From the IMG/VR virus record IMGVR_UViG_3300030098_006072, positions 2,608-44,223 of that record: DNA of 41,616 nucleotides; one strand, written 5' to 3'. Source of the DNA: a virus. Positions 1 to 41,616 of this stretch are shown here, one piece after another (position 1 is the first letter of the stretch; the number at the start of each line of letters is the position of its first letter). The position numbers and the translations under genes were made by a program. Below the pieces are notes generated by a model. The model had not been told where the DNA came from, searched no databases, and saw only the letters and a list, made by a program, of their open reading frames with translations.

Positions 1-2358
1 AAATTAAAAAAGGGCGCAATAAAAGAGTTCTTCTTTCCCCAGCATGCAGAAAAATCACAAGTCGAAGACATGATTATGGGAAAGCATGATCGTTTTGGCG
101 AAGTTGGCATTCAATCAGTTAATATAGAACTGCAAGGCGGTCAGCCTGTAGATGCAAAGAGGTATCTCCAAGTCAAGTTGGATTTATATTTTTCTACACT
201 GGCCGCAATGAATCAGGTTCCTTATTCGTCCGGAAAAGGAAATGATGTAAGTTATTTTGATTTGTTCAGAAGGATAGGTAACAACAGCTATCGTCTTCGT
301 ATGGATGTTGGATGGTCAGTTCCCCCTGAAACAATGTATCTTTTTGATGACGATGAAGGCCGTGCAATTATAAAAGCTTTGCAAAAATCAAACAAAACTT
401 TATGGCTTCACATGAAAGACCATGCTTTGGACTTTGAACAAACCGGCGCGGTAAAGGTTTCAATTGACTATATCAGTTCTTTAGAGTATGATATGCAAAA
501 TTTCAGCATCATAAAGGACACCACATCAGCCAACTCAGATTCTAAAGACAATAAGCAGAAAAAAAGCAAACTAAGAAAGATATTGGTCGAATTTGAATCT
601 TCTAAATGTAAGTTAAAAAAAGATTCTGCGAAGCACAAGGCATATAACTCCGCTCGCAAAAAAATGAAAGAACAAATGAAAAAGTTTGACATACAGAAAA
701 ACCTTGCAGGCTTGAGGGTGCTGAGAGAGATTAATGCAAATCTAGAAAAAATTGTGTCCCCTTCTGAGATTTTTCCTCGAACAAGAACTTTTTCCGTGGC
801 GATTGATCCTTTGGAACTGGGTTATGTTGATGGGACTTTTGATGGGGAAATAGACTTCAGTAATCGAAAAAGAAAAATAGCCAATGTTCAATCTTATAAG
901 CATTTTAAAACAAATAAGAAAAACAGAACTGTTTCTGTTGAGCCTTACTTTAGCCAGATTGAATTGGCATCGCAATTTAAGACATCATCCCCAACGGATA
1001 AAAGAAAATACAAAAAATATATTGATGCTTTGTATAAACAGTTGACGACAAAAATAGATGGAAAAGATGCCGCTGTTTTTAAATTTTGTTTTCTGGGCGA
1101 TATTTTTGATGCTATTATGGATGCTAACCTTACATTGTATGGTCGCAAGAATGAATATTTCAATTCTATGCTAAGAAGCATGAGGGTGGTCTTTGGCCAT
1201 GTTAACCTTCCTACTTTGGATAAAGACGGCACTCCAATTACTAGAAGAATAAATTTAAGTGATTTGCCTATTTCCTATAACCTGTTCAATGCTTGGTTTA
1301 TTCGAAATGTTGTTGACAAGGGAAGAGTCAGTTTTCCATACAAGGACTTTTTTCGCAAAATGATTACAGAGCTTGTAACCGCTGCTTTGGGATCTAGTTG
1401 TATGGCAAAGCAAGACACCTTTTTTAAAAGATATTCAAAGCCTAGACCAGAGCTTACATTTTCTACTGTTAGGGTTTCTAAAAAAGGAAAAGAAATATTT
1501 ACTCAAAAAAGCGCAACTATTCCATTGGGCGAGATGGTTAATGACAAACAGGTTCATCTGGCCAAGCCAAAATCAGCCGAAGCCAATATGTTTCTGAAAA
1601 GAATGACAGGAAAGAAGATTAGAAATGTAAGGTTTAAAGAAGCTGATAATCTTTCCTCCGATGTCAATATGTTAAATTATGTTTTTATTAATACTAGAAA
1701 TTATGTCTATACTAGAAAAAAGAATTTTGTAAAAGATCTTAAAGAGGGGATATTTCATTTTCGAATTGGTCAAGACTCTGGATTGGTCAAAAGCATCAAC
1801 TTCGAAAAGACGGATTCAAAATTTCTTGAATCTGCTTTGTTGACAGATCGCAGAAACAAAACAGACCTAGATCAGATTCGAAGGATTTATAATGCAAAAA
1901 TAGAACTTTATGGAAACGCCACTTTTATACCGGGCCAGATGGTGTATATAGATCCGACAGCAATTGGGTTTGGTAGTCCTGATAATGCAACTGCTTTGGC
2001 TAGACAAATTGGATTGGGGGGGTATTTTGTCGTTGTTGCTGTGTCACACTCTCTTTCACGAGGGGATTATACAACTAACATAACCTGTAGATGGGTTTCT
2101 TTTGGAGATGGCAGAAAAGCACCAAAAGGTGTTAAGAAAGTAGATGATATAACAGTTAAGGGAAAATGCAATGATGAAGCCCGTAATCGCCTGCTTAAAC
2201 TTTGGAACCAAAACTGTGACGATGACTATAAGATAGCTGATGAATTAACAGAAGATAAACAACCAACCAATTCGACTCCAACTTCGTTCAAGGATGACAG
2301 AGGAAGCAGAATAATTAAACCACTTAACAAAGCGCCGGCCCTCCAGCCAGTAAAGTAG
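1..2358 (+). CDS. Probable baseplate/tail structural protein (5' partial)
   Basis: The frame is open from the first base, so the 762-residue ATG-initiated product at 70 is probably only the visible part; about 23 further codons precede that ATG without a stop. I do not recognise the family by name. The protein is basic and lacks membrane segments. The C-terminal third (roughly residues 640-720 from base 1) contains PGQMVYIDP, then GLGGYFVV and a final CRW beta-strand, a pattern like the barrel found in phage baseplate hub or VgrG-type proteins. A lysine-rich linker lies around bases 540-690. The next gene starts 11 bases downstream, suggesting co-expression. The structural role is inferred from size, pattern and position; an unrelated virion protein is possible. 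Confidence 0.6.
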   Translation, partial: KLKKGAIKEFFFPQHAEKSQVEDMIMGKHDRFGEVGIQSVNIELQGGQPVDAKRYLQVKLDLYFSTLAAMNQVPYSSGKGNDVSYFDLFRRIGNNSYRLRMDVGWSVPPETMYLFDDDEGRAIIKALQKSNKTLWLHMKDHALDFEQTGAVKVSIDYISSLEYDMQNFSIIKDTTSANSDSKDNKQKKSKLRKILVEFESSKCKLKKDSAKHKAYNSARKKMKEQMKKFDIQKNLAGLRVLREINANLEKIVSPSEIFPRTRTFSVAIDPLELGYVDGTFDGEIDFSNRKRKIANVQSYKHFKTNKKNRTVSVEPYFSQIELASQFKTSSPTDKRKYKKYIDALYKQLTTKIDGKDAAVFKFCFLGDIFDAIMDANLTLYGRKNEYFNSMLRSMRVVFGHVNLPTLDKDGTPITRRINLSDLPISYNLFNAWFIRNVVDKGRVSFPYKDFFRKMITELVTAALGSSCMAKQDTFFKRYSKPRPELTFSTVRVSKKGKEIFTQKSATIPLGEMVNDKQVHLAKPKSAEANMFLKRMTGKKIRNVRFKEADNLSSDVNMLNYVFINTRNYVYTRKKNFVKDLKEGIFHFRIGQDSGLVKSINFEKTDSKFLESALLTDRRNKTDLDQIRRIYNAKIELYGNATFIPGQMVYIDPTAIGFGSPDNATALARQIGLGGYFVVVAVSHSLSRGDYTTNITCRWVSFGDGRKAPKGVKKVDDITVKGKCNDEARNRLLKLWNQNCDDDYKIADELTEDKQPTNSTPTSFKDDRGSRIIKPLNKAPALQPVK

Positions 2359-2368
2359 GAAACTTAAA

Positions 2369-3607
2369 ATGGAAAAGCTCAAATCTAAAGCTATATTGCC
2401 AGAAGACACAGAATTCACAACAGACATTGTGATTTCTCGTGGCAATAATGACTCCAATTTGGTTGAAGCCTTTAATGAGAGGCTCAAGTTTAAAGAGGGT
2501 GGTGCACCAATTCGTTTGCCACAAGGGTTTGATTTTCACCAGATTGGCCACTTTTATGGCAAGGTAGACACTTTCGGAAGAGCTATTCTGCCAAAAAGGG
2601 AAAGCTTGGTCGAGGTGGATGAAAAGTTTACTAATGGAGAAATAATATATTTAAATAAAGATTTATATGCTCTGTATTTAGATTTTTATGAAAACTTAAA
2701 AATTGATTTCGCCATTAACAAATTAGATATAGATTTATTTTCTGAAGTTTTTACAATATCTAAAGGGTCCGGCTTCTTTGGCGAAGTTGATCAAGATTAC
2801 AAGACATTTGTCTCCACCATCTTTTCGCAAGCTTACACAGATTATTATGTTGATTCGGATACGTTGGTCGACGATGCTCGAAACTTTCCCATGTATGTCG
2901 AAAGGATTTTTAAACTATTCAAGCTCAATAGATTTGACGCAAATGTTTTGTACAGTGAGTTTTTATTATCAAGGTTTAATCCTGTTACAAATACTGGCCT
3001 AGCTTTCGAGATACAGACGGAAACAGAATATGATGACAATCTAGGAAAATTTGAAAACTATTACAGGTTCCCCATATTTGGAAGGCTGGTTTGTTTTCTT
3101 TATATTTATGGCATGCGTTATGATAAAAATGCTCCATGGAGATTTGTGATGGATTTGAATTTGGGACCAACCGTTGAAAAAATCGGTGGCCTTACCAAAC
3201 AACAATATTTTGATAAAAACTTTGATGTCGCTGAAGGAACTTTAAAAGAGATGGAGTTCTTTTTAGATGCAATGTATCTATCTTATTTAAGATTATTAGA
3301 AAACTCTCCATTAATCAGAAGAGATGAACAAGTAATCTCGACATGTATATCTGGCAGAAGACAAGATAAAAGAATTAATAGATCTTATTCGTTCTATAGA
3401 GATGGCTTTACTAGGGCTGAATTTGACAGATATGTCACCAAGAACTTTGAAAAACTACTAATGGAGTACGCTATTTCTTTAAACACTGTATTCAAAAGAA
3501 GAGAGAATATTGATAATCTTCTTTTTGATATTGCAAATAAAACCAAAAAAGGACTTGACAAAGAATCGTTAGTGCGGTATACTTTCAACAAAATTAAATA
3601 CTGCTAA
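2369..3607 (+). CDS. Hypothetical protein, probable virion component
   Basis: A 412-residue protein of unrecognised family. It begins with ATG after the ribosome site AGGAAACTTAAA, 11 bases after the preceding structural gene. It is soluble-looking, rich in aromatic and acidic residues (many Tyr/Phe/Asp), with no signal peptide or clear membrane helix. The central part (residues 90-200) and the C-terminal 120 residues look mostly helical, with a basic end. Close coupling to the baseplate-like gene and separation from the polymerase by only 14 bases suggest it ends a structural operon. No catalytic motif is visible, so no function is proposed beyond a probable virion role. Confidence 0.5.
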   Translation: MEKLKSKAILPEDTEFTTDIVISRGNNDSNLVEAFNERLKFKEGGAPIRLPQGFDFHQIGHFYGKVDTFGRAILPKRESLVEVDEKFTNGEIIYLNKDLYALYLDFYENLKIDFAINKLDIDLFSEVFTISKGSGFFGEVDQDYKTFVSTIFSQAYTDYYVDSDTLVDDARNFPMYVERIFKLFKLNRFDANVLYSEFLLSRFNPVTNTGLAFEIQTETEYDDNLGKFENYYRFPIFGRLVCFLYIYGMRYDKNAPWRFVMDLNLGPTVEKIGGLTKQQYFDKNFDVAEGTLKEMEFFLDAMYLSYLRLLENSPLIRRDEQVISTCISGRRQDKRINRSYSFYRDGFTRAEFDRYVTKNFEKLLMEYAISLNTVFKRRENIDNLLFDIANKTKKGLDKESLVRYTFNKIKYC

Positions 3608-3621
3608 AAAATGAGGCACAC

Positions 3622-4788
3622 ATGTTCTTTCAAGTTTTTGAAAACCAGTTCTTTCACAACAATCAGGTACTTGACTTCCTTCCAGAAGATTGCACCAAGA
3701 CTTGGGATCACCAAACGATCCTAAAAGATCACAGTGCTGATTACGCATTTGTGTGGGGCAATGGACAGTCTTTGGACGATCTTTGTCCTGATCAGTTTTA
3801 TGAAGATTGGAAGAAGATCAGCAAGAAGATTAAAGGGTTCATTAGATCTTATCAAGCAGTCGGCGCAGATATATCAAACTACCAACTAAAACAAATCATT
3901 CCAGAGAAGTTCGTTCTCAAGTATTTGTTTTATAAAAACCTTATCTCACAGCACGTTTTTGAAAACTTTGAAAAACCAGTTAATTATGATTTTATGAATG
4001 ACCTGCACAAAATGTGTTCGGAGATTGCCCAAAACAATTTAAAACTAAATTTGGATAAGATAAAATACACCCTAAAACATCAAGATACATACAAGAAGCT
4101 TCAAAGGACTTCAGAAAACATTCAATATGATGCCTATAAGACGATTACAGGACGTTTGAGCATCAAACCTATGTCCTTCCCTATCTTGAACCTTAAAAAG
4201 GAATGTAGGGGTGTTATAGAGCCATATAAGCATTGCTTTGTTGAGCTTGATTTCAATGCGGCTGAGTTGAGAACTTTCTTGGCTCTTTTAGATATTCCAC
4301 AACCCGAAGAAGATATTCATAACTGGATTGGCGAAGAGGTGTATGGAGGCAAGTTTGAGCGAGACAAGGTAAAACAAAAAGTATTCAGTTGGTTATATGA
4401 TCCGAGAAAAAAAGATGAAAAGTTAGAAAAAATCTTCCAAAGAAAGAAGATTCTGGAAAAGTATTATAATTACAATACAAAACACATCACAACTGTTTTC
4501 GAAAGAAGCATACCTTGCGAAGAACATTACGCTTTAAACTATATTATACAATCAACAACATCCGATTTATTCCTGCGTCAAGCGATAAAGGTTTGGAAAA
4601 TGTTGAAAGGAAAAGAAACAAATGTGGCTTTTACTATCCATGATTCCTTGGTTCTTGATTTTCACCTATCTGATCAAGCAATGGTCAATCGAATGATCGA
4701 AGAGTTCTCAAACACAGATTTAGGAAAATTTAAAGTTAACTTCTCCGGTGGAAAAGATTTCGGAGAGATGAAAGCGATGAACATATGA
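3622..4788 (+). CDS. Compact family A DNA polymerase (polymerase domain only)
   Basis: A 388-residue protein with the three palm/finger motifs of Pol I-type DNA polymerases. Motif A is ELDFNAAELR (about residues 207-217, metal-binding Asp plus steric-gate Glu). Motif B is RDKVKQKVFSWLYD (about 247-260), with Arg, Lys, Phe and Tyr in the exact O-helix spacing. Motif C is FTIHDSLVLDF (about 337-347). The thumb-side TGRLS element is at about 173. In motif C the usual HDE is HDS, and after motif B the Tyr is followed by Asp rather than Gly. No 3'-5' exonuclease motifs are seen in the 170-residue N-terminus and the protein is far shorter than Pol I, so proofreading is absent or separate. It overlaps the tubulin-like gene by 4 bases. 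Polymerase assignment is firm; its role beside the DnaE-type enzyme at 22701 is open. Confidence 0.85.
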   Translation: MFFQVFENQFFHNNQVLDFLPEDCTKTWDHQTILKDHSADYAFVWGNGQSLDDLCPDQFYEDWKKISKKIKGFIRSYQAVGADISNYQLKQIIPEKFVLKYLFYKNLISQHVFENFEKPVNYDFMNDLHKMCSEIAQNNLKLNLDKIKYTLKHQDTYKKLQRTSENIQYDAYKTITGRLSIKPMSFPILNLKKECRGVIEPYKHCFVELDFNAAELRTFLALLDIPQPEEDIHNWIGEEVYGGKFERDKVKQKVFSWLYDPRKKDEKLEKIFQRKKILEKYYNYNTKHITTVFERSIPCEEHYALNYIIQSTTSDLFLRQAIKVWKMLKGKETNVAFTIHDSLVLDFHLSDQAMVNRMIEEFSNTDLGKFKVNFSGGKDFGEMKAMNI

Positions 4789-5606
4789 ACATTGTAGGTT
4801 TAGGCCAGTGCGGCTGTAACATAGCAGAGAAATTTAAACAATACCCACAATATGAAATTTATTTATTCGACACGGAAAAGAGAGAGGGTAAAAACTCCAG
4901 AGTGCTGAAAGAGCAGAAAACTCACAAAGATTATGAAGACAACTTTCCAAAGTATAAGTTTAAACCAAAGCATGATGAGACGATTTTTATTTGTGCATCA
5001 TCAGGAGCGATAACCGGAGCATCTCTTCGTTTGCTTCATCATTTTAATAAAACCGAAATACGTATCGTATTAATCCTTCCAGAAGAAACTGAAATGCTGG
5101 AAAGTTACGCAATGCAACATAAACTGATCTTTAATGCTTTGCAAGATTATGCTAGATCGGGCATGTTTAAGGACATTGTTTTGATCTCAAATGAGATCTT
5201 GGAAAACACCATTCCAAACTTAACATTTCTGAACAAATATGATAAAATAAATGAAGTATTATGTTATTCACTTCATACGATCAATGTCTTCGAAAACACC
5301 AAGCCAGTATCAAAAACAAAGATTGATCACAAAGAACATTGTCGAATTTTATCAATAGGATCATATGATTATAAAATAAATGAAGAAAGAATGTATTTTT
5401 CTCTTGACAGTCCAGTCGAAAGCGTGTATTATATATCCATACCTCAGAAAATATTAGAGGAAGATTTTGAATTGGTGAAAACAATAAAAGATAACTTTAA
5501 AGAAAAAGAAAGCGCAAGTTATCAAGTTTTTTCAAACAAATCAGAATATGATTACGGTATTGTCGTGAAAAGAACTCATTTTCATCAGGGGCAACTTTTT
5601 TCTTGA
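4785..5606 (+). CDS. Divergent tubulin/FtsZ-superfamily protein
   Basis: A 273-residue protein starting inside the polymerase stop (ATGA-type overlap), so the two are translationally coupled. The N-terminus (residues 1-17, GLGQCGCNIAEKF) matches the first glycine loop of FtsZ/TubZ (GxGGxGxN). FICASSGAITGASLRLL (about 67-85) sits where the tubulin signature GGGTGTG is expected. Next come a hydrophobic strand (RIVLILP) and a helix-strand pattern ending with NKYDKINEVLCYSLHTI, as in FtsZ after the switch region, then KIDHKEHCRILSIGS, which could be the T7 loop with NxDxxD replaced by KxDxxE. The signature loop is degenerate and the protein is shorter than FtsZ. Superfamily membership is an inference from motif order; filament formation and GTP hydrolysis are not shown. 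A Rossmann-type protein is the alternative. Confidence 0.6.
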   Translation: MNIVGLGQCGCNIAEKFKQYPQYEIYLFDTEKREGKNSRVLKEQKTHKDYEDNFPKYKFKPKHDETIFICASSGAITGASLRLLHHFNKTEIRIVLILPEETEMLESYAMQHKLIFNALQDYARSGMFKDIVLISNEILENTIPNLTFLNKYDKINEVLCYSLHTINVFENTKPVSKTKIDHKEHCRILSIGSYDYKINEERMYFSLDSPVESVYYISIPQKILEEDFELVKTIKDNFKEKESASYQVFSNKSEYDYGIVVKRTHFHQGQLFS

Positions 5607-5631
5607 CAAACCGAAAATAGTTTGCTATAAT
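5603..5631 (+). promoter_or_regulatory. Sigma70 promoter, extended -10
   Basis: TTGACA (5603-5608), a 17-base spacer and TATAAT (5626-5631) preceded by TGC, giving an extended -10. It overlaps the end of the tubulin-like gene and would drive the SH3-like gene, the ssDNA-binding protein and the recombinase. The leader contains ACAATGAGAGGAG, which recurs at 36818. Confidence 0.9.
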
Positions 5632-5659
5632 GTGAAACATAACAATGAGAGGAGAAAAA

Positions 5660-5914
5660 ATGAAAGCTTATGTTGGAACATTTATGAAGAAAAGTGGTGA
5701 AGTAAGGACTATGACTTTTATGAAGGTCGATGAAGTTCCGGAGGGGATCTTGCCGGAATCAAAAGGAGGAAAAAGTCCAAAGGTTCAAGAAGGTATGGAA
5801 TTAGTATGGGATGTGGAGAATAGTGCTTATCGTATGTTTAATCATAAAACTGTTGTAGGAACAGTAGAGGAAGTAGAAGTTAATCTAACCCAAACACAAA
5901 AACAAGGAGTTTAA
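5660..5914 (+). CDS. Small SH3-like (WYL_2-type) phage protein
   Basis: An 84-residue protein. The ATG at 5660 is chosen over 5645 because the strong ribosome site GAGAGGAG (5647-5654) lies between them. The end of the sequence (LVWDVENSAYRMFN, about residues 49-62, then a strand pattern TVVGTVEEVEV) resembles the short SH3-barrel/WYL_2 proteins common in T4-like and marine phages, whose role is not established. It is the first gene after a consensus promoter and directly precedes the ssDNA-binding protein gene with only one base between, so it is likely made early with the replication genes. Family call is moderate; function unknown. Confidence 0.55.
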   Translation: MKAYVGTFMKKSGEVRTMTFMKVDEVPEGILPESKGGKSPKVQEGMELVWDVENSAYRMFNHKTVVGTVEEVEVNLTQTQKQGV

Positions 5915-5915
5915 A

Positions 5916-6650
5916 ATGGGTATTGACATGAAAAAGATGAGAGAAAAGTATAACTCTCTTAAAAACAAAGGTGGCGGGAAAAAGGATTTATTTTGGAAGC
6001 CGCAGGATGGGGATCAAACAATCCGCATTTTGCCGACTTCTGATGGCGATCCTTTCAAAGAATTTTGGTTTTATTATAATTTAGATAAAGCCCCTGTTCT
6101 TTGTCCAAAAAGAAACTTTGGAGAAGACTCTCCGGTTCTCGATTTTGCATCGGCTCTTTATAAAGAAGGTACGCCCGATTCAATTGAAATGGCCAAGAAG
6201 CTCTTTCCAAAGCAAAGGTTCTTTTCTCCTGTTATCGTAAGAGGTGAGGAGTCACAGGGTGTTCGTATTTGGGGTTATTCCAAGACTGTATATGAACAAC
6301 TACTCCAGCTTGTTCTTAATCCCGATTACGGCGACGTGACCGACGTGGACGAAGGAACAGATCTTGTTTTGAATTATGGAAAGAAGGCAGGTGCTCTTTT
6401 TCCAAGTACAAAACTTACTCCAAAGCGCAAAGCTTCTCCCGTTTGCAAAGAAGGAGATAGCGATTGCCAAGCACTTCTGGAAGAGATTCCAGATTTTGAT
6501 GGCCTCTTTGAGCGCCGTACATCTGCACAAGTTCAAGAACTTCTTGACAAGTTTATGCAAGGTGGGGAAGAAAAAGAGGAAATCAAGAAGTACGCCGCTG
6601 GTGGTGACGATAAAGTCACCCAAGCTTTTTCCGAACTTCTCGGTAGTTGA
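5916..6650 (+). CDS. gp32-like single-stranded DNA-binding protein
   Basis: A 244-residue protein with the layout of T4 gp32-type SSBs. A basic N-terminus (MKKMREKYNSLKNKGGGKK) matches the cooperativity region. It is followed by an OB-fold core with FWKPQDGDQTIRILP (about residues 25-40), aromatic residues and FWFYYN (about 49-54). A flexible acidic C-terminal region ends near residue 244. The C-terminus is less extremely acidic than T4 gp32. It would coat ssDNA during replication and recombination and load with the UvsX-like recombinase encoded next. The ribosome site AAGGAG lies at 5903-5908. Cysteine residues in the core could coordinate zinc as in gp32, but I cannot confirm the pattern. 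The family call is supported by sequence and by gene order (SSB then recombinase). Confidence 0.75.
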   Translation: MGIDMKKMREKYNSLKNKGGGKKDLFWKPQDGDQTIRILPTSDGDPFKEFWFYYNLDKAPVLCPKRNFGEDSPVLDFASALYKEGTPDSIEMAKKLFPKQRFFSPVIVRGEESQGVRIWGYSKTVYEQLLQLVLNPDYGDVTDVDEGTDLVLNYGKKAGALFPSTKLTPKRKASPVCKEGDSDCQALLEEIPDFDGLFERRTSAQVQELLDKFMQGGEEKEEIKKYAAGGDDKVTQAFSELLGS

Positions 6651-6652
6651 TC

Positions 6653-7759
6653 ATGGCTGTAAAGAAAGCAAAAGCTGGAAAGCTTAACATGGCGGAAATG
6701 AGAAAACTGCTGAATAAAAAAGCAGGTCTCAATGTCGCCCATGATCTTTCTTCGGATAATCCAACTGCTGTAACTGAATGGATTCCAACCGGAGCCCGTT
6801 GGCTTGATTCTATTATTTGTAGAGGAAAGCTTGGCGGCATCCCGGTTGGGAAGGTATCTGAGATTGCAGGTCTGGAAGCGACAGGTAAGTCATATATGGC
6901 GGCACAAGTGGCCGCTAATGCCCAGAAAATGGACATTGATGTGGTTTATTTTGATTCTGAATCAGCGATTGATCCTGAATTCCTAGAAAAAATAGGGATT
7001 GACTTGGACAGATTTCTTTACGTTCAGGCAACTTCTGTCGAGGAAGTGTTAGAGTATATTGAAGAACTAATAGGCTCTGGAAATAAACTTCTCTTTATTT
7101 GGGATAGTTTAGCACTCACTCCAAGTAAAAAAGACTTGGAAGGAGATTTCAACCCTCAATCTTCAATGGCTGTGAAGCCTCGTATCCTTTCAAAGGGTAT
7201 GGCAAAGCTTACAGTCCCCTTGGCAAATGCTCAATGTACGTTACTGGTTTTGAACCAGTTAAAAACAAACATTACCAGCAATGTAGCCGAGGCTCTAACG
7301 ACTCCTTGGTTCACGCCCGGTGGAAAAGCCATGCATTACGCATATTCTTTGCGAGTGTGGCTTACGGGTCGTAAGGCGAAAGCTTCTTTCGTTTCAGACG
7401 ATAAAGGTTTTAGAATTGGTTCGGAGGTGAAAGCAAAGCTTGAGAAATCACGTTTTGGAACAGCCGGACGAATGTGTAATTATAAAATCTTGTGGGCAGG
7501 GGAAAGGATTGGAATCCAAGATGAAGAAAGCTGGCTTGATGCGATAAAAGGCTCTGATGCCTTGTCAAACGCAGGGGCATGGTATACTTTAAGTTCAAAA
7601 GGAAAAGAATATAAGTTTCAGACTAAACAGTGGATTGAGAAACTTCAAGATCCAGAGTTTAGACAAGCTGTTCTTGACGTGATGGATGAAGAAGTTATCA
7701 TGAAGTTTGAGTCTCGCACAGGGGAAGCCAGCAAGTATTATGAAGAAAAGGAAGAATAG
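6653..7759 (+). CDS. uvsX: UvsX/RecA-type recombinase
   Basis: A 368-residue RecA-family strand-exchange ATPase. Walker A is GLEATGKSY (about residues 72-80), Walker B is LLFIWDSLAL (about 146-155), and LNQLKTNI around 202-209 precedes the TPGGKAMHYAYSLRVWL segment, the equivalent of the RecA end-of-core motif. The start is placed at ATG 6653 (MAVKKAKAGK), since an upstream in-frame start at 6647 would be TTG overlapping the previous stop. It would form filaments on ssDNA for recombination-dependent replication and repair. It follows the SSB gene by two bases, so the two are co-expressed, and a GC-rich hairpin follows the stop. Call is firm; whether it is closer to T4 UvsX or to bacterial RecA needs a tree. 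Confidence 0.92.
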   Translation: MAVKKAKAGKLNMAEMRKLLNKKAGLNVAHDLSSDNPTAVTEWIPTGARWLDSIICRGKLGGIPVGKVSEIAGLEATGKSYMAAQVAANAQKMDIDVVYFDSESAIDPEFLEKIGIDLDRFLYVQATSVEEVLEYIEELIGSGNKLLFIWDSLALTPSKKDLEGDFNPQSSMAVKPRILSKGMAKLTVPLANAQCTLLVLNQLKTNITSNVAEALTTPWFTPGGKAMHYAYSLRVWLTGRKAKASFVSDDKGFRIGSEVKAKLEKSRFGTAGRMCNYKILWAGERIGIQDEESWLDAIKGSDALSNAGAWYTLSSKGKEYKFQTKQWIEKLQDPEFRQAVLDVMDEEVIMKFESRTGEASKYYEEKEE

Positions 7760-7765
7760 GTGCGA

Positions 7766-7787
7766 GGGGGTGAAAGGCCCCCATTTT
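7766..7787 (+). terminator. Possible hairpin terminator after the recombinase gene
   Basis: GGGGG (7766-7770) pairs with CCCCC (7778-7782) around a 7-base loop and is followed by ATTTT. The T tract is short and the tRNA-like gene begins immediately, so it may be weak or act as an RNA-processing border. Confidence 0.4.
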
Positions 7788-7858
7788 GGTTCCGTAGCTT
7801 AACGGGCAAAGTACTCTCGTAAAGAAGAGAGGAAGCAGGTTCGAGTCCTGCCGGAACC
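7788..7858 (+). tRNA. tRNA-like gene with an 8-base anticodon loop, identity uncertain
   Basis: A cloverleaf folds cleanly. The acceptor GGTTCCG pairs with CGGAACC over 7 bp. T8 A9 is followed by a D stem GCTT/AAGT (one G-T pair) with loop AACGGGCA. The T arm GCAGG-TTCGAGT-CCTGC is canonical. The only strong anticodon stem is CTCTC/GAGAG (5 bp), which leaves an 8-base loop GTAAAGAA and a 3-base variable region instead of 7 and 4-5. If the T is position 33, the anticodon would read AAA, which is unusual in bacteria, so I leave the identity open. No CCA is encoded; the following base is T. It lies between the recombinase and small phage genes. It may be a functional unusual tRNA, a frameshift-suppressor type, or decayed. 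Confidence 0.7.
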
Positions 7859-7901
7859 TTTTGACCCAAGTGTGCTAACACAGAACAAAAGGAGAATAAC
7901 T

Positions 7902-8129
7902 ATGAAAAGTAAGAACCCATATGAACTACGATTTGAAATGTTTCGTGAAGCTCAAAAACGAGCAGAGCAACAATATTTTGAAGAATTAACCGACTATAGA
8001 ACTGCCTTTCAACTTTCCCAAGAGGGCCGGCCCGTTGAGCCTATTCCCAAGCCTAGGTATCCCGATCTGGATATTGTATTCAAAGAGGCATATAAAATTA
8101 AAGAATTTGTAGAGAATAAAGAAAACTAA
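7902..8129 (+). CDS. Small conserved phage protein (KNPYELRF type)
   Basis: A 75-residue protein. The ATG at 7902 follows AAAAGGAG (ending at 7894) and is preferred over an upstream in-frame non-ATG start. The sequence opens with KNPYELRFEMFREAQKRAEQQYFEEL, a helix resembling the small proteins with an NPYE-R-(2)-L/M-x-A pattern found in many T4-like marine phages. A proline-rich stretch (PVEPIPKPRYP, about residues 43-53) separates it from a second helix that ends acidic. No enzyme motif is present. It directly follows the tRNA-like gene. Function unknown. Confidence 0.65.
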   Translation: MKSKNPYELRFEMFREAQKRAEQQYFEELTDYRTAFQLSQEGRPVEPIPKPRYPDLDIVFKEAYKIKEFVENKEN

Positions 8130-8164
8130 AAAGCATTACTTGGGTCAATTTTTTAGGAGGTCAC

Positions 8165-8422
8165 ATGGCTACATTAAGCGCAAGCTTGCAAAGTTTAAGA
8201 ACAGAGATTGATGAAATATTAGGCATTGAATCTTTGCAAACCGCTTCAAACGTTCACACGGAAATTATTATGAGAGATTTAGAGAAGAGAGTAGCAGAAT
8301 TAAAAGGAGCAGTCTATAAGTCTCTATACAATGCCTATGGTTCAAAAACACCAAGAAGGAGCGAAAAAGATGAAAAAAAAGATAAAACTGGGAGATTTTC
8401 CATCTTTAATAAGCCTCGCTGA
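8165..8422 (+). CDS. Small helical hypothetical protein
   Basis: An 85-residue protein after a strong ribosome site (TAGGAGG, 8155-8161) and ATG at 8165. Residues 1-60 are predicted helical with heptad-like leucines (LQSLRTEIDEIL, then DLEKRVAELKGAV), suggesting a short coiled coil. The last 25 residues are highly charged. Its 3' end overlaps the next gene by 53 bases in another frame, so the charged tail is coded over that gene's start. No recognisable domain. Confidence 0.6.
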   Translation: MATLSASLQSLRTEIDEILGIESLQTASNVHTEIIMRDLEKRVAELKGAVYKSLYNAYGSKTPRRSEKDEKKDKTGRFSIFNKPR

Positions 8423-8630
8423 ACAATACCTTAAATCTGATCAGGAAGAGAAGCAAATTATTTGGCTAGAAATAAAGGATCTTTGCAAAGAGCAGAAATT
8501 CACAGCGTATGAATTTTTTGACACTTTTTGTGAAAATAGGAAAATTGGACCTTATGAGGTCGCCGGAAAGAAAAAACAAAAGAAATTTTCAAAGAAAGAT
8601 TTGAGAAAAAGGAATAAAGAAAGAGGTTAA
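8370..8630 (+). CDS. Small basic hypothetical protein
   Basis: An 86-residue protein. ATG 8370 is chosen because AAGGAG (8357-8362) lies at normal spacing before it, whereas an upstream ATG at 8331 has no good site. The middle is a helical acidic/aromatic region (EIKDLCKEQKFTAYEFFDTF) and the C-terminus is strongly basic (KKKQKKFSKKDLRKRNKER), compatible with nucleic-acid contact. It overlaps the preceding gene by 53 bases and stops one base before the aldehyde dehydrogenase gene. Family not recognised. Confidence 0.6.
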   Translation: MKKKIKLGDFPSLISLAEQYLKSDQEEKQIIWLEIKDLCKEQKFTAYEFFDTFCENRKIGPYEVAGKKKQKKFSKKDLRKRNKERG

Positions 8631-8631
8631 A

Positions 8632-9990
8632 ATGCAACAAGTTATAGACGCACAAGAAGCATTTGAAACTTGGAGAGAAGTCCCTGCCCCAAAGCGCGGA
8701 GAGGTTATAAGAATCCTAGGAAATAAGCTCCGAGAAAAGAAAGAAGAACTCGCAGAAATAATAACATCAGAAGTTGGAAAGATCTATCAAGAAAGTCTTG
8801 GAGAAGTTCAGGAGATGATAGATATCTGTGACTTCGCTGTGGGACTCTCTCGTCAACTCTACGGGCTTACAATAGCATCAGAGAGGCCTAGGCATAAGAT
8901 GACTGAACAATGGCATCCACTAGGCCCTATAGGCGTTATAACGGCATTCAACTTCCCCGGTGCTGTATGGGCTTGGAACGCTGCGATTGCCGCTGTTTGT
9001 GGAAATACAGTTGTTTGGAAACCATCAGAGTTAGCAGAAGACGTTGCTGATGCAGTCCATGCCATTTGCGAAGAGGTAATGGAAGAGACAGGTTATGAGG
9101 ATATTTTTACTCTTTTAAAAGGCAAAGCCGATAAAGGTATTGCTTTGACAGAAGACAGGAGGGTCCCCTTGATCTCTTTTACAGGATCTTCAAAAGCAGG
9201 AAAACAAGTCGCAAAAACCGTTGCGGGACGATTTGGGAAATGTATCCTTGAGCTTGGCGGGAACAATGCAGTTATCGTAGCGGAAGATGCGGATTTAGAT
9301 CTTGCAACAAGAGCTATTGTTTTTGGAGCAGTTGGTACAAACGGCCAAAGATGCACGACAACAAGAAGAGTTATCGCTCATCAAAAGATTGCAAAAGAGC
9401 TTACCGATAGACTCCTCGAAGCATATAGGCAAATTATTGTTGATGATCCAATGTATGAAGAAACAATGATGGGGCCGTTGATTAGCGCCTCCGCCGCCGA
9501 TGATTACATGAATGCTCTAGACATGGCTTTGGTTCAGGGAGGAGAAGTTCTCTGTGGTGGCAGAACAGACGTAGACCAAGGCGATCATCGTTTTGTGGAA
9601 CCTGCCATTGTTAAAATGATGTCTCAAACTTCTATAGTTAAAAGGGAAACATTCGCCCCTATTCTCTACTTATTAGAGTATGAAACTTTAGAACAAGCCA
9701 TTGAAATGAACAATGATGTTCCTCAAGGGCTCTCAAGTTCCATATTCACAGACAGCCTCAAGAAGGCAGAACAGTTTTTGTCTGCCGTGGGATCTGACTG
9801 TGGTATTGCAAATGTTAACATTGGCACTTCTGGAGCAGAGATTGGTGGAGCTTTTGGCGGAGAAAAGGAAACTGGTGGTGGAAGAGAATCTGGATCGGAT
9901 TCTTGGAAAGCTTACATGCGCCGACAAACTAACACAGTTAACTGGTCAAATGACTTACCACTTGCTCAAGGGATTATATTTGGAGAATAG
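8632..9990 (+). CDS. ALDH7-type aldehyde dehydrogenase (aminoadipate-semialdehyde dehydrogenase-like)
   Basis: A 452-residue NAD(P)-dependent aldehyde dehydrogenase. The cofactor-binding TAFNFPGAVWAWN lies at about residues 104-116, FTGSS at about 183, the general-base Glu in LELGGNN near 207 and the catalytic Cys in GQRCTTTRR at about 241. The C-terminal signature GAFGGEKETGGGRESGSD followed by AYMRRQTNTVNWS is the one I associate with ALDH7 (antiquitin, alpha-aminoadipic semialdehyde/piperideine-6-carboxylate dehydrogenase). It is about 50 residues shorter than cellular ALDH7, missing part of the N-terminus. Two genes downstream lies a saccharopine dehydrogenase-like gene, the enzyme that makes this aldehyde in lysine breakdown, which supports the assignment. 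The active site looks intact. Substrate remains an inference; other semialdehydes are possible. Confidence 0.85.
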   Translation: MQQVIDAQEAFETWREVPAPKRGEVIRILGNKLREKKEELAEIITSEVGKIYQESLGEVQEMIDICDFAVGLSRQLYGLTIASERPRHKMTEQWHPLGPIGVITAFNFPGAVWAWNAAIAAVCGNTVVWKPSELAEDVADAVHAICEEVMEETGYEDIFTLLKGKADKGIALTEDRRVPLISFTGSSKAGKQVAKTVAGRFGKCILELGGNNAVIVAEDADLDLATRAIVFGAVGTNGQRCTTTRRVIAHQKIAKELTDRLLEAYRQIIVDDPMYEETMMGPLISASAADDYMNALDMALVQGGEVLCGGRTDVDQGDHRFVEPAIVKMMSQTSIVKRETFAPILYLLEYETLEQAIEMNNDVPQGLSSSIFTDSLKKAEQFLSAVGSDCGIANVNIGTSGAEIGGAFGGEKETGGGRESGSDSWKAYMRRQTNTVNWSNDLPLAQGIIFGE

Positions 9991-9992
9991 GC

Positions 9993-10238
9993 ATGCCAGA
10001 AAAAGTTAATCATCCGTCCCACTATAATAGTGGAAAGATTGAGGTCATAGATGCAATCCGAGATTGGGATCTTGACTTCTGCCTAGGTAATGTGATAAAA
10101 TATATAGCAAGACATAAACACAAAGAAAATTCCTTACAAGATCTTAAAAAAGCAAAATGGTATTTAGAATACGTTATTGCAGATCTTGAAAAAGATGAAG
10201 AGCCAGATAAAATAAAAGGAAAAAAATCCAAATGGTGA
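9993..10238 (+). CDS. DUF3310 family phage protein
   Basis: An 81-residue protein with the DUF3310 signature: VNHPSHYNSGKIEVIDAI at the N-terminus (residues 5-22), FCLGNVIKYIARHKHKENS (about 30-48) and DLKKAKWYLEYVIADLEKD. This small domain is common in phages, often near or fused to nucleotide-metabolism proteins; its biochemical role is not settled. The conserved His and Tyr residues are present. The last 14 residues are lysine-rich. It starts 3 bases after the aldehyde dehydrogenase stop and overlaps the saccharopine dehydrogenase-like gene by 7 bases, so the three form one translational unit. Confidence 0.85.
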   Translation: MPEKVNHPSHYNSGKIEVIDAIRDWDLDFCLGNVIKYIARHKHKENSLQDLKKAKWYLEYVIADLEKDEEPDKIKGKKSKW

Positions 10239-11323
10239 TTCAAGAAGAAAATAGAATTAAAAGAGTAGCGGTTATTGGAATTGGTGTTATTGGCGAACTG
10301 GTTGTTACCATGCTTCGTCATCACGGTTTTGAGGTAACAGCAGTTGATGAGAGAGATGTTAAAACTTTAGTTCCTGTCCGGAGAGGAGATATAAGAAATC
10401 AAAGTTTTTTATCAGATTGTTTGAGCGATTGCGACGCAGTTGTCTCCTGTGTTCCTTACCATCTTACAAAATGTGTTGTGGAAGCAGCTTTGTTAAAAGG
10501 CATTCATTATTTTGACGCAACAGAAGATGTAGAAGTAACAAACTTTATTCGCAGAAAATCCGGCAAGGCGAAGGGAGCCATGGTCCCCCAGTGCGGTTTG
10601 GCCCCCGGCTTTATCGGCATTGTCGCATCTCACTTGGCAAAAGGGTTTGACGATATCGAATCGATCAAGATGAGAGTTGGAGCTTTGCCTCAAAACCCAA
10701 CAGGAAAACTTGGCTATGCTATCAACTGGTCAGTTGAGGGCGTTGTAAACGAATACATTGAAGATTGCGATATTATAAAAGAAGGCAAGCACCAAAAGGT
10801 TGCCGCACTAGGTTTGCTTGAAACCTTAAGAATCAAAGGGACAGAGTACGAGGCTTTTACAACTTCTGGAGGTCTTGGCACAATGACCGAGACTTTTAAA
10901 GACAGGGCGAAGAACCTAGATTATAAATCTATTCGCTTTCCCGGCCACTGCGAGCAAATCGAGTTCTTAATGAACGAGCTTCAAATGCGAGATAAGAGGT
11001 GGGAGTTAATGAAGATTTTGAAAGAGGCTCTTCCGCCTTGTGACCAAGATAAGGTTTTGGTTTACGCTTCCGTCACAGGAAGAAGATCAGAAGGAGCAGA
11101 ACTGGAAACAGTGGAGTTTGTAAGGGAGTATACTCCAAAAGTTATTAAAGGGCGCTCTTACAAAGCGATTGCGTGGACGACAGGAGCAGCTATTGTAACT
11201 GCTTTGCAGTTGGTTGACTTGGGTCACCTGCCGCAAAAAGGTTTTGTTAAACAAGAACAAATACCATATGAAAAGTTTATATGGTCGGAATATGGCAAGC
11301 TTTACGTCGAGGAGGAAAAATGA
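10232..11323 (+). CDS. Saccharopine dehydrogenase-like oxidoreductase
   Basis: A 363-residue protein with a Rossmann fold at the N-terminus (VAVIGIGVIGELV, about residues 12-24, GxGxxG), then DAVVSCVPYHLTKCVVEAAL and the HYFDATED element typical of saccharopine dehydrogenases. The central QCGLAPGFIGIVASHLA (about 123-139) is the family's dimer/substrate segment, and YEAFTTSGGLGTM lies near 205. Known family members interconvert saccharopine with aminoadipate semialdehyde plus glutamate. The neighbour at 8632 would oxidise that semialdehyde to aminoadipate, so the two encode consecutive steps of lysine catabolism. No lysine-ketoglutarate reductase is seen here, so the host would have to supply saccharopine, or the true substrate differs. 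The next gene starts within its stop. Confidence 0.8.
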   Translation: MVIQEENRIKRVAVIGIGVIGELVVTMLRHHGFEVTAVDERDVKTLVPVRRGDIRNQSFLSDCLSDCDAVVSCVPYHLTKCVVEAALLKGIHYFDATEDVEVTNFIRRKSGKAKGAMVPQCGLAPGFIGIVASHLAKGFDDIESIKMRVGALPQNPTGKLGYAINWSVEGVVNEYIEDCDIIKEGKHQKVAALGLLETLRIKGTEYEAFTTSGGLGTMTETFKDRAKNLDYKSIRFPGHCEQIEFLMNELQMRDKRWELMKILKEALPPCDQDKVLVYASVTGRRSEGAELETVEFVREYTPKVIKGRSYKAIAWTTGAAIVTALQLVDLGHLPQKGFVKQEQIPYEKFIWSEYGKLYVEEEK

Positions 11324-11661
11324 ACGACAAGCCAGAAAAGATGAGAATTATAGTTGACATTGATGAGACAATCTGCGATTATGGAGGAGGAGATAAATAC
11401 GCAGAGAGAGAATACCCTAGGGCCAAGCCAATTGTAGAAAATATTGAAATGATTAATGAACTGTACGATCAGGGTCACGAAATCGTCTACTGGACAGCTA
11501 GAGGAAGCATTTCCGGTTTAGATTGGACCGACTTGACCTTGAGCCAGCTTGATGAGTGGGGCGCTAAATACCACGAGGCTAGCTGTGGTAAGCCTCACTA
11601 TGATTTGTTTATTTGCGATAAAGCAATTAATTCTTATAATTTTTTTAAAAACGGAGGTTGA
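11320..11661 (+). CDS. HAD-like phosphatase
   Basis: A 113-residue protein whose start is ATG 11320 (site GAGGAGG at 11309-11315; ATGA overlap with the previous stop). The N-terminal IIVDIDETICDYG gives the HAD motif I DxDxT with Asp13 and Asp15. VYWTARGS (about 58-65) is motif II with Thr/Ser, and a C-terminal YDLFICDKAI is motif III/IV-like. It is a minimal HAD without an obvious cap. Related small phage HAD proteins include polynucleotide 3'-phosphatase-like and LNS2/capsule-type phosphatases; the substrate cannot be assigned. Coupled to the saccharopine dehydrogenase-like gene. Confidence 0.75.
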   Translation: MNDKPEKMRIIVDIDETICDYGGGDKYAEREYPRAKPIVENIEMINELYDQGHEIVYWTARGSISGLDWTDLTLSQLDEWGAKYHEASCGKPHYDLFICDKAINSYNFFKNGG

Positions 11662-11662
11662 A

Positions 11663-11995
11663 ATGGAGTTTTATCCACAAAGAGTTTATGGTGTCGAATG
11701 GAATGACGAGTTCGTTAATAAGCTTGTCGAATGGGATGTAGAGGAGCACGGAGATTTCAGTCTTGATCTCGATCACGGAGAAGATCTTTGCTACATGCTC
11801 CAAGAAGAATACGAAATATCAGCACAAGTCAGAGAATTTGAATGGGTCAGAGGCGGATACATTCAGGGTCTTTATGGACTTCAGTGGGGAACAACCTACC
11901 TTGTCATCGATGAAGACGACAAAGATAAGATCCCACTTTTAGAGGAAAAGCTTGGAGTTACCTTTGAAGAAGGTGGGTATTCTGAACTTGGATAA
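11663..11995 (+). CDS. Acidic hypothetical protein
   Basis: A 110-residue protein; ATG 11663 follows ACGGAGG (11651-11657). It is strongly acidic, with many Glu/Asp and Trp/Tyr residues (YGVEWNDEFVNKLVEWDVEEHGDF). It is probably a compact alpha/beta domain; the later strand pattern WGTTYLVIDEDDKDKI fits a single sheet. No motif or family is recognised. It lies 1 base after the HAD gene. Highly acidic small phage proteins can be DNA mimics, but nothing specific supports that here. Confidence 0.55.
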   Translation: MEFYPQRVYGVEWNDEFVNKLVEWDVEEHGDFSLDLDHGEDLCYMLQEEYEISAQVREFEWVRGGYIQGLYGLQWGTTYLVIDEDDKDKIPLLEEKLGVTFEEGGYSELG

Positions 11996-12047
11996 TCTTT
12001 AAATCCTCTTGTCATCTACTTATTATAAAGATGCAGGAGGGTTTATT

Positions 12048-12353
12048 TTGTTTTTTTCATACCTTAAGCACCCAACTCAAGACGATGTGTTAATCCAATT
12101 TATAACAGGGACTGAAAAAGCCCTTGATCGTCGTGATTATTATGTTGGCGATTTTGTCAAACATTATGCCGGTACCGAAGTTTTCCTAGGAGAATACAAA
12201 GTTAATAAAAAAGAGTGGGCCAATTATTGGGTATGCGTTCGACAAGGACAGATAGTAGGTGCAGAGTTGGTAAAAAAAGATGTTAATAAGTTTGATGTAG
12301 CTGTTAAATATGGTTTAACAAAACTAAACTACAGAAAGAATACAAAAAAATGA
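12048..12353 (+). CDS. Hypothetical protein with TTG start
   Basis: A 101-residue protein. I place the start at TTG 12048 because AGGAGG (12035-12040) lies 7 bases upstream, whereas the longer in-frame ORF from 12009 has no site. The product looks like a beta-rich small domain (FSYLKHPTQDDVLIQFITG, then YYVGDFVKHY and WANYWVCVRQGQIVGAELV). The segment VGDFVKHYAGTEVFLGEY vaguely recalls the SH3-like GDLV proteins further along the window but lacks their typical start. Function unknown. It overlaps the next tiny gene by 4 bases. Confidence 0.5.
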   Translation: MFFSYLKHPTQDDVLIQFITGTEKALDRRDYYVGDFVKHYAGTEVFLGEYKVNKKEWANYWVCVRQGQIVGAELVKKDVNKFDVAVKYGLTKLNYRKNTKK

Positions 12354-12445
12354 GCCCGATGATAATATGTTTGATGATCTTTATGTCATTTTTTATGGGA
12401 TTTGCTTTAGGTTGTAGTGAGATATACTACGATGATGATGAGTGA
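12350..12445 (+). CDS. 31-residue membrane/lipoprotein-like peptide
   Basis: ATG 12350 sits in an ATGA overlap with the previous stop and the frame runs 31 codons. The peptide has a hydrophobic segment (IICLMIFMSFFMGFALG), then a Cys and an acidic tail (SEIYYDDDE). The ALGC sequence resembles a lipobox, though the usual basic N-terminal residues are missing. Small membrane peptides of this kind are common in phages (lysis accessory or superinfection roles), but no specific role can be given. Coding status is inferred from coupling and composition. Confidence 0.4.
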   Translation: MSPMIICLMIFMSFFMGFALGCSEIYYDDDE

Positions 12446-12475
12446 AAATAGTGAAACCTTTTTGATTTTTTACAA

Positions 12476-12486
12476 ACTATTTAATA
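12476..12486 (+). promoter_or_regulatory. Recurrent ACTATTTA(A/T)A-type motif
   Basis: ACTATTTAATA in the 150-base gap after the tiny membrane gene. It matches the motif seen at 12572, 14767, 30730, 31502, 34960 and 36418. Only an 11-codon frame and a terminator follow, so it may start a short RNA. Confidence 0.35.
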
Positions 12487-12544
12487 GTACTGCTAAAACT
12501 TGAAAGTGAGGTGAACTTATCAAAAGCAGTTAGAATAATTTTCT

Positions 12545-12570
12545 AAGGGGAGCATTGCTCCCCTTTTTTT
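12545..12570 (+). terminator. Strong intrinsic terminator
   Basis: A perfect 9-bp stem, AAGGGGAGC (12545-12553) with GCTCCCCTT (12557-12565), loop ATT, followed by a run of T to 12570. It separates the metabolic block from the Fe-S carrier gene. Confidence 0.9.
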
Positions 12571-12571
12571 A

Positions 12572-12585
12572 TACTATTTATATTA
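12572..12585 (+). promoter_or_regulatory. Recurrent TACTATTTATATTA motif (possible phage promoter)
   Basis: TACTATTTATATTA lies immediately after the terminator and 11 bases before the ATG of the IscA-like gene. Terminator followed by motif and gene suggests a transcription start signal. If it is a -10 type element, the leader would be very short. Confidence 0.45.
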
Positions 12586-12596
12586 GAGAGGGGCAA

Positions 12597-12926
12597 ATGG
12601 TATCTTTGACAAAAAAAGCCGCTGAAAGAATTCAGAAACTATTAAAACAACAAAATATAATTGTTGAAAAAGCCGGCTTGCGCGTGTATGTCAAGGCCGG
12701 AGGATGTGCGGGATTTGAATACGGATTTGAATTGGAAGCGCAAAAAGAAGAAAATGATTACACATTCGATATCCACAATGTTCGCATCTTCTTAGACCCA
12801 AAAAGCGCCCTATATCTTGCAGGCACAGAGATAGATTATACGGAAACTTTAATGGAAAGTGGATTTAAAATTAATAATCCAAACGCATCTTCTACTTGCG
12901 GTTGCGGTACAAGCTTTAGTGTATAG
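12597..12926 (+). CDS. IscA/HesB-type Fe-S cluster carrier
   Basis: A 109-residue A-type carrier protein. The three cluster-binding cysteines are present: Cys37 in KAGGCAGFEYG, and Cys101 and Cys103 in STCGCGTSF at the C-terminus. Length and strand order match the family (IscA, SufA, ErpA, HesB). It would accept and deliver Fe-S clusters to apo-enzymes. IscA/HesB-like genes are known in cyanophages, so this is a plausible auxiliary gene. ATG 12597 is chosen after GAGAGGGG; a longer frame from 12555 would begin inside the terminator. Expressed from the motif at 12572, followed 12 bases later by the patatin gene. Confidence 0.9.
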   Translation: MVSLTKKAAERIQKLLKQQNIIVEKAGLRVYVKAGGCAGFEYGFELEAQKEENDYTFDIHNVRIFLDPKSALYLAGTEIDYTETLMESGFKINNPNASSTCGCGTSFSV

Positions 12927-12938
12927 AGGGAGGTTATT

Positions 12939-13733
12939 TTGAAAAAGATCAAAGTTGTGATGGGTGGTTCCGGTGCTCTTTATCCAATCTACTTAGGGTG
13001 CTTATGCAGACTTCAAGACGAGGGGTATGAGATTATAAGTGTAGGAGGATCATCAGGCGGCGCAATAGCCGCGACACTTTGGGCCTCGCCGACACTAGAA
13101 AACACGAAAGACAATCTAAAACAATTCATAGCCAGAACTCTTCCAAAAAATAATAAAAAAGTTATAAAATATTCCTTGCTTCATTTTATGAAAAAATGGG
13201 GATTAATAAATGGAATCCATTTGGAGAAATTGTTTTCTCATATTTTCTTTGACAAAATGAAAGAGGCAACAATGCCCCTAAAGATTTATGTTGCGAACGT
13301 AAAGAGGAACCGGCAAATAGTGTTTTCTTCAGAAACAACACCCGAAGCAGATCTTCCAAAAGTTCTGAGAGCATCCTGTTCTATTCCTTTGATTTTTGAT
13401 CCTGTGGAGATTGAGGGTAACAAATATGTTGATGGCGGTTGGTCAACCCCTCTCCCAGTTCTTGAGAAAGACGAAGATTGCATTGGAATCCGTATAAAGA
13501 AATCCAGAGAAAGCAGTTTCACGACCGGCTTGATTGATTACATCCAAAACGTTCTTTATAATAAGATCGAAATCCATGATCAGGATAAGCCAAGTCAGTC
13601 AAATATTCTAGAACTGGTCAGCGATCATGATCGAACTAATCTAAATAAAACTTCAGAGATTGAAGCAAACAACATCTTTGAAGAGGGATACCAGCAAATG
13701 GGCGAGTATCTAAAGAATAAAAAAACCTCTTGA
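12939..13733 (+). CDS. Patatin-like phospholipase
   Basis: A 264-residue serine acyl hydrolase. The glycine-rich oxyanion motif GGSGAL lies at residues 9-14, the nucleophile elbow GGSSG has Ser38, and the catalytic Asp is in YVDGGW (about 165). The start is a TTG at 12939, preceded by GAGGGAGG. Families of this type hydrolyse phospholipids or lipid esters. In a phage it could act on host membranes during lysis or virion release, or supply fatty acids; the sequence does not decide. The fold motifs are complete, so it should be active. No signal peptide or membrane segment is seen. The promoter of the next gene overlaps its stop. Confidence 0.88.
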   Translation: MKKIKVVMGGSGALYPIYLGCLCRLQDEGYEIISVGGSSGGAIAATLWASPTLENTKDNLKQFIARTLPKNNKKVIKYSLLHFMKKWGLINGIHLEKLFSHIFFDKMKEATMPLKIYVANVKRNRQIVFSSETTPEADLPKVLRASCSIPLIFDPVEIEGNKYVDGGWSTPLPVLEKDEDCIGIRIKKSRESSFTTGLIDYIQNVLYNKIEIHDQDKPSQSNILELVSDHDRTNLNKTSEIEANNIFEEGYQQMGEYLKNKKTS

Positions 13734-13758
13734 CAATCCTTCCTATTCTTGCTATAAT
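13730..13758 (+). promoter_or_regulatory. Sigma70 promoter, extended -10
   Basis: TTGACA (13730-13735), a 17-base spacer and TATAAT (13753-13758) with an upstream TGC, starting in the last codons of the patatin-like gene. It drives the nuclease gene at 13789. Confidence 0.9.
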
Positions 13759-13788
13759 CTGTGCATAAACTTCACATCAGAGGAAACC

Positions 13789-14760
13789 ATGAAAAAAAGA
13801 GTTATGATAATCGATGGGTTGAATACCTATCTGCGCAACTACATTGTAAACCCAAGCCTTTCAACTAACGGAGATCCAATCGGCGGCTTGAAAGGCTTTT
13901 TAAGTTCTCTCCAGAAACTTTCCAGAGAACTCAAGCCCGACAAGATCGTCGTTGCTTGGGATGGCCCCGGAGGCTCTCAAAGAAGAAAGACTGTTAATAA
14001 AGGCTATAAAGAAGGTAGAAAACCGATCCGACTAAACCGATCTGTAAAACTTCTTTCGGAAGAAGAGAATGCAAAGAACAAAGTATGGCAACAGACAAGA
14101 TTGCATGAATACCTGAACGAAATGCCAGTATCACAAGTGTTGATCGAGGGCATCGAGGCAGACGATATTATCGCACAAGTTTGTAACGATATGTTCAATA
14201 AAGATTACGAAAAAGTAATCGTTTCCAGTGATAAAGATTTTATTCAGAAGTGTGATAATTCAACAGTTTTATATCGCCCAATTCAAAATAAAGTATTGAG
14301 CAAGAGAACAGTTATAGAAGAGTATAATATAAGCCCAAACTGGTTTGCACTAGCCAGAGCAATCGCCGGAGACAAATCAGATAATCTACCCGGAGTAGGA
14401 GGCGTTGGGTTGAAAACTATTGCCAGAAGGTTCCCGTTCTTTTCGGAAGATAAGGCATCCTGTTTTTATCAGCTTTTTGAACATTGCAAGGAAAATGTTG
14501 ATGGTCCAAAAGTTTATAGAACGATATTAGAAAAAAAGAATCTTGTCGAAAATAACTATAAACTAATGCAACTTTATGCCCCTTCAATGTCACCGCAAAA
14601 CAAGTCTATCATTAGGAATGCAGTTTTTGAACTAGAGCCAGAGTTTAACAAAACGGGTGTTCTTAAAATGATGATCGAAGATGGCTTTGGAGCAACCGAC
14701 TGGACAGATCTTTTTGCAACATTTCGAAAAATAGTTGTTGACAATAAGACTGAAAGGTGA
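13789..14760 (+). CDS. 5'-3' exonuclease / flap endonuclease (RNase H-like)
   Basis: A 323-residue FEN/5'-nuclease of the T4 RNase H and Pol I N-domain type. The first metal Asp is in MIIDGLNTYLRN (Asp9), with VVAWDGPGGSQRR (about 56-68) and IEGIEADDIIAQV near 121-133. VIVSSDKDFIQ (about 144-154) and AGDKSDNLPGVGGVGLKTI (about 193-211) carry the remaining acidic residues and the helix-hairpin-helix. It would remove RNA primers and flaps during lagging-strand synthesis. It lies between a strong promoter and the helicase gene. The phage family A polymerase at 3622 has no such nuclease domain, so this separate gene supplies it. ATG follows CAGAGGAAACC. Confidence 0.92.
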   Translation: MKKRVMIIDGLNTYLRNYIVNPSLSTNGDPIGGLKGFLSSLQKLSRELKPDKIVVAWDGPGGSQRRKTVNKGYKEGRKPIRLNRSVKLLSEEENAKNKVWQQTRLHEYLNEMPVSQVLIEGIEADDIIAQVCNDMFNKDYEKVIVSSDKDFIQKCDNSTVLYRPIQNKVLSKRTVIEEYNISPNWFALARAIAGDKSDNLPGVGGVGLKTIARRFPFFSEDKASCFYQLFEHCKENVDGPKVYRTILEKKNLVENNYKLMQLYAPSMSPQNKSIIRNAVFELEPEFNKTGVLKMMIEDGFGATDWTDLFATFRKIVVDNKTER

Positions 14761-14766
14761 TAAGAT

Positions 14767-14780
14767 CCTATTTATACTTA
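14767..14780 (+). promoter_or_regulatory. Recurrent CCTATTTATACTTA motif
   Basis: A CTATTTATA element in the 58-base gap between the nuclease and helicase genes, about 38 bases before the helicase ATG. It matches the motif set upstream of other genes. Confidence 0.4.
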
Positions 14781-14818
14781 CCCAATAAAAAAGTATTTAA
14801 AACCAAGCAGGAGTTAGA

Positions 14819-16195
14819 ATGAATTCTACACACGACAGAATAGACTTTTCTAGATTTGGAAAAAACTTCCAAGAGAATTTATGTCGTATCATTTTAGATG
14901 ACAGGCAGTTCGCTGATCAGATCGGAGAAGTTTTACAAACAGAGTTCTTTGAATTAAAATATCTTAAGTTATTTATTGACACAATCTTTGAATACAAGCA
15001 AGAGTTTGGAACCCACCCAAGTCGTGAGATCTTTGCTACTATTCTACGAGCTGGAATAGAAGAAGAGAACGAAGCAGTTAAAAAGCAAATAAGAGAGTTC
15101 TTTGCTAAAATCATTAGTACTGTACCAGATTTTGAAGGCGATGGATACGTGAAGAAAAAGTCTTTGGACTTTTGTCGCAAGCAAAATCTAAAAGAGGCGA
15201 TGATCAAGTCAGCGAAACTGCTTCATTCATCTTCATTTGAAGAGATTAGCAGAGTTATCAACGAAGCTTTGAAGTTAGGCAATAGCAATGATTTTGGCTA
15301 TGACTACTTGAAGGATTTCGAAAAACGATTTACACTAAAGCAACGCTTTCCAACTTCAACAGGGTGGGTTCCAATTGATAATATCACAGGAGGTGGACTA
15401 GGCAGAGGAGAATTAGGTGTAGTTATTGCGCCAACAGGGGCAGGAAAATCTATGGCCCTTGTTCATTTGGCGGCACAAGCTCTCAAAGCAGGTAAGACAG
15501 TAGTATATTATACTTTGGAACTAGAGGATACAGTTGTTGCTTCAAGGTTTGATTCGTGCTTAACTGGGATTCCTCTAAATGATCTTTTGAACTTTAAAGA
15601 TCTGATTATGGAAAAGATTAAGGGGACAAACGGTTCTCTGATTGTAAAAGAATATCCAACAAAGCATGCTTCAACTGAAACAATCAAAAATCATTTATTG
15701 AGATTGAAGAATAGGGGAATCGAACCGGATCTTATTGCGATTGATTATGCCGACTTGTTGAAGCCCGTGAGGCATCAAAGAGAGAAAAGGCAAGAGCTTG
15801 AAGAGATTTATGAAGAACTGAGAGGATTAGCAAAGATAAACGAGTGCTGTCTTTGGACTGCTTCTCAAACAAACAGAAGTGGATTGAATGCCGAAGTTGT
15901 TACGATGGAGTCTATTTCAGAAGCATTTAATAAATGTTTTGTCGCAGATTTCATTTTTTCATTGTCGAGAACAATAGAAGATAAGCAGACAAATACGGGA
16001 AGATTTTTTATAGCAAAAAATAGAAATGGTGTCGATGGGATTGTGTATCCTATATTTATGGACACTTCAAATGTTTGCATTAGGGTCCAGCAGGATCAGC
16101 AAGATCCAAACATTGTAATGAAGAACGCCGCAAAACGGCAAGAAGATTTGTTGAAAGAGAAGTATAAAAACTACAAGAAAGAGGAGAACGAATAG
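14819..16195 (+). CDS. DnaB/gp41-type replicative DNA helicase
   Basis: A 458-residue hexameric helicase of the DnaB/gp41 family. An N-terminal helical domain (residues 1-150) is followed by a RecA-like motor: FPTSTGWVPIDNITGGGLGRGEL leads into Walker A APTGAGKS (about 205-212). VYYTLELED is motif 1a, LIAIDYADLLKP (about 304-315) is Walker B, and LWTASQTNRSG (about 345) is motif 3. A C-terminal SRTIEDKQTNTGRFFIAKNRNG segment resembles the DnaB end with the Arg finger. It would unwind DNA at the fork together with the DnaE-type polymerase and the SSB. The RNR gene begins at the base after its stop, so both are one operon. ATG follows GCAGGAGTTAGA. Confidence 0.92.
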   Translation: MNSTHDRIDFSRFGKNFQENLCRIILDDRQFADQIGEVLQTEFFELKYLKLFIDTIFEYKQEFGTHPSREIFATILRAGIEEENEAVKKQIREFFAKIISTVPDFEGDGYVKKKSLDFCRKQNLKEAMIKSAKLLHSSSFEEISRVINEALKLGNSNDFGYDYLKDFEKRFTLKQRFPTSTGWVPIDNITGGGLGRGELGVVIAPTGAGKSMALVHLAAQALKAGKTVVYYTLELEDTVVASRFDSCLTGIPLNDLLNFKDLIMEKIKGTNGSLIVKEYPTKHASTETIKNHLLRLKNRGIEPDLIAIDYADLLKPVRHQREKRQELEEIYEELRGLAKINECCLWTASQTNRSGLNAEVVTMESISEAFNKCFVADFIFSLSRTIEDKQTNTGRFFIAKNRNGVDGIVYPIFMDTSNVCIRVQQDQQDPNIVMKNAAKRQEDLLKEKYKNYKKEENE

Positions 16196-18055
16196 ATGGA
16201 ACTGGCTAGCAAAATTTTATCAGAAATCACACACCATATGAAGTATGCAAGGTATATTCCCAAGAAGAAGCGACGGGAGATTTGGATGGAAACGGTTGCT
16301 AGAAACCAAAAGATGCACACAAAGAAGTATAAAGATCCAGCTATTGCCGCCGAAATTGCCAAAGCTTATAGATTTGTTTATGACAAAAAAGTTCTTCCAT
16401 CAATGCGTTCAATGCAGTTTGCAGGAAAACCTATTGAGGTAAACCCCTCTCGTATTTTTAACTGCGCTTATCTTCCAGTTGATGACTGGAGAGCTTTTTC
16501 AGAGATTATGTTCCTTTTGCTAGGAGGGACAGGTGTTGGATATTCTGTTCAAAAGAATCACGTTGAAAAGCTTCCAGAGATTAAAAGGCCTTCGCCAAGA
16601 AAAAGAAGGTATCTGATCGGAGATTCGATTGAAGGCTGGGCTGACGCTGTAAAGCATCTGGTCAAATCCTACTTCTATGGAACAAGCACAATTGTGTTCG
16701 ATTACTCAGACATTAGAGCAAAAGGCGAGCGCCTCGTAACTTCCGGCGGTAAAGCACCCGGCCCACAGCCTTTGCACGATTGCCTCCACAACCTTCGCAA
16801 GATTCTAGATGCAAAGGAAACAGGCGACAAGCTTACATCGATTGAAGTTCACGACATGATCTGTTACATCGCAGATGCTGTACTTGCTGGTGGTATCCGC
16901 CGAGCAGCTTTAATTTCTTTATTTTCTTTTGATGATGAAGACATGATGGCCTGTAAGTTTGGGAACTGGTGGGAGGAGAATCCACAAAGAGCAAGATCAA
17001 ACAACTCAGCAGTTGTTCTTCGTCACAGAGTTGAAGAAGATGAGTTTAAAGAATTTTGGGCTAAAGTGGAAGCAGGAGGGTCCGGAGAGCCCGGTATTTA
17101 CTTTACAAACAACCAAGACTGGGGTTGTAATCCTTGTTGTGAGATCGGCTTGCGTCCTTTCCAGTTCTGCAACCTTTCAACTGTGAATGTAAGCGACGTT
17201 GTAAGCCAAGAGGACTTGGAAGAGAGAATCAAAGCCGCCGCATTTATTGGAACGCTTCAAGCTTCTTACACAGACTTCCATTATCTTCGTGATGTCTGGC
17301 AAAGAACAACAGAGAAAGATGCTCTCATTGGGGTTTCAATGACTGGGATTTGTTCTGGAAAAGTTTTAGATTTAGATTTAAAAGCAGCCGCAAAGGTTGT
17401 GAAGGAGGAGAATAAACGTGTCGCCGCTCTTATTGGAATTAACAAAGCAGCACGAGCTACATGTATTAAGCCAGAAGGAACAGCTAGTATTATTGTTGGG
17501 TCTAGCTCTGGGATTCATGCTTGGCATAACGATTTTTATATTCGCAGGGTACGTGTGGGGAAAAATGAAGCAATCTATCAATACCTCGCAGAATACCATC
17601 CAGAATTAGTTGAAGACGATTATTTCAAGCCACACCTTCAGGCAATCATTGGTGTTCCTCAGAAAGCACCAGAAGGCTCTATAATGCGTTCTGAGAGCGT
17701 TTTTGATATGCTTGAAAGGGTAAAGCGGTTTAGCACTGAATGGGTCAAAGGAGGGCACACTACAGGGCAAAATAAGCACAACGTATCTGCGACCGTTTCG
17801 GTCAAAGCAGATGAATGGGAAAAGGTTGGCCAATGGATGTGGAAGAATAGAAAACATTATAATGGCTTGGCTGTGCTTCCTTTTGATGGTGGCTCATATG
17901 TTCAGGCCCCATTTGAAGATTGTGACGAAGAAACTTATAATAAAATGATGGAGTCTTTGACGGAAGTTGATCTTTCTAAGATTGTTGAAGAGGAAGATAA
18001 CACTGATCTCAAAGGCGAAATAGCTTGTGGGGGCGGTGCCTGTGAAGTTGTTTGA
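16196..18055 (+). CDS. Class II (B12-dependent) ribonucleotide reductase
   Basis: A 619-residue monomeric-type class II reductase, making deoxyribonucleotides with adenosylcobalamin. Seen elements: FNCAYLPV (about 93-100, first redox Cys), SGGKAPGPQPLH, the thiyl-radical segment CNPCCEIGLRPFQFCNLSTVN (about 311-332; radical Cys, Glu and second redox Cys), PEGTAS near 426, and a C-terminal redox pair in CGGGACEVV (Cys611 and Cys616) that delivers electrons from thioredoxin. No intein or second subunit is needed. It is shorter than the Lactobacillus RTPR, a difference I attribute to missing N-terminal regulatory sequence. It relies on host B12. It abuts the helicase stop and overlaps the cysteine synthase start, forming a replication/precursor operon. 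Confidence 0.93.
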   Translation: MELASKILSEITHHMKYARYIPKKKRREIWMETVARNQKMHTKKYKDPAIAAEIAKAYRFVYDKKVLPSMRSMQFAGKPIEVNPSRIFNCAYLPVDDWRAFSEIMFLLLGGTGVGYSVQKNHVEKLPEIKRPSPRKRRYLIGDSIEGWADAVKHLVKSYFYGTSTIVFDYSDIRAKGERLVTSGGKAPGPQPLHDCLHNLRKILDAKETGDKLTSIEVHDMICYIADAVLAGGIRRAALISLFSFDDEDMMACKFGNWWEENPQRARSNNSAVVLRHRVEEDEFKEFWAKVEAGGSGEPGIYFTNNQDWGCNPCCEIGLRPFQFCNLSTVNVSDVVSQEDLEERIKAAAFIGTLQASYTDFHYLRDVWQRTTEKDALIGVSMTGICSGKVLDLDLKAAAKVVKEENKRVAALIGINKAARATCIKPEGTASIIVGSSSGIHAWHNDFYIRRVRVGKNEAIYQYLAEYHPELVEDDYFKPHLQAIIGVPQKAPEGSIMRSESVFDMLERVKRFSTEWVKGGHTTGQNKHNVSATVSVKADEWEKVGQWMWKNRKHYNGLAVLPFDGGSYVQAPFEDCDEETYNKMMESLTEVDLSKIVEEEDNTDLKGEIACGGGACEVV

Positions 18056-18908
18056 CATTGATAAAAAAATAATCATTGGAGACACACCACTTATTCCTCT
18101 GTCCGATAAAATATACGCCAAGCTTGAAACTTATAACCCAACAGGGTCTATAAAAGACAGGATGGCATATTTTATTTTAAAGATGGCAGAGGAACGTGGA
18201 GAGCTTAAGCCGGGTGATACAATCGTAGAGGCATCCTCTGGAAACACAGGGATCGCCTTTGCGATGCTTGGAGCAGTTAAGGGGCATAAGGTCAAGATTA
18301 TTATGCCTTGTAACATGAGCGAAGAAAGAAAGTGTATGATGAGATTATATGGTGCAGAGATCATCGAAGTTGGCCATAGTGACTTCGCCGCCGCCATAGC
18401 TCTTCGAGATGATATGTGCAGTAAAGAATCAACATATTTTTCTCCTAGACAGTTCAGCAATAAAGATAATATTAAATGTCATGAAACTACCACTGCTAAA
18501 GAGATCTTAAGAGATACTTGGCCTTATGATATATCCGCTTTTGTAGCTGGAGCAGGAACAGGTGGGACAATCATGGGGGTCCAAAGGGCATTCAAGAAGG
18601 GTTCACCAAGCACGAAGATTATATTGATGCAACCAGCAGAGTCTGCAAAGGAGCATGGAATTCAAGGTGTTAACGATGGGGAAGATTTTTTAGTTGACAA
18701 AAAGAAAATACATGGTATAATAGAGATCAAAACTGAAGAGGCAAAAGAAAGAGCTAGAAGACTGGCAACAGAGCACGGCTTGTTTGTAGGCATTTCAGCC
18801 GGAGCAAATGTTCTTGCTTCTGAAAAGTGGATTGAAGAGAATGATCCAGAGGGAATCGTTGTTACTATCCTCTGTGATCGTGGCGAAAGATATTTATCTT
18901 GTTTGTAG
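18042..18908 (+). CDS. cysK: Cysteine synthase-like PLP enzyme
   Basis: A PLP-dependent O-acetylserine sulfhydrylase family protein (about 288 residues). The cofactor lysine lies in NPTGSIKDR (Lys38 if GTG 18042 is the start). The SSGNTGIAFA phosphate-binding loop is at about 62-71, GAGTGGTIMG (about 170-179) anchors PLP, and a SAGAN motif lies near 251. The start is uncertain: GTG 18042 is chosen because G-rich sequence lies upstream, but GTG 18027 or TTG 18048 are possible; all are inside the RNR C-terminus. CysK makes cysteine from O-acetylserine and sulfide. In the phage it may supply cysteine for Fe-S (IscA-like gene at 12597) or redox needs, an inference only. An internal promoter for the next genes lies at 18694. 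Confidence 0.85.
   Translation: MKLFDIDKKIIIGDTPLIPLSDKIYAKLETYNPTGSIKDRMAYFILKMAEERGELKPGDTIVEASSGNTGIAFAMLGAVKGHKVKIIMPCNMSEERKCMMRLYGAEIIEVGHSDFAAAIALRDDMCSKESTYFSPRQFSNKDNIKCHETTTAKEILRDTWPYDISAFVAGAGTGGTIMGVQRAFKKGSPSTKIILMQPAESAKEHGIQGVNDGEDFLVDKKKIHGIIEIKTEEAKERARRLATEHGLFVGISAGANVLASEKWIEENDPEGIVVTILCDRGERYLSCL
18694..18721 (+). promoter_or_regulatory. Internal sigma70 promoter within cysK
   Basis: TTGACA (18694-18699), a 16-base spacer and TATAAT (18716-18721) inside the cysteine synthase gene. It could drive the methylase, GroES-like and ThyX genes downstream. Being coding sequence, chance occurrence is possible. Confidence 0.55.
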
Positions 18909-18916
18909 GAGGTTTC

Positions 18917-19915
18917 GTGAAGAAAGAAGAGAAAGATAGACCTATATTTATGTGGGCTGGCGGGAAATCAAAAATGATTAAACATCATGAGCATTATTTC
19001 CCTAAACATTTTGATAAATATCACGAACCTTTTTTTGGTGGTGGCGCAGTGTTTATGCACATTCGAAAAAACAATCCAAATGTTAGGTGCTATATCAATG
19101 ATATTAATCCATATATAATTGAGATTTATAAATCTATTAGAGACAATGTCGACGAGTTTTGCCAACATGTTGACAAACTTCAGTCTGAATACATGCCTCT
19201 TCCGTCCCCAAAAGATGAAGAGGGCAAGACAAATAAACCACTTCAGAAAAAATATTCTTTAGGTAAGAGCAGATACAACTGGGATAAGATTTTTGACGAA
19301 CAGCCTTCTAGGAGGCATATGTTTTTCAAAGTAAGGGATCAATACGCTTGGCACCATCAGGGGTGGTCAAAAGTGTATGAATCTGCTGTTTTGTATTTTT
19401 TGATGAAAACAGCCTTTAATGGAGTGTGGCAAATTAACAAAAATACTAACAATCGCTTTGGAACTCCATGTGGACTATTAAACCAGAGAGAGGTTTTGTA
19501 CAATAAGGAACTAATAAAGAAATGGAATGGTTGGCTCCAAGGGTGCGTCATAACCTGCAAAGACTTCAAAGAAACCATTAAAGACATCGATGAAAGATCG
19601 TTTGTATATTCAGACCCCCCCTATCGTGGCTCGTTTGCTGACTATGGAACAGAAAAAGATGATGAGTTTCAAGAAGGAGTTATTAATTTTCATCACGAGG
19701 TTGGAGAGAGAGGCGGTCATTCTATTTTGTGCAACAGGGATATTGAGGATAATTTCTTTGAAGAGAGAAAGAAAAACAGTGACATATACAAGTTTGATGT
19801 AACATACACAGTCGGAAGAAGAAAAGAAATAAAACAAGAAGATGGAAGTATAAAATATGAGGCGAAGAAAGCCAAAGAAATTATATTAGTAACATCTAGC
19901 ATGGAGGGAGTATGA
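18917..19915 (+). CDS. DNA adenine N6-methyltransferase, D12 class (Dam-like)
   Basis: A 332-residue D12-class adenine methylase. The N-terminal FMWAGGKSKMI (about 10-20) and EPFFGGGAVF (about 37-46) are the SAM-binding motifs. VRCYINDINPYIIEIY carries the acidic residue, and the catalytic DPPY lies at about 231-234 (YSDPPYRGSF). An internal lysine-rich region around residues 95-115 is unusual for Dam and may be a family insertion. Start GTG 18917 follows TAGGAGG; the upstream TTG is less likely. It methylates adenine in a specific sequence, probably to escape host restriction or to mark phage DNA. A second, unrelated adenine methylase is encoded at 28041. Overlaps the GroES-like gene by 4 bases. 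Confidence 0.9.
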   Translation: MKKEEKDRPIFMWAGGKSKMIKHHEHYFPKHFDKYHEPFFGGGAVFMHIRKNNPNVRCYINDINPYIIEIYKSIRDNVDEFCQHVDKLQSEYMPLPSPKDEEGKTNKPLQKKYSLGKSRYNWDKIFDEQPSRRHMFFKVRDQYAWHHQGWSKVYESAVLYFLMKTAFNGVWQINKNTNNRFGTPCGLLNQREVLYNKELIKKWNGWLQGCVITCKDFKETIKDIDERSFVYSDPPYRGSFADYGTEKDDEFQEGVINFHHEVGERGGHSILCNRDIEDNFFEERKKNSDIYKFDVTYTVGRRKEIKQEDGSIKYEAKKAKEIILVTSSMEGV

Positions 19916-20190
19916 AATATTTTGAACCATTGAATCGACATCTTTGGATTGAACTTGTCGAAGAAGAGAAAGAAGAAAAAGAAACAACAGTTCTTTTGCC
20001 AGAAGATTTCAAAAAGCAAGAAGAGCCTTTTGCAATCGTTAGAATCCTTGATTCTGCTCCGGATTGTTCATGCAGGATACCCAGAGGAGAACACGCTGTC
20101 GTTGAGAGGCATATGTTAAAAAAGATAAAAGTTAAAGAAAAAGAAGTTTATATTGTCCAAGAGAACTACTTATTGGGCGTTTTGAAATGA
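19912..20190 (+). CDS. GroES/gp31-like co-chaperonin
   Basis: A 92-residue protein with the GroES-type plan: an N-terminal strand around PLNRHLWIELVEEE, a mobile-loop-like region KEEKETTVLLPEDFKKQEEPFAI (about 20-42) containing the LLPEDF element typical of phage gp31/CocO-like proteins, and a closing YIVQENYLLGVL. A full GroEL gene is present at 33392, so the phage carries both halves of a chaperonin, separated by about 13 kb. It may pair with that GroEL or with the host's. ATG 19912 overlaps the methylase stop. The call rests on pattern and presence of the GroEL partner. Confidence 0.75.
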   Translation: MKYFEPLNRHLWIELVEEEKEEKETTVLLPEDFKKQEEPFAIVRILDSAPDCSCRIPRGEHAVVERHMLKKIKVKEKEVYIVQENYLLGVLK

Positions 20191-20202
20191 AAAAGGTGCA
20201 TA

Positions 20203-20901
20203 ATGGAAAAAAGGATTGAATTATATGGAGATCGCATTGGCGCTGTCGAATATGTGCAACATGTTGGTGATGACCTTACTGTTGTTAACTCTGCTCGCGT
20301 ATCCTTCGGAAAACACAAAGAAAAGCTCGACGAAAAAGACAAAAAATTAATAAACTATCTTATCAAGCACAAGCATACTTCTACTCTTGAACATTGCTCT
20401 GTTACTTTTAGATTTAAAGTTCCCTTGTTTATACGCTCTCAGCATCATAGACATAGAACTTGGAGTTATAACGAAATCAGCCGGCGTTACACTGATTTTA
20501 ATATAGAGTTTTATGAACCTAGGCTATTTCGAACCCAGCACAAGAGCAATAGACAGGCGAGCAATGAAGATAAGAAAATAAATCCAAAAGTTTATTCTCA
20601 GGAGCATCAAACCCGCATCCATGCTGATTGGATGGTGAAGCATCACCACAAAAGAGGAATGAAACTGTTTGATGAACTTTTAGAGGCCGGGATATGCCGA
20701 GAGCAAGCCAGAGGTATTCTTCCGCAAAACATGTATACAGAGTATTATGGCACGGTAAATCTCAATAATCTTCTCAAGTTTATTGACCTCCGCATTCACG
20801 AAGGAGCACAGTGGGAAATAGTGCAAGTCGCAAAGGCTTGTAAAGATATTGCAAGTCATTTGTTTCCAATAACGGTTGCGGCCTATGATAACAATAGATG
20901 A
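20203..20901 (+). CDS. thyX: Flavin-dependent thymidylate synthase ThyX
   Basis: A 232-residue ThyX. The signature RHRxxSxNExSxRY is exact (RHRTWSYNEISRRY, about residues 84-97). STLEHCSVTFRF (about 59-70) and a C-terminal RIHEGAQWEIVQVA (Arg/Gln for dUMP binding) are present. It converts dUMP to dTMP using FAD and methylene-THF, complementing the RNR at 16196 and the dUTPase at 26360. The central region (about 105-150) is a His/Lys-rich insertion compared with short ThyX proteins. ATG 20203 is clear; its end overlaps the next gene by 17 bases. Confidence 0.95.
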   Translation: MEKRIELYGDRIGAVEYVQHVGDDLTVVNSARVSFGKHKEKLDEKDKKLINYLIKHKHTSTLEHCSVTFRFKVPLFIRSQHHRHRTWSYNEISRRYTDFNIEFYEPRLFRTQHKSNRQASNEDKKINPKVYSQEHQTRIHADWMVKHHHKRGMKLFDELLEAGICREQARGILPQNMYTEYYGTVNLNNLLKFIDLRIHEGAQWEIVQVAKACKDIASHLFPITVAAYDNNR

Positions 20902-21688
20902 TCTTGTGATTGGTTCTACTGCCTGTGCTTTTCAATTTTGTTTAGAGAACAACTTTCACATTCTTATAACCGAACATAAAAAGTATTTTTTCTTTGATGG
21001 AAAAGTCGGAGATGCTAAAAAGCAAATTGGCTCATCTCTTTATCTTGAAGGAAAGGCCATCAACCACAATCCAGTTTCGTCAATTAATGTTGAAGAGGAT
21101 GTTTTATCTTTTTTTAATGGATATGAAAATAAAAAGATAAAATTTAAAAATCTGTATATTTTTGATTTTGTAAATATTGATTGTGAAGGTTTTGTGGTTG
21201 AAGATAAAAATACATTTTATAAAGTTTTAGATTGGATTGTTTTCAAAACAGGTGGAAAGCACGATAGGGATGACCTTCACATTGCTGAAAGGTTGTTGTG
21301 TGATGTTCATTTCTTTCAAAACAGGATGATGAACAAGGGATTTAAGGACGCAGTCATTGTTTCCTATATGTCCGAAAAAGAAATAAACGATCCAGATTTA
21401 AGTGATAGTTTAATGTTCTTGAAATTCAAACAGGTTTTGGAAGATCATGGATTCAGGGGAAAGCTCAATCGTTATGAGGGGGACAGAGCTTTTTACTTAA
21501 AACCTAAGTTTGAGATTAAAAAAAGAGAGAAAATAGAAATCTCAAGATACAAAGTCCGGACACCAGACAATATAAAATTTTATAATTCTTATTACAATGA
21601 GGTGATAGATGGAAGAGCAAAAGCCGTTCTCATCGACACATTCGTTCCACTTGGCTGGGATAATACCGATAGCGAAGCCGAAGTATGA
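20885..21688 (+). CDS. Hypothetical protein following ThyX
   Basis: A 267-residue protein of unrecognised family. ATG 20885 lies in the ThyX coding end and avoids the upstream TTG in the same frame. The N-terminus (DLVIGSTACAFQFCLENNFHILIT) looks like a Rossmann-type strand-loop-helix, as in flavin or NAD proteins with 'VIGSG', but the classical glycine pattern is incomplete. The rest is beta-rich with aromatic residues (FFFDGKVGDAKKQIG; LYIFDFVNID). It overlaps the next gene by 80 bases in another frame. Coupling to ThyX and the following nucleotidyltransferase-like gene suggests a shared, perhaps nucleotide-related, operon, but function cannot be assigned. Confidence 0.55.
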   Translation: MITIDDLVIGSTACAFQFCLENNFHILITEHKKYFFFDGKVGDAKKQIGSSLYLEGKAINHNPVSSINVEEDVLSFFNGYENKKIKFKNLYIFDFVNIDCEGFVVEDKNTFYKVLDWIVFKTGGKHDRDDLHIAERLLCDVHFFQNRMMNKGFKDAVIVSYMSEKEINDPDLSDSLMFLKFKQVLEDHGFRGKLNRYEGDRAFYLKPKFEIKKREKIEISRYKVRTPDNIKFYNSYYNEVIDGRAKAVLIDTFVPLGWDNTDSEAEV

Positions 21689-22493
21689 CTTTGGTTTTCC
21701 ATGGGATGATTGCTTAACTCCAATTGCTGAAAACTATTTGGCTGTTGAAAGGGCAGTAGCCGAGTGTGCTTATGTTGGCTGTGAAACAATTTGGATTATT
21801 TGCCACAAGGATATGCAACCAATAATCAAGAAGCGTCTGGGAGAAAAGACAACAGACCCTATTAGGCTAAATACAATGTCTAAATATCCCGGTCGTGTCC
21901 AGATCCCAATCCAAATATATTATGTCCCAATCCATCCAAATGATAGAGACAAAAGAGATTGCCTATCATGGAGTGTTTTGTATGGTGCTCTCTCTGCTTT
22001 TTTAGTTTCCGCAAAGATAAGCAAATGGGTTGCCCCGGACAAGTATTTTGTCTCTTTCCCATGGGGCGTTTATTCTTCAAAGAACCTACGGGAGCATAGA
22101 AAAGCGATCTCCTCAGATCGCAATTTCTGCACTTCATTTGAAGGAAAAACTATTAAAGATGGCCTAATGCTTCCATTTTCGTTTGGATCTGATGATTGGA
22201 AGCTTGCAAGGGACAACTTCAAAGAACTTGCAAAGGATTGTTATTTCAACAAAAAAAAGCACGGTAAAATAAAATATGATTTTTCCCTTGACAAAATCTT
22301 CAAATCGTATATAATAGAGAACATGTGCGAGATAGAAAAATATTCACAAATTGATTCGTGGCAATCTTACCAGAATTATATGAAATCAGATTTATGTACA
22401 AAGATGAGGCGGCCTAGGTTTTTAAGGACAGCAAAATGGAATGGTATACACTTTGAGGAGGAAGAAGATGTCGACACCGGAAATGAGATATAA
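21609..22493 (+). CDS. Nucleotidyltransferase-like hypothetical protein
   Basis: A 294-residue protein. The N-terminal 80 residues resemble the start of GT-A/nucleotidyltransferase folds: LAGIIPIAKPK, then FPWDDCLTPIAENYLAVERAVAECAYVGCETIWIIC, recalling sugar-1-phosphate or MobA-type transferases (G-x-x-P start, PI-x-x-x-A, then a strand). The classical G-x-G-T-R loop is not seen, so activity is uncertain. The C-terminal half is lysine/aromatic rich. The last 206 bases contain a sigma70 promoter (22288-22315). Start ATG 21609 follows GAGGTGATAG and overlaps the previous gene by 80 bases. Fold assignment is an inference; a non-enzymatic derivative is possible. Confidence 0.5.
   Translation: MEEQKPFSSTHSFHLAGIIPIAKPKYDFGFPWDDCLTPIAENYLAVERAVAECAYVGCETIWIICHKDMQPIIKKRLGEKTTDPIRLNTMSKYPGRVQIPIQIYYVPIHPNDRDKRDCLSWSVLYGALSAFLVSAKISKWVAPDKYFVSFPWGVYSSKNLREHRKAISSDRNFCTSFEGKTIKDGLMLPFSFGSDDWKLARDNFKELAKDCYFNKKKHGKIKYDFSLDKIFKSYIIENMCEIEKYSQIDSWQSYQNYMKSDLCTKMRRPRFLRTAKWNGIHFEEEEDVDTGNEI
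22288..22315 (+). promoter_or_regulatory. Internal sigma70 promoter before the DnaE gene
   Basis: TTGACA (22288-22293), a 16-base spacer and TATAAT (22310-22315) within the nucleotidyltransferase-like gene. It could express the small gene at 22468 and the DnaE-type polymerase independently. Confidence 0.6.
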
Positions 22494-22692
22494 CAACATT
22501 GTGGCGAGATTTAAGAGGGAAGCAGGAATGCCAATCCACTTCACGGACTTGTCAGAAGAACAGAAGGTTCTTATTGAGATAATATGCGAAGAAGGGGAAG
22601 GAACAGGGAAATCAAAAGTTATTACCGAAACAATAGAATTAATTAAAAACGATTTAGACTTTGTACTTTACGAACTTGAAAAGCTTGACTAG
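22468..22692 (+). CDS. Small hypothetical protein upstream of the DnaE gene
   Basis: A 74-residue protein. ATG 22468 follows GAGGAGGAAGAAG, and an in-frame upstream ATG at 22441 lacks a site. It is acidic and mostly helical (FTDLSEEQKVLIEIICEEGEGTGKS, then ITETIELIKNDLDFVLYELEKLD). No motif beyond this is seen. It overlaps the previous gene by 26 bases and ends 8 bases before the polymerase ATG, suggesting translation coupled to the polymerase; an accessory role is speculation. Confidence 0.55.
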   Translation: MSTPEMRYNNIVARFKREAGMPIHFTDLSEEQKVLIEIICEEGEGTGKSKVITETIELIKNDLDFVLYELEKLD

Positions 22693-22700
22693 GAGCACTG

Positions 22701-25700
22701 ATGAATAGAGCAGAACCAAAACTAAAATTTGTTGGATTACACGCACACAGTTGTGCCGGTTCTCCTTTCGATGCTATGGGATATCCTGCGGAGCATATGG
22801 ACTTCGCATATGAAAATGGAATGGATGCCCTTGCACTTACTGATCATGGAAATATGAACGGTTTCAGTTGGCAAGTAGAACACGCCAAGAAGATGAAGAA
22901 AGCAGGAAAAGACTTCAAGCCAATCTTTGGCTGTGAAGCCTACTACATCCCTTCCGTCGAGCAGTGGTGGGAAGATTACGACAAGTCCAAGCAACAAAAG
23001 AAAGAAGCAAAAGCAAAGGGCGTTGTAATGGAAGATAGTGATCGCAATCGCAAGGTTGTTCCTAATAGTCACTTTCTTTTGTTGGCAAAGAATCAAACAG
23101 GCTTGAACAATCTTTTCAAATTAGTTTCAGATTCTTATACTGGGAAAAGCTTTTTTCGTAAGCCAAGAATTGATCTGGAAGCGTTACGAAAGCATTCCGA
23201 AGGTCTTGTTGCGACTACAACCTGTATTAGTGGGCCTTTCGCAAAAGTTGTATGGCAAAATCCAGAACTCAATCATTTTGAACTTCTTAACATCATGCGT
23301 CCAATGGTCGAGCAGTTTTTGGATATTTTCGGAGAAGATTACTTTGCGGAACTTCAATGGAACAATATTCCAGAGCAACACAAACTTAATAAATGTATTA
23401 TCGAACTTGCACAAGAATATAATATAAAACTTATTTCAACAGTTGATTCGCATTATGCTCGCCCTGATCTCTGGAGAGATAGAGAACTTTATAAAAGACT
23501 GGGATGGCTTGGGATGTCTCGAAAGCCAGATTGGTTATCTGATGAGATGCCAGAGAACGTAGATGAGATTGGCTATGAGCTTTACCCAAAGAATGGAGAT
23601 CAGGTCTTCGACTCTTATTTGAAATACTCAAAAGAGTGTGGGTTTAGTTATGATCCAGAGATTATAAAAGAGAGCATTGAAAACACTCATTGGATTGCTC
23701 ACGAAGTCATTGAGGATTTTATGCCCGATGCAACAGTTCGGCTACCAGACTTTGTTGTCCCGGAAGGGAAGACTGACGATCAGGCTTTGACCGAACTTTG
23801 TTTCGAAGGCTTGAAAGAAAAAGGCTTCGACAAGAACAGGGAATACATCGACCGCCTTGAAAGAGAAATCAAAGTCATCTCTGCTCGTGGTTTCTCAAAA
23901 TACTTTCTTACAATGAAAGCAGTGTCAGATAGGGCACAAGAAGAGCAACTCTGCGGCCCCGGTCGCGGATCTGCCGCTGGTTCGTTGGTTGCGTATGTCT
24001 TGGACATCACGCAGATTGATCCGATCAAGTGGGGACTTCTGTTCTCTCGCTTCCTTCGAGAGGACGCAACAGATTATCCTGACATCGACTTTGATGTTTC
24101 CGATCCAATGACTTTGAAGAATGCGATGATTGATGAATGGGGTGACAATGTTGTTGTTCCTATTTCAAACTGGAACACACTTCAGTTGCGCTCTCTTATC
24201 AAAGACATAGCAAAGTTCTATGATATTCCTTTCAACGAAGTGAATCCTGTTACCGGCGCTATGATCAGAGAAGCAACTCCACAAGCAAAGAAAAAGCACG
24301 GTATCAAGTCAGGGGTTTACACTCCAACGTTTGAAGAAGTTATGGAGTTTAGCGAGTCTCTTCAGAAGTTTTTGACAAAATATCCTCATGTTAAGACGCA
24401 CGTTGAAGCTTTGTATGGAGAAGTCCGTTCTTGTTCTCGACATGCCGGCGGAGTTGTGATCGGGGAAGACCTAGATAAATATATGCCACTAATCAATAGT
24501 GGGGGAGTTCGTCAAACTCCGTGGTCCGAAGGCCAGAACGTTCGTCATTTGGAACCTCTTGGGTTTATTAAGTTTGATATTCTTGGTCTGGCTTCTTTGA
24601 GAATGATGGAAGAATGTATTAGAAGCATTCTAATTAAACAAGGGACTGAAGAACCTACGTTCGAAGATGTGCAAGCATTTTACAACAAACACCTCCATCC
24701 AGATGTGATTGATCTGAAAGATAGGAAAGTGTTTGATAATGTTTTTCACAAAGGAAACTGGGCAGGCATTTTTCAGTTCACAGAGAAAGGCGCACAGACA
24801 TTCTGCGTAAAAGCAAAGCCAAATAGTATTGTAGATATTTCAGCAATCACAAGTATCTTCCGCCCCGGACCACTCGGTGCGAACGTAGATCAGATGTATG
24901 TTGATGCAAAAGAGGGATTAAAGCATGTAGAATATGTGCACCCGATTCATAAAGAGATAACAAAGGAAACACATGGGTTCTTGATCTTTCAGGAACAGAT
25001 TGCTTTGTTGGCTCATAAACTAGGGAAAGATATTTCTCTTGATGAGGGAAATAAGCTTCGTAAACTCCTAACAAAGAAAGGGACAGGGAAAGGTCATGAA
25101 GAAAAAGAAAAGATCTATAAAAAGTTTATTAGAGGATGCGCCGAAAAAAATATACCAAACGGTGACGCAGAAGGTCTTTGGAGGACTTTCGAGTATTTCT
25201 CAGGATATGGTTTTAATAAGTCGCATGCTGTTTCTTACAGTATGCTTTCTTATCAATGCGCTTACCTTTCAAATTACTTTCCAGTCGAGTGGATGGCCGC
25301 CTTTCTAGATAAGGAGCCTGAAACAAGAAAGGAAAAAGCAGTTAGCATTGCAAAAGGAGCCGGCTTCAAAGTTCATCCAGTCGATATTAATTACTCTGGA
25401 AGAACTTGGGGCATTCTAAATGAAGATACTTTAGTTCAACCTTTGTCTGCGATTAAAGGATTGGGAGACAAGGCTATAGATCAGATTTTGGAGCATAGAC
25501 CTTTTAACACAATTGATGACTTTTTGTTTCACGAAGAAATCGTTTACAGCAAACTTAATAAAAAGGCTTTAGATGTTCTTTGTCGTTCCGGTGCTTTAGA
25601 CTCTTTGATAGATGATCGCTTCACAGGGGCAAAGCATTTCTGGTCATCAGTTGCGGTTGATAGGCCCAGAAAGCATGAAAAGTTTATTGAAAACATTGAG

Positions 25701-26096
25701 AAGTATGAAGAAGAGGGAGACTTCACAGAGTTTGAAAAGATTGAATATCTTGTTGGCTTGACTGGCATGTATCCCTTTTATCATGTTTTGAAAGATTCTG
25801 TAGCAGAAAAGCTTTCAGAATATTGTATTCCTGCTTTGTCCGAGTTTGATAAAGATTTGCAAGTTGCTTGGTTTGTTCCAAGGGAAAAGATTGAAAAGAA
25901 AACCAAGAATGGAAAGACATATTGGATCTTGAGATGTATAGACCCCGGTGGGATTACTTCAATAAAATGTTGGGGAGTCCGACCAGACAAAGATAAGATT
26001 CAGTTTAACAAGCCGTATATGGCAAAACTAGATTATTCAGAGGACTGGGGCTTCTCATCTAGAGCGATTGGAAAAACTTTTAAGCTTTTAGCTTGA
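22701..26096 (+). CDS. dnaE: Family C DNA polymerase, DnaE-type Pol III alpha
   Basis: A 1131-residue replicative polymerase. It has an N-terminal PHP domain (LHAHSCAGS at 13-21; LTDHGNMNGF at about 46-55), the core PGRGSAAGSLVAY (about 419-431), the catalytic PDIDFD (about 460-465), SRHAGGV near 576-582, and a C-terminal region with FRPGPLGA, GYGFNKSHA, then an HhH-like GLGDKAIDQIL segment and an OB-like end. No separate 3'-5' exonuclease domain is seen; the intact PHP metal motifs could give proofreading, as in some bacterial DnaE proteins. It is slightly shorter than E. coli DnaE (1160). Together with the helicase and SSB it is the likely phage replicase. A second polymerase of family A is encoded at 3622. 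ATG follows AGGAGCACTG. Confidence 0.95.
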   Translation: MNRAEPKLKFVGLHAHSCAGSPFDAMGYPAEHMDFAYENGMDALALTDHGNMNGFSWQVEHAKKMKKAGKDFKPIFGCEAYYIPSVEQWWEDYDKSKQQKKEAKAKGVVMEDSDRNRKVVPNSHFLLLAKNQTGLNNLFKLVSDSYTGKSFFRKPRIDLEALRKHSEGLVATTTCISGPFAKVVWQNPELNHFELLNIMRPMVEQFLDIFGEDYFAELQWNNIPEQHKLNKCIIELAQEYNIKLISTVDSHYARPDLWRDRELYKRLGWLGMSRKPDWLSDEMPENVDEIGYELYPKNGDQVFDSYLKYSKECGFSYDPEIIKESIENTHWIAHEVIEDFMPDATVRLPDFVVPEGKTDDQALTELCFEGLKEKGFDKNREYIDRLEREIKVISARGFSKYFLTMKAVSDRAQEEQLCGPGRGSAAGSLVAYVLDITQIDPIKWGLLFSRFLREDATDYPDIDFDVSDPMTLKNAMIDEWGDNVVVPISNWNTLQLRSLIKDIAKFYDIPFNEVNPVTGAMIREATPQAKKKHGIKSGVYTPTFEEVMEFSESLQKFLTKYPHVKTHVEALYGEVRSCSRHAGGVVIGEDLDKYMPLINSGGVRQTPWSEGQNVRHLEPLGFIKFDILGLASLRMMEECIRSILIKQGTEEPTFEDVQAFYNKHLHPDVIDLKDRKVFDNVFHKGNWAGIFQFTEKGAQTFCVKAKPNSIVDISAITSIFRPGPLGANVDQMYVDAKEGLKHVEYVHPIHKEITKETHGFLIFQEQIALLAHKLGKDISLDEGNKLRKLLTKKGTGKGHEEKEKIYKKFIRGCAEKNIPNGDAEGLWRTFEYFSGYGFNKSHAVSYSMLSYQCAYLSNYFPVEWMAAFLDKEPETRKEKAVSIAKGAGFKVHPVDINYSGRTWGILNEDTLVQPLSAIKGLGDKAIDQILEHRPFNTIDDFLFHEEIVYSKLNKKALDVLCRSGALDSLIDDRFTGAKHFWSSVAVDRPRKHEKFIENIEKYEEEGDFTEFEKIEYLVGLTGMYPFYHVLKDSVAEKLSEYCIPALSEFDKDLQVAWFVPREKIEKKTKNGKTYWILRCIDPGGITSIKCWGVRPDKDKIQFNKPYMAKLDYSEDWGFSSRAIGKTFKLLA

Positions 26097-26121
26097 CATA
26101 AGCATTTGATTTTGTTATAAT
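26093..26121 (+). promoter_or_regulatory. Sigma70 promoter, extended -10
   Basis: TTGACA (26093-26098), a 17-base spacer and TATAAT (26116-26121) preceded by TGT. It begins in the DnaE stop codon and drives the 26139 gene, dUTPase and PurA-like block. Confidence 0.9.
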
Positions 26122-26138
26122 AATAAAAAGGAGAAAAG

Positions 26139-26363
26139 ATGAGTAGTTTGAAGTATGATGCACTGGTTAAGAAATATGAAGCAGAGATTGCAGAGGCGAA
26201 AGCGATTTTGGAAGTTTATTTTACAAACGCCGCTGGCATTGGAGAACACCCGGATATTATTGAAGAAATGGACAAGCAGATTTCAAGACTTTCTTCGGCA
26301 GAGGGTAGTCTAGATTCTTTACAAAAACTAGTAACAATAGATTCAGAGGAAGAAGGTGAATGA
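26139..26363 (+). CDS. Small helical hypothetical protein
   Basis: A 74-residue acidic protein directly behind a strong promoter, ATG after AAAAGGAGAAAAG. It is a probable two-helix hairpin or coiled coil (YDALVKKYEAEIAEAKAILEVYF, then IIEEMDKQISRLSSAEGSLDSLQKLV). Small proteins of this size and composition lie before nucleotide-metabolism genes in many T4-like phages, but I cannot name the family. Overlaps the dUTPase start by 4 bases. Confidence 0.6.
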   Translation: MSSLKYDALVKKYEAEIAEAKAILEVYFTNAAGIGEHPDIIEEMDKQISRLSSAEGSLDSLQKLVTIDSEEEGE

Positions 26364-26809
26364 TGGAGTGCAAGGTTAAGAGAACTAGAGAAGATGCAAT
26401 AATCCCAAAGAAAGCGCACCTGACAGATACAGGATATGATCTTTGGGTACTAGACAAACACAAGGAGCTTGACAATGGCGTTGTAATGTATTCCACTGGT
26501 CTGCAAATTGAACCACCTTCTGGGTTTTATTTTGAAATAGTTCCACGTTCTTCGATTATTAAATCGGGACACATTCAAGCAAATAGCGTTGGGGTCGTAG
26601 ACTCAGGGTATAGAGGAGAGCTTTTCGTTCCCCTTCTTAAAGTTGATAAAGGTTCACCAGATCTAGAACTCCCAAAGAAGATTGGACAGCTAGTGTTAAG
26701 GCAAGTTTTAACATGTGAGTTTATCGAGGCAGATGAACTTCACGACTCTCAAAGGGGAGAGGGAGGTTTTGGAAGTACTGATAAAATGGACTTGAAGGTG
26801 GCATCATGA
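26360..26809 (+). CDS. dut: Trimeric dUTPase
   Basis: A 149-residue dUTPase with all five conserved motifs: motif 1 DTGYDLWV, motif 2 PRSSI (about 61-65), motif 3 VGVVDSGYRGEL with the catalytic Asp (about 77-88), motif 4 KIGQLVLRQV (about 105-114), and motif 5 RGEGGFGSTD near the C-terminus, which closes over the active site. It hydrolyses dUTP to dUMP, keeping uracil out of DNA and feeding ThyX (20203). The start could be ATG 26360 or the adjacent ATG 26363, which has better spacing from AAGG. It overlaps the next gene by 4 bases. Confidence 0.92.
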   Translation: MMECKVKRTREDAIIPKKAHLTDTGYDLWVLDKHKELDNGVVMYSTGLQIEPPSGFYFEIVPRSSIIKSGHIQANSVGVVDSGYRGELFVPLLKVDKGSPDLELPKKIGQLVLRQVLTCEFIEADELHDSQRGEGGFGSTDKMDLKVAS

Positions 26810-27801
26810 AGGCGGATATAGTTGTGGGCCTCCAAGCCGGAGATGAAGCGAAAGGAAAAGTAACTTACAATCTTTTGAAAAAGGGAAGTTACACTCACTG
26901 CATGAGGTTCAATGGATCTGGAAACGCAGGGCATACAATTTATCACAAAGGAGAGAAGTTTGTAACACATCAGATCCCGACGGGAGTTTTCTTTGGGGTC
27001 AAGTCTATTATTGGAGCAGGCTGTGTTGTTGACTTCGAGGCATTGAACGAAGAGATAAAAGAGCTTGAAAGTAATGGTTTGGAAGTTAGAGAACATTTAT
27101 TTATTTCAAAACGAGCACATGTTATTTTTCCAAAACACTTATCCATAGACAGACAAGGCTCAGGCATTGGCTCAACAAAGAAAGGCGTTGGCCCTGCCTA
27201 TTCAGAGAAGTATGCGAGAACCGGAAAGAGAGCAGAGGATGTGGCAGTCGTCTATGGTTTCCGTTCCAATCTCGTTGATGTATACGAGGAGCTTCACAAG
27301 GATGGCGTTAGAGTACTCTTAGAAGGCGCACAAGGCTTTAACTTGGACATAGACTGGGGTGACTACCCTTATGTAACTTCGTCGCCTTGTACGGTAGCTG
27401 GAGCGATTCAAAACGGCATCCCTTATACGGCCATTAGTTCTGTGTATGGTGTTGGAAAATGTTATGAGACTTATGTGGGGACAAAGAAGTTTCAGCCAGA
27501 CGAAGAAGTCTTTGAAGAAATAGCAAAGGTAGGAAACGAGTTTGGCTCGACAACAGGAAGACCAAGGCAATGTAACTGGATGGATCTTGAAGGCTTGAAG
27601 AAGGCCGCAAAGCTAAACTGTGTTACAGATTTAATAATTAATAAAATGGATGTTATGAGAGAAGTTGGAGAGTGGAAGGTTTATGAAAATGATTCTATAA
27701 AAGATTTAGGATCAGAGATGGACTTCACTCAATACTTGGCAAGCCACATGTTGCAGATAGTCCAGCATGTAACTTTTTCTGACAATCCATATGGATTTTA
27801 A
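26806..27801 (+). CDS. Adenylosuccinate synthetase family protein (PurA/PurZ type)
   Basis: A 331-residue protein, about 100 residues shorter than bacterial PurA and close in size to archaeal PurA and phage PurZ. The P-loop-like start is GLQAGDEAKGK, keeping the catalytic Asp13 that phage PurZ typically replaces with Ser. Next come GSGNAGHT (His43), a GSTKKGVGPAYSEKYARTGKR IMP-site loop (about 124-144), EGAQGFNLDIDWGDYPYVTSS (about 170-190), the Asp-binding STTGRPRQCNWMD (about 247) and the guanine-specificity NKMD (about 278). PurA joins IMP and aspartate with GTP; PurZ uses dGMP to start diaminopurine synthesis. Retained Asp13 favours PurA or an ancestral PurZ0-like form. Neighbours dUTPase and, at 29142, an IMPDH/GMPR-like enzyme suggest purine rebalancing. 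Confidence 0.9.
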   Translation: MKADIVVGLQAGDEAKGKVTYNLLKKGSYTHCMRFNGSGNAGHTIYHKGEKFVTHQIPTGVFFGVKSIIGAGCVVDFEALNEEIKELESNGLEVREHLFISKRAHVIFPKHLSIDRQGSGIGSTKKGVGPAYSEKYARTGKRAEDVAVVYGFRSNLVDVYEELHKDGVRVLLEGAQGFNLDIDWGDYPYVTSSPCTVAGAIQNGIPYTAISSVYGVGKCYETYVGTKKFQPDEEVFEEIAKVGNEFGSTTGRPRQCNWMDLEGLKKAAKLNCVTDLIINKMDVMREVGEWKVYENDSIKDLGSEMDFTQYLASHMLQIVQHVTFSDNPYGF

Positions 27802-27802
27802 T

Positions 27803-28048
27803 ATGAAAACAAAAAGAAAAAGACGTAGTAAAAAAAGGGCAGAAAAAGAAATGAAACAGAAAGTTGGGATGTTTGAAAAACTTCCCGATGCCTGTGATGC
27901 CTGTAAAAAAGATTTTGACAAAAAGAATAAAGAAATGGTAATGAGCTGGAACGTGGTTGTAAGAGAGGCACAAGGAGTCGTCAGACTGTATTGTCCCGAA
28001 TGCTGGAATGCGGCCATCAAAGCAGTACAAGAGGTTGAAAATGGATAA
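27803..28048 (+). CDS. Small zinc-ribbon-like phage protein
   Basis: An 81-residue protein; ATG 27803 is preferred to 27791, which would overlap the previous stop, though neither has a strong site. The N-terminus is very basic (KTKRKRRSKKRAEKEMKQK). Two CxxC pairs, CDACKKDF (about 32-39) and CPECW (about 63-67), would bind one zinc and form a small ribbon. The middle MVMSWNVVVREAQG resembles a family common in T4-like marine phages whose role is unknown. A nucleic-acid or RNA-polymerase contact is plausible from charge. Its end overlaps the methylase start by 8 bases. Confidence 0.65.
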   Translation: MKTKRKRRSKKRAEKEMKQKVGMFEKLPDACDACKKDFDKKNKEMVMSWNVVVREAQGVVRLYCPECWNAAIKAVQEVENG

Positions 28049-28526
28049 GAAGACACAAGAGACAATGTTCAGTAGCAAGACACCAGAATGGGAAACGCCC
28101 AGAGATTTATATGATCGGTTAAATGAATCATGGAACTTTACACTTGATCCTTGTTGCACGAAAGAAACAGCAAAGTGTGAAACATTTTTTACGAAAGATG
28201 ATGATGGCCTCTCACAAGATTGGCAAGGTCACAGAGTATTTATGAATCCACCCTATGGCCGAGGCATGCACGTTTGGCTAGAGAAAGCTTACAGGGAGGG
28301 CTTAAAAAAGGACACAACAGTTGTCTGCCTTGTCCCGTCGAGAACAGATACAAAATGGTTTCATGATTATTGTATGAAAGCACAATCAATAAGATTTATA
28401 AAAGGAAGATTAAAGTTTGGTAATGCTACGGCAGGCGCACCTTTTCCATCGATGCTTGTGATATTCAACGGAAGAGAACCAGCAACGATGTATGGAACAC
28501 CAACAATTTATAGTCATAGGAGGTAA
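28041..28526 (+). CDS. Phage-type DNA N6-adenine methyltransferase
   Basis: A 161-residue methylase of the phage Dam (N-6-adenine-methyltransferase) family. SKTPEWETPRDLYDRLN at the N-terminus (about 11-27), FTLDPCCTKETAKC (about 33-46) and the catalytic FMNPPYGRG (about 66-74) are diagnostic, followed by VCLVPSRTDTKWFHDY. ATG 28041 overlaps the Zn-ribbon stop; an upstream ATG in the same frame at 28008 has no site and would lie inside that gene. It modifies adenine, presumably protecting phage DNA. Sequence and motif order are unlike the D12 enzyme at 18917, so the phage carries two independent adenine methylases. Confidence 0.9.
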   Translation: MDKKTQETMFSSKTPEWETPRDLYDRLNESWNFTLDPCCTKETAKCETFFTKDDDGLSQDWQGHRVFMNPPYGRGMHVWLEKAYREGLKKDTTVVCLVPSRTDTKWFHDYCMKAQSIRFIKGRLKFGNATAGAPFPSMLVIFNGREPATMYGTPTIYSHRR

Positions 28527-28530
28527 CAAA

Positions 28531-29142
28531 ATGTATTGGATGGATGAAACGGAGGCAGAAGCGCAGGACAAGAAACCAGATCCGAACTTCGGCGATAACA
28601 CATCAGACTCAAATATAGAAGTTGTGAATAATCACATTTACTTTTATTCGGGGATTAAGAGCAACAGCATCTTAAAACTTAACAAAAGATTAAAAGAGTT
28701 GGAAACAAAACTTTTAACTTATGCAGACTCTTTAGAGTGGGAACCACCCGGCATTTACCTCCACATCAATAGCTATGGTGGCTCTGTCTTTGCCGGAGTC
28801 GCAGGAATGGATCAGATAAGAAAATGCAAAGTCCCGGTCTACACAGTGATTGATGGCTGTGCCGCTTCTGCGGCCACGTTCTTATCGGTTGTAGGGCAGA
28901 AAAGATATATCAATAAACATGCACACGTTCTAATTCACCAGTTGTCTTCTGGCTTCTGGGGGAAGTTTTCTGCTATCGAAGACGAAATGAAGAACTTGAA
29001 AAAGCTGATGGAAATGATCAAGGATGTATATCTGAATCATACAAAGATTGAAAAGAAACAATTAGAAAAACTATTAAAAAGAGATCTGTGGCTCAATGCT
29101 GAGGAAGCTTTGGAATACGGATTGGTGGATGAGATACTATAA
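28531..29142 (+). CDS. ClpP-like serine protease 1
   Basis: A 203-residue ClpP-fold protease. The catalytic triad is readable: Ser113 in GCAASAATF, His136 in LIHQLSSGFWG and Asp185 in RDLWLNAEEALEYG. The substrate-loop INSYGGSVFAG (about 78-88) matches ClpP. The N-terminus carries an extra acidic segment (residues 1-35, rich in Asp/Glu) not found in cellular ClpP. The start is ATG 28531 after ATAGGAGG; the longer frame from 28492 overlaps the methylase. The protein may act in host or phage protein turnover, or in virion maturation; no unfoldase gene is seen in the window. A second ClpP-like gene at 31530 may form a mixed complex. Confidence 0.92.
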   Translation: MYWMDETEAEAQDKKPDPNFGDNTSDSNIEVVNNHIYFYSGIKSNSILKLNKRLKELETKLLTYADSLEWEPPGIYLHINSYGGSVFAGVAGMDQIRKCKVPVYTVIDGCAASAATFLSVVGQKRYINKHAHVLIHQLSSGFWGKFSAIEDEMKNLKKLMEMIKDVYLNHTKIEKKQLEKLLKRDLWLNAEEALEYGLVDEIL

Positions 29143-30164
29143 TGAAAACTGGATTATGTTATGACGATGTATTGCTTGTTCCACAATACAGCGATATTAG
29201 ATCAAGAAAAGAAGTTGATATTTCAACTGAACTGGGAGAAGGATTAAAGCTAGAACTCCCGCTAATATCTTCCCCAATGGACACGGTATCCGGTGAAAAG
29301 ATGGCAAAGGCTCTGGATAAAGCAGGGACGATGTCAATCATTCACAGGTACAACACGATCGAGGATCAAGTTGGATTAGTTTGCTCTGTGACAAAAGATG
29401 GAGGCAGAGTAGGCGCTGCTGTCGGGATTACAGGAGACTTCCTCGAAAGAGCGCAAGCATTAGTAAAGTATGGAGTATCTTTTCTTTGCGTTGATGTCGC
29501 ACATGGACACCACATTATGATGAAGGAAGCATTAGAAACTTTGAAGAAAAATGTTGACGTTCACATCATGGCCGGGAATGTAGCAACAAAGCAAGGGTAT
29601 AAAGATCTTTCGAACTGGGGAGCAGATTCAGTTCGCTGTAATATCGGAGGAGGATCAGCTTGTACCACACGAGTCCAAACAGGTCACGGAATGCCGGGAC
29701 TGGCTACAATATTTGAGTGTTCCAAGATAGAGGATTTCTGGATGAGAGGCGTACGCAGAGCCAAGATAATCGCAGACGGCGGTATAAAAAGTTCGGGAGA
29801 TATTGTAAAAGCCCTTGCCGCTGGAGCAGATATGGTTATGGTTGGTTCTCTATTAGCCGGAACAAAGGAAACCCCCGGAGCCATAGTTGAAGCAAACATG
29901 GGACAGTTCAAGGAATACAGGGGCATGGCTAGTAAGAAAGCCCAGTTTGAATGGAGAGGCAAGACAGGATCTTATGAGGGCGTTTCAACAATGGTCCCCT
30001 ACAAAGGACCAGTAAAAAATGTCTTGGAGGATTTGGAAAATGGAATTAGAAGCGGTCTTTCCTACTCCGGTTGCAGAACAATAAAAGAACTGCAAGAAAG
30101 TGCTGTATGGATTAAGCAGACATCAAATGGGTTGTCAGAAAGTAGGCCACATATATTAAAATGA
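29142..30164 (+). CDS. CBS-less IMP dehydrogenase / GMP reductase family enzyme
   Basis: A 340-residue TIM-barrel enzyme. The N-terminus [13 protein letters not shown] is family-typical. The nucleotide loop [15 protein letters not shown] (about 169-183) contains the active Cys174, [22 protein letters not shown] (about 208-229) binds phosphate, and YRGMAS (about 264) follows. There is no CBS domain, so it lacks the regulatory part of cellular IMPDH. In the flap after YRGMAS I see no Arg-Tyr dyad of IMPDH, which favours GMP reductase (GMP to IMP), but the C-terminal ESRPHI is IMPDH-like, so the reaction is undecided. With the PurA-like gene at 26806 it would channel purines between G and A. ATG overlaps the ClpP stop by one base. 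Confidence 0.88.
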
Positions 30165-30487
30165 AAAGTGTAGAACAAGAGTATAAAAAAGTAACATTTT
30201 ATATTGAGCCAGAAAAACATGCTCGTTTTTTAATTTTCCTGAAGTATCATGATTTCAAAGTGCAGGGAGATTTTTTTAGGGCTGTGGTTCAATGTAGCTT
30301 GGACGATGATGAAAAGATGTTCAAGCTTATATCAAAACTAAAAGAAAAGAAAGTTTCAAGAAGAAGAAAGAAAATATCGGAAAAAGATTTTAATAATATG
30401 AAACAGAACATACAAGATTATAATTTATCGGAGGAAGAAGTTGATGATATTTTCTCTCTCATAGCACAAGAGAGGGGTGACTTGTGA
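30161..30487 (+). CDS. Possible ribbon-helix-helix hypothetical protein
   Basis: A 108-residue basic protein. The first 50 residues (KKVTFYIEPEKHARFLIFLKYHDFKV, then GDFFRAVVQCSL) have the strand-helix-helix order of ribbon-helix-helix DNA-binding proteins, with a basic strand at the start. The middle is lysine-rich and the C-terminus is acidic and helical (LSEEEVDDIFSLIA). RHH membership is an inference from pattern; no family name is assigned. It overlaps both the IMPDH/GMPR-like gene and the sigma-like gene by 4 bases, and pairing with a sigma-like protein suggests a regulatory role. Confidence 0.5.
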   Translation: MKSVEQEYKKVTFYIEPEKHARFLIFLKYHDFKVQGDFFRAVVQCSLDDDEKMFKLISKLKEKKVSRRRKKISEKDFNNMKQNIQDYNLSEEEVDDIFSLIAQERGDL

Positions 30488-30726
30488 AAGAGTGCGCGTT
30501 AGAGTGTTTTAGTAAAAAAAACAAATGCAATGTAAAAAATTGCAAATATTGGATAAAATATGGAAAAGAGTTCAACTGCTCTCTACTTAGTATTGCCCTG
30601 AATGGTAGTATGACATTGCAACAAACTGGGGAAAGATTGGGCATTTCTGCCGTAAGAGTGAAGCAAATTCAAGATAAAGCGATAAAAAAGATAAAATTTC
30701 TTTCAGATTTTGATGTTTTGAGTTGA
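30484..30726 (+). CDS. Mini sigma-like protein (region 4 HTH with Cys-rich N-terminus)
   Basis: An 80-residue protein with GTG start, overlapping the previous stop. Residues 43-70 (MTLQQTGERLGISAVRVKQIQDKAIKKI) match sigma70 region 4.2, the helix-turn-helix that reads the -35 element. Regions 1-3 are absent. The N-terminal half is cysteine-rich, with CALECFSKKNKC, then NVKNCKYWI and later NCSLL, possibly a small zinc-binding element. T4 gp55-like late sigma factors are also minimal, so it could be a phage transcription factor that directs RNA polymerase to phage promoters, for instance the ACTATTTATA motif downstream at 30730. Binding and function are inferred. Confidence 0.72.
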   Translation: MKECALECFSKKNKCNVKNCKYWIKYGKEFNCSLLSIALNGSMTLQQTGERLGISAVRVKQIQDKAIKKIKFLSDFDVLS

Positions 30727-30729
30727 GCA

Positions 30730-30741
30730 TACTATTTAATA
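30730..30741 (+). promoter_or_regulatory. Recurrent TACTATTTAATA motif
   Basis: TACTATTTAATA just after the sigma-like gene and about 37 bases before the acidic protein's ATG. It belongs to the window's recurrent motif set. Confidence 0.45.
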
Positions 30742-30778
30742 AAAAGGAATAACTTTATAATAAACGGGAGTTAAAGAT

Positions 30779-31429
30779 ATGTCTAAGAAAAACCTTTTGA
30801 ACGAAGCCACTGTAAGACGTTTTATGAAACTGGCTGACCTTGGCCCACTTGCAGAAGAGTTTCTTCCAGAGACTGAAGAAGATGTAACTGAAGAAGTTGT
30901 TGAAGAAGAGAAAGCAACTGATGAAGTCGTCGAAGAGGAAGTGAAAGAAGAAGTTGAAGCCGAAGCTGTAACTGAAGAAGTAGCCGAAGAAGTTGCTGAA
31001 GAAGTTGTTGAAGAGGAGGCTGTTGAGGAAATGTATCATGCTCCCGCAAAGCACGATGATGATCATGAAGAAGAGGCTCCTGAAGCTGATATGGTTTCTT
31101 TGGGAGACTTGAAGAAAGGCTTGGAGGCTCTTGTAGCTGCTGTCCCCGGACTTGACTTGGAAGTTGAAGGTGAGGAAGAAGAAGCTGAGGTAGAAATAGA
31201 AGTACCAGCCGAAGATCCTATTGAAGACTTGGAAGACGAAGAGCCTGCAATGGGCCACGAAGATCCTGCAATGGCTCATGAGAAACTTGAAGAAGAAGAG
31301 AGCTTGGCAGAACAAATTACAAAAAGAGTTATGCAAAAACTTGCTGAAGCTGAAGAAAGTACAAACAAAGAGATCGACATCGATGTACTAGCTGAAAGAA
31401 TCGTAGAGAGATTATCAGAAAAAAAGTAA
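30779..31429 (+). CDS. Acidic low-complexity protein, probable virion or scaffold component
   Basis: A 216-residue, extremely acidic protein. The N-terminus NLLNEATVRRFMKLADLGPL resembles a leader found on several structural proteins of marine T4-like phages. Residues 30-85 are a repetitive tract of Glu-Glu-Val and similar units; a second acidic tract lies at about 125-170. The C-terminus is a helical LAERIVERLSEKK. The antisense strand is also open over this region, but as a side effect of the repeats. Acidic, N-terminally leading proteins with this composition are often prohead core or scaffold proteins; this is inference. It is flanked by a phage-type motif upstream and an intrinsic terminator downstream, making it a single transcription unit. 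Confidence 0.65.
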   Translation: MSKKNLLNEATVRRFMKLADLGPLAEEFLPETEEDVTEEVVEEEKATDEVVEEEVKEEVEAEAVTEEVAEEVAEEVVEEEAVEEMYHAPAKHDDDHEEEAPEADMVSLGDLKKGLEALVAAVPGLDLEVEGEEEEAEVEIEVPAEDPIEDLEDEEPAMGHEDPAMAHEKLEEEESLAEQITKRVMQKLAEAEESTNKEIDIDVLAERIVERLSEKK

Positions 31430-31463
31430 GTAAGCATATTTTAATATTTTGATTATTCATAAG

Positions 31464-31494
31464 ACCCGCTACTAAAACTAGCGGGTTTTGTTTT
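31464..31494 (+). terminator. Intrinsic terminator after the acidic protein gene
   Basis: ACCCGCTA (31464-31471) pairs with TAGCGGGT (31479-31486) over 8 bp with loop CTAAAAC, followed by a T-rich tract (TTTTGTTTT). It isolates the acidic protein gene from the second ClpP gene. Confidence 0.85.
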
Positions 31495-31501
31495 ATGGGC
31501 A

Positions 31502-31515
31502 TACTACTTATAATA
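31502..31515 (+). promoter_or_regulatory. Recurrent TACTACTTATAATA motif
   Basis: TACTACTTATAATA directly after the terminator and 14 bases before the ATG of the second ClpP-like gene; it is one base off the ACTATTTATA core. Confidence 0.4.
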
Positions 31516-31529
31516 AAAAGAGGCATTTT

Positions 31530-32210
31530 ATGAAACTCAACGAAGAAAAAGCAGTTCAAGAGGATGACACACCAGAAACAGAAGACGGCATGTTCAGTTT
31601 TCTGATTAACCCTACAGAAAAAGATGAGCCAGAAAAGAGCAGGATGATTGGCATCTATGAAGATGTTTCCGAAGAAGCCGCTGGCTCAATCGTGTTTTCT
31701 CTTTTGGTTCTTCACGAGAATGGAAGATATAAAGTTCCAAAAGAAGGAACGGAAGATAAGGAAGAATTGACTGAAGAGGATCTGGAAGATGCTTGGAAGC
31801 CAATTAGAATGCTTGTTTCAACTCAAGGTGGCTCTGCTCATGAAATGTTCGCAATCCATGATGCAATGAGTTTAGTTAAAAAAGATTGCGAGATTGAAAC
31901 AATTGGAATGGGCAAGGTAATGTCAGCAGGCGTTCTCATTCTGGCGTCCGGCACAAAGGGAAGCAGAAAGATAGGAAAAAACTGTAGAGTTATGATTCAC
32001 CCTGTCGCCGGCGGTGCCGTAGGGGATTTGCAAGACATAGAGAACGATATTCAGGAAATCAAGTGGTTGCAAAAACAATATATAAAATGTTTAGCCGAAG
32101 AAACTAACTTGACAGAGAAGAAGATTCGTGCTATAATGAAAAAGAAAGTTAATTATTATTTCAATGCAGAAGAAGCAATTAAAATGGGAATTGCTGACGA
32201 GATATTATAA
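31530..32210 (+). CDS. ClpP-like protein 2, catalytic Asp replaced
   Basis: A 226-residue ClpP-fold protein. The nucleophile Ser132 (KVMSAGVLI) and His157 (VMIHPVAGG) are present. At the position of the third triad residue, where ClpP1 has RDLWLNAEEA, it has VNYYFNAEEA, i.e. Asn208 instead of Asp. An insertion of about 25 acidic residues (KEGTEDKEELTEEDLEDAW, about 72-90) precedes the STQGGSAHE substrate loop. The Ser-His pair may still be weakly active, or the subunit may be a non-catalytic partner of ClpP1, as ClpR is in other systems. The start is ATG 31530 after AAGAGG. It follows a phage-type motif and precedes the 32223 gene by 12 bases. Confidence 0.82.
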   Translation: MKLNEEKAVQEDDTPETEDGMFSFLINPTEKDEPEKSRMIGIYEDVSEEAAGSIVFSLLVLHENGRYKVPKEGTEDKEELTEEDLEDAWKPIRMLVSTQGGSAHEMFAIHDAMSLVKKDCEIETIGMGKVMSAGVLILASGTKGSRKIGKNCRVMIHPVAGGAVGDLQDIENDIQEIKWLQKQYIKCLAEETNLTEKKIRAIMKKKVNYYFNAEEAIKMGIADEIL

Positions 32211-32222
32211 GAGGGATAAAAC

Positions 32223-33392
32223 ATGAAGATGAAACAATCCGATTTTTTTGATTTGATTCGTGAGGAGTTATCAGGATTTCTGGGCTTGCAAGAACAAGAA
32301 GCGGTAAAGACAGAAGAGGGAGACAAGATACTACTTTCTCTTCCGAAGTTTGTTCCTACCGAGGCATGGGGTACGCCCAACGACCAAACCAGAAAAGAGA
32401 TTGAAACTTACATTAGAAACATCGGTGGCAAAGGTCTTGGTGGTAAGATAAAGTTTTTGGAGGATCTTCAAAAAGGAGTAGTTGACGGAGTGAAGGCGTC
32501 TAGAATCCGTTCTCCCCGTCGTATCATCTCTACATTGATTGTACTTGAAAGCCTTTCGGCTGTCCTAAAATCATTCAGCGAATCAGCCGCTGGCTTTGTA
32601 TTTGAGGGCTTCTTGGCCGCTTTACTAGGCGGATACCAACAGGCAGAAAGAATAGAAGGCAATCTTCCGATTCAGGATGTAATGGCGTTCTCTACAGATC
32701 AGTTGGACTTTACCAAGGGAACTCCAATGAGTTTGAAACTCTTAAGCCCCAAGACACATATCAAGGGGAGTTATACAAACTTGGTAGATGCTATTAACAC
32801 ATTTCCAGAAATGGTTTACGTCGTGGCTACAAAAAAAGGGGATGATGTTTTGTCGATAGGCCAGTTTGTAATTAGCAGGGAAAACTTAGTTGACATTGTT
32901 GCACAAAGAAATGCAGGACTATTAAAACTGCCAGCAAAAATAACAAGAAAAAATCCAGCTACATATTTGAAAAGCTTGCCATGGCCAGAACAGTATGTTG
33001 CTTTGACAAACACGGCAGGGTACACAAAGGCTCCCAAGTCTCTAGGCGGAGAGGAAAAAGAAGAACTGAATGAAGCTAAGGGTCCACAATGGCATTTAAC
33101 ACCAGCAGATATTATGTCTAGAATGTCTGATTCTCTCGATTACAGGGAGCTAGGCACCTTGAGACTTTCACAGGAGGATCTTAAGAAGACAGCTAGATTG
33201 TATATGGAGAATCTTCGAGGAACAATCATGGATATGTTTGAGGGTGTTAAGGATTTGTCAGATAATATTAATACTTATTTTGCTTCTGAAAAAAGAGGAA
33301 CGGCTATTAAAAGCGGAGAAGAGGCAATCAAGGATGCTCAAAAAGTACAGGACGCTACGAGAGAGCAATTAGAACAAGAACAGGAGGGCTAA
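32223..33392 (+). CDS. Hypothetical protein with possible PD-(D/E)XK-type core
   Basis: A 389-residue protein, family not recognised. Around residues 120-190 the order FEGFLAALLGG, GNLPIQDVMAF, GTPMSLKLLS and THIKGSYTNLVDAI resembles the acidic helix, Asp strand and SxK strand of PD-(D/E)XK nucleases, but this is pattern reading only. The N-terminus is a short helical region (DFFDLIREELSGFLGLQ) similar to leaders of phage virion proteins. The C-terminal 80 residues are a charged coiled coil (LSQEDLKKTARLYMENLRG to the end). It could be a virion-packaged enzyme or structural protein. It sits between the second ClpP and GroEL, and its stop overlaps the GroEL start by 1 base. Confidence 0.5.
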   Translation: MKMKQSDFFDLIREELSGFLGLQEQEAVKTEEGDKILLSLPKFVPTEAWGTPNDQTRKEIETYIRNIGGKGLGGKIKFLEDLQKGVVDGVKASRIRSPRRIISTLIVLESLSAVLKSFSESAAGFVFEGFLAALLGGYQQAERIEGNLPIQDVMAFSTDQLDFTKGTPMSLKLLSPKTHIKGSYTNLVDAINTFPEMVYVVATKKGDDVLSIGQFVISRENLVDIVAQRNAGLLKLPAKITRKNPATYLKSLPWPEQYVALTNTAGYTKAPKSLGGEEKEELNEAKGPQWHLTPADIMSRMSDSLDYRELGTLRLSQEDLKKTARLYMENLRGTIMDMFEGVKDLSDNINTYFASEKRGTAIKSGEEAIKDAQKVQDATREQLEQEQEG

Positions 33393-34960
33393 TGCCATTT
33401 CAATTTGATTCAAAGAAATCACTTCAACAGAAAATAGAATCCGGTGTGGATGTATTGGCAGATTACGTTGCATCGACACTCGGCCCAAGGGGAAGGACAG
33501 TCATCCTTCAAGAAAAAGACAAGCGCCCATTCATGACCAAGGATGGCGTGACCGTAGCCAAGTATATAAACCTAGAAGATTCATTTGAAAACCTTGGCGC
33601 ACAAATTATAAAACAAGCATCTGAAAGAACTGCCGCCGATGCGGGCGACGGGACAACAACCACAACTGTATTGGCTAGGGCGATTTACAAAAACGCTCAA
33701 AAGTATATTCAGGCAGGGATCTCTCCTGTAGAATTAAAAAGAGGGATGGACAAGGCTTGTGAAAAGATTGTGGCGAACCTAAAAGAGAAATCTATTCCGA
33801 TCACTTCCATAGAGGAAATTGAAAGAGTCGCAACCATTTCTGCAAATGGTGACAAGCATATTGGAAAACTAATCTCTGAAGCAGTAGAGCAAGCAGGAAG
33901 AGATGGAGCGATCACAATAGAGGAAGGAAACAGCTTAGAGACTTCTTTAGATGTGATAGAAGGTTTCCAAATCGATTCTGGTTATTGTGCCTCGGCTTTC
34001 ATAACAGATGAGCGTAGAGGGGCTGTGAAGCACGATAACGCATTTGTTTTTGTAACAGATTATAAACTAGAAAACGTAGAAGAACTTCTTCCTCTTTTGG
34101 AAACTGTAGCAAGAGATGGAAGGCCTTTGGTGATCGTCGCAGAAGCCATCGAGGGGCAGGCTTTAGCCGCTTTGATTATGAATTCGGTTAGAGGTTCAAT
34201 GAAGATTCTAGCAGTCAAAGCCCCACGCTACGGACAAGAGCGACGAAAGATTATGCAAGATTTAGCTATCTCAACCGGAGCTTCTTTCTTTACTAGAGAG
34301 GCTGGAGTTTCTTTGCGAGATGTAAAGTTGGAGCATTTAGGAATGGTTAAGTCCGTTGATTGTTTGAAAAATGTTACAACGTTTATGGGAGGCAAAGGAG
34401 ATTCTGACGAGATTGATAAACGAATTGATTCTTTGAATGAGGAAATAAAACAAGAAGACGACATTCATGAATGCGAAAGAATCCAAGAAAGAATCACTCG
34501 ATTAGCTTCAGGTGTCTCAATCATCCGTGTAGGCGGGGTTACAGAAGTTGAAATGATTGAAAAGAAGCATAGAATAGAGGATGCTTTGGAAGCAGTTAGA
34601 TCCGCTCAGGCTGAAGGAATCACAGCCGGAGGAGGGATGGCTCTGATCAAGGCATCAAAGAACGTGAAGATTGACGCAGACAACGAAGAGCAGAAAATTG
34701 GTTTACAAATCATTTTACAATCTGCTTCTGCTCCGTTCAAACAAATCGCAGAAAACTGTGGGCTTTCGCCAGATGTTTGTTATGAAAAGGCAAAGAAGAC
34801 AAAGGACGATTACGGGTTTCATTTTATCAATGAGAGGGTTTCAAATTTTGTTGAAGACGGTATTGTAGATCCTGTTAAAGTCGCTCGTTGTGCGCTACAG
34901 AACGCCGTATCCGCAGGCGGAACTTTAATTACATCAAACTATGCAGTTGTTGAAAACTGA
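33392..34960 (+). CDS. groEL: Chaperonin GroEL
   Basis: A 522-residue GroEL. Family elements are clear: TLGPRGRTVIL (about 29-39), MTKDGVTVAK (about 49-58), the ATP-binding AGDGTTTTTVLA (about 86-97), the apical VIEGFQIDSGYCASAF (about 189-204) and the hydrophobic apical EEGNSLETSL region, then GITAGGGMAL near 410-419 in the second equatorial half. It is about 26 residues shorter than E. coli GroEL and lacks the flexible GGM-repeat tail. The apical domain is divergent. It would assist folding of phage proteins, likely with the GroES-like protein at 19912. GroEL genes are known in several large phages. Start ATG overlaps the previous stop; an ACTATTTAG motif follows the gene. Confidence 0.95.
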   Translation: MPFQFDSKKSLQQKIESGVDVLADYVASTLGPRGRTVILQEKDKRPFMTKDGVTVAKYINLEDSFENLGAQIIKQASERTAADAGDGTTTTTVLARAIYKNAQKYIQAGISPVELKRGMDKACEKIVANLKEKSIPITSIEEIERVATISANGDKHIGKLISEAVEQAGRDGAITIEEGNSLETSLDVIEGFQIDSGYCASAFITDERRGAVKHDNAFVFVTDYKLENVEELLPLLETVARDGRPLVIVAEAIEGQALAALIMNSVRGSMKILAVKAPRYGQERRKIMQDLAISTGASFFTREAGVSLRDVKLEHLGMVKSVDCLKNVTTFMGGKGDSDEIDKRIDSLNEEIKQEDDIHECERIQERITRLASGVSIIRVGGVTEVEMIEKKHRIEDALEAVRSAQAEGITAGGGMALIKASKNVKIDADNEEQKIGLQIILQSASAPFKQIAENCGLSPDVCYEKAKKTKDDYGFHFINERVSNFVEDGIVDPVKVARCALQNAVSAGGTLITSNYAVVEN

Positions 34961-34973
34961 ACTATTTAGTGTA
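34960..34973 (+). promoter_or_regulatory. Recurrent AACTATTTAGTGTA motif
   Basis: AACTATTTAGTGTA starts at the last base of the GroEL stop and lies 29 bases before the ATG at 35003. It is a weaker member of the motif set. Confidence 0.3.
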
Positions 34974-35002
34974 GGGGGATTATACACTGGAGGTTTAGGA
35001 AA

Positions 35003-35290
35003 ATGACAAAAGTTACAGCCACACAAAAGATAGATACGCATAAAATGGAAATAGATTTTGAATTACAAAAAATAGCGTTAGGCATCGAAGATATGAGAGA
35101 GAAGCAAGAAGAAATCGCTGATGATGTTAAAAAGATTAAAGATGCGGTTTATCATCCCGATCAAGGGATTTATTCACGTTTGAAAGAAATAGAAACGTGG
35201 AAAAAGAGTGTGCAAAAAGCACAATGGATGATCGCTTCGACAACGATTGGCTTGGTTGTCGTGACTATCTGGAAACTTATCACAAAATAA
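35003..35290 (+). CDS. Coiled-coil protein with C-terminal membrane anchor
   Basis: A 95-residue protein: residues 15-50 form a helical coiled coil (MEIDFELQKIALGIEDMREKQEEIADDVKKI), then YHPDQGIYSRLKEIETWKKSV, and the last 20 residues (WMIASTTIGLVVVTIWKL) are one membrane helix. The arrangement recalls XhlA-type haemolysin accessory proteins or tail-anchored phage holin helpers, but no diagnostic motif proves it. ATG follows TGGAGGTTTAGGAAA. It overlaps no gene; a phage-type motif lies upstream. Lysis accessory role is speculation. Confidence 0.6.
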   Translation: MTKVTATQKIDTHKMEIDFELQKIALGIEDMREKQEEIADDVKKIKDAVYHPDQGIYSRLKEIETWKKSVQKAQWMIASTTIGLVVVTIWKLITK

Positions 35291-35301
35291 AAGAGGTTGT
35301 T

Positions 35302-35577
35302 ATGTTAGCAAAATTAACAGAAGTTTATCCAACTCCTATGCAAACCGGTAGTGAGTTCGGACTAAGAGAAGTTTATGTAAATCCAAAATCAGTATCAATG
35401 ATTCGCCCCGAACCAGCATTTAGAAGATATATGACCGAAGGCAAACTCCCCAAAGGCATAGATGAAAGAATGGAGTTCAGCAGAATATCAGTTGAGTCAA
35501 CCCATTTTGTCGTAATTGGAAATCCCCAAGTAATTGAAAAAAAGCTTAATGAATCGAGACACCTACTAAAAGGCTGA
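35302..35577 (+). CDS. Small hypothetical protein
   Basis: A 91-residue protein; ATG 35302 follows AAGAGG, and a longer frame from 35197 would overlap the previous gene. Short beta strands (LREVYVNPKSVSMIRP; THFVVIGNPQVIEKKL) suggest a small mixed fold. VYVNPKSVSMI resembles small proteins that bind a ligand through a conserved Asn-Pro, but no family is recognised. It precedes the first SH3-like GDL protein by 6 bases. Confidence 0.55.
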   Translation: MLAKLTEVYPTPMQTGSEFGLREVYVNPKSVSMIRPEPAFRRYMTEGKLPKGIDERMEFSRISVESTHFVVIGNPQVIEKKLNESRHLLKG

Positions 35578-35583
35578 TCATGA

Positions 35584-35844
35584 ATGAAGTTCGAGATGGG
35601 AGATCTAATCAGGTTTGTATGGTCAGATTTCAAAACAGTAGATGGAAGAATTATTTTTCCCGTATCGATCAATAATAAAAGAGGAAATAACATTGGAGTG
35701 ATCATAGGATCGCAAGAGCCAATGTTTGATTCTCGTCTGTATTATACCTACAAAGTCTATTATCAGAATGGACATATTACTTGGGAAGTGGAGGATCATC
35801 TCTACTATCTTCATGACTTTCCCCATAATTTCAATAAGTTATAA
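35584..35844 (+). CDS. SH3-like GDLI mini-protein
   Basis: An 86-residue protein beginning MKFEMGDLIRFVW. The G-D-L-(I/V) start, followed by a second beta block with GNNIGVIIG and a third with YYQNGHITWEVEDHLYYL, is the pattern of a small SH3/KOW-like barrel. It is the first of a family of such proteins that recurs between 38523 and the window end. Function is unknown. It is followed by a gap holding the Hsp20 promoter. Confidence 0.6.
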   Translation: MKFEMGDLIRFVWSDFKTVDGRIIFPVSINNKRGNNIGVIIGSQEPMFDSRLYYTYKVYYQNGHITWEVEDHLYYLHDFPHNFNKL

Positions 35845-35862
35845 AATAATTAAAAAAAGTTC

Positions 35863-35892
35863 TTGACAAATATCAAGCAATGGTTATATTAT
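35863..35892 (+). promoter_or_regulatory. Sigma70 promoter for Hsp20
   Basis: TTGACA (35863-35868) followed at 16-18 bases by TATATT or TATTAT (between 35885 and 35892). The -35 is perfect, the -10 ambiguous. A 55-base leader precedes the Hsp20 ATG at 35949. Confidence 0.75.
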
Positions 35893-35948
35893 ATGTGCAG
35901 AGGGAAAATCTGCAAAAATATAAAAACCAAGTCATAGGAGGAAATATT

Positions 35949-36359
35949 ATGACAAGCTTGAGATTAAGAAACGGAAACGGAGTACCTTCCATATTTGATA
36001 CTTTCTTCGATGAGATTTTTAATGTTCCATCGTTTAGAGTATCCCCTGAAAAAAGCACTAAACCACAAGTGAGGGTTGATGTAAATGATGTGTCTTATGA
36101 CGTATCCATCGCAGCTCCCGGCCTTCCGAAAGACGCAGTGGATGTTTCAATTAGAGAAAATATCCTGACAGTTGCACACGAAAACAAAGAAGAAACAGAC
36201 AATAGTTATTTTTGCTCTTCGTTCAAGAAATCTTGGACACTTCCCAAAGACGTAGATGTCGACAAAATCACAGCTAAATATAACAACGGCGTATTTAATG
36301 TGAGCGTTCCACGGGTGCAACCAGTCGAACCGGAGGTCAAGAAAATCAAAGTAAAATAA
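35949..36359 (+). CDS. Hsp20 small heat-shock protein
   Basis: A 136-residue alpha-crystallin-type chaperone. The N-terminus (SIFDTFFDEIFNVPSF) is typical of bacterial Hsp20. The ACD follows: VRVDVNDVSYDVSIAAPGLPKDAVDVSIRENILTV (about 42-76), FKKSWTLPKDVDVDKITAKYNNGVFNVSVPR (about 91-121), with the conserved GVFNVSVP strand. A C-terminal I-x-V-like KKIKVK closes it. It would hold unfolded proteins for GroEL. Hsp20-like genes are known from cyanophages. The start is ATG 35949 after AGGAGG; the longer frame has no site. A terminator follows. Confidence 0.92.
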   Translation: MTSLRLRNGNGVPSIFDTFFDEIFNVPSFRVSPEKSTKPQVRVDVNDVSYDVSIAAPGLPKDAVDVSIRENILTVAHENKEETDNSYFCSSFKKSWTLPKDVDVDKITAKYNNGVFNVSVPRVQPVEPEVKKIKVK

Positions 36360-36383
36360 ATGTTTTTCATCTTTCTTTCAACT

Positions 36384-36407
36384 AGGGGGGTTTTGCCCCC
36401 CTTTTTT
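36384..36407 (+). terminator. Intrinsic terminator after Hsp20
   Basis: AGGGGGG (36384-36390) pairs with CCCCCCT (36396-36402) around loop TTTTG, followed by a T run to 36407. Confidence 0.9.
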
Positions 36408-36417
36408 GTGTTTTCTG

Positions 36418-36434
36418 TAACTATTTATAATATA
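36418..36434 (+). promoter_or_regulatory. Recurrent TAACTATTTATAATATA motif
   Basis: A full ACTATTTATAATA element directly after the Hsp20 terminator and 17 bases before the next ATG. Terminator, motif and gene order repeats that at 12572 and 31502. Confidence 0.45.
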
Positions 36435-36451
36435 AACTTTGGAGAATGATA

Positions 36452-36784
36452 ATGAAGAGATTATTGGCAGAAGACGTAGAGATAGACATTTATACTATTG
36501 AAATGTTGTTTTCTTTTAGTTCACAAAAAAGTGTTGAAGTGGGCAAGCTAGAAAACATCCTAAGAGCAGTTCCTAATGTTACAGTTGTTACTTCAAAAGA
36601 GACGATCAAGAGAGGCGGAAACACCTATATGAGAATGACGATCAAGATTAACTCTTTATATGTCGGCAACCAAAGAGTTGAGTCTTATATCAAGAATACT
36701 TTGATACCTTCGATCAAGAAGAACACTCCCGGAGATTATCGACCTAACGTATTGGATTGGAAGGTAATTCGAAAAAGTTCTTGA
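36452..36784 (+). CDS. Small hypothetical protein, possible virion-associated
   Basis: A 110-residue protein. ATG 36452 is chosen over 36446 because GGAG (36441-36444) then has proper spacing. It begins MKRLLAEDVEIDIY, a leader resembling those of some phage structural proteins. The rest has mixed strand pattern (NVTVVTSKETIKRGG; YMRMTIKINSLYVG) with a basic end (RPNVLDWKVIRKSS). No family recognised. Its 3' end overlaps the next promoter by 4 bases. Confidence 0.55.
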   Translation: MKRLLAEDVEIDIYTIEMLFSFSSQKSVEVGKLENILRAVPNVTVVTSKETIKRGGNTYMRMTIKINSLYVGNQRVESYIKNTLIPSIKKNTPGDYRPNVLDWKVIRKSS

Positions 36785-36810
36785 CAAAACGATCCGATCT
36801 GTGGTATGAT
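36781..36810 (+). promoter_or_regulatory. Sigma70 promoter for the metallopeptidase gene
   Basis: TTGACA (36781-36786), an 18-base spacer and TATGAT (36805-36810). The transcript leader contains ACAATGAGAGGAG (36818-36830), the same 13 bases as at 5642-5654. Confidence 0.8.
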
Positions 36811-36835
36811 CTTATACACAATGAGAGGAGCGCAT

Positions 36836-37258
36836 ATGGACAGAAAACTATTAGACTGGGTACATAAAAAAGGTTATAAGTTAGAAGCATCTGATCATGA
36901 TCAATACGATCCAGATGAGAAGACAATATATTATAACAAGAGATTATCAAAGAAAAGCAAGCTATATACAATTCTGCATGAGTGCGGTCATCTGCTCGTA
37001 CAACAAAATATATTTTTATATGAAAAGAGACACAAGTGTCAAGTCGAGGGTCTTCAAGATGCTCGAAAGCGCAGATCCTTGCGATGGCGCGTCGGCTTTC
37101 TCAAGGAAGAGTATGACGCATGGGATCGGGGATTTAATCTAGCCAAGAGGTTGAAGATACCAATAGACGAAGACTGTTATTATAATTATGCTTCGAAATG
37201 CTTGGCATCATATTGCAGATGGGTAACGGACAAAGAGTGGCATCAATACGATTATTAA
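36836..37258 (+). CDS. HExxH zinc metallopeptidase-like protein
   Basis: A 140-residue protein; ATG 36836 follows GAGAGGAG. It has one HExxH motif, HECGH (His48, Glu49, His52), preceded by a YYNKRLSKKSKLYTIL helix, as in ImmA/IrrE-type and SprT-like minimal zincins. A third metal ligand is not obvious; Glu94/Asp97 in KEEYDAWDRG, about 45 residues later, are candidates. Several basic and aromatic residues follow to the end. In other systems ImmA-type proteins cleave repressors; in this apparently lytic phage the target is unknown. A strong dedicated promoter suggests early expression. Confidence 0.7.
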   Translation: MDRKLLDWVHKKGYKLEASDHDQYDPDEKTIYYNKRLSKKSKLYTILHECGHLLVQQNIFLYEKRHKCQVEGLQDARKRRSLRWRVGFLKEEYDAWDRGFNLAKRLKIPIDEDCYYNYASKCLASYCRWVTDKEWHQYDY

Positions 37259-37269
37259 TGGAGGGTGAG

Positions 37270-37410
37270 ATGATTTGGAAAATACCAGTACTTTGTTTAG
37301 CTTTGTATTTGGCGGTGAATATAGTAGCGGCTACTTATTTGTTTTTCAAAGAAAAGAATGAAATGGAGATGATCGTTAGCGCAATTGAAAACGCAGACAA
37401 GGAGGGGTAA
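37270..37410 (+). CDS. Small single-pass membrane protein
   Basis: A 46-residue peptide with ATG 37270 preceded by GGAGGGTGAG. One membrane helix (VLCLALYLAVNIVAATYLFF, about residues 7-26) is followed by a charged cytoplasmic tail (KEKNEMEMIVSAIENADKEG). It has no signal motif. Tiny membrane proteins are frequent in phages but no role is assigned. Overlaps the UvsE start by one base. Confidence 0.5.
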   Translation: MIWKIPVLCLALYLAVNIVAATYLFFKEKNEMEMIVSAIENADKEG

Positions 37411-38324
37411 TGAACTTGGGCTATGCTTGTATCAACATGGGTTTCTCAAACCGATCTAAAAAAGATCGGATCACAACGAACAGAACTATGATCAAAAAGA
37501 CATTTGATCAGAAGGGGATCGACTACGCATCTGAACTAGCATTACAAAACTGCAAAGACCTTTTGCCTATTCTACAGTGGAACGAAGAGAACAACATTCG
37601 TTTCTTTCGCTTGTCCTCGGAGTTCTTTCCGTGGGCTTCTCATTATGATTTGTTTGACATGCCCGACATTGACGGCATAGAAAAAGCTTTGGCTGACGCA
37701 GGGGACTTTGCAAAACAGTACGGTCATCGCTTGACTAGTCACCCCGGCCCGTTCAACAAGCTAGCCAGTCCCAAAGAACAAGTGGTTCTCAATACCATCA
37801 CAGACTTGGAGATACACGGACAGTTGTTTGATCTTATGGGCCTTAGTCGCACACCGTACAACAAGCTTAACATCCATGTTGGCGCACACTACGGCGACAA
37901 AGCTATGGCTACATCAAACTTCTGCAAGAACTTCCATCGTCTTTCAGACGCTGTAAAGTCCCGTCTTACCGTAGAGAACGACGACAAAGCAAGTTTGTAT
38001 TCAGTCAAAGAACTATACGAGATGATTTACAAAGAGATTGGTATTCCAATTGTTTTCGATTATCATCATCACAAGTTCTGCACTGGCGGTCAAACAGAAC
38101 AAGAAGCTTTGGCTCTTGCCGTGTCTACTTGGGGCGACATCAAGCCCGTCGTTCATTATTCAGAAAGCAAAGCAGAAGAGCAAAACAATCCAAAGATCAG
38201 GCCACAGGCTCATTCAGATTATATACAAAAAAAGATCTTGACTTATGATCTCGACGTTGATATAATGGTAGAAGCAAAAGCTAAAGAGCTTTCCATCTTG
38301 CAATACAAAAAGCTTTGGTGCTAG
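37410..38324 (+). CDS. uvsE: UV damage endonuclease (UvsE/UVDE family)
   Basis: A 304-residue TIM-barrel UV-dimer endonuclease. The family opening NLGYACINMGF is followed by NNIRFFRLSSEFFPWASHY (about 60-78) and GHRLTSHPGPFNKLASP, then LNIHVGAHYGDK (about 151-162), RLTVENDDK (about 186-194), IPIVFDYHHHKF (about 210-221) and VVHYSESK (about 249). His and Glu ligands of the trinuclear metal site are in these positions. It nicks DNA 5' of UV dimers, starting an alternative excision repair. This is a direct repair enzyme of benefit to a virus exposed to sunlight. An internal promoter for the next genes lies at 38238. Confidence 0.93.
   Translation: MNLGYACINMGFSNRSKKDRITTNRTMIKKTFDQKGIDYASELALQNCKDLLPILQWNEENNIRFFRLSSEFFPWASHYDLFDMPDIDGIEKALADAGDFAKQYGHRLTSHPGPFNKLASPKEQVVLNTITDLEIHGQLFDLMGLSRTPYNKLNIHVGAHYGDKAMATSNFCKNFHRLSDAVKSRLTVENDDKASLYSVKELYEMIYKEIGIPIVFDYHHHKFCTGGQTEQEALALAVSTWGDIKPVVHYSESKAEEQNNPKIRPQAHSDYIQKKILTYDLDVDIMVEAKAKELSILQYKKLWC
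38238..38266 (+). promoter_or_regulatory. Internal sigma70-like promoter in the uvsE end
   Basis: TTGACT (38238-38243), a 17-base spacer and TATAAT (38261-38266) inside the uvsE gene. It may drive the FmdB-type and GDLV genes downstream. Confidence 0.5.
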
Positions 38325-38334
38325 GAGAAATCAA

Positions 38335-38523
38335 ATGCCCGTTTATGAGTTTGCATGTTTAGAATGCAAGAGGATACAGGAAAGGATACAGAAGTTTGAA
38401 GACCCGGAGCCGAATTGTGATCTCTGTGATCAAAGAACAATCAGGATCATATCGGCTTCAACATTTATATTGAAAGGGGGAGGCTGGTATAAAGACGGAT
38501 ATACAAAAGCCCAGAAAGAGTGA
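38335..38523 (+). CDS. FmdB-type zinc-ribbon protein
   Basis: A 62-residue protein starting MPVYEFACLECKR, the FmdB/CxxC regulatory-protein opening. Two CxxC pairs, CLECKR (about 9-12) and CDLCDQ (about 31-34), bind one zinc, followed by IRIISASTFILKGGGWYKDG, the usual C-terminal strand and glycine-rich turn. The family is often annotated as a putative regulatory protein; its biochemistry is poorly defined. Its stop overlaps the next ATG by one base. Confidence 0.85.
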   Translation: MPVYEFACLECKRIQERIQKFEDPEPNCDLCDQRTIRIISASTFILKGGGWYKDGYTKAQKE

Positions 38524-38786
38524 TGAAACATTTTGAAGTAGGAGATTTAGTAACAATCAAAACCATAAGAGATTTGCAAGATATTGAAAAGTCCAGAGGG
38601 GTTATTGTAAAGGAGTTATCAGAACTAAAGTTCGGAAAGCCGATTTACAGGGTAATCTGGCAAGACAGCATGAAAGAAAGCTACGAACCATACGAATACT
38701 TGGAGCAATATGATGAAAAGAAAAGACTATCTAAAGAAGTACGATCTAATACAGGTGGCTCAAAACCACCCAGAACACCCAAATAA
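38523..38786 (+). CDS. SH3-like GDLV mini-protein
   Basis: An 87-residue protein, MKHFEVGDLVTIKTI, followed by a strand pattern RGVIVKELSE and PIYRVIWQDSMKESYEPYEYLEQY. The GDLV start, a GVI strand and a terminal VIWQ strand place it in the GDLV series. The C-terminal tail (VRSNTGGSKPPRTPK) is basic and may be a coding by-product of the 77-base overlap with the next gene. Start ATG 38523 is used because 38520 would be GTG. Confidence 0.6.
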   Translation: MKHFEVGDLVTIKTIRDLQDIEKSRGVIVKELSELKFGKPIYRVIWQDSMKESYEPYEYLEQYDEKKRLSKEVRSNTGGSKPPRTPK

Positions 38787-39324
38787 AAAAGGAATATACT
38801 TAAGCACATTTTGGAGATCGCCACTTGGGACATCAGAAACTTTTGATTATGTCAGGGTAGAAGACAAGGAGACAGGAAGGCAATTCGCAGTTCGCTTTGA
38901 TCATGTCGTTAAAATCGTAGATGGAAAGCCTGTACCTTTTGTTGAAGAGGTTAAGGATGACAAAGCCAAGAAAGCCAAGAAAAACAAAATGCGTAAAAAA
39001 GAATACCCAGATAGAGAAATTGAATGGGGTCAATGGATTAGATATGACTTGAACGATGACACAACTGTGATCAGACCTCACGCCAGTACCACTGATCGAT
39101 ACGCAAACACTCGTTTTGAAACAGAAATGAAAAACAAAAAGATGATCAAGAAACGATGGGCCAAGCACATTGGATGGGCTGTGCGTCCGAAGTTTGGAGA
39201 TGTTAACACCCTGATCTTCGTAAAATCTTTGGAAGAAGCGGAGAAATATTCTTTACCCTTTCAGCCCCAATTCGCTGTTGATGAGGAGTCAGAAGAAGAT
39301 GTCATCTTCGAAAGTTACTTTTAA
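38710..39324 (+). CDS. Hypothetical protein in the GDLV region
   Basis: A 204-residue protein; ATG 38710 lies at the end of the preceding gene after TGGAGCAAT. The N-terminal part (YDLIQVAQNHPEHPNKKGIYLSTFWRS) recalls the GDLV start, with a D-L-I core, so it may be a larger, two-part relative. A lysine-rich linker (about 88-100) follows and the C-terminal half is a mixed fold (WGQWIRYDLNDDTTVIRP; HIGWAVRPKFGDVNTLIFVKSLEEAEKY). The gene overlaps the previous by 77 bases. Function unknown. Confidence 0.55.
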   Translation: MMKRKDYLKKYDLIQVAQNHPEHPNKKGIYLSTFWRSPLGTSETFDYVRVEDKETGRQFAVRFDHVVKIVDGKPVPFVEEVKDDKAKKAKKNKMRKKEYPDREIEWGQWIRYDLNDDTTVIRPHASTTDRYANTRFETEMKNKKMIKKRWAKHIGWAVRPKFGDVNTLIFVKSLEEAEKYSLPFQPQFAVDEESEEDVIFESYF

Positions 39325-39355
39325 CTCCTTGAAAACATGGTTGAAAAAAAAGTGG

Positions 39356-39384
39356 TTGACAATTAAAATATTCTTTGTTATAAT
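39356..39384 (+). promoter_or_regulatory. Sigma70 promoter, extended -10
   Basis: TTGACA (39356-39361), a 17-base spacer and TATAAT (39379-39384) preceded by TGT. It drives the GDLV cluster at 39411. Confidence 0.9.
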
Positions 39385-39410
39385 GATGGCAGAAGATAAG
39401 GAGAATAAAA

Positions 39411-39626
39411 ATGATTGAGATCGGATCACTTGTGAAACTAAGAGAAGCTTTCATTGCCAAAGACGAATGGATGGTGAGAGATTATGAGAACTTGATCGGA
39501 ATGGTTGTTGGAAAGTGGGATGGCGATGATGAGTTCAGAATACAGTGGATGGGCAAGGGAGTTTATTTTGACGGAGCCTATACAAACATTACTTGGCATT
39601 ACAGCTATGACTTAGAGGCGGTGTAA
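39411..39626 (+). CDS. SH3-like mini-protein (GSLV variant)
   Basis: A 71-residue protein, MIEIGSLVKLREAF, then LIGMVVGKWDGDDEFRIQWMGKGVYFDG. GSLV replaces GDLV but the strand order (start, GMVV, RIQW) is the same as in its neighbours. It is first behind the promoter at 39356 and overlaps the next gene by one base. Function unknown. Confidence 0.6.
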   Translation: MIEIGSLVKLREAFIAKDEWMVRDYENLIGMVVGKWDGDDEFRIQWMGKGVYFDGAYTNITWHYSYDLEAV

Positions 39627-39796
39627 TGAGAATAAAAGTAGGTGACTTAATTGAATTGAAAGCAAAGCCCACAAGAGAATCATGGAACCACTTCATGTTA
39701 GTAATAGATATTATAACTGATTCCGCTTGCGTCTTGTCGCCGAAAACAGGTCGCAAGATGTGGGTAGGCAAAGACAGGATAAAGAAAGTGCAATGA
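39626..39796 (+). CDS. SH3-like GDLI mini-protein
   Basis: A 56-residue protein, MRIKVGDLIELKAKP, followed by MLVIDIITDSACVLSPKTG and MWVGKDRIKKVQ. The strand layout (GDLI, MLVIDI, CVLS, MWV) fits a five-strand SH3/KOW-like barrel. The ATG overlaps the previous stop by one base and its own stop overlaps the next start (ATGA), so translation is coupled along the array. Confidence 0.55.
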   Translation: MRIKVGDLIELKAKPTRESWNHFMLVIDIITDSACVLSPKTGRKMWVGKDRIKKVQ

Positions 39797-40047
39797 AGAT
39801 CGGCGACTTGGTAACTTGGAGGCAATCTTCTTTTTTGAGCGACGATTATGGCGTCGTAGTGGATATATCCGAAGTTGACTATGGCGAAGATCAATATGAT
39901 TCTGGCAGTGCAGTCGTCACTGTCATCTGGAATAACGCACAAAAAAACAAAATGAAATGGAGAATACGAGCGCATTATCTGGAGGTTATAAAATATTATG
40001 GCCAAGAATGGCGAAAAGCAACAACCGACTTGGGAGAGGATTCATGA
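39793..40047 (+). CDS. SH3-like GDLV mini-protein
   Basis: An 84-residue protein, MKIGDLVTWRQSSF, then YGVVVDISEVDYG and SAVVTVIWNNAQKNKMKWR, matching the GDLV series (start, GVVV, VTVIW). The ATG overlaps the previous stop. The C-terminal 16 residues overlap the next gene (50 bases). Function unknown. Confidence 0.6.
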   Translation: MKIGDLVTWRQSSFLSDDYGVVVDISEVDYGEDQYDSGSAVVTVIWNNAQKNKMKWRIRAHYLEVIKYYGQEWRKATTDLGEDS

Positions 40048-40189
40048 CGAGGCTTGTGCAAAGGGTGAAATGTACTACCTCGATCCAGACACTGGGTATA
40101 GAGTCTTTACTCGATTAGCGTTAGAATCTAGGGGCAAGTGCTGTGATTGTAAGTGCCGTCATTGTCCCTATAGAATCAGTAACTTATAA
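39998..40189 (+). CDS. DUF5522-like cysteine-rich protein
   Basis: A 63-residue protein. The C-terminal half has YYLDPDTGYRVFTRLALESRG, then CCDCKCRHCPY, matching the DUF5522 pattern (Y-DP-TGY-VFT, then a cysteine cluster ending CRHCPY). Four or five cysteines could bind zinc or an iron-sulfur cluster. ATG follows GGAGG at long spacing (13 bases). It overlaps the preceding GDLV gene by 50 bases. The family is found in bacteria, eukaryotes and some phages, function unknown. Confidence 0.75.
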   Translation: MAKNGEKQQPTWERIHDEACAKGEMYYLDPDTGYRVFTRLALESRGKCCDCKCRHCPYRISNL

Positions 40190-40207
40190 AATAGTTAAAA
40201 AAACTTC

Positions 40208-40236
40208 TTGACTTCCTTCCTTCCTTTTGCTATACT
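40208..40236 (+). promoter_or_regulatory. Sigma70-like promoter
   Basis: TTGACT (40208-40213), a 17-base spacer made of CTTC repeats and TATACT (40231-40236) with a TGC extension. It drives the gene at 40287 through a 45-base leader. Confidence 0.8.
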
Positions 40237-40286
40237 TTGATCATCGTTAAGGATCGTATGAAACAGATCACATACAGGAGATCACA

Positions 40287-41000
40287 ATGTCCACACAAAG
40301 AGAATCAAAAGTAGACGAATCATGGAAAGTTGTTTTTCACACTACCGGTAGTGAGACTTATTGGGTTCGTGCGAAAGACGAATGCGAACTAGATGAGCAT
40401 GGCGCATACGAACTTGAACAGATCGATCATCAGCACGAATGGAATGATAGTGAACACGATTGCAACATTCGTTATCTATCTTCGGATGAGGACAGGGAAC
40501 GACTAGAACTTCATAAGATGTGGAAAAACGGAGAGACTAAGCACGGCGAGCAGTATTATATAAATGGTGTCAAAGAGTGGTGCAATGTTCAAATCACCAG
40601 AGAACATCATGGCGCTATCTTTGAAAACTGCTACTTTGATTCGATTCTCTGCTTTGATGGCGTTGACTTCGATCAGATTACTCTTGTTAACTGTGAGTTT
40701 TACAGCCGCATGACAAACATTAGAAATAACTGCAAAGGCTTGACCACTGAAACCATCGCAGAAAAAGGCACTCTAATGTTTGAGGGAGATCGGGACTGGA
40801 ACCACGATACCCATCGATACGACTGGTCTTACAAGCCTGTTGTTGTTATGAACTTCGAGAACACAAAGATTGGCCATAATGTTGTCAATACAAAGTTCTT
40901 GGCTGTTAGAGCTGATGGGACACAATTGAACCATGCAGGAAACGTTGTAACCGAAGAAAAGATGTTGAAGATGACGTCAGACAATCCTCTTGGTTTTTAG
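40287..41000 (+). CDS. Hypothetical protein with pentapeptide-like segment
   Basis: A 237-residue acidic protein behind its own promoter, ATG after ACAGGAG (about 40274-40280). The N-terminal 70 residues are Glu/His rich (WVRAKDECELDEHGAYELEQ). From about residue 110 a run GAIFENCYFDSILCFDGVDF and ITLVNCEFYS shows aromatic and hydrophobic residues at about 5-residue spacing, like a pentapeptide or beta-helix. A second such run VVVMNFENTKIGHNVVNTKF lies near 190-210. No family is named. Pentapeptide proteins can mimic DNA or bind gyrase, but only a loose resemblance is seen. Confidence 0.55.
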   Translation: MSTQRESKVDESWKVVFHTTGSETYWVRAKDECELDEHGAYELEQIDHQHEWNDSEHDCNIRYLSSDEDRERLELHKMWKNGETKHGEQYYINGVKEWCNVQITREHHGAIFENCYFDSILCFDGVDFDQITLVNCEFYSRMTNIRNNCKGLTTETIAEKGTLMFEGDRDWNHDTHRYDWSYKPVVVMNFENTKIGHNVVNTKFLAVRADGTQLNHAGNVVTEEKMLKMTSDNPLGF

Positions 41001-41010
41001 GGGGAATAAA

Positions 41011-41190
41011 ATGAAAATCGGTGACTTAGTAAGATGGACAAACACTGACGAAGAAGACATGGGAATCGTCACGAAAGTTGTGTCTTCTACAAGCATTGGT
41101 GGTTATTTGGTTATTGTGCGATGGGCTTCATCGCCTGAAGATAACGCATGGTATGATACCCATGATACGTACATGGAGCTTTTTCAATGA
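41011..41190 (+). CDS. SH3-like GDLV mini-protein
   Basis: A 59-residue protein, MKIGDLVRWTNTDEE, then DMGIVTKVVSS and YLVIVRWASSPED. The start, GIVT strand and VIVRW strand match the series. The ATG follows GGGGGAATAAA. Overlaps the next gene by 4 bases. Function unknown. Confidence 0.6.
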   Translation: MKIGDLVRWTNTDEEDMGIVTKVVSSTSIGGYLVIVRWASSPEDNAWYDTHDTYMELFQ

Positions 41191-41390
41191 AAAAAGGTGA
41201 TTTAGTTTCTTATACATGTCCCGACTTCCTCAGAGGAAATCAGAAAAAGACTGTTGGAGTGGTCACAAACCCTAAACCCAGACATTGGACAAATCCATAC
41301 TACAAGCACAGTGCCGACCACGTAGAGGTTATTTGGGCAAGTGGCAAAACAAGTATAGAGTGGGATTGTTATTTGGAGAAGATAGGATGA
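41187..41390 (+). CDS. SH3-like GDLV mini-protein
   Basis: A 67-residue protein, MKKGDLVSYTCPDF, then KTVGVVTNPKPRHW and HVEVIWASGKTSIEWDCYLEKIG. The GVVT and VEVIW strands match the series. The ATG overlaps the previous stop (ATGA), and its own stop overlaps the next ATG. Confidence 0.6.
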   Translation: MKKGDLVSYTCPDFLRGNQKKTVGVVTNPKPRHWTNPYYKHSADHVEVIWASGKTSIEWDCYLEKIG

Positions 41391-41548
41391 ATAAAGGTGA
41401 TTTAGTTGAGTGGAAAGCCTTTGGCTCCAGAGACATCGGCGTTATCACAGAAATAAATGGAAAATGGGTCAAAATCATATGGATGTATGAGCCCCAACAC
41501 AGCGGAGATTACCGCATGGATCACGAACAATTGGGGTTTTTGAAGTGA
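41387..41548 (+). CDS. SH3-like GDLV mini-protein
   Basis: A 53-residue protein, MNKGDLVEWKAFGS, then IGVITEINGKWVKIIWMYEPQ. It is the most compact complete member and shows the core: GDLV-x-W start, GVIT strand, VKIIW strand, and a final LGFL. The ATG overlaps the previous stop; its own stop overlaps the next GTG. Confidence 0.6.
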   Translation: MNKGDLVEWKAFGSRDIGVITEINGKWVKIIWMYEPQHSGDYRMDHEQLGFLK

Positions 41549-41616
41549 AGGTCGGTGACTTGGTAAGATTGAAAGAGCGATGGAAAAACAAAGATTTCAT
41601 CTGGGAAAGGGACATT
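41545..41616 (+). CDS. SH3-like GDLV mini-protein (3' partial)
   Basis: A frame starting with GTG 41545 inside the previous stop reads MKVGDLVRLKERWKNK and is cut by the window edge at residue 24. It is another array member by its start and coupling, so the array continues beyond the window. Confidence 0.5.
   Translation, partial: MKVGDLVRLKERWKNKDFIWERDI

Follow-up and report, generated by a model that had tools for sequence, protein, structure and literature searches.

PurZ evolved from a PurA-like enzyme, and the described proteins closest to the first enzyme considered here share the PurA fold. Bacterial PurA (E. coli; H. pylori, 9f17/6zxq; B. anthracis, 4m9d) is about 430 residues long and has Asp13/His41, Arg303/Arg305, a TTGR loop and the KxD motif that recognizes the guanine of GTP; Arg303 contacts the IMP 2'-OH and the aspartate (PMC8342488). 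The archaeal short PurA (Pyrococcus horikoshii, 2d7u/5k7x) is a more compact form. PurZ (phiVC8, S-2L) and PurZ0 (Ghobes, Wayne, 7vf6) are short and phage-encoded, with Ser13, Lys303 (Ghobes, Wayne, phiVC8), no KxD and a set of Z-accessory genes, and the share of phage PurZ and PurZ0 with Ser at position 13 is 100% (PMC12884076). In the IMPDH/GMPR family, GMP reductase depends on Cys, Thr and Glu; its flap is truncated and the Arg-Tyr dyad is absent (Min et al. 2008, PMC2525682). E. coli GuaC and the phage GMP reductases of Cr30, XacN1 and phage G follow this description and have no CBS domains.

The window, the whole stretch of 41,616 nucleotides that was analysed, comes from an uncultured marine phage lineage and carries known purine genes in a new variant form. 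Its relevant features are as follows.

16196..18055, plus strand: ribonucleotide reductase whose insertion domain is of the B12-dependent (class II) type (PF02867 and PF21995), the dNTP supplier of this gene set
20203..20901, plus strand: ThyX thymidylate synthase, of that gene set too (PF02511, E 1e-47)
22701..26096, plus strand: DnaE-type DNA polymerase III alpha, which in many relatives likewise precedes purA as a conserved neighbour
26360..26809, plus strand: dUTPase-like gene (Pfam dUTPase, E 3e-16), a neighbour with a role in nucleotide metabolism, overlapping the purA start by 4 bases
26806..27801, plus strand: short PurA-family protein, 331 aa (ORF list and Pfam)
27791..28048, plus strand: 85-aa protein with no Pfam match; in many relatives a homologue precedes the GMPR-like gene
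28008..28526, plus strand: Dam-like DNA N6-adenine methyltransferase, between the two purine genes (PF05869, E 7.4e-30)
28492..29142, plus strand: ClpP-like protease of the phage head maturation protease class, between the two purine genes (PF00574, E 7.2e-36; phrog_94)
29142..30164, plus strand: CBS-less IMPDH/GMPR-family protein, 340 aa (ORF list and Pfam)

A short family-A polymerase is also encoded in the contig. Both the purA-like and the GMPR-like gene are real, since their Pfam matches (Adenylsucc_synt, E 3.5e-84, and IMPDH, E 1.5e-103) exclude chance open reading frames.

The 331-residue protein retains the GDE (Asp13) and NKMD motifs that the initial annotation had read in it. Asp13 is joined by His43 (E. 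coli His41), Arg252 (Arg303) and Arg254 (Arg305), and guanine recognition corresponds to N279-K280-M-D282. Throughout its phage clade conservation is complete: in E. coli numbering, all 75 distinct members keep the catalytic Asp13 and His41, Arg303, Arg305 and the TTG loop, Lys331 and Asp333 of KxD, and also Lys16, Asn38, Thr129, Arg143, Gln224, Val273, Thr300 and Thr301. Compared with bacterial PurA, the window protein (37% identical to that of E. coli) is without E. coli residues 153-195 and a large part of the C-terminal region. The AlphaFold2 model (pLDDT 90) finds PurA as its best PDB matches, with long PurA ranked first and PurZ0/PurZ last among real matches. On these residues and this fold the protein is, with high confidence, predicted to be an active adenylosuccinate synthetase.

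Its lineage is nonetheless distinct from that of bacterial PurA. The 75 phage proteins form one phage-only clade (support 100/100), placed on the long bacterial PurA side by sequence and tree. An archaeal or PurZ-like size had been noted, and anatomically this is right: the window protein, PurZ and archaeal short PurA all miss residues 153-195. By sequence, the archaeal form scores lower against the window protein (143 vs about 200 bits) and lies across a supported branch (96/92) in a tree that P. horikoshii PurA entered as its aligned stretch only. The alignment with PurA, PurZ0 and PurZ that had been proposed likewise sets the window protein in its own clade, apart with full support from PurZ and PurZ0, which group together. 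Bit scores fall below the NCBIfam cut-offs for PRK01117.1 (equivalog; 274 vs 402) and archaeal PurA (181 vs 368), and the label PurA-family, for a separate short lineage, is therefore used; the score for PurZ (NF038379; 140 vs 300) is below the cut-off too.

The second protein, as had been described earlier, lacks both CBS domains and the Arg-Tyr dyad. It keeps Cys174, Thr176 and Glu279, and the catalytic Cys, Thr and Glu are kept in 97/97 members of its GMPR-like family, every one of which is missing Arg401-Tyr402 and the surrounding ~10 flap residues at the same place as E. coli GuaC. Two further positions, Gly and Asn in all 12 Arg-Tyr IMPDHs compared, are Ala and Tyr in 20/20 of the phage family, and the first of these is Ser or Ala in GuaC. 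The sampled Arg-Tyr IMPDHs form one clade (99/95) from which the phage family is excluded. Taken together, the residues support the proposal that the active site is GMP-reductase-like and not IMPDH-like, and the protein is probably a GMP reductase. It differs from GuaC and the phage GMP reductases in its IMPDH-like core, which scores nearer IMPDH than GuaC, in Ser at the position of GuaC Arg286 (a conserved Arg or Lys), a change seen in most family members, and in its place in a clade of its own outside that of GuaC. The protein lies below the cut-offs of both TIGR01302 for IMPDH (281 vs 481.5 bits) and PRK05458 for GMP reductase (223 vs 344). GuaB1-type GMP reductase was left out of the tree because none of 27 genomes reached the NCBIfam cut-off.

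The two enzymes suggest a route through which, together with the host, guanine nucleotides (e.g. from degraded host RNA) would become adenine nucleotides. The 340-aa protein would convert GMP and NADPH to IMP and ammonia, the PurA-family protein would join IMP and aspartate, with GTP, to give adenylosuccinate, and host PurB would yield AMP, a step assigned to the host because a search of 15 contigs revealed no PurB-family lyase. The adenine nucleotides might then be phosphorylated by the host and fed into DNA by the phage ribonucleotide reductase, ThyX and dUTPase. Gene presence, residues, tree position and a repeated neighbourhood are what the data show; the two activities, the flux direction and any benefit are inferred from them. 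The combined reading, a phage-specific short PurA with a GMP reductase on an IMPDH-like core turning guanine into adenine nucleotides, is slightly favoured; as regards a joint GMP to IMP to AMP pathway in particular, these sequence data leave the case evenly balanced. The proposed usefulness for an AT-rich genome is weak: the window has 39% GC and relatives about 44%, and loci with both genes are nearly equal in GC to those with the GMPR-like gene only (0.441 vs 0.447). A literature search covering few subscription papers returned nothing relevant on phage purA or GMP reductase pairs.

The second gene, initially placed three kb on, begins 1.34 kb beyond the end of the first, with 2.3 kb between the two starts. 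Among relatives, 56 loci hold both genes, 0.7-5.8 kb apart. The pair is loose, as each gene often occurs alone: there is no PurA match in 24/29 GMPR-like contigs and no IMPDH-family match in 12 of the 44 PurA contigs, some over 130 kb, although such absences are uncertain because many contigs are fragments. That either gene is frequently found alone, with variable spacing and intervening genes, is consistent with two independent accessory genes in a nucleotide-metabolism hotspot by the DNA polymerase, each adjusting the purine pool with no joint pathway. Against independence, purA comes first, on one strand, in 55/56 loci with both, and both genes lie within a conserved polymerase-to-GroEL block (again in contigs many of which are fragments), so that it is a serious possibility that falls somewhat short of probable.

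It is less likely, and on balance doubtful, that the 340-aa protein is an IMP dehydrogenase by which the phage boosts guanine, with the Arg-Tyr flap replaced by another water-activating group, either Arg272 of W-R-G or a Thr-Glu relay. The core is IMPDH-like in sequence and fold; a fold search with its AlphaFold2 model (pLDDT 87.5) gave only IMPDH catalytic domains among the best 50, a result that cannot separate reductase from dehydrogenase. The short-flap W271-R272-G273 is conserved (W 97/97, R 92/97, G 96/97), its Arg could be a replacement base, and a Thr-Glu pathway working without Arg was proposed by Min et al. 2008 (PMC2525682). Against this stand the universal loss of Arg-Tyr with a GuaC-like 10-residue flap deletion, the two other changed IMPDH-invariant positions, the place outside the Arg-Tyr IMPDH clade, and the 1000-fold slower hydrolysis of T. 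foetus IMPDH without Arg418 (PMC2525682).

A further reading, in which the phage clade represents, next to PurA and PurZ, a third branch of the PurA superfamily with a function of its own, is less likely still. The phage clade has Tyr at 272 and Gln at 306 in 75/75 members (Tyr223 and Gln255 in the window protein), where the compared PurA have Arg (20/21 at 272, with Lys once, and 21/21 at 306), as do 4/4 compared PurZ. These replacements make an altered function possible; that they change substrate or regulation (e.g. dIMP use or feedback loss), with the flapless IMPDH-like enzyme making the purine substrate, is improbable.

The window phage is not a diaminopurine (Z-DNA) system. Of the two identities first offered for the 331-aa protein, PurA or PurZ0, the former stands; PurZ0 also carries Ser13, seen in Ghobes and Wayne in our alignment, and residues, tree and missing accessory genes rule out PurZ and PurZ0 alike. 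The statement that no DatZ or MazZ lies in the window was extended: the whole 44,223-base contig, a genome fragment, and long relatives, which may be fragments, gave no match to DatZ, MazG or DUF5664 in searches whose positive controls matched (DatZ in phiVC8, DUF5664 in Wayne, MazG in 12/14 control genomes), and tblastn gave no match to the Wayne DNA polymerase. The dUTPase homologue shares ~30% identity with the Dut of Ghobes and Wayne; sequence does not separate Dut from the dATP/dGTP-hydrolysing DutZ. A 2-aminoadenine pathway with a PurZ0-like intermediate, for which the PurZ-like length with its shared deletion, a dUTPase adjoining purA as DutZ does in PurZ0 phages, and the short family-A polymerase could be cited, is thus already largely refuted and extremely unlikely in view of Asp13, Arg303 and KxD in every clade member, a clade outside PurZ and PurZ0, and the negative searches.

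Given the origin of PurZ in a PurA-like enzyme, this large PurA clade of phages, with the ancestral active site preserved in a compact build like that of PurZ, offers a useful outgroup for studying phage recruitment of the PurA fold. Should the second enzyme prove to be a GMP reductase, the means of turning host guanine into adenine nucleotides, a reversal of flux, would be present in many uncultured marine phages. The findings also suggest that flapless phage proteins labelled IMP dehydrogenase are probably misnamed. The best plasmid-encoded matches, up to 47% identical, are haloarchaeal and annotated GMP reductase. Plasmid enzymes so annotated (Halorussus, Haloferax, Legionella) and PDB 3r2g (titled IMPDH), all known by annotation or title, are like the 340-aa protein in being CBS-less and without Arg-Tyr and in having the RGMA motif, and the Legionella enzyme and 3r2g share the GMAS..AQ flap; the haloarchaeal enzymes branch nearer IMPDH.

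The initial annotation was right in its basic observation of two purine genes in the window, which covers bases 2608-44223 of a linear viral contig of 44,223 bases, although the distance between them measures 1.34 kb and not the 3 kb given there.

26806-27801, + strand, PurA-family gene, overlapping the upstream dUTPase gene by 4 bases
29142-30164, + strand, IMPDH/GMPR-family gene, overlapping the adjacent genes by 1 and 4 bases

Because of these overlaps, both genes look like parts of one long transcribed block, and nearly all large genes of the window lie on the + strand. The interval between them holds genes for a protein of 85 aa, a Dam-like methyltransferase and a protease of the ClpP-like kind. 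Other genes of the window encode a ribonucleotide reductase that has a class II insertion domain, along with ThyX, the polymerase DnaE, the helicase DnaB and a UvsX-like recombinase.

The assignment of the first protein as PurA rather than PurZ, proposed from the window alone, is upheld by residues, tree and structural model. When aligned with E. coli PurA and four references from Z-phages or huge phages, all 75 distinct members (75/75) keep Asp13, Lys16, Asn38, His41, Thr129, Arg143, Gln224, Val273, Thr300, Thr301, Arg303, Arg305, Lys331 and Asp333; Ghobes, Wayne and phiVC8 have Ser13 and Lys303 and lack the KxD motif. According to Poubanne et al. (2026; PMC12884076), 99% of PurA have Asp13 and 100% of PurZ and PurZ0 from phages have Ser, and the suggested PurZ0 identity is therefore excluded by the retained Asp13. 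In a midpoint-rooted maximum-likelihood tree, with P. horikoshii and S-2L represented solely by HMMER-printed aligned stretches, PurZ and PurZ0 group together (100/98) and the phage family forms a separate clade (100/100) on the long bacterial-type PurA side, beyond P. horikoshii (96/92). The best structural matches of the AlphaFold2 model (pLDDT 90) are the PurA of H. pylori and that of B. anthracis, and PurZ0 and PurZ come last among the true matches.

Residues 153-195 of E. coli PurA are missing in the phage family, as in archaeal short PurA and phiVC8 PurZ, along with much of the C-terminal part. Arg272 is replaced by Tyr and Arg306 by Gln in all 75 members, whereas Arg occupies position 272 in 20 and position 306 in all of the 21 PurA compared, and both positions in 4/4 PurZ. 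Together with family-specific changes at Gly276, Gly308, Gly251, Asp21, Ile133 and Thr330, this suggests a conserved but separate sub-lineage. In a sub-lineage of the phage PurA, Glu14, next to the catalytic Asp13, is replaced by Cys (20/75) or by Thr or Ser (7/75) (L007, L009 and L016, loci of relatives, among others), all outside the window.

The initial annotation saw no DatZ or MazZ in the window; DatZ, MazG and DUF5664 were not found in the whole contig or in the long relatives searched; the phiVC8 DatZ and Wayne DUF5664 positive controls were detected. The dUTPase adjoining purA may by its sequence be either Dut or DutZ and does not in itself point to DutZ. A tblastn query with the Wayne DNA polymerase gave no match in the window or in the fetched loci. 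A short family-A polymerase is present: a very short (388 aa) polymerase-like protein at 3622-4788, in a phage that has DnaE as well; among the 14 relatives searched, 10 have similar ORFs about 400 aa long.

For the IMPDH/GMPR-family protein, GMP reductase, which the initial annotation raised as a possibility, is the better of two readings of the sequence. All 97 distinct members keep the catalytic residues Cys, Thr and Glu and lack E. coli GuaB flap residues 394-403, including Arg401-Tyr402, a deletion identical to that in GuaC; according to Min et al. (2008; PMC2525682), GMP reductase has no Arg-Tyr dyad, its flap is truncated, and it depends on Cys, Thr and Glu. In the tree, the IMPDHs sampled group in one clade (99/95) without the phage family, which forms its own (94/97) and differs at two further positions (Gly to Ala, Asn to Tyr) from 12/12 Arg-Tyr IMPDHs compared. 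The top plasmid-encoded matches are haloarchaeal proteins annotated as GMP reductase (up to 47%). Less probably, the enzyme may be a dehydrogenase with a replaced hydrolysis base, for which its core, nearest IMPDH in score and fold, the mostly Ser residue at the position of GuaC's Arg286 and a W-R-G motif conserved within the shortened flap leave room; against this stand the GuaC-like loss of dyad and flap and the place outside the IMPDH clade. GuaC proteins likewise form a group of their own in the tree (95/96), and the flapless GMAS..AQ motif is shared with PDB 3r2g, titled IMPDH.

With GMP reductase as the preferred identity, the best reading of the pair is a route from GMP through IMP and adenylosuccinate to AMP, whose steps past gene identity we infer: the predicted reductase would convert GMP to IMP, phage PurA would form adenylosuccinate using GTP, and host PurB would release AMP (no Lyase_1 match was found in 15 contigs), after which phage ribonucleotide reductase, ThyX and dUTPase would serve DNA synthesis. 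The suggested benefit to an AT-rich genome gains no support from comparing the GC of loci that have both genes with that of loci that have the GMPR-like gene only; the window itself is 39% GC.

No isolated phage matched window bases 20001-41616 at the DNA level, and the best protein matches among isolated phages are ~41%. Closer relatives occur by the hundreds in IMG/VR (318 matched stretches for PurA, best 61%; 117 for the IMPDH/GMPR-family protein, best 66%), sharing the block polymerase III, purA, dut/dam, 85-aa protein, GMPR-like, sigma region 4 protein, ClpP and GroEL. Both genes occur in 56 fetched loci, some near-copies of one another, with purA first in 55 and a spacing of 703 to 5,772 bases. 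An IMPDH-family match is missing from 12/44 PurA contigs and a PurA match from 24/29 GMPR-like contigs, upper limits for absence since contigs are fragments; that the genes are often apart speaks for each being of use by itself. The individual parts are known phage genes; what is new is a compact PurA clade with its own signature and a recurrent GMPR-like neighbour, a variant of known phage purine genes.

Two fetched loci came from bacterial assemblies. L183 (JAFMJI010000034.1), binned as a Chitinophagaceae MAG, carries the gene block of these phages and is probably mis-binned phage DNA. L182 (CACHXE010000024.1), 7 kb from a Pelagibacteraceae single-cell genome, carries a GMPR-like gene (56% identical) with small ORFs and a TilS-type PP-loop protein beside it; it may stem from a phage infecting a SAR11 cell and gives a lead on host range.

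Elsewhere, two different ClpP-like proteases (28492-29142, 31488-32210) occur in one phage, with GroEL at 33392-34960. An aldehyde dehydrogenase (8632-9990) adjoins a saccharopine-dehydrogenase-like protein (10232-11323), a pair that is reminiscent of the metabolism of lysine or aminoadipate and is unusual in a phage. An ARAGORN tRNA call of type "unknown" at 7788-7859, with the four-base anticodon 'aaag', may represent a tRNA of the frameshift-suppressor-like kind or be a false positive. Further genes are:

12555-12926, Fe-S A-type carrier
12939-13733, patatin-like phospholipase
18027-18908, cysteine-synthase-like PLP enzyme
37410-38324, UvdE endonuclease

Follow-up and report, generated by a model that had tools for sequence, protein, structure and literature searches.

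Near its downstream end, the window analysed here (41,616 nucleotides of viral DNA, positions 2608-44223 of an IMG/VR record of 44,223 bases) carries a series of very short ORFs that begin in much the same way. The locus raises the question of whether these ORFs constitute a single gene family and, if so, what kind of system might keep so many small relatives together in a phage genome. A preliminary description had proposed at least nine such ORFs with a common SH3/KOW-like plan, arranged as a tandem array that is still open at the window edge, and the nine it listed were all found at the starts claimed for them. The features of the segment 35584-41616 are listed below, with E-values from a family profile and, for some members, from a version of it without the GDLV start motif (motif-free).

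35584..35844, plus strand: family member 1, 86 aa, with a long loop 1 (E 2.5e-5; motif-free 9.7e-4); stands alone, upstream of Hsp20
38523..38786, plus strand: family member 2, 87 aa (E 8.5e-8)
38710..39324, plus strand: 204-aa ORF, not a member by the profile (E 28); overlaps member 2 by 77 nt
39356..39384, plus strand: sigma-70-type promoter (12/12, TTGACA-17-TATAAT), ahead of 39411
39411..39626, plus strand: family member 3, 71 aa (E 6.6e-6; motif-free 1.6e-5)
39626..39796, plus strand: family member 4, 56 aa (E 3.2e-5); TAATG junction (1 nt) with member 3
39793..40047, plus strand: family member 5, 84 aa (E 9e-12); ATGA junction (4 nt)
39998..40189, plus strand: 63-aa Cys-rich ORF, non-member, within the array
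40208..40236, plus strand: sigma-70-type promoter (10/12), ahead of 40287
40287..41000, plus strand: 237-aa ORF of no known family, breaking up the array
41011..41190, plus strand: family member 6, 59 aa (E 4.5e-13); modelled
41187..41390, plus strand: family member 7, 67 aa (E 4.4e-10); ATGA junction
41387..41548, plus strand: family member 8, 53 aa (E 5e-8); ATGA junction
41545..41616, plus strand: family member 9, starting with GTG and covering only its first 24 aa (E 7.5e-5)

None of the window's own rows entered the profile, which draws on 110 members found in other viruses and was searched against the 734 six-frame stretches of the window. Its top nine matches were exactly the nine ORFs (E 4.5e-13 to 7.5e-5), ahead of a best non-member frame at E 0.019, which confirms a single family with a shared plan. 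The motif-free profile still placed seven of the nine at the top (E <=0.0037), followed by another frame at E 0.14 and a best reversed control at 0.81, and it missed member 4 (E 11). Eight motif-bearing ORFs are real array members, compared with a mean of 0.55 in shuffles. The 204-aa ORF at 38710, which by eye resembles the plan, was considered as a tenth member but is not supported by its profile score; no relatives of it were found in IMG/VR, and none were found for the 237-aa ORF at 40287. The description of the nine as one array holds only in part, since 35584 and 38523 lie at a distance from the others. From 39411 onwards the members are closely coupled, with overlaps of 1 nt at 39411>39626 and of 4 nt at 39626>39793, 41011>41187, 41187>41387 and 41387>41545, but this run is split between 39793 and 41011 by the Cys-rich and 237-aa ORFs. 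The array is indeed open at the window edge: the public record goes no further, which is why the array stops and 41545 is truncated.

Two members were modelled with AlphaFold (AF2), in both cases from family alignments. Member 41011 is predicted to form a five-stranded barrel (pLDDT 86; strands 6-9, 17-26, 31-38, 45-49 and 55-57) and the divergent 35584 likewise has five strands (pLDDT 84). In both models the strands are antiparallel and close a barrel, and the common fold is in keeping with the plan read from the sequence. Neither of the two outcomes that the preliminary description had named as refuting it, different folds among members and a profile that fails to retrieve them, was therefore observed, the fold result depending on models made from family alignments. 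The best PDB matches were Tudor, chromo and SH3 domains for 41011 (TM 0.7-0.8) and PetP and S4e for 35584 (TM about 0.5), and all structure matches of both models are small barrels. The five-stranded barrel of the models is that of the SH3-like superfamily at large (KOW, Tudor, chromo, CAP-Gly, PetP; Pfam KOW, DUF2158, MIB_HERC2), over the whole of which the weak profile and fold matches of the family are scattered; the likeness to Tudor domains is one of fold only. Pfam and PHROGs scans of the window members gave nothing significant and no Pfam gathering threshold was reached, for KOW or otherwise; no family in either collection covers the array proteins, and no single family matches most members. 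Unlike the known small-barrel families, these proteins are encoded by stand-alone genes of 50-90 aa in large tandem arrays. Conservation is concentrated in the strands (1.59 bits, vs 0.81 in the loops), and the loops vary in length, the G4-G18 span covering 11-30 residues and G18-W38 12-29. We take the window to contain the beginning of a mini-gene array of this one five-stranded small-barrel family, with proteins of about 50-90 aa, and assign a probability of roughly 0.6 to this explanation as a whole, including the repertoire function proposed below.

At least 100 double-motif stretches in IMG/VR carry arrays of the family, and they belong mostly to large Far-T4-like phages. The preliminary description had suggested that member number might vary among related phages, and this was borne out by whole-gene differences between related contigs and by counts of 9-38 members in each of 20 pattern-selected records, in loci whose choice by start motif biases the sample towards regular arrays. 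Gp23 is present in 9 of 12 array-bearing records, and the array carriers fit the Far-T4 type, defined here by a T4-type gp23 and a terminase nearest to RM378, Flavobacterium phage immuto and Microcystis phage Mel-JY01. The terminase from the record of locus L006 is 46% identical to those of Mel-JY01 and immuto, and the capsid protein from the record of L009 is nearest to LR756508, immuto, Mel-JY01 and RM378. The window's own tie to the Far-T4 group is through synteny with L006 only (Hsp20, M78-like, UvdE); L006, its closest relative by UvdE, has few members and junctions other than the 14-nt form described below. An ortholog of member 1 lies in the same place in L004 (6427-6696, 40% identical). 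No member was found at E 0.1 in the Far-T4 isolates RM378, immuto and Mel-JY01, and the megaphages LR756508 and LR756511 gave one and two weak matches, respectively. An exact-pattern search of 84,980 bacterial and archaeal genomes returned no double-motif match, and the last 8 kb of the window had no DNA similarity to INPHARED phages. By tblastn, one member gave a single match at E 7 and eleven joined members gave none; the junction consensus as query gave chance-level matches only. We found no description of such phage mini-gene arrays in the open-access literature.

In these relatives, the genes are joined in a characteristic manner. An overlap of 14 nt accounts for 488 of 721 close junctions (68%) in a first sample, with the 4-nt form at 134, and for 375 of 483 (78%) in a second sample. 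The overlap region is the start of the next gene (MKVGD), and this start contains a stop in each of the other two frames; both alternative-frame stops are present in 758 of 1259 starts. The last strand of the upstream gene (LEV) encodes the Shine-Dalgarno sequence of the following gene, and the junction consensus is T-GGAGGT-R-AT-M-A-RTGAAAGTCGGTGA (427 distinct contexts). The window has the 4-nt form and the one 1-nt junction and lacks the 14-nt form, which, like gene turnover, was observed in the relatives. In the window, the start of member 9, GTGAAGGTCGGTGACTTGGT, has TGA in both alternative frames; the GGAG before members 7 and 8 comes from codons ATG-GAG of member 6 and TTG-GAG of member 7; TTG-GAG (Leu-Glu) of member 2 provides GGAG ahead of ORF 38710; and the LEVI codons CTG-GAG-GTT-ATA of member 5 yield GGAGGT ahead of ORF 39998.

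Related contigs differ by whole genes, and the breakpoints fall at the start motif in 17 of 23 cases in a first sample (null 2.5, max 8) and in 29 of 33 in a second one that partly overlaps the first (null 4.5, max 11); these differences are drawn from metagenome contigs, in which misassembly is possible, and since some of these contigs share a population or belong to closely related ones, the events are not all independent. The positions of the breakpoints indicate that gene content turns over by clean exchange of units. One locus, L093, equals another, L092, minus one gene, base-exact, between two 20-nt repeats, and the deletion shifts the upstream overlap of the following gene from -4 to -14.

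In the arrays of the relatives, the first 14-20 nt of most genes (RTGAAAGTCGGTGATTTGGT, MKVGDLV) thus have three roles: they begin the gene, terminate any upstream gene that arrives in either other frame (A-TGA giving the 4-nt overlap and GG-TGA-T the 14-nt overlap), and form the repeat across which recombination brings in or takes out whole genes scarlessly. The final L-E-V strand of the upstream protein, TTGGAGGTN, also acts as the Shine-Dalgarno sequence of the next gene, and translational coupling would probably carry ribosomes along the array. According to a review (PMC12548453), coupling is less efficient at longer overlaps than at the -4 form, and the 14-nt overlap might therefore be a consequence of the start motif and not a means of coupling. 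The recombination would presumably be based on homology or microhomology and use RecA-type machinery of the phage or its host; among the window phage's own genes is one of the RecA family (PF00154, 3.3e-35). The proteins themselves might be binding modules that keep one scaffold, vary the length of two loops and differ from one another in charge, each aimed at a different target, probably of the host or its defences, so that gene exchange would change the repertoire of the phage. We would put a little short of even odds on this fuller picture of a repertoire on one scaffold, with the start sequence acting as start codon region, as stop signal in the two other frames and as the seam for recombination, in a cassette system that needs no dedicated recombinase or separate site. 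If true, any gene could enter, leave or be swapped, in any frame, with its neighbours unbroken.

A plainer account would treat the arrays as ordinary compact phage operons, in which overlaps and Shine-Dalgarno sequences come from gene density and the motif is kept only for the protein's need of MKVGDLV. In its favour, the 4-nt overlap, which makes up all of the window's junctions bar the 1-nt one, is the commonest in bacteria (PMC12548453). In the relatives it is hard to hold, since the 14-nt overlap that dominates the family junctions occurs at only 6 of 196 junctions (3%) of other genes in the same loci, and the motif and the gene bodies differ widely in codon choice: the Glu of LEV is GAG in 259 of 274 cases (44% in gene bodies) and codon 3 of the starts is GTC in 240 of 338, a codon used for 20% of Val in gene bodies. 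We regard it as distinctly improbable. The placement of breakpoints at a short repeat, together with a single pair in L181 that duplicated very recently, would also be expected if the array were a neutral or selfish by-product, its units duplicating and dropping out through the start repeats and its proteins having little function. Among the 115 ortholog pairs used from related phages, the 101 with enough divergence have a median dN/dS of 0.17 and none exceeds 1, which points to purifying selection, and copies within one array, which are at most 81% identical apart from the single 99% pair in L181, are almost all old and divergent and must have been retained long after duplication. These data make the by-product account very unlikely. 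The dN/dS values also run counter to the earlier suggestion of fast diversification, and its companion claim, that recent duplication is not involved, is mostly right, the L181 pair being the exception; the quick change concerns which genes are present and not the gene sequences.

A further possibility, which we consider unlikely but less so than the preceding two, is a set of KOW/Tudor-like modules whose binding to nucleic acid, the ribosome or RNA polymerase tunes host transcription or translation, the copies providing dosage and overlapping specificity. The family profile has weak PDB matches to NusG KOW (0.0033), L14 (0.0054), Spt5 KOW (0.01) and uL24 (0.022), and single members match the CarD/TRCF RID (1.1e-5) and PcrA/UvrD Tudor (8.6e-4) domains, both of which are linked to RNA polymerase. 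Against it stand the sub-threshold Pfam scores of the window members and a net charge that ranges from -15 to +13 around a median of 0 in 1096 proteins, unlike a common nucleic-acid-binding surface; a uniformly nucleic-acid-binding set, as judged by charge, is not supported. Under the repertoire reading, the array would be a set of target-binding mini-proteins, for which the anti-host or anti-defence arsenal of the preliminary description might be a fitting name, and no member matched known anti-defence or host-takeover families in Pfam or PHROGs. If the reading is right, no dedicated recombinase is required for a phage to hold dozens of small effectors and reshuffle them: the start motif itself takes care of the reading frame when genes are joined, and the rate of exchange at this seam is directly measurable. 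It would also account for a sizeable unannotated part of Far-T4-like genomes, whose more than 1000 unannotated mini-proteins combine a clear scaffold with variable loops and offer a screening list for binding to host and defence targets.

Several known systems invite comparison. In phage T4, segmental amplification of dmd-tifA and SegB-driven amplification raise the dose of an anti-defence protein (PMC9391042, PMC13096335). The arrays resemble these in that T4-like phages gain and lose small tandem genes when short homologies recombine, which in the relatives changes copy number. They differ in that the repeat is built into most genes as their common start motif, and that the units are single genes whose copies, rather than being nearly identical, are divergent and long kept. 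Integron gene-cassette arrays likewise gain and lose small tandem genes singly at a conserved boundary, but the unit ends of the present arrays appear, from their sequences, to lie inside the coding region, in a 20-nt start motif that is a plain direct repeat of the start codon region and not a separate attC, and the genes overlap and form one protein family. The host-takeover clusters of lytic phages such as SPO1 contain many tiny, mostly unrelated genes behind host-type promoters; the arrays resemble them in gene size and promoters and differ in that most of the array is of a single fold.

Perfect sigma-70 promoters were considered as a special early mark of the arrays and rejected as such, since their density is 0.21 per kb in arrays vs 0.24 and they precede many other genes of the window. 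Sigma-70-type promoters like that before 39411 also stand ahead of other gene blocks in the window.

The nine short ORFs at the end of the window (starting at 35584, 38523, 39411, 39626, 39793, 41011, 41187, 41387 and 41545) are all true open frames, and their grouping into a single family by the preliminary description is upheld. When the 734 window frames of at least 30 codons were searched with a profile of 110 members from other viruses (six window members took part in the initial alignment and were then removed, so that the profile holds no window rows), these nine were exactly the top nine (E 4.5e-13 to 7.5e-5; next frame, 0.019). With the start motif removed from the profile, 7 of the 9 still lead (E <= 0.0037, against 0.14 for the next frame and 0.81 for the best reversed control); their relatedness therefore rests on more than the GDLV start. 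An earlier profile built fully apart from the window retrieved seven members at E < 1e-3 and the truncated member (41545) at 0.014, and missed 39411. The 204-aa ORF at 38710 was not retrieved by the family profile (E 28). The array is indeed open at its edge; since the window (bases 2608-44223) reaches the last base of the 44,223-base IMG/VR record, it is the record end that cuts the array. Other features of the window, and of L006 (an IMG/VR contig of a related phage), are:

Window 7788-7859, + strand: tRNA-like gene found by ARAGORN, type unassigned, anticodon of four bases (aaag)
Window 33392-34960, 35880-36359, 28492-29142 and 31488-32210: chaperonin (Cpn60) gene, Hsp20 gene and two ClpP-like genes
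Window 37410-38324: UvdE UV-damage endonuclease
L006 6371-7101 and 11077-11325, near UvdE: three ORFs, paralogous to one another, whose repeats look MORN-like by eye

A DNA search pattern of two MK(V/I)GDLV starts 150-180 bases apart matched at least 100 stretches of IMG/VR, and had no match in bacterial and archaeal genomes (84,980 species). Certain stretches, 10-13 kb long, contain 25-29 motif ORFs. Counted over whole records, the 20 selected by the pattern have between 9 and 38 members each; of six selected by UvdE, four have 5-17 members, one has three, and one lacks the family. T4-type Gp23 is present in 9 of 12 array-bearing records. The closest relatives of the L006 terminase (46%) are those of Microcystis phage Mel-JY01 and Flavobacterium phage immuto, and those of the capsid in another record (L009) are LR756508, immuto, Mel-JY01 and RM378; these phages belong to the Far-T4 group, as described by Roux et al. 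(PMC4360716). No family member was found in the named isolates RM378, immuto and Mel-JY01. L006 carries a few, and shares with the window the gene order Hsp20, M78-like peptidase, UvdE. Interspersed on the array strand of three other loci (L151, L139 and L092) are further repeated small families (MGYRS..., NVWVV/MKVWVM... and zinc-knuckle-like), whose turnover may resemble that of the array genes.

The arrays of the relatives have a characteristic junction. In a first sample of 721 close family-gene junctions, the overlap is exactly 14 nt in 488 and 4 nt in 134; in a second, the counts are 375 and 50 of 483, of which only the junctions beyond one per locus are informative, because the loci were picked by a single 14-nt junction. 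Non-family neighbours in the same loci overlap by 14 nt in 6 of 196 cases and by 4 nt in 54, and the overlaps enriched in bacterial gene spacing are -4, -1 and -8 (reviewed in PMC12548453). The overlaps of the family genes arise because the start, ATG AAA GTC GGT GAT, carries TGA in each of the other two frames (A-TGA and GG-TGA-T; both stops occur in 758 of 1259 starts), so that the upstream gene ends within the start of the next and its protein tail, (N/S)ESR, is that start translated in another frame. Directly before the start, the last strand of the upstream protein, L-E-V-I, is coded TTG GAG GTN ATH and doubles as the Shine-Dalgarno of the next gene. Codon choice tracks the signal: Glu of this strand is GAG in 259 of 274 cases, against 44% in gene bodies, and codon 3 of the start is GTC in 240 of 338 cases (counting every codon at that place), whereas GTC makes up 20% of the Val codons of gene bodies. 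In the window, upstream TTG-GAG, ATG-GAG, TTA-GAG-G and CTG-GAG-GTT codons supply GGAG or GAGG before 38710, 41187, 41387, 39626 and 39998 (a 63-aa Cys-rich ORF inside the array), and TTG-GGG codons stand before 41545; among the window junctions inspected, 39793 has no such codon-embedded signal, and the 14-nt form is absent from the window.

Related contigs are separated by whole-gene differences. Of these, 17 of 23 in one sample have a breakpoint that touches the start motif (random placement: mean 2.5, maximum 8 in 2000 trials), as do 29 of 33 in another (null 4.5, maximum 11 in 1000); the two results are not multiplied, because the samples share some contigs (L237, for example, is part of the L014 contig) and several of the pairs are closely related. 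In the clearest case, removal of bases 8364-8539 (one gene) from L092 yields L093 exactly over ~1.1 kb; the deletion ends are two copies of ATGAAAGTCGGTGATTTGGT, and the overlap of the next gene shifts from 4 to 14 nt, with a clean stop retained in both frames. In a second case (L014 versus L017), the ATG start of the lost gene has been adopted by a GTG-started gene. Misassembly from a 20-nt repeat around unique genes is unlikely to be the source of such differences. In T4, too, small genes are known to be gained and lost by recombination at short homologies (PMC9391042; PMC13096335). In the open-access papers searched, we found no account of arrays in which dozens of divergent genes share one fold and a single motif acts as start, stops both other frames and forms the seam; such triple use has a fair chance of deserving more attention.

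The preliminary description had proposed fast diversification of the copies rather than recent duplication. The second part mostly holds, as only one nearly identical pair was found within loci. Clustered at 45% identity, 794 distinct family proteins form 520 groups. The first part is not supported: for 115 ortholog pairs from different contigs, with gene ends trimmed, pooled pN/pS is 0.28, and the 101 sufficiently divergent pairs have a median dN/dS of 0.17, with none above 1. The array copies are maintained proteins, and it is the gene content that changes quickly.

The proposed SH3-like plan is supported by two AlphaFold2 models, both built on family alignments: that of 41011 is a five-stranded barrel of mean pLDDT 86, and that of 35584, which has a long first loop and diverges most from the rest, shows the same strand order (pLDDT 84). 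Among solved structures, 41011 comes closest to Tudor, chromo and SH3 domains, and 35584 to PetP and ribosomal S4e. Against PDB sequences the profile gives weak, scattered matches (NusG KOW, L14, Spt5, uL24, photosystem I subunit IV); the predicted small-barrel fold class is thus well supported, and membership in any single named family is not. A single block of BFVD accessions (A0A516L... and A0A516M...) supplies many of the best viral fold matches and perhaps represents additional arrays in one group of viral genomes.

The main rival for function is a KOW-like reading, by which the proteins would act on the ribosome or RNA polymerase. We favor a repertoire of binding proteins aimed at different targets, a suggestion that fits a fixed scaffold (conservation of 1.59 bits in strands versus 0.81 in loops), variable loops (11-30 and 12-29 residues in the two main ones) and charge (net -15 to +13), many co-resident members and quick changes of presence and absence. 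The timing of expression is not readable from promoters, because the host-type promoter ahead of the array at 39356 (12/12) has equals before other gene blocks. Seven perfect TTGACA-16/17-TATAAT promoters lie on the + strand of the 41 kb, at 5603, 13730, 18694, 22288, 26093, 32109 and 39356, and precede many gene blocks.

The Cpn60, Hsp20 and ClpP-like genes occupy one region and are all phage-encoded; of the two ClpP-like genes, only that at 31488 was scanned against Pfam. UvdE has 335 IMG/VR relatives by pattern, many on large contigs, and the MORN-like ORFs of L006 bear MRTKEIRKWINEGGSLPQDLT or a close variant near the start.
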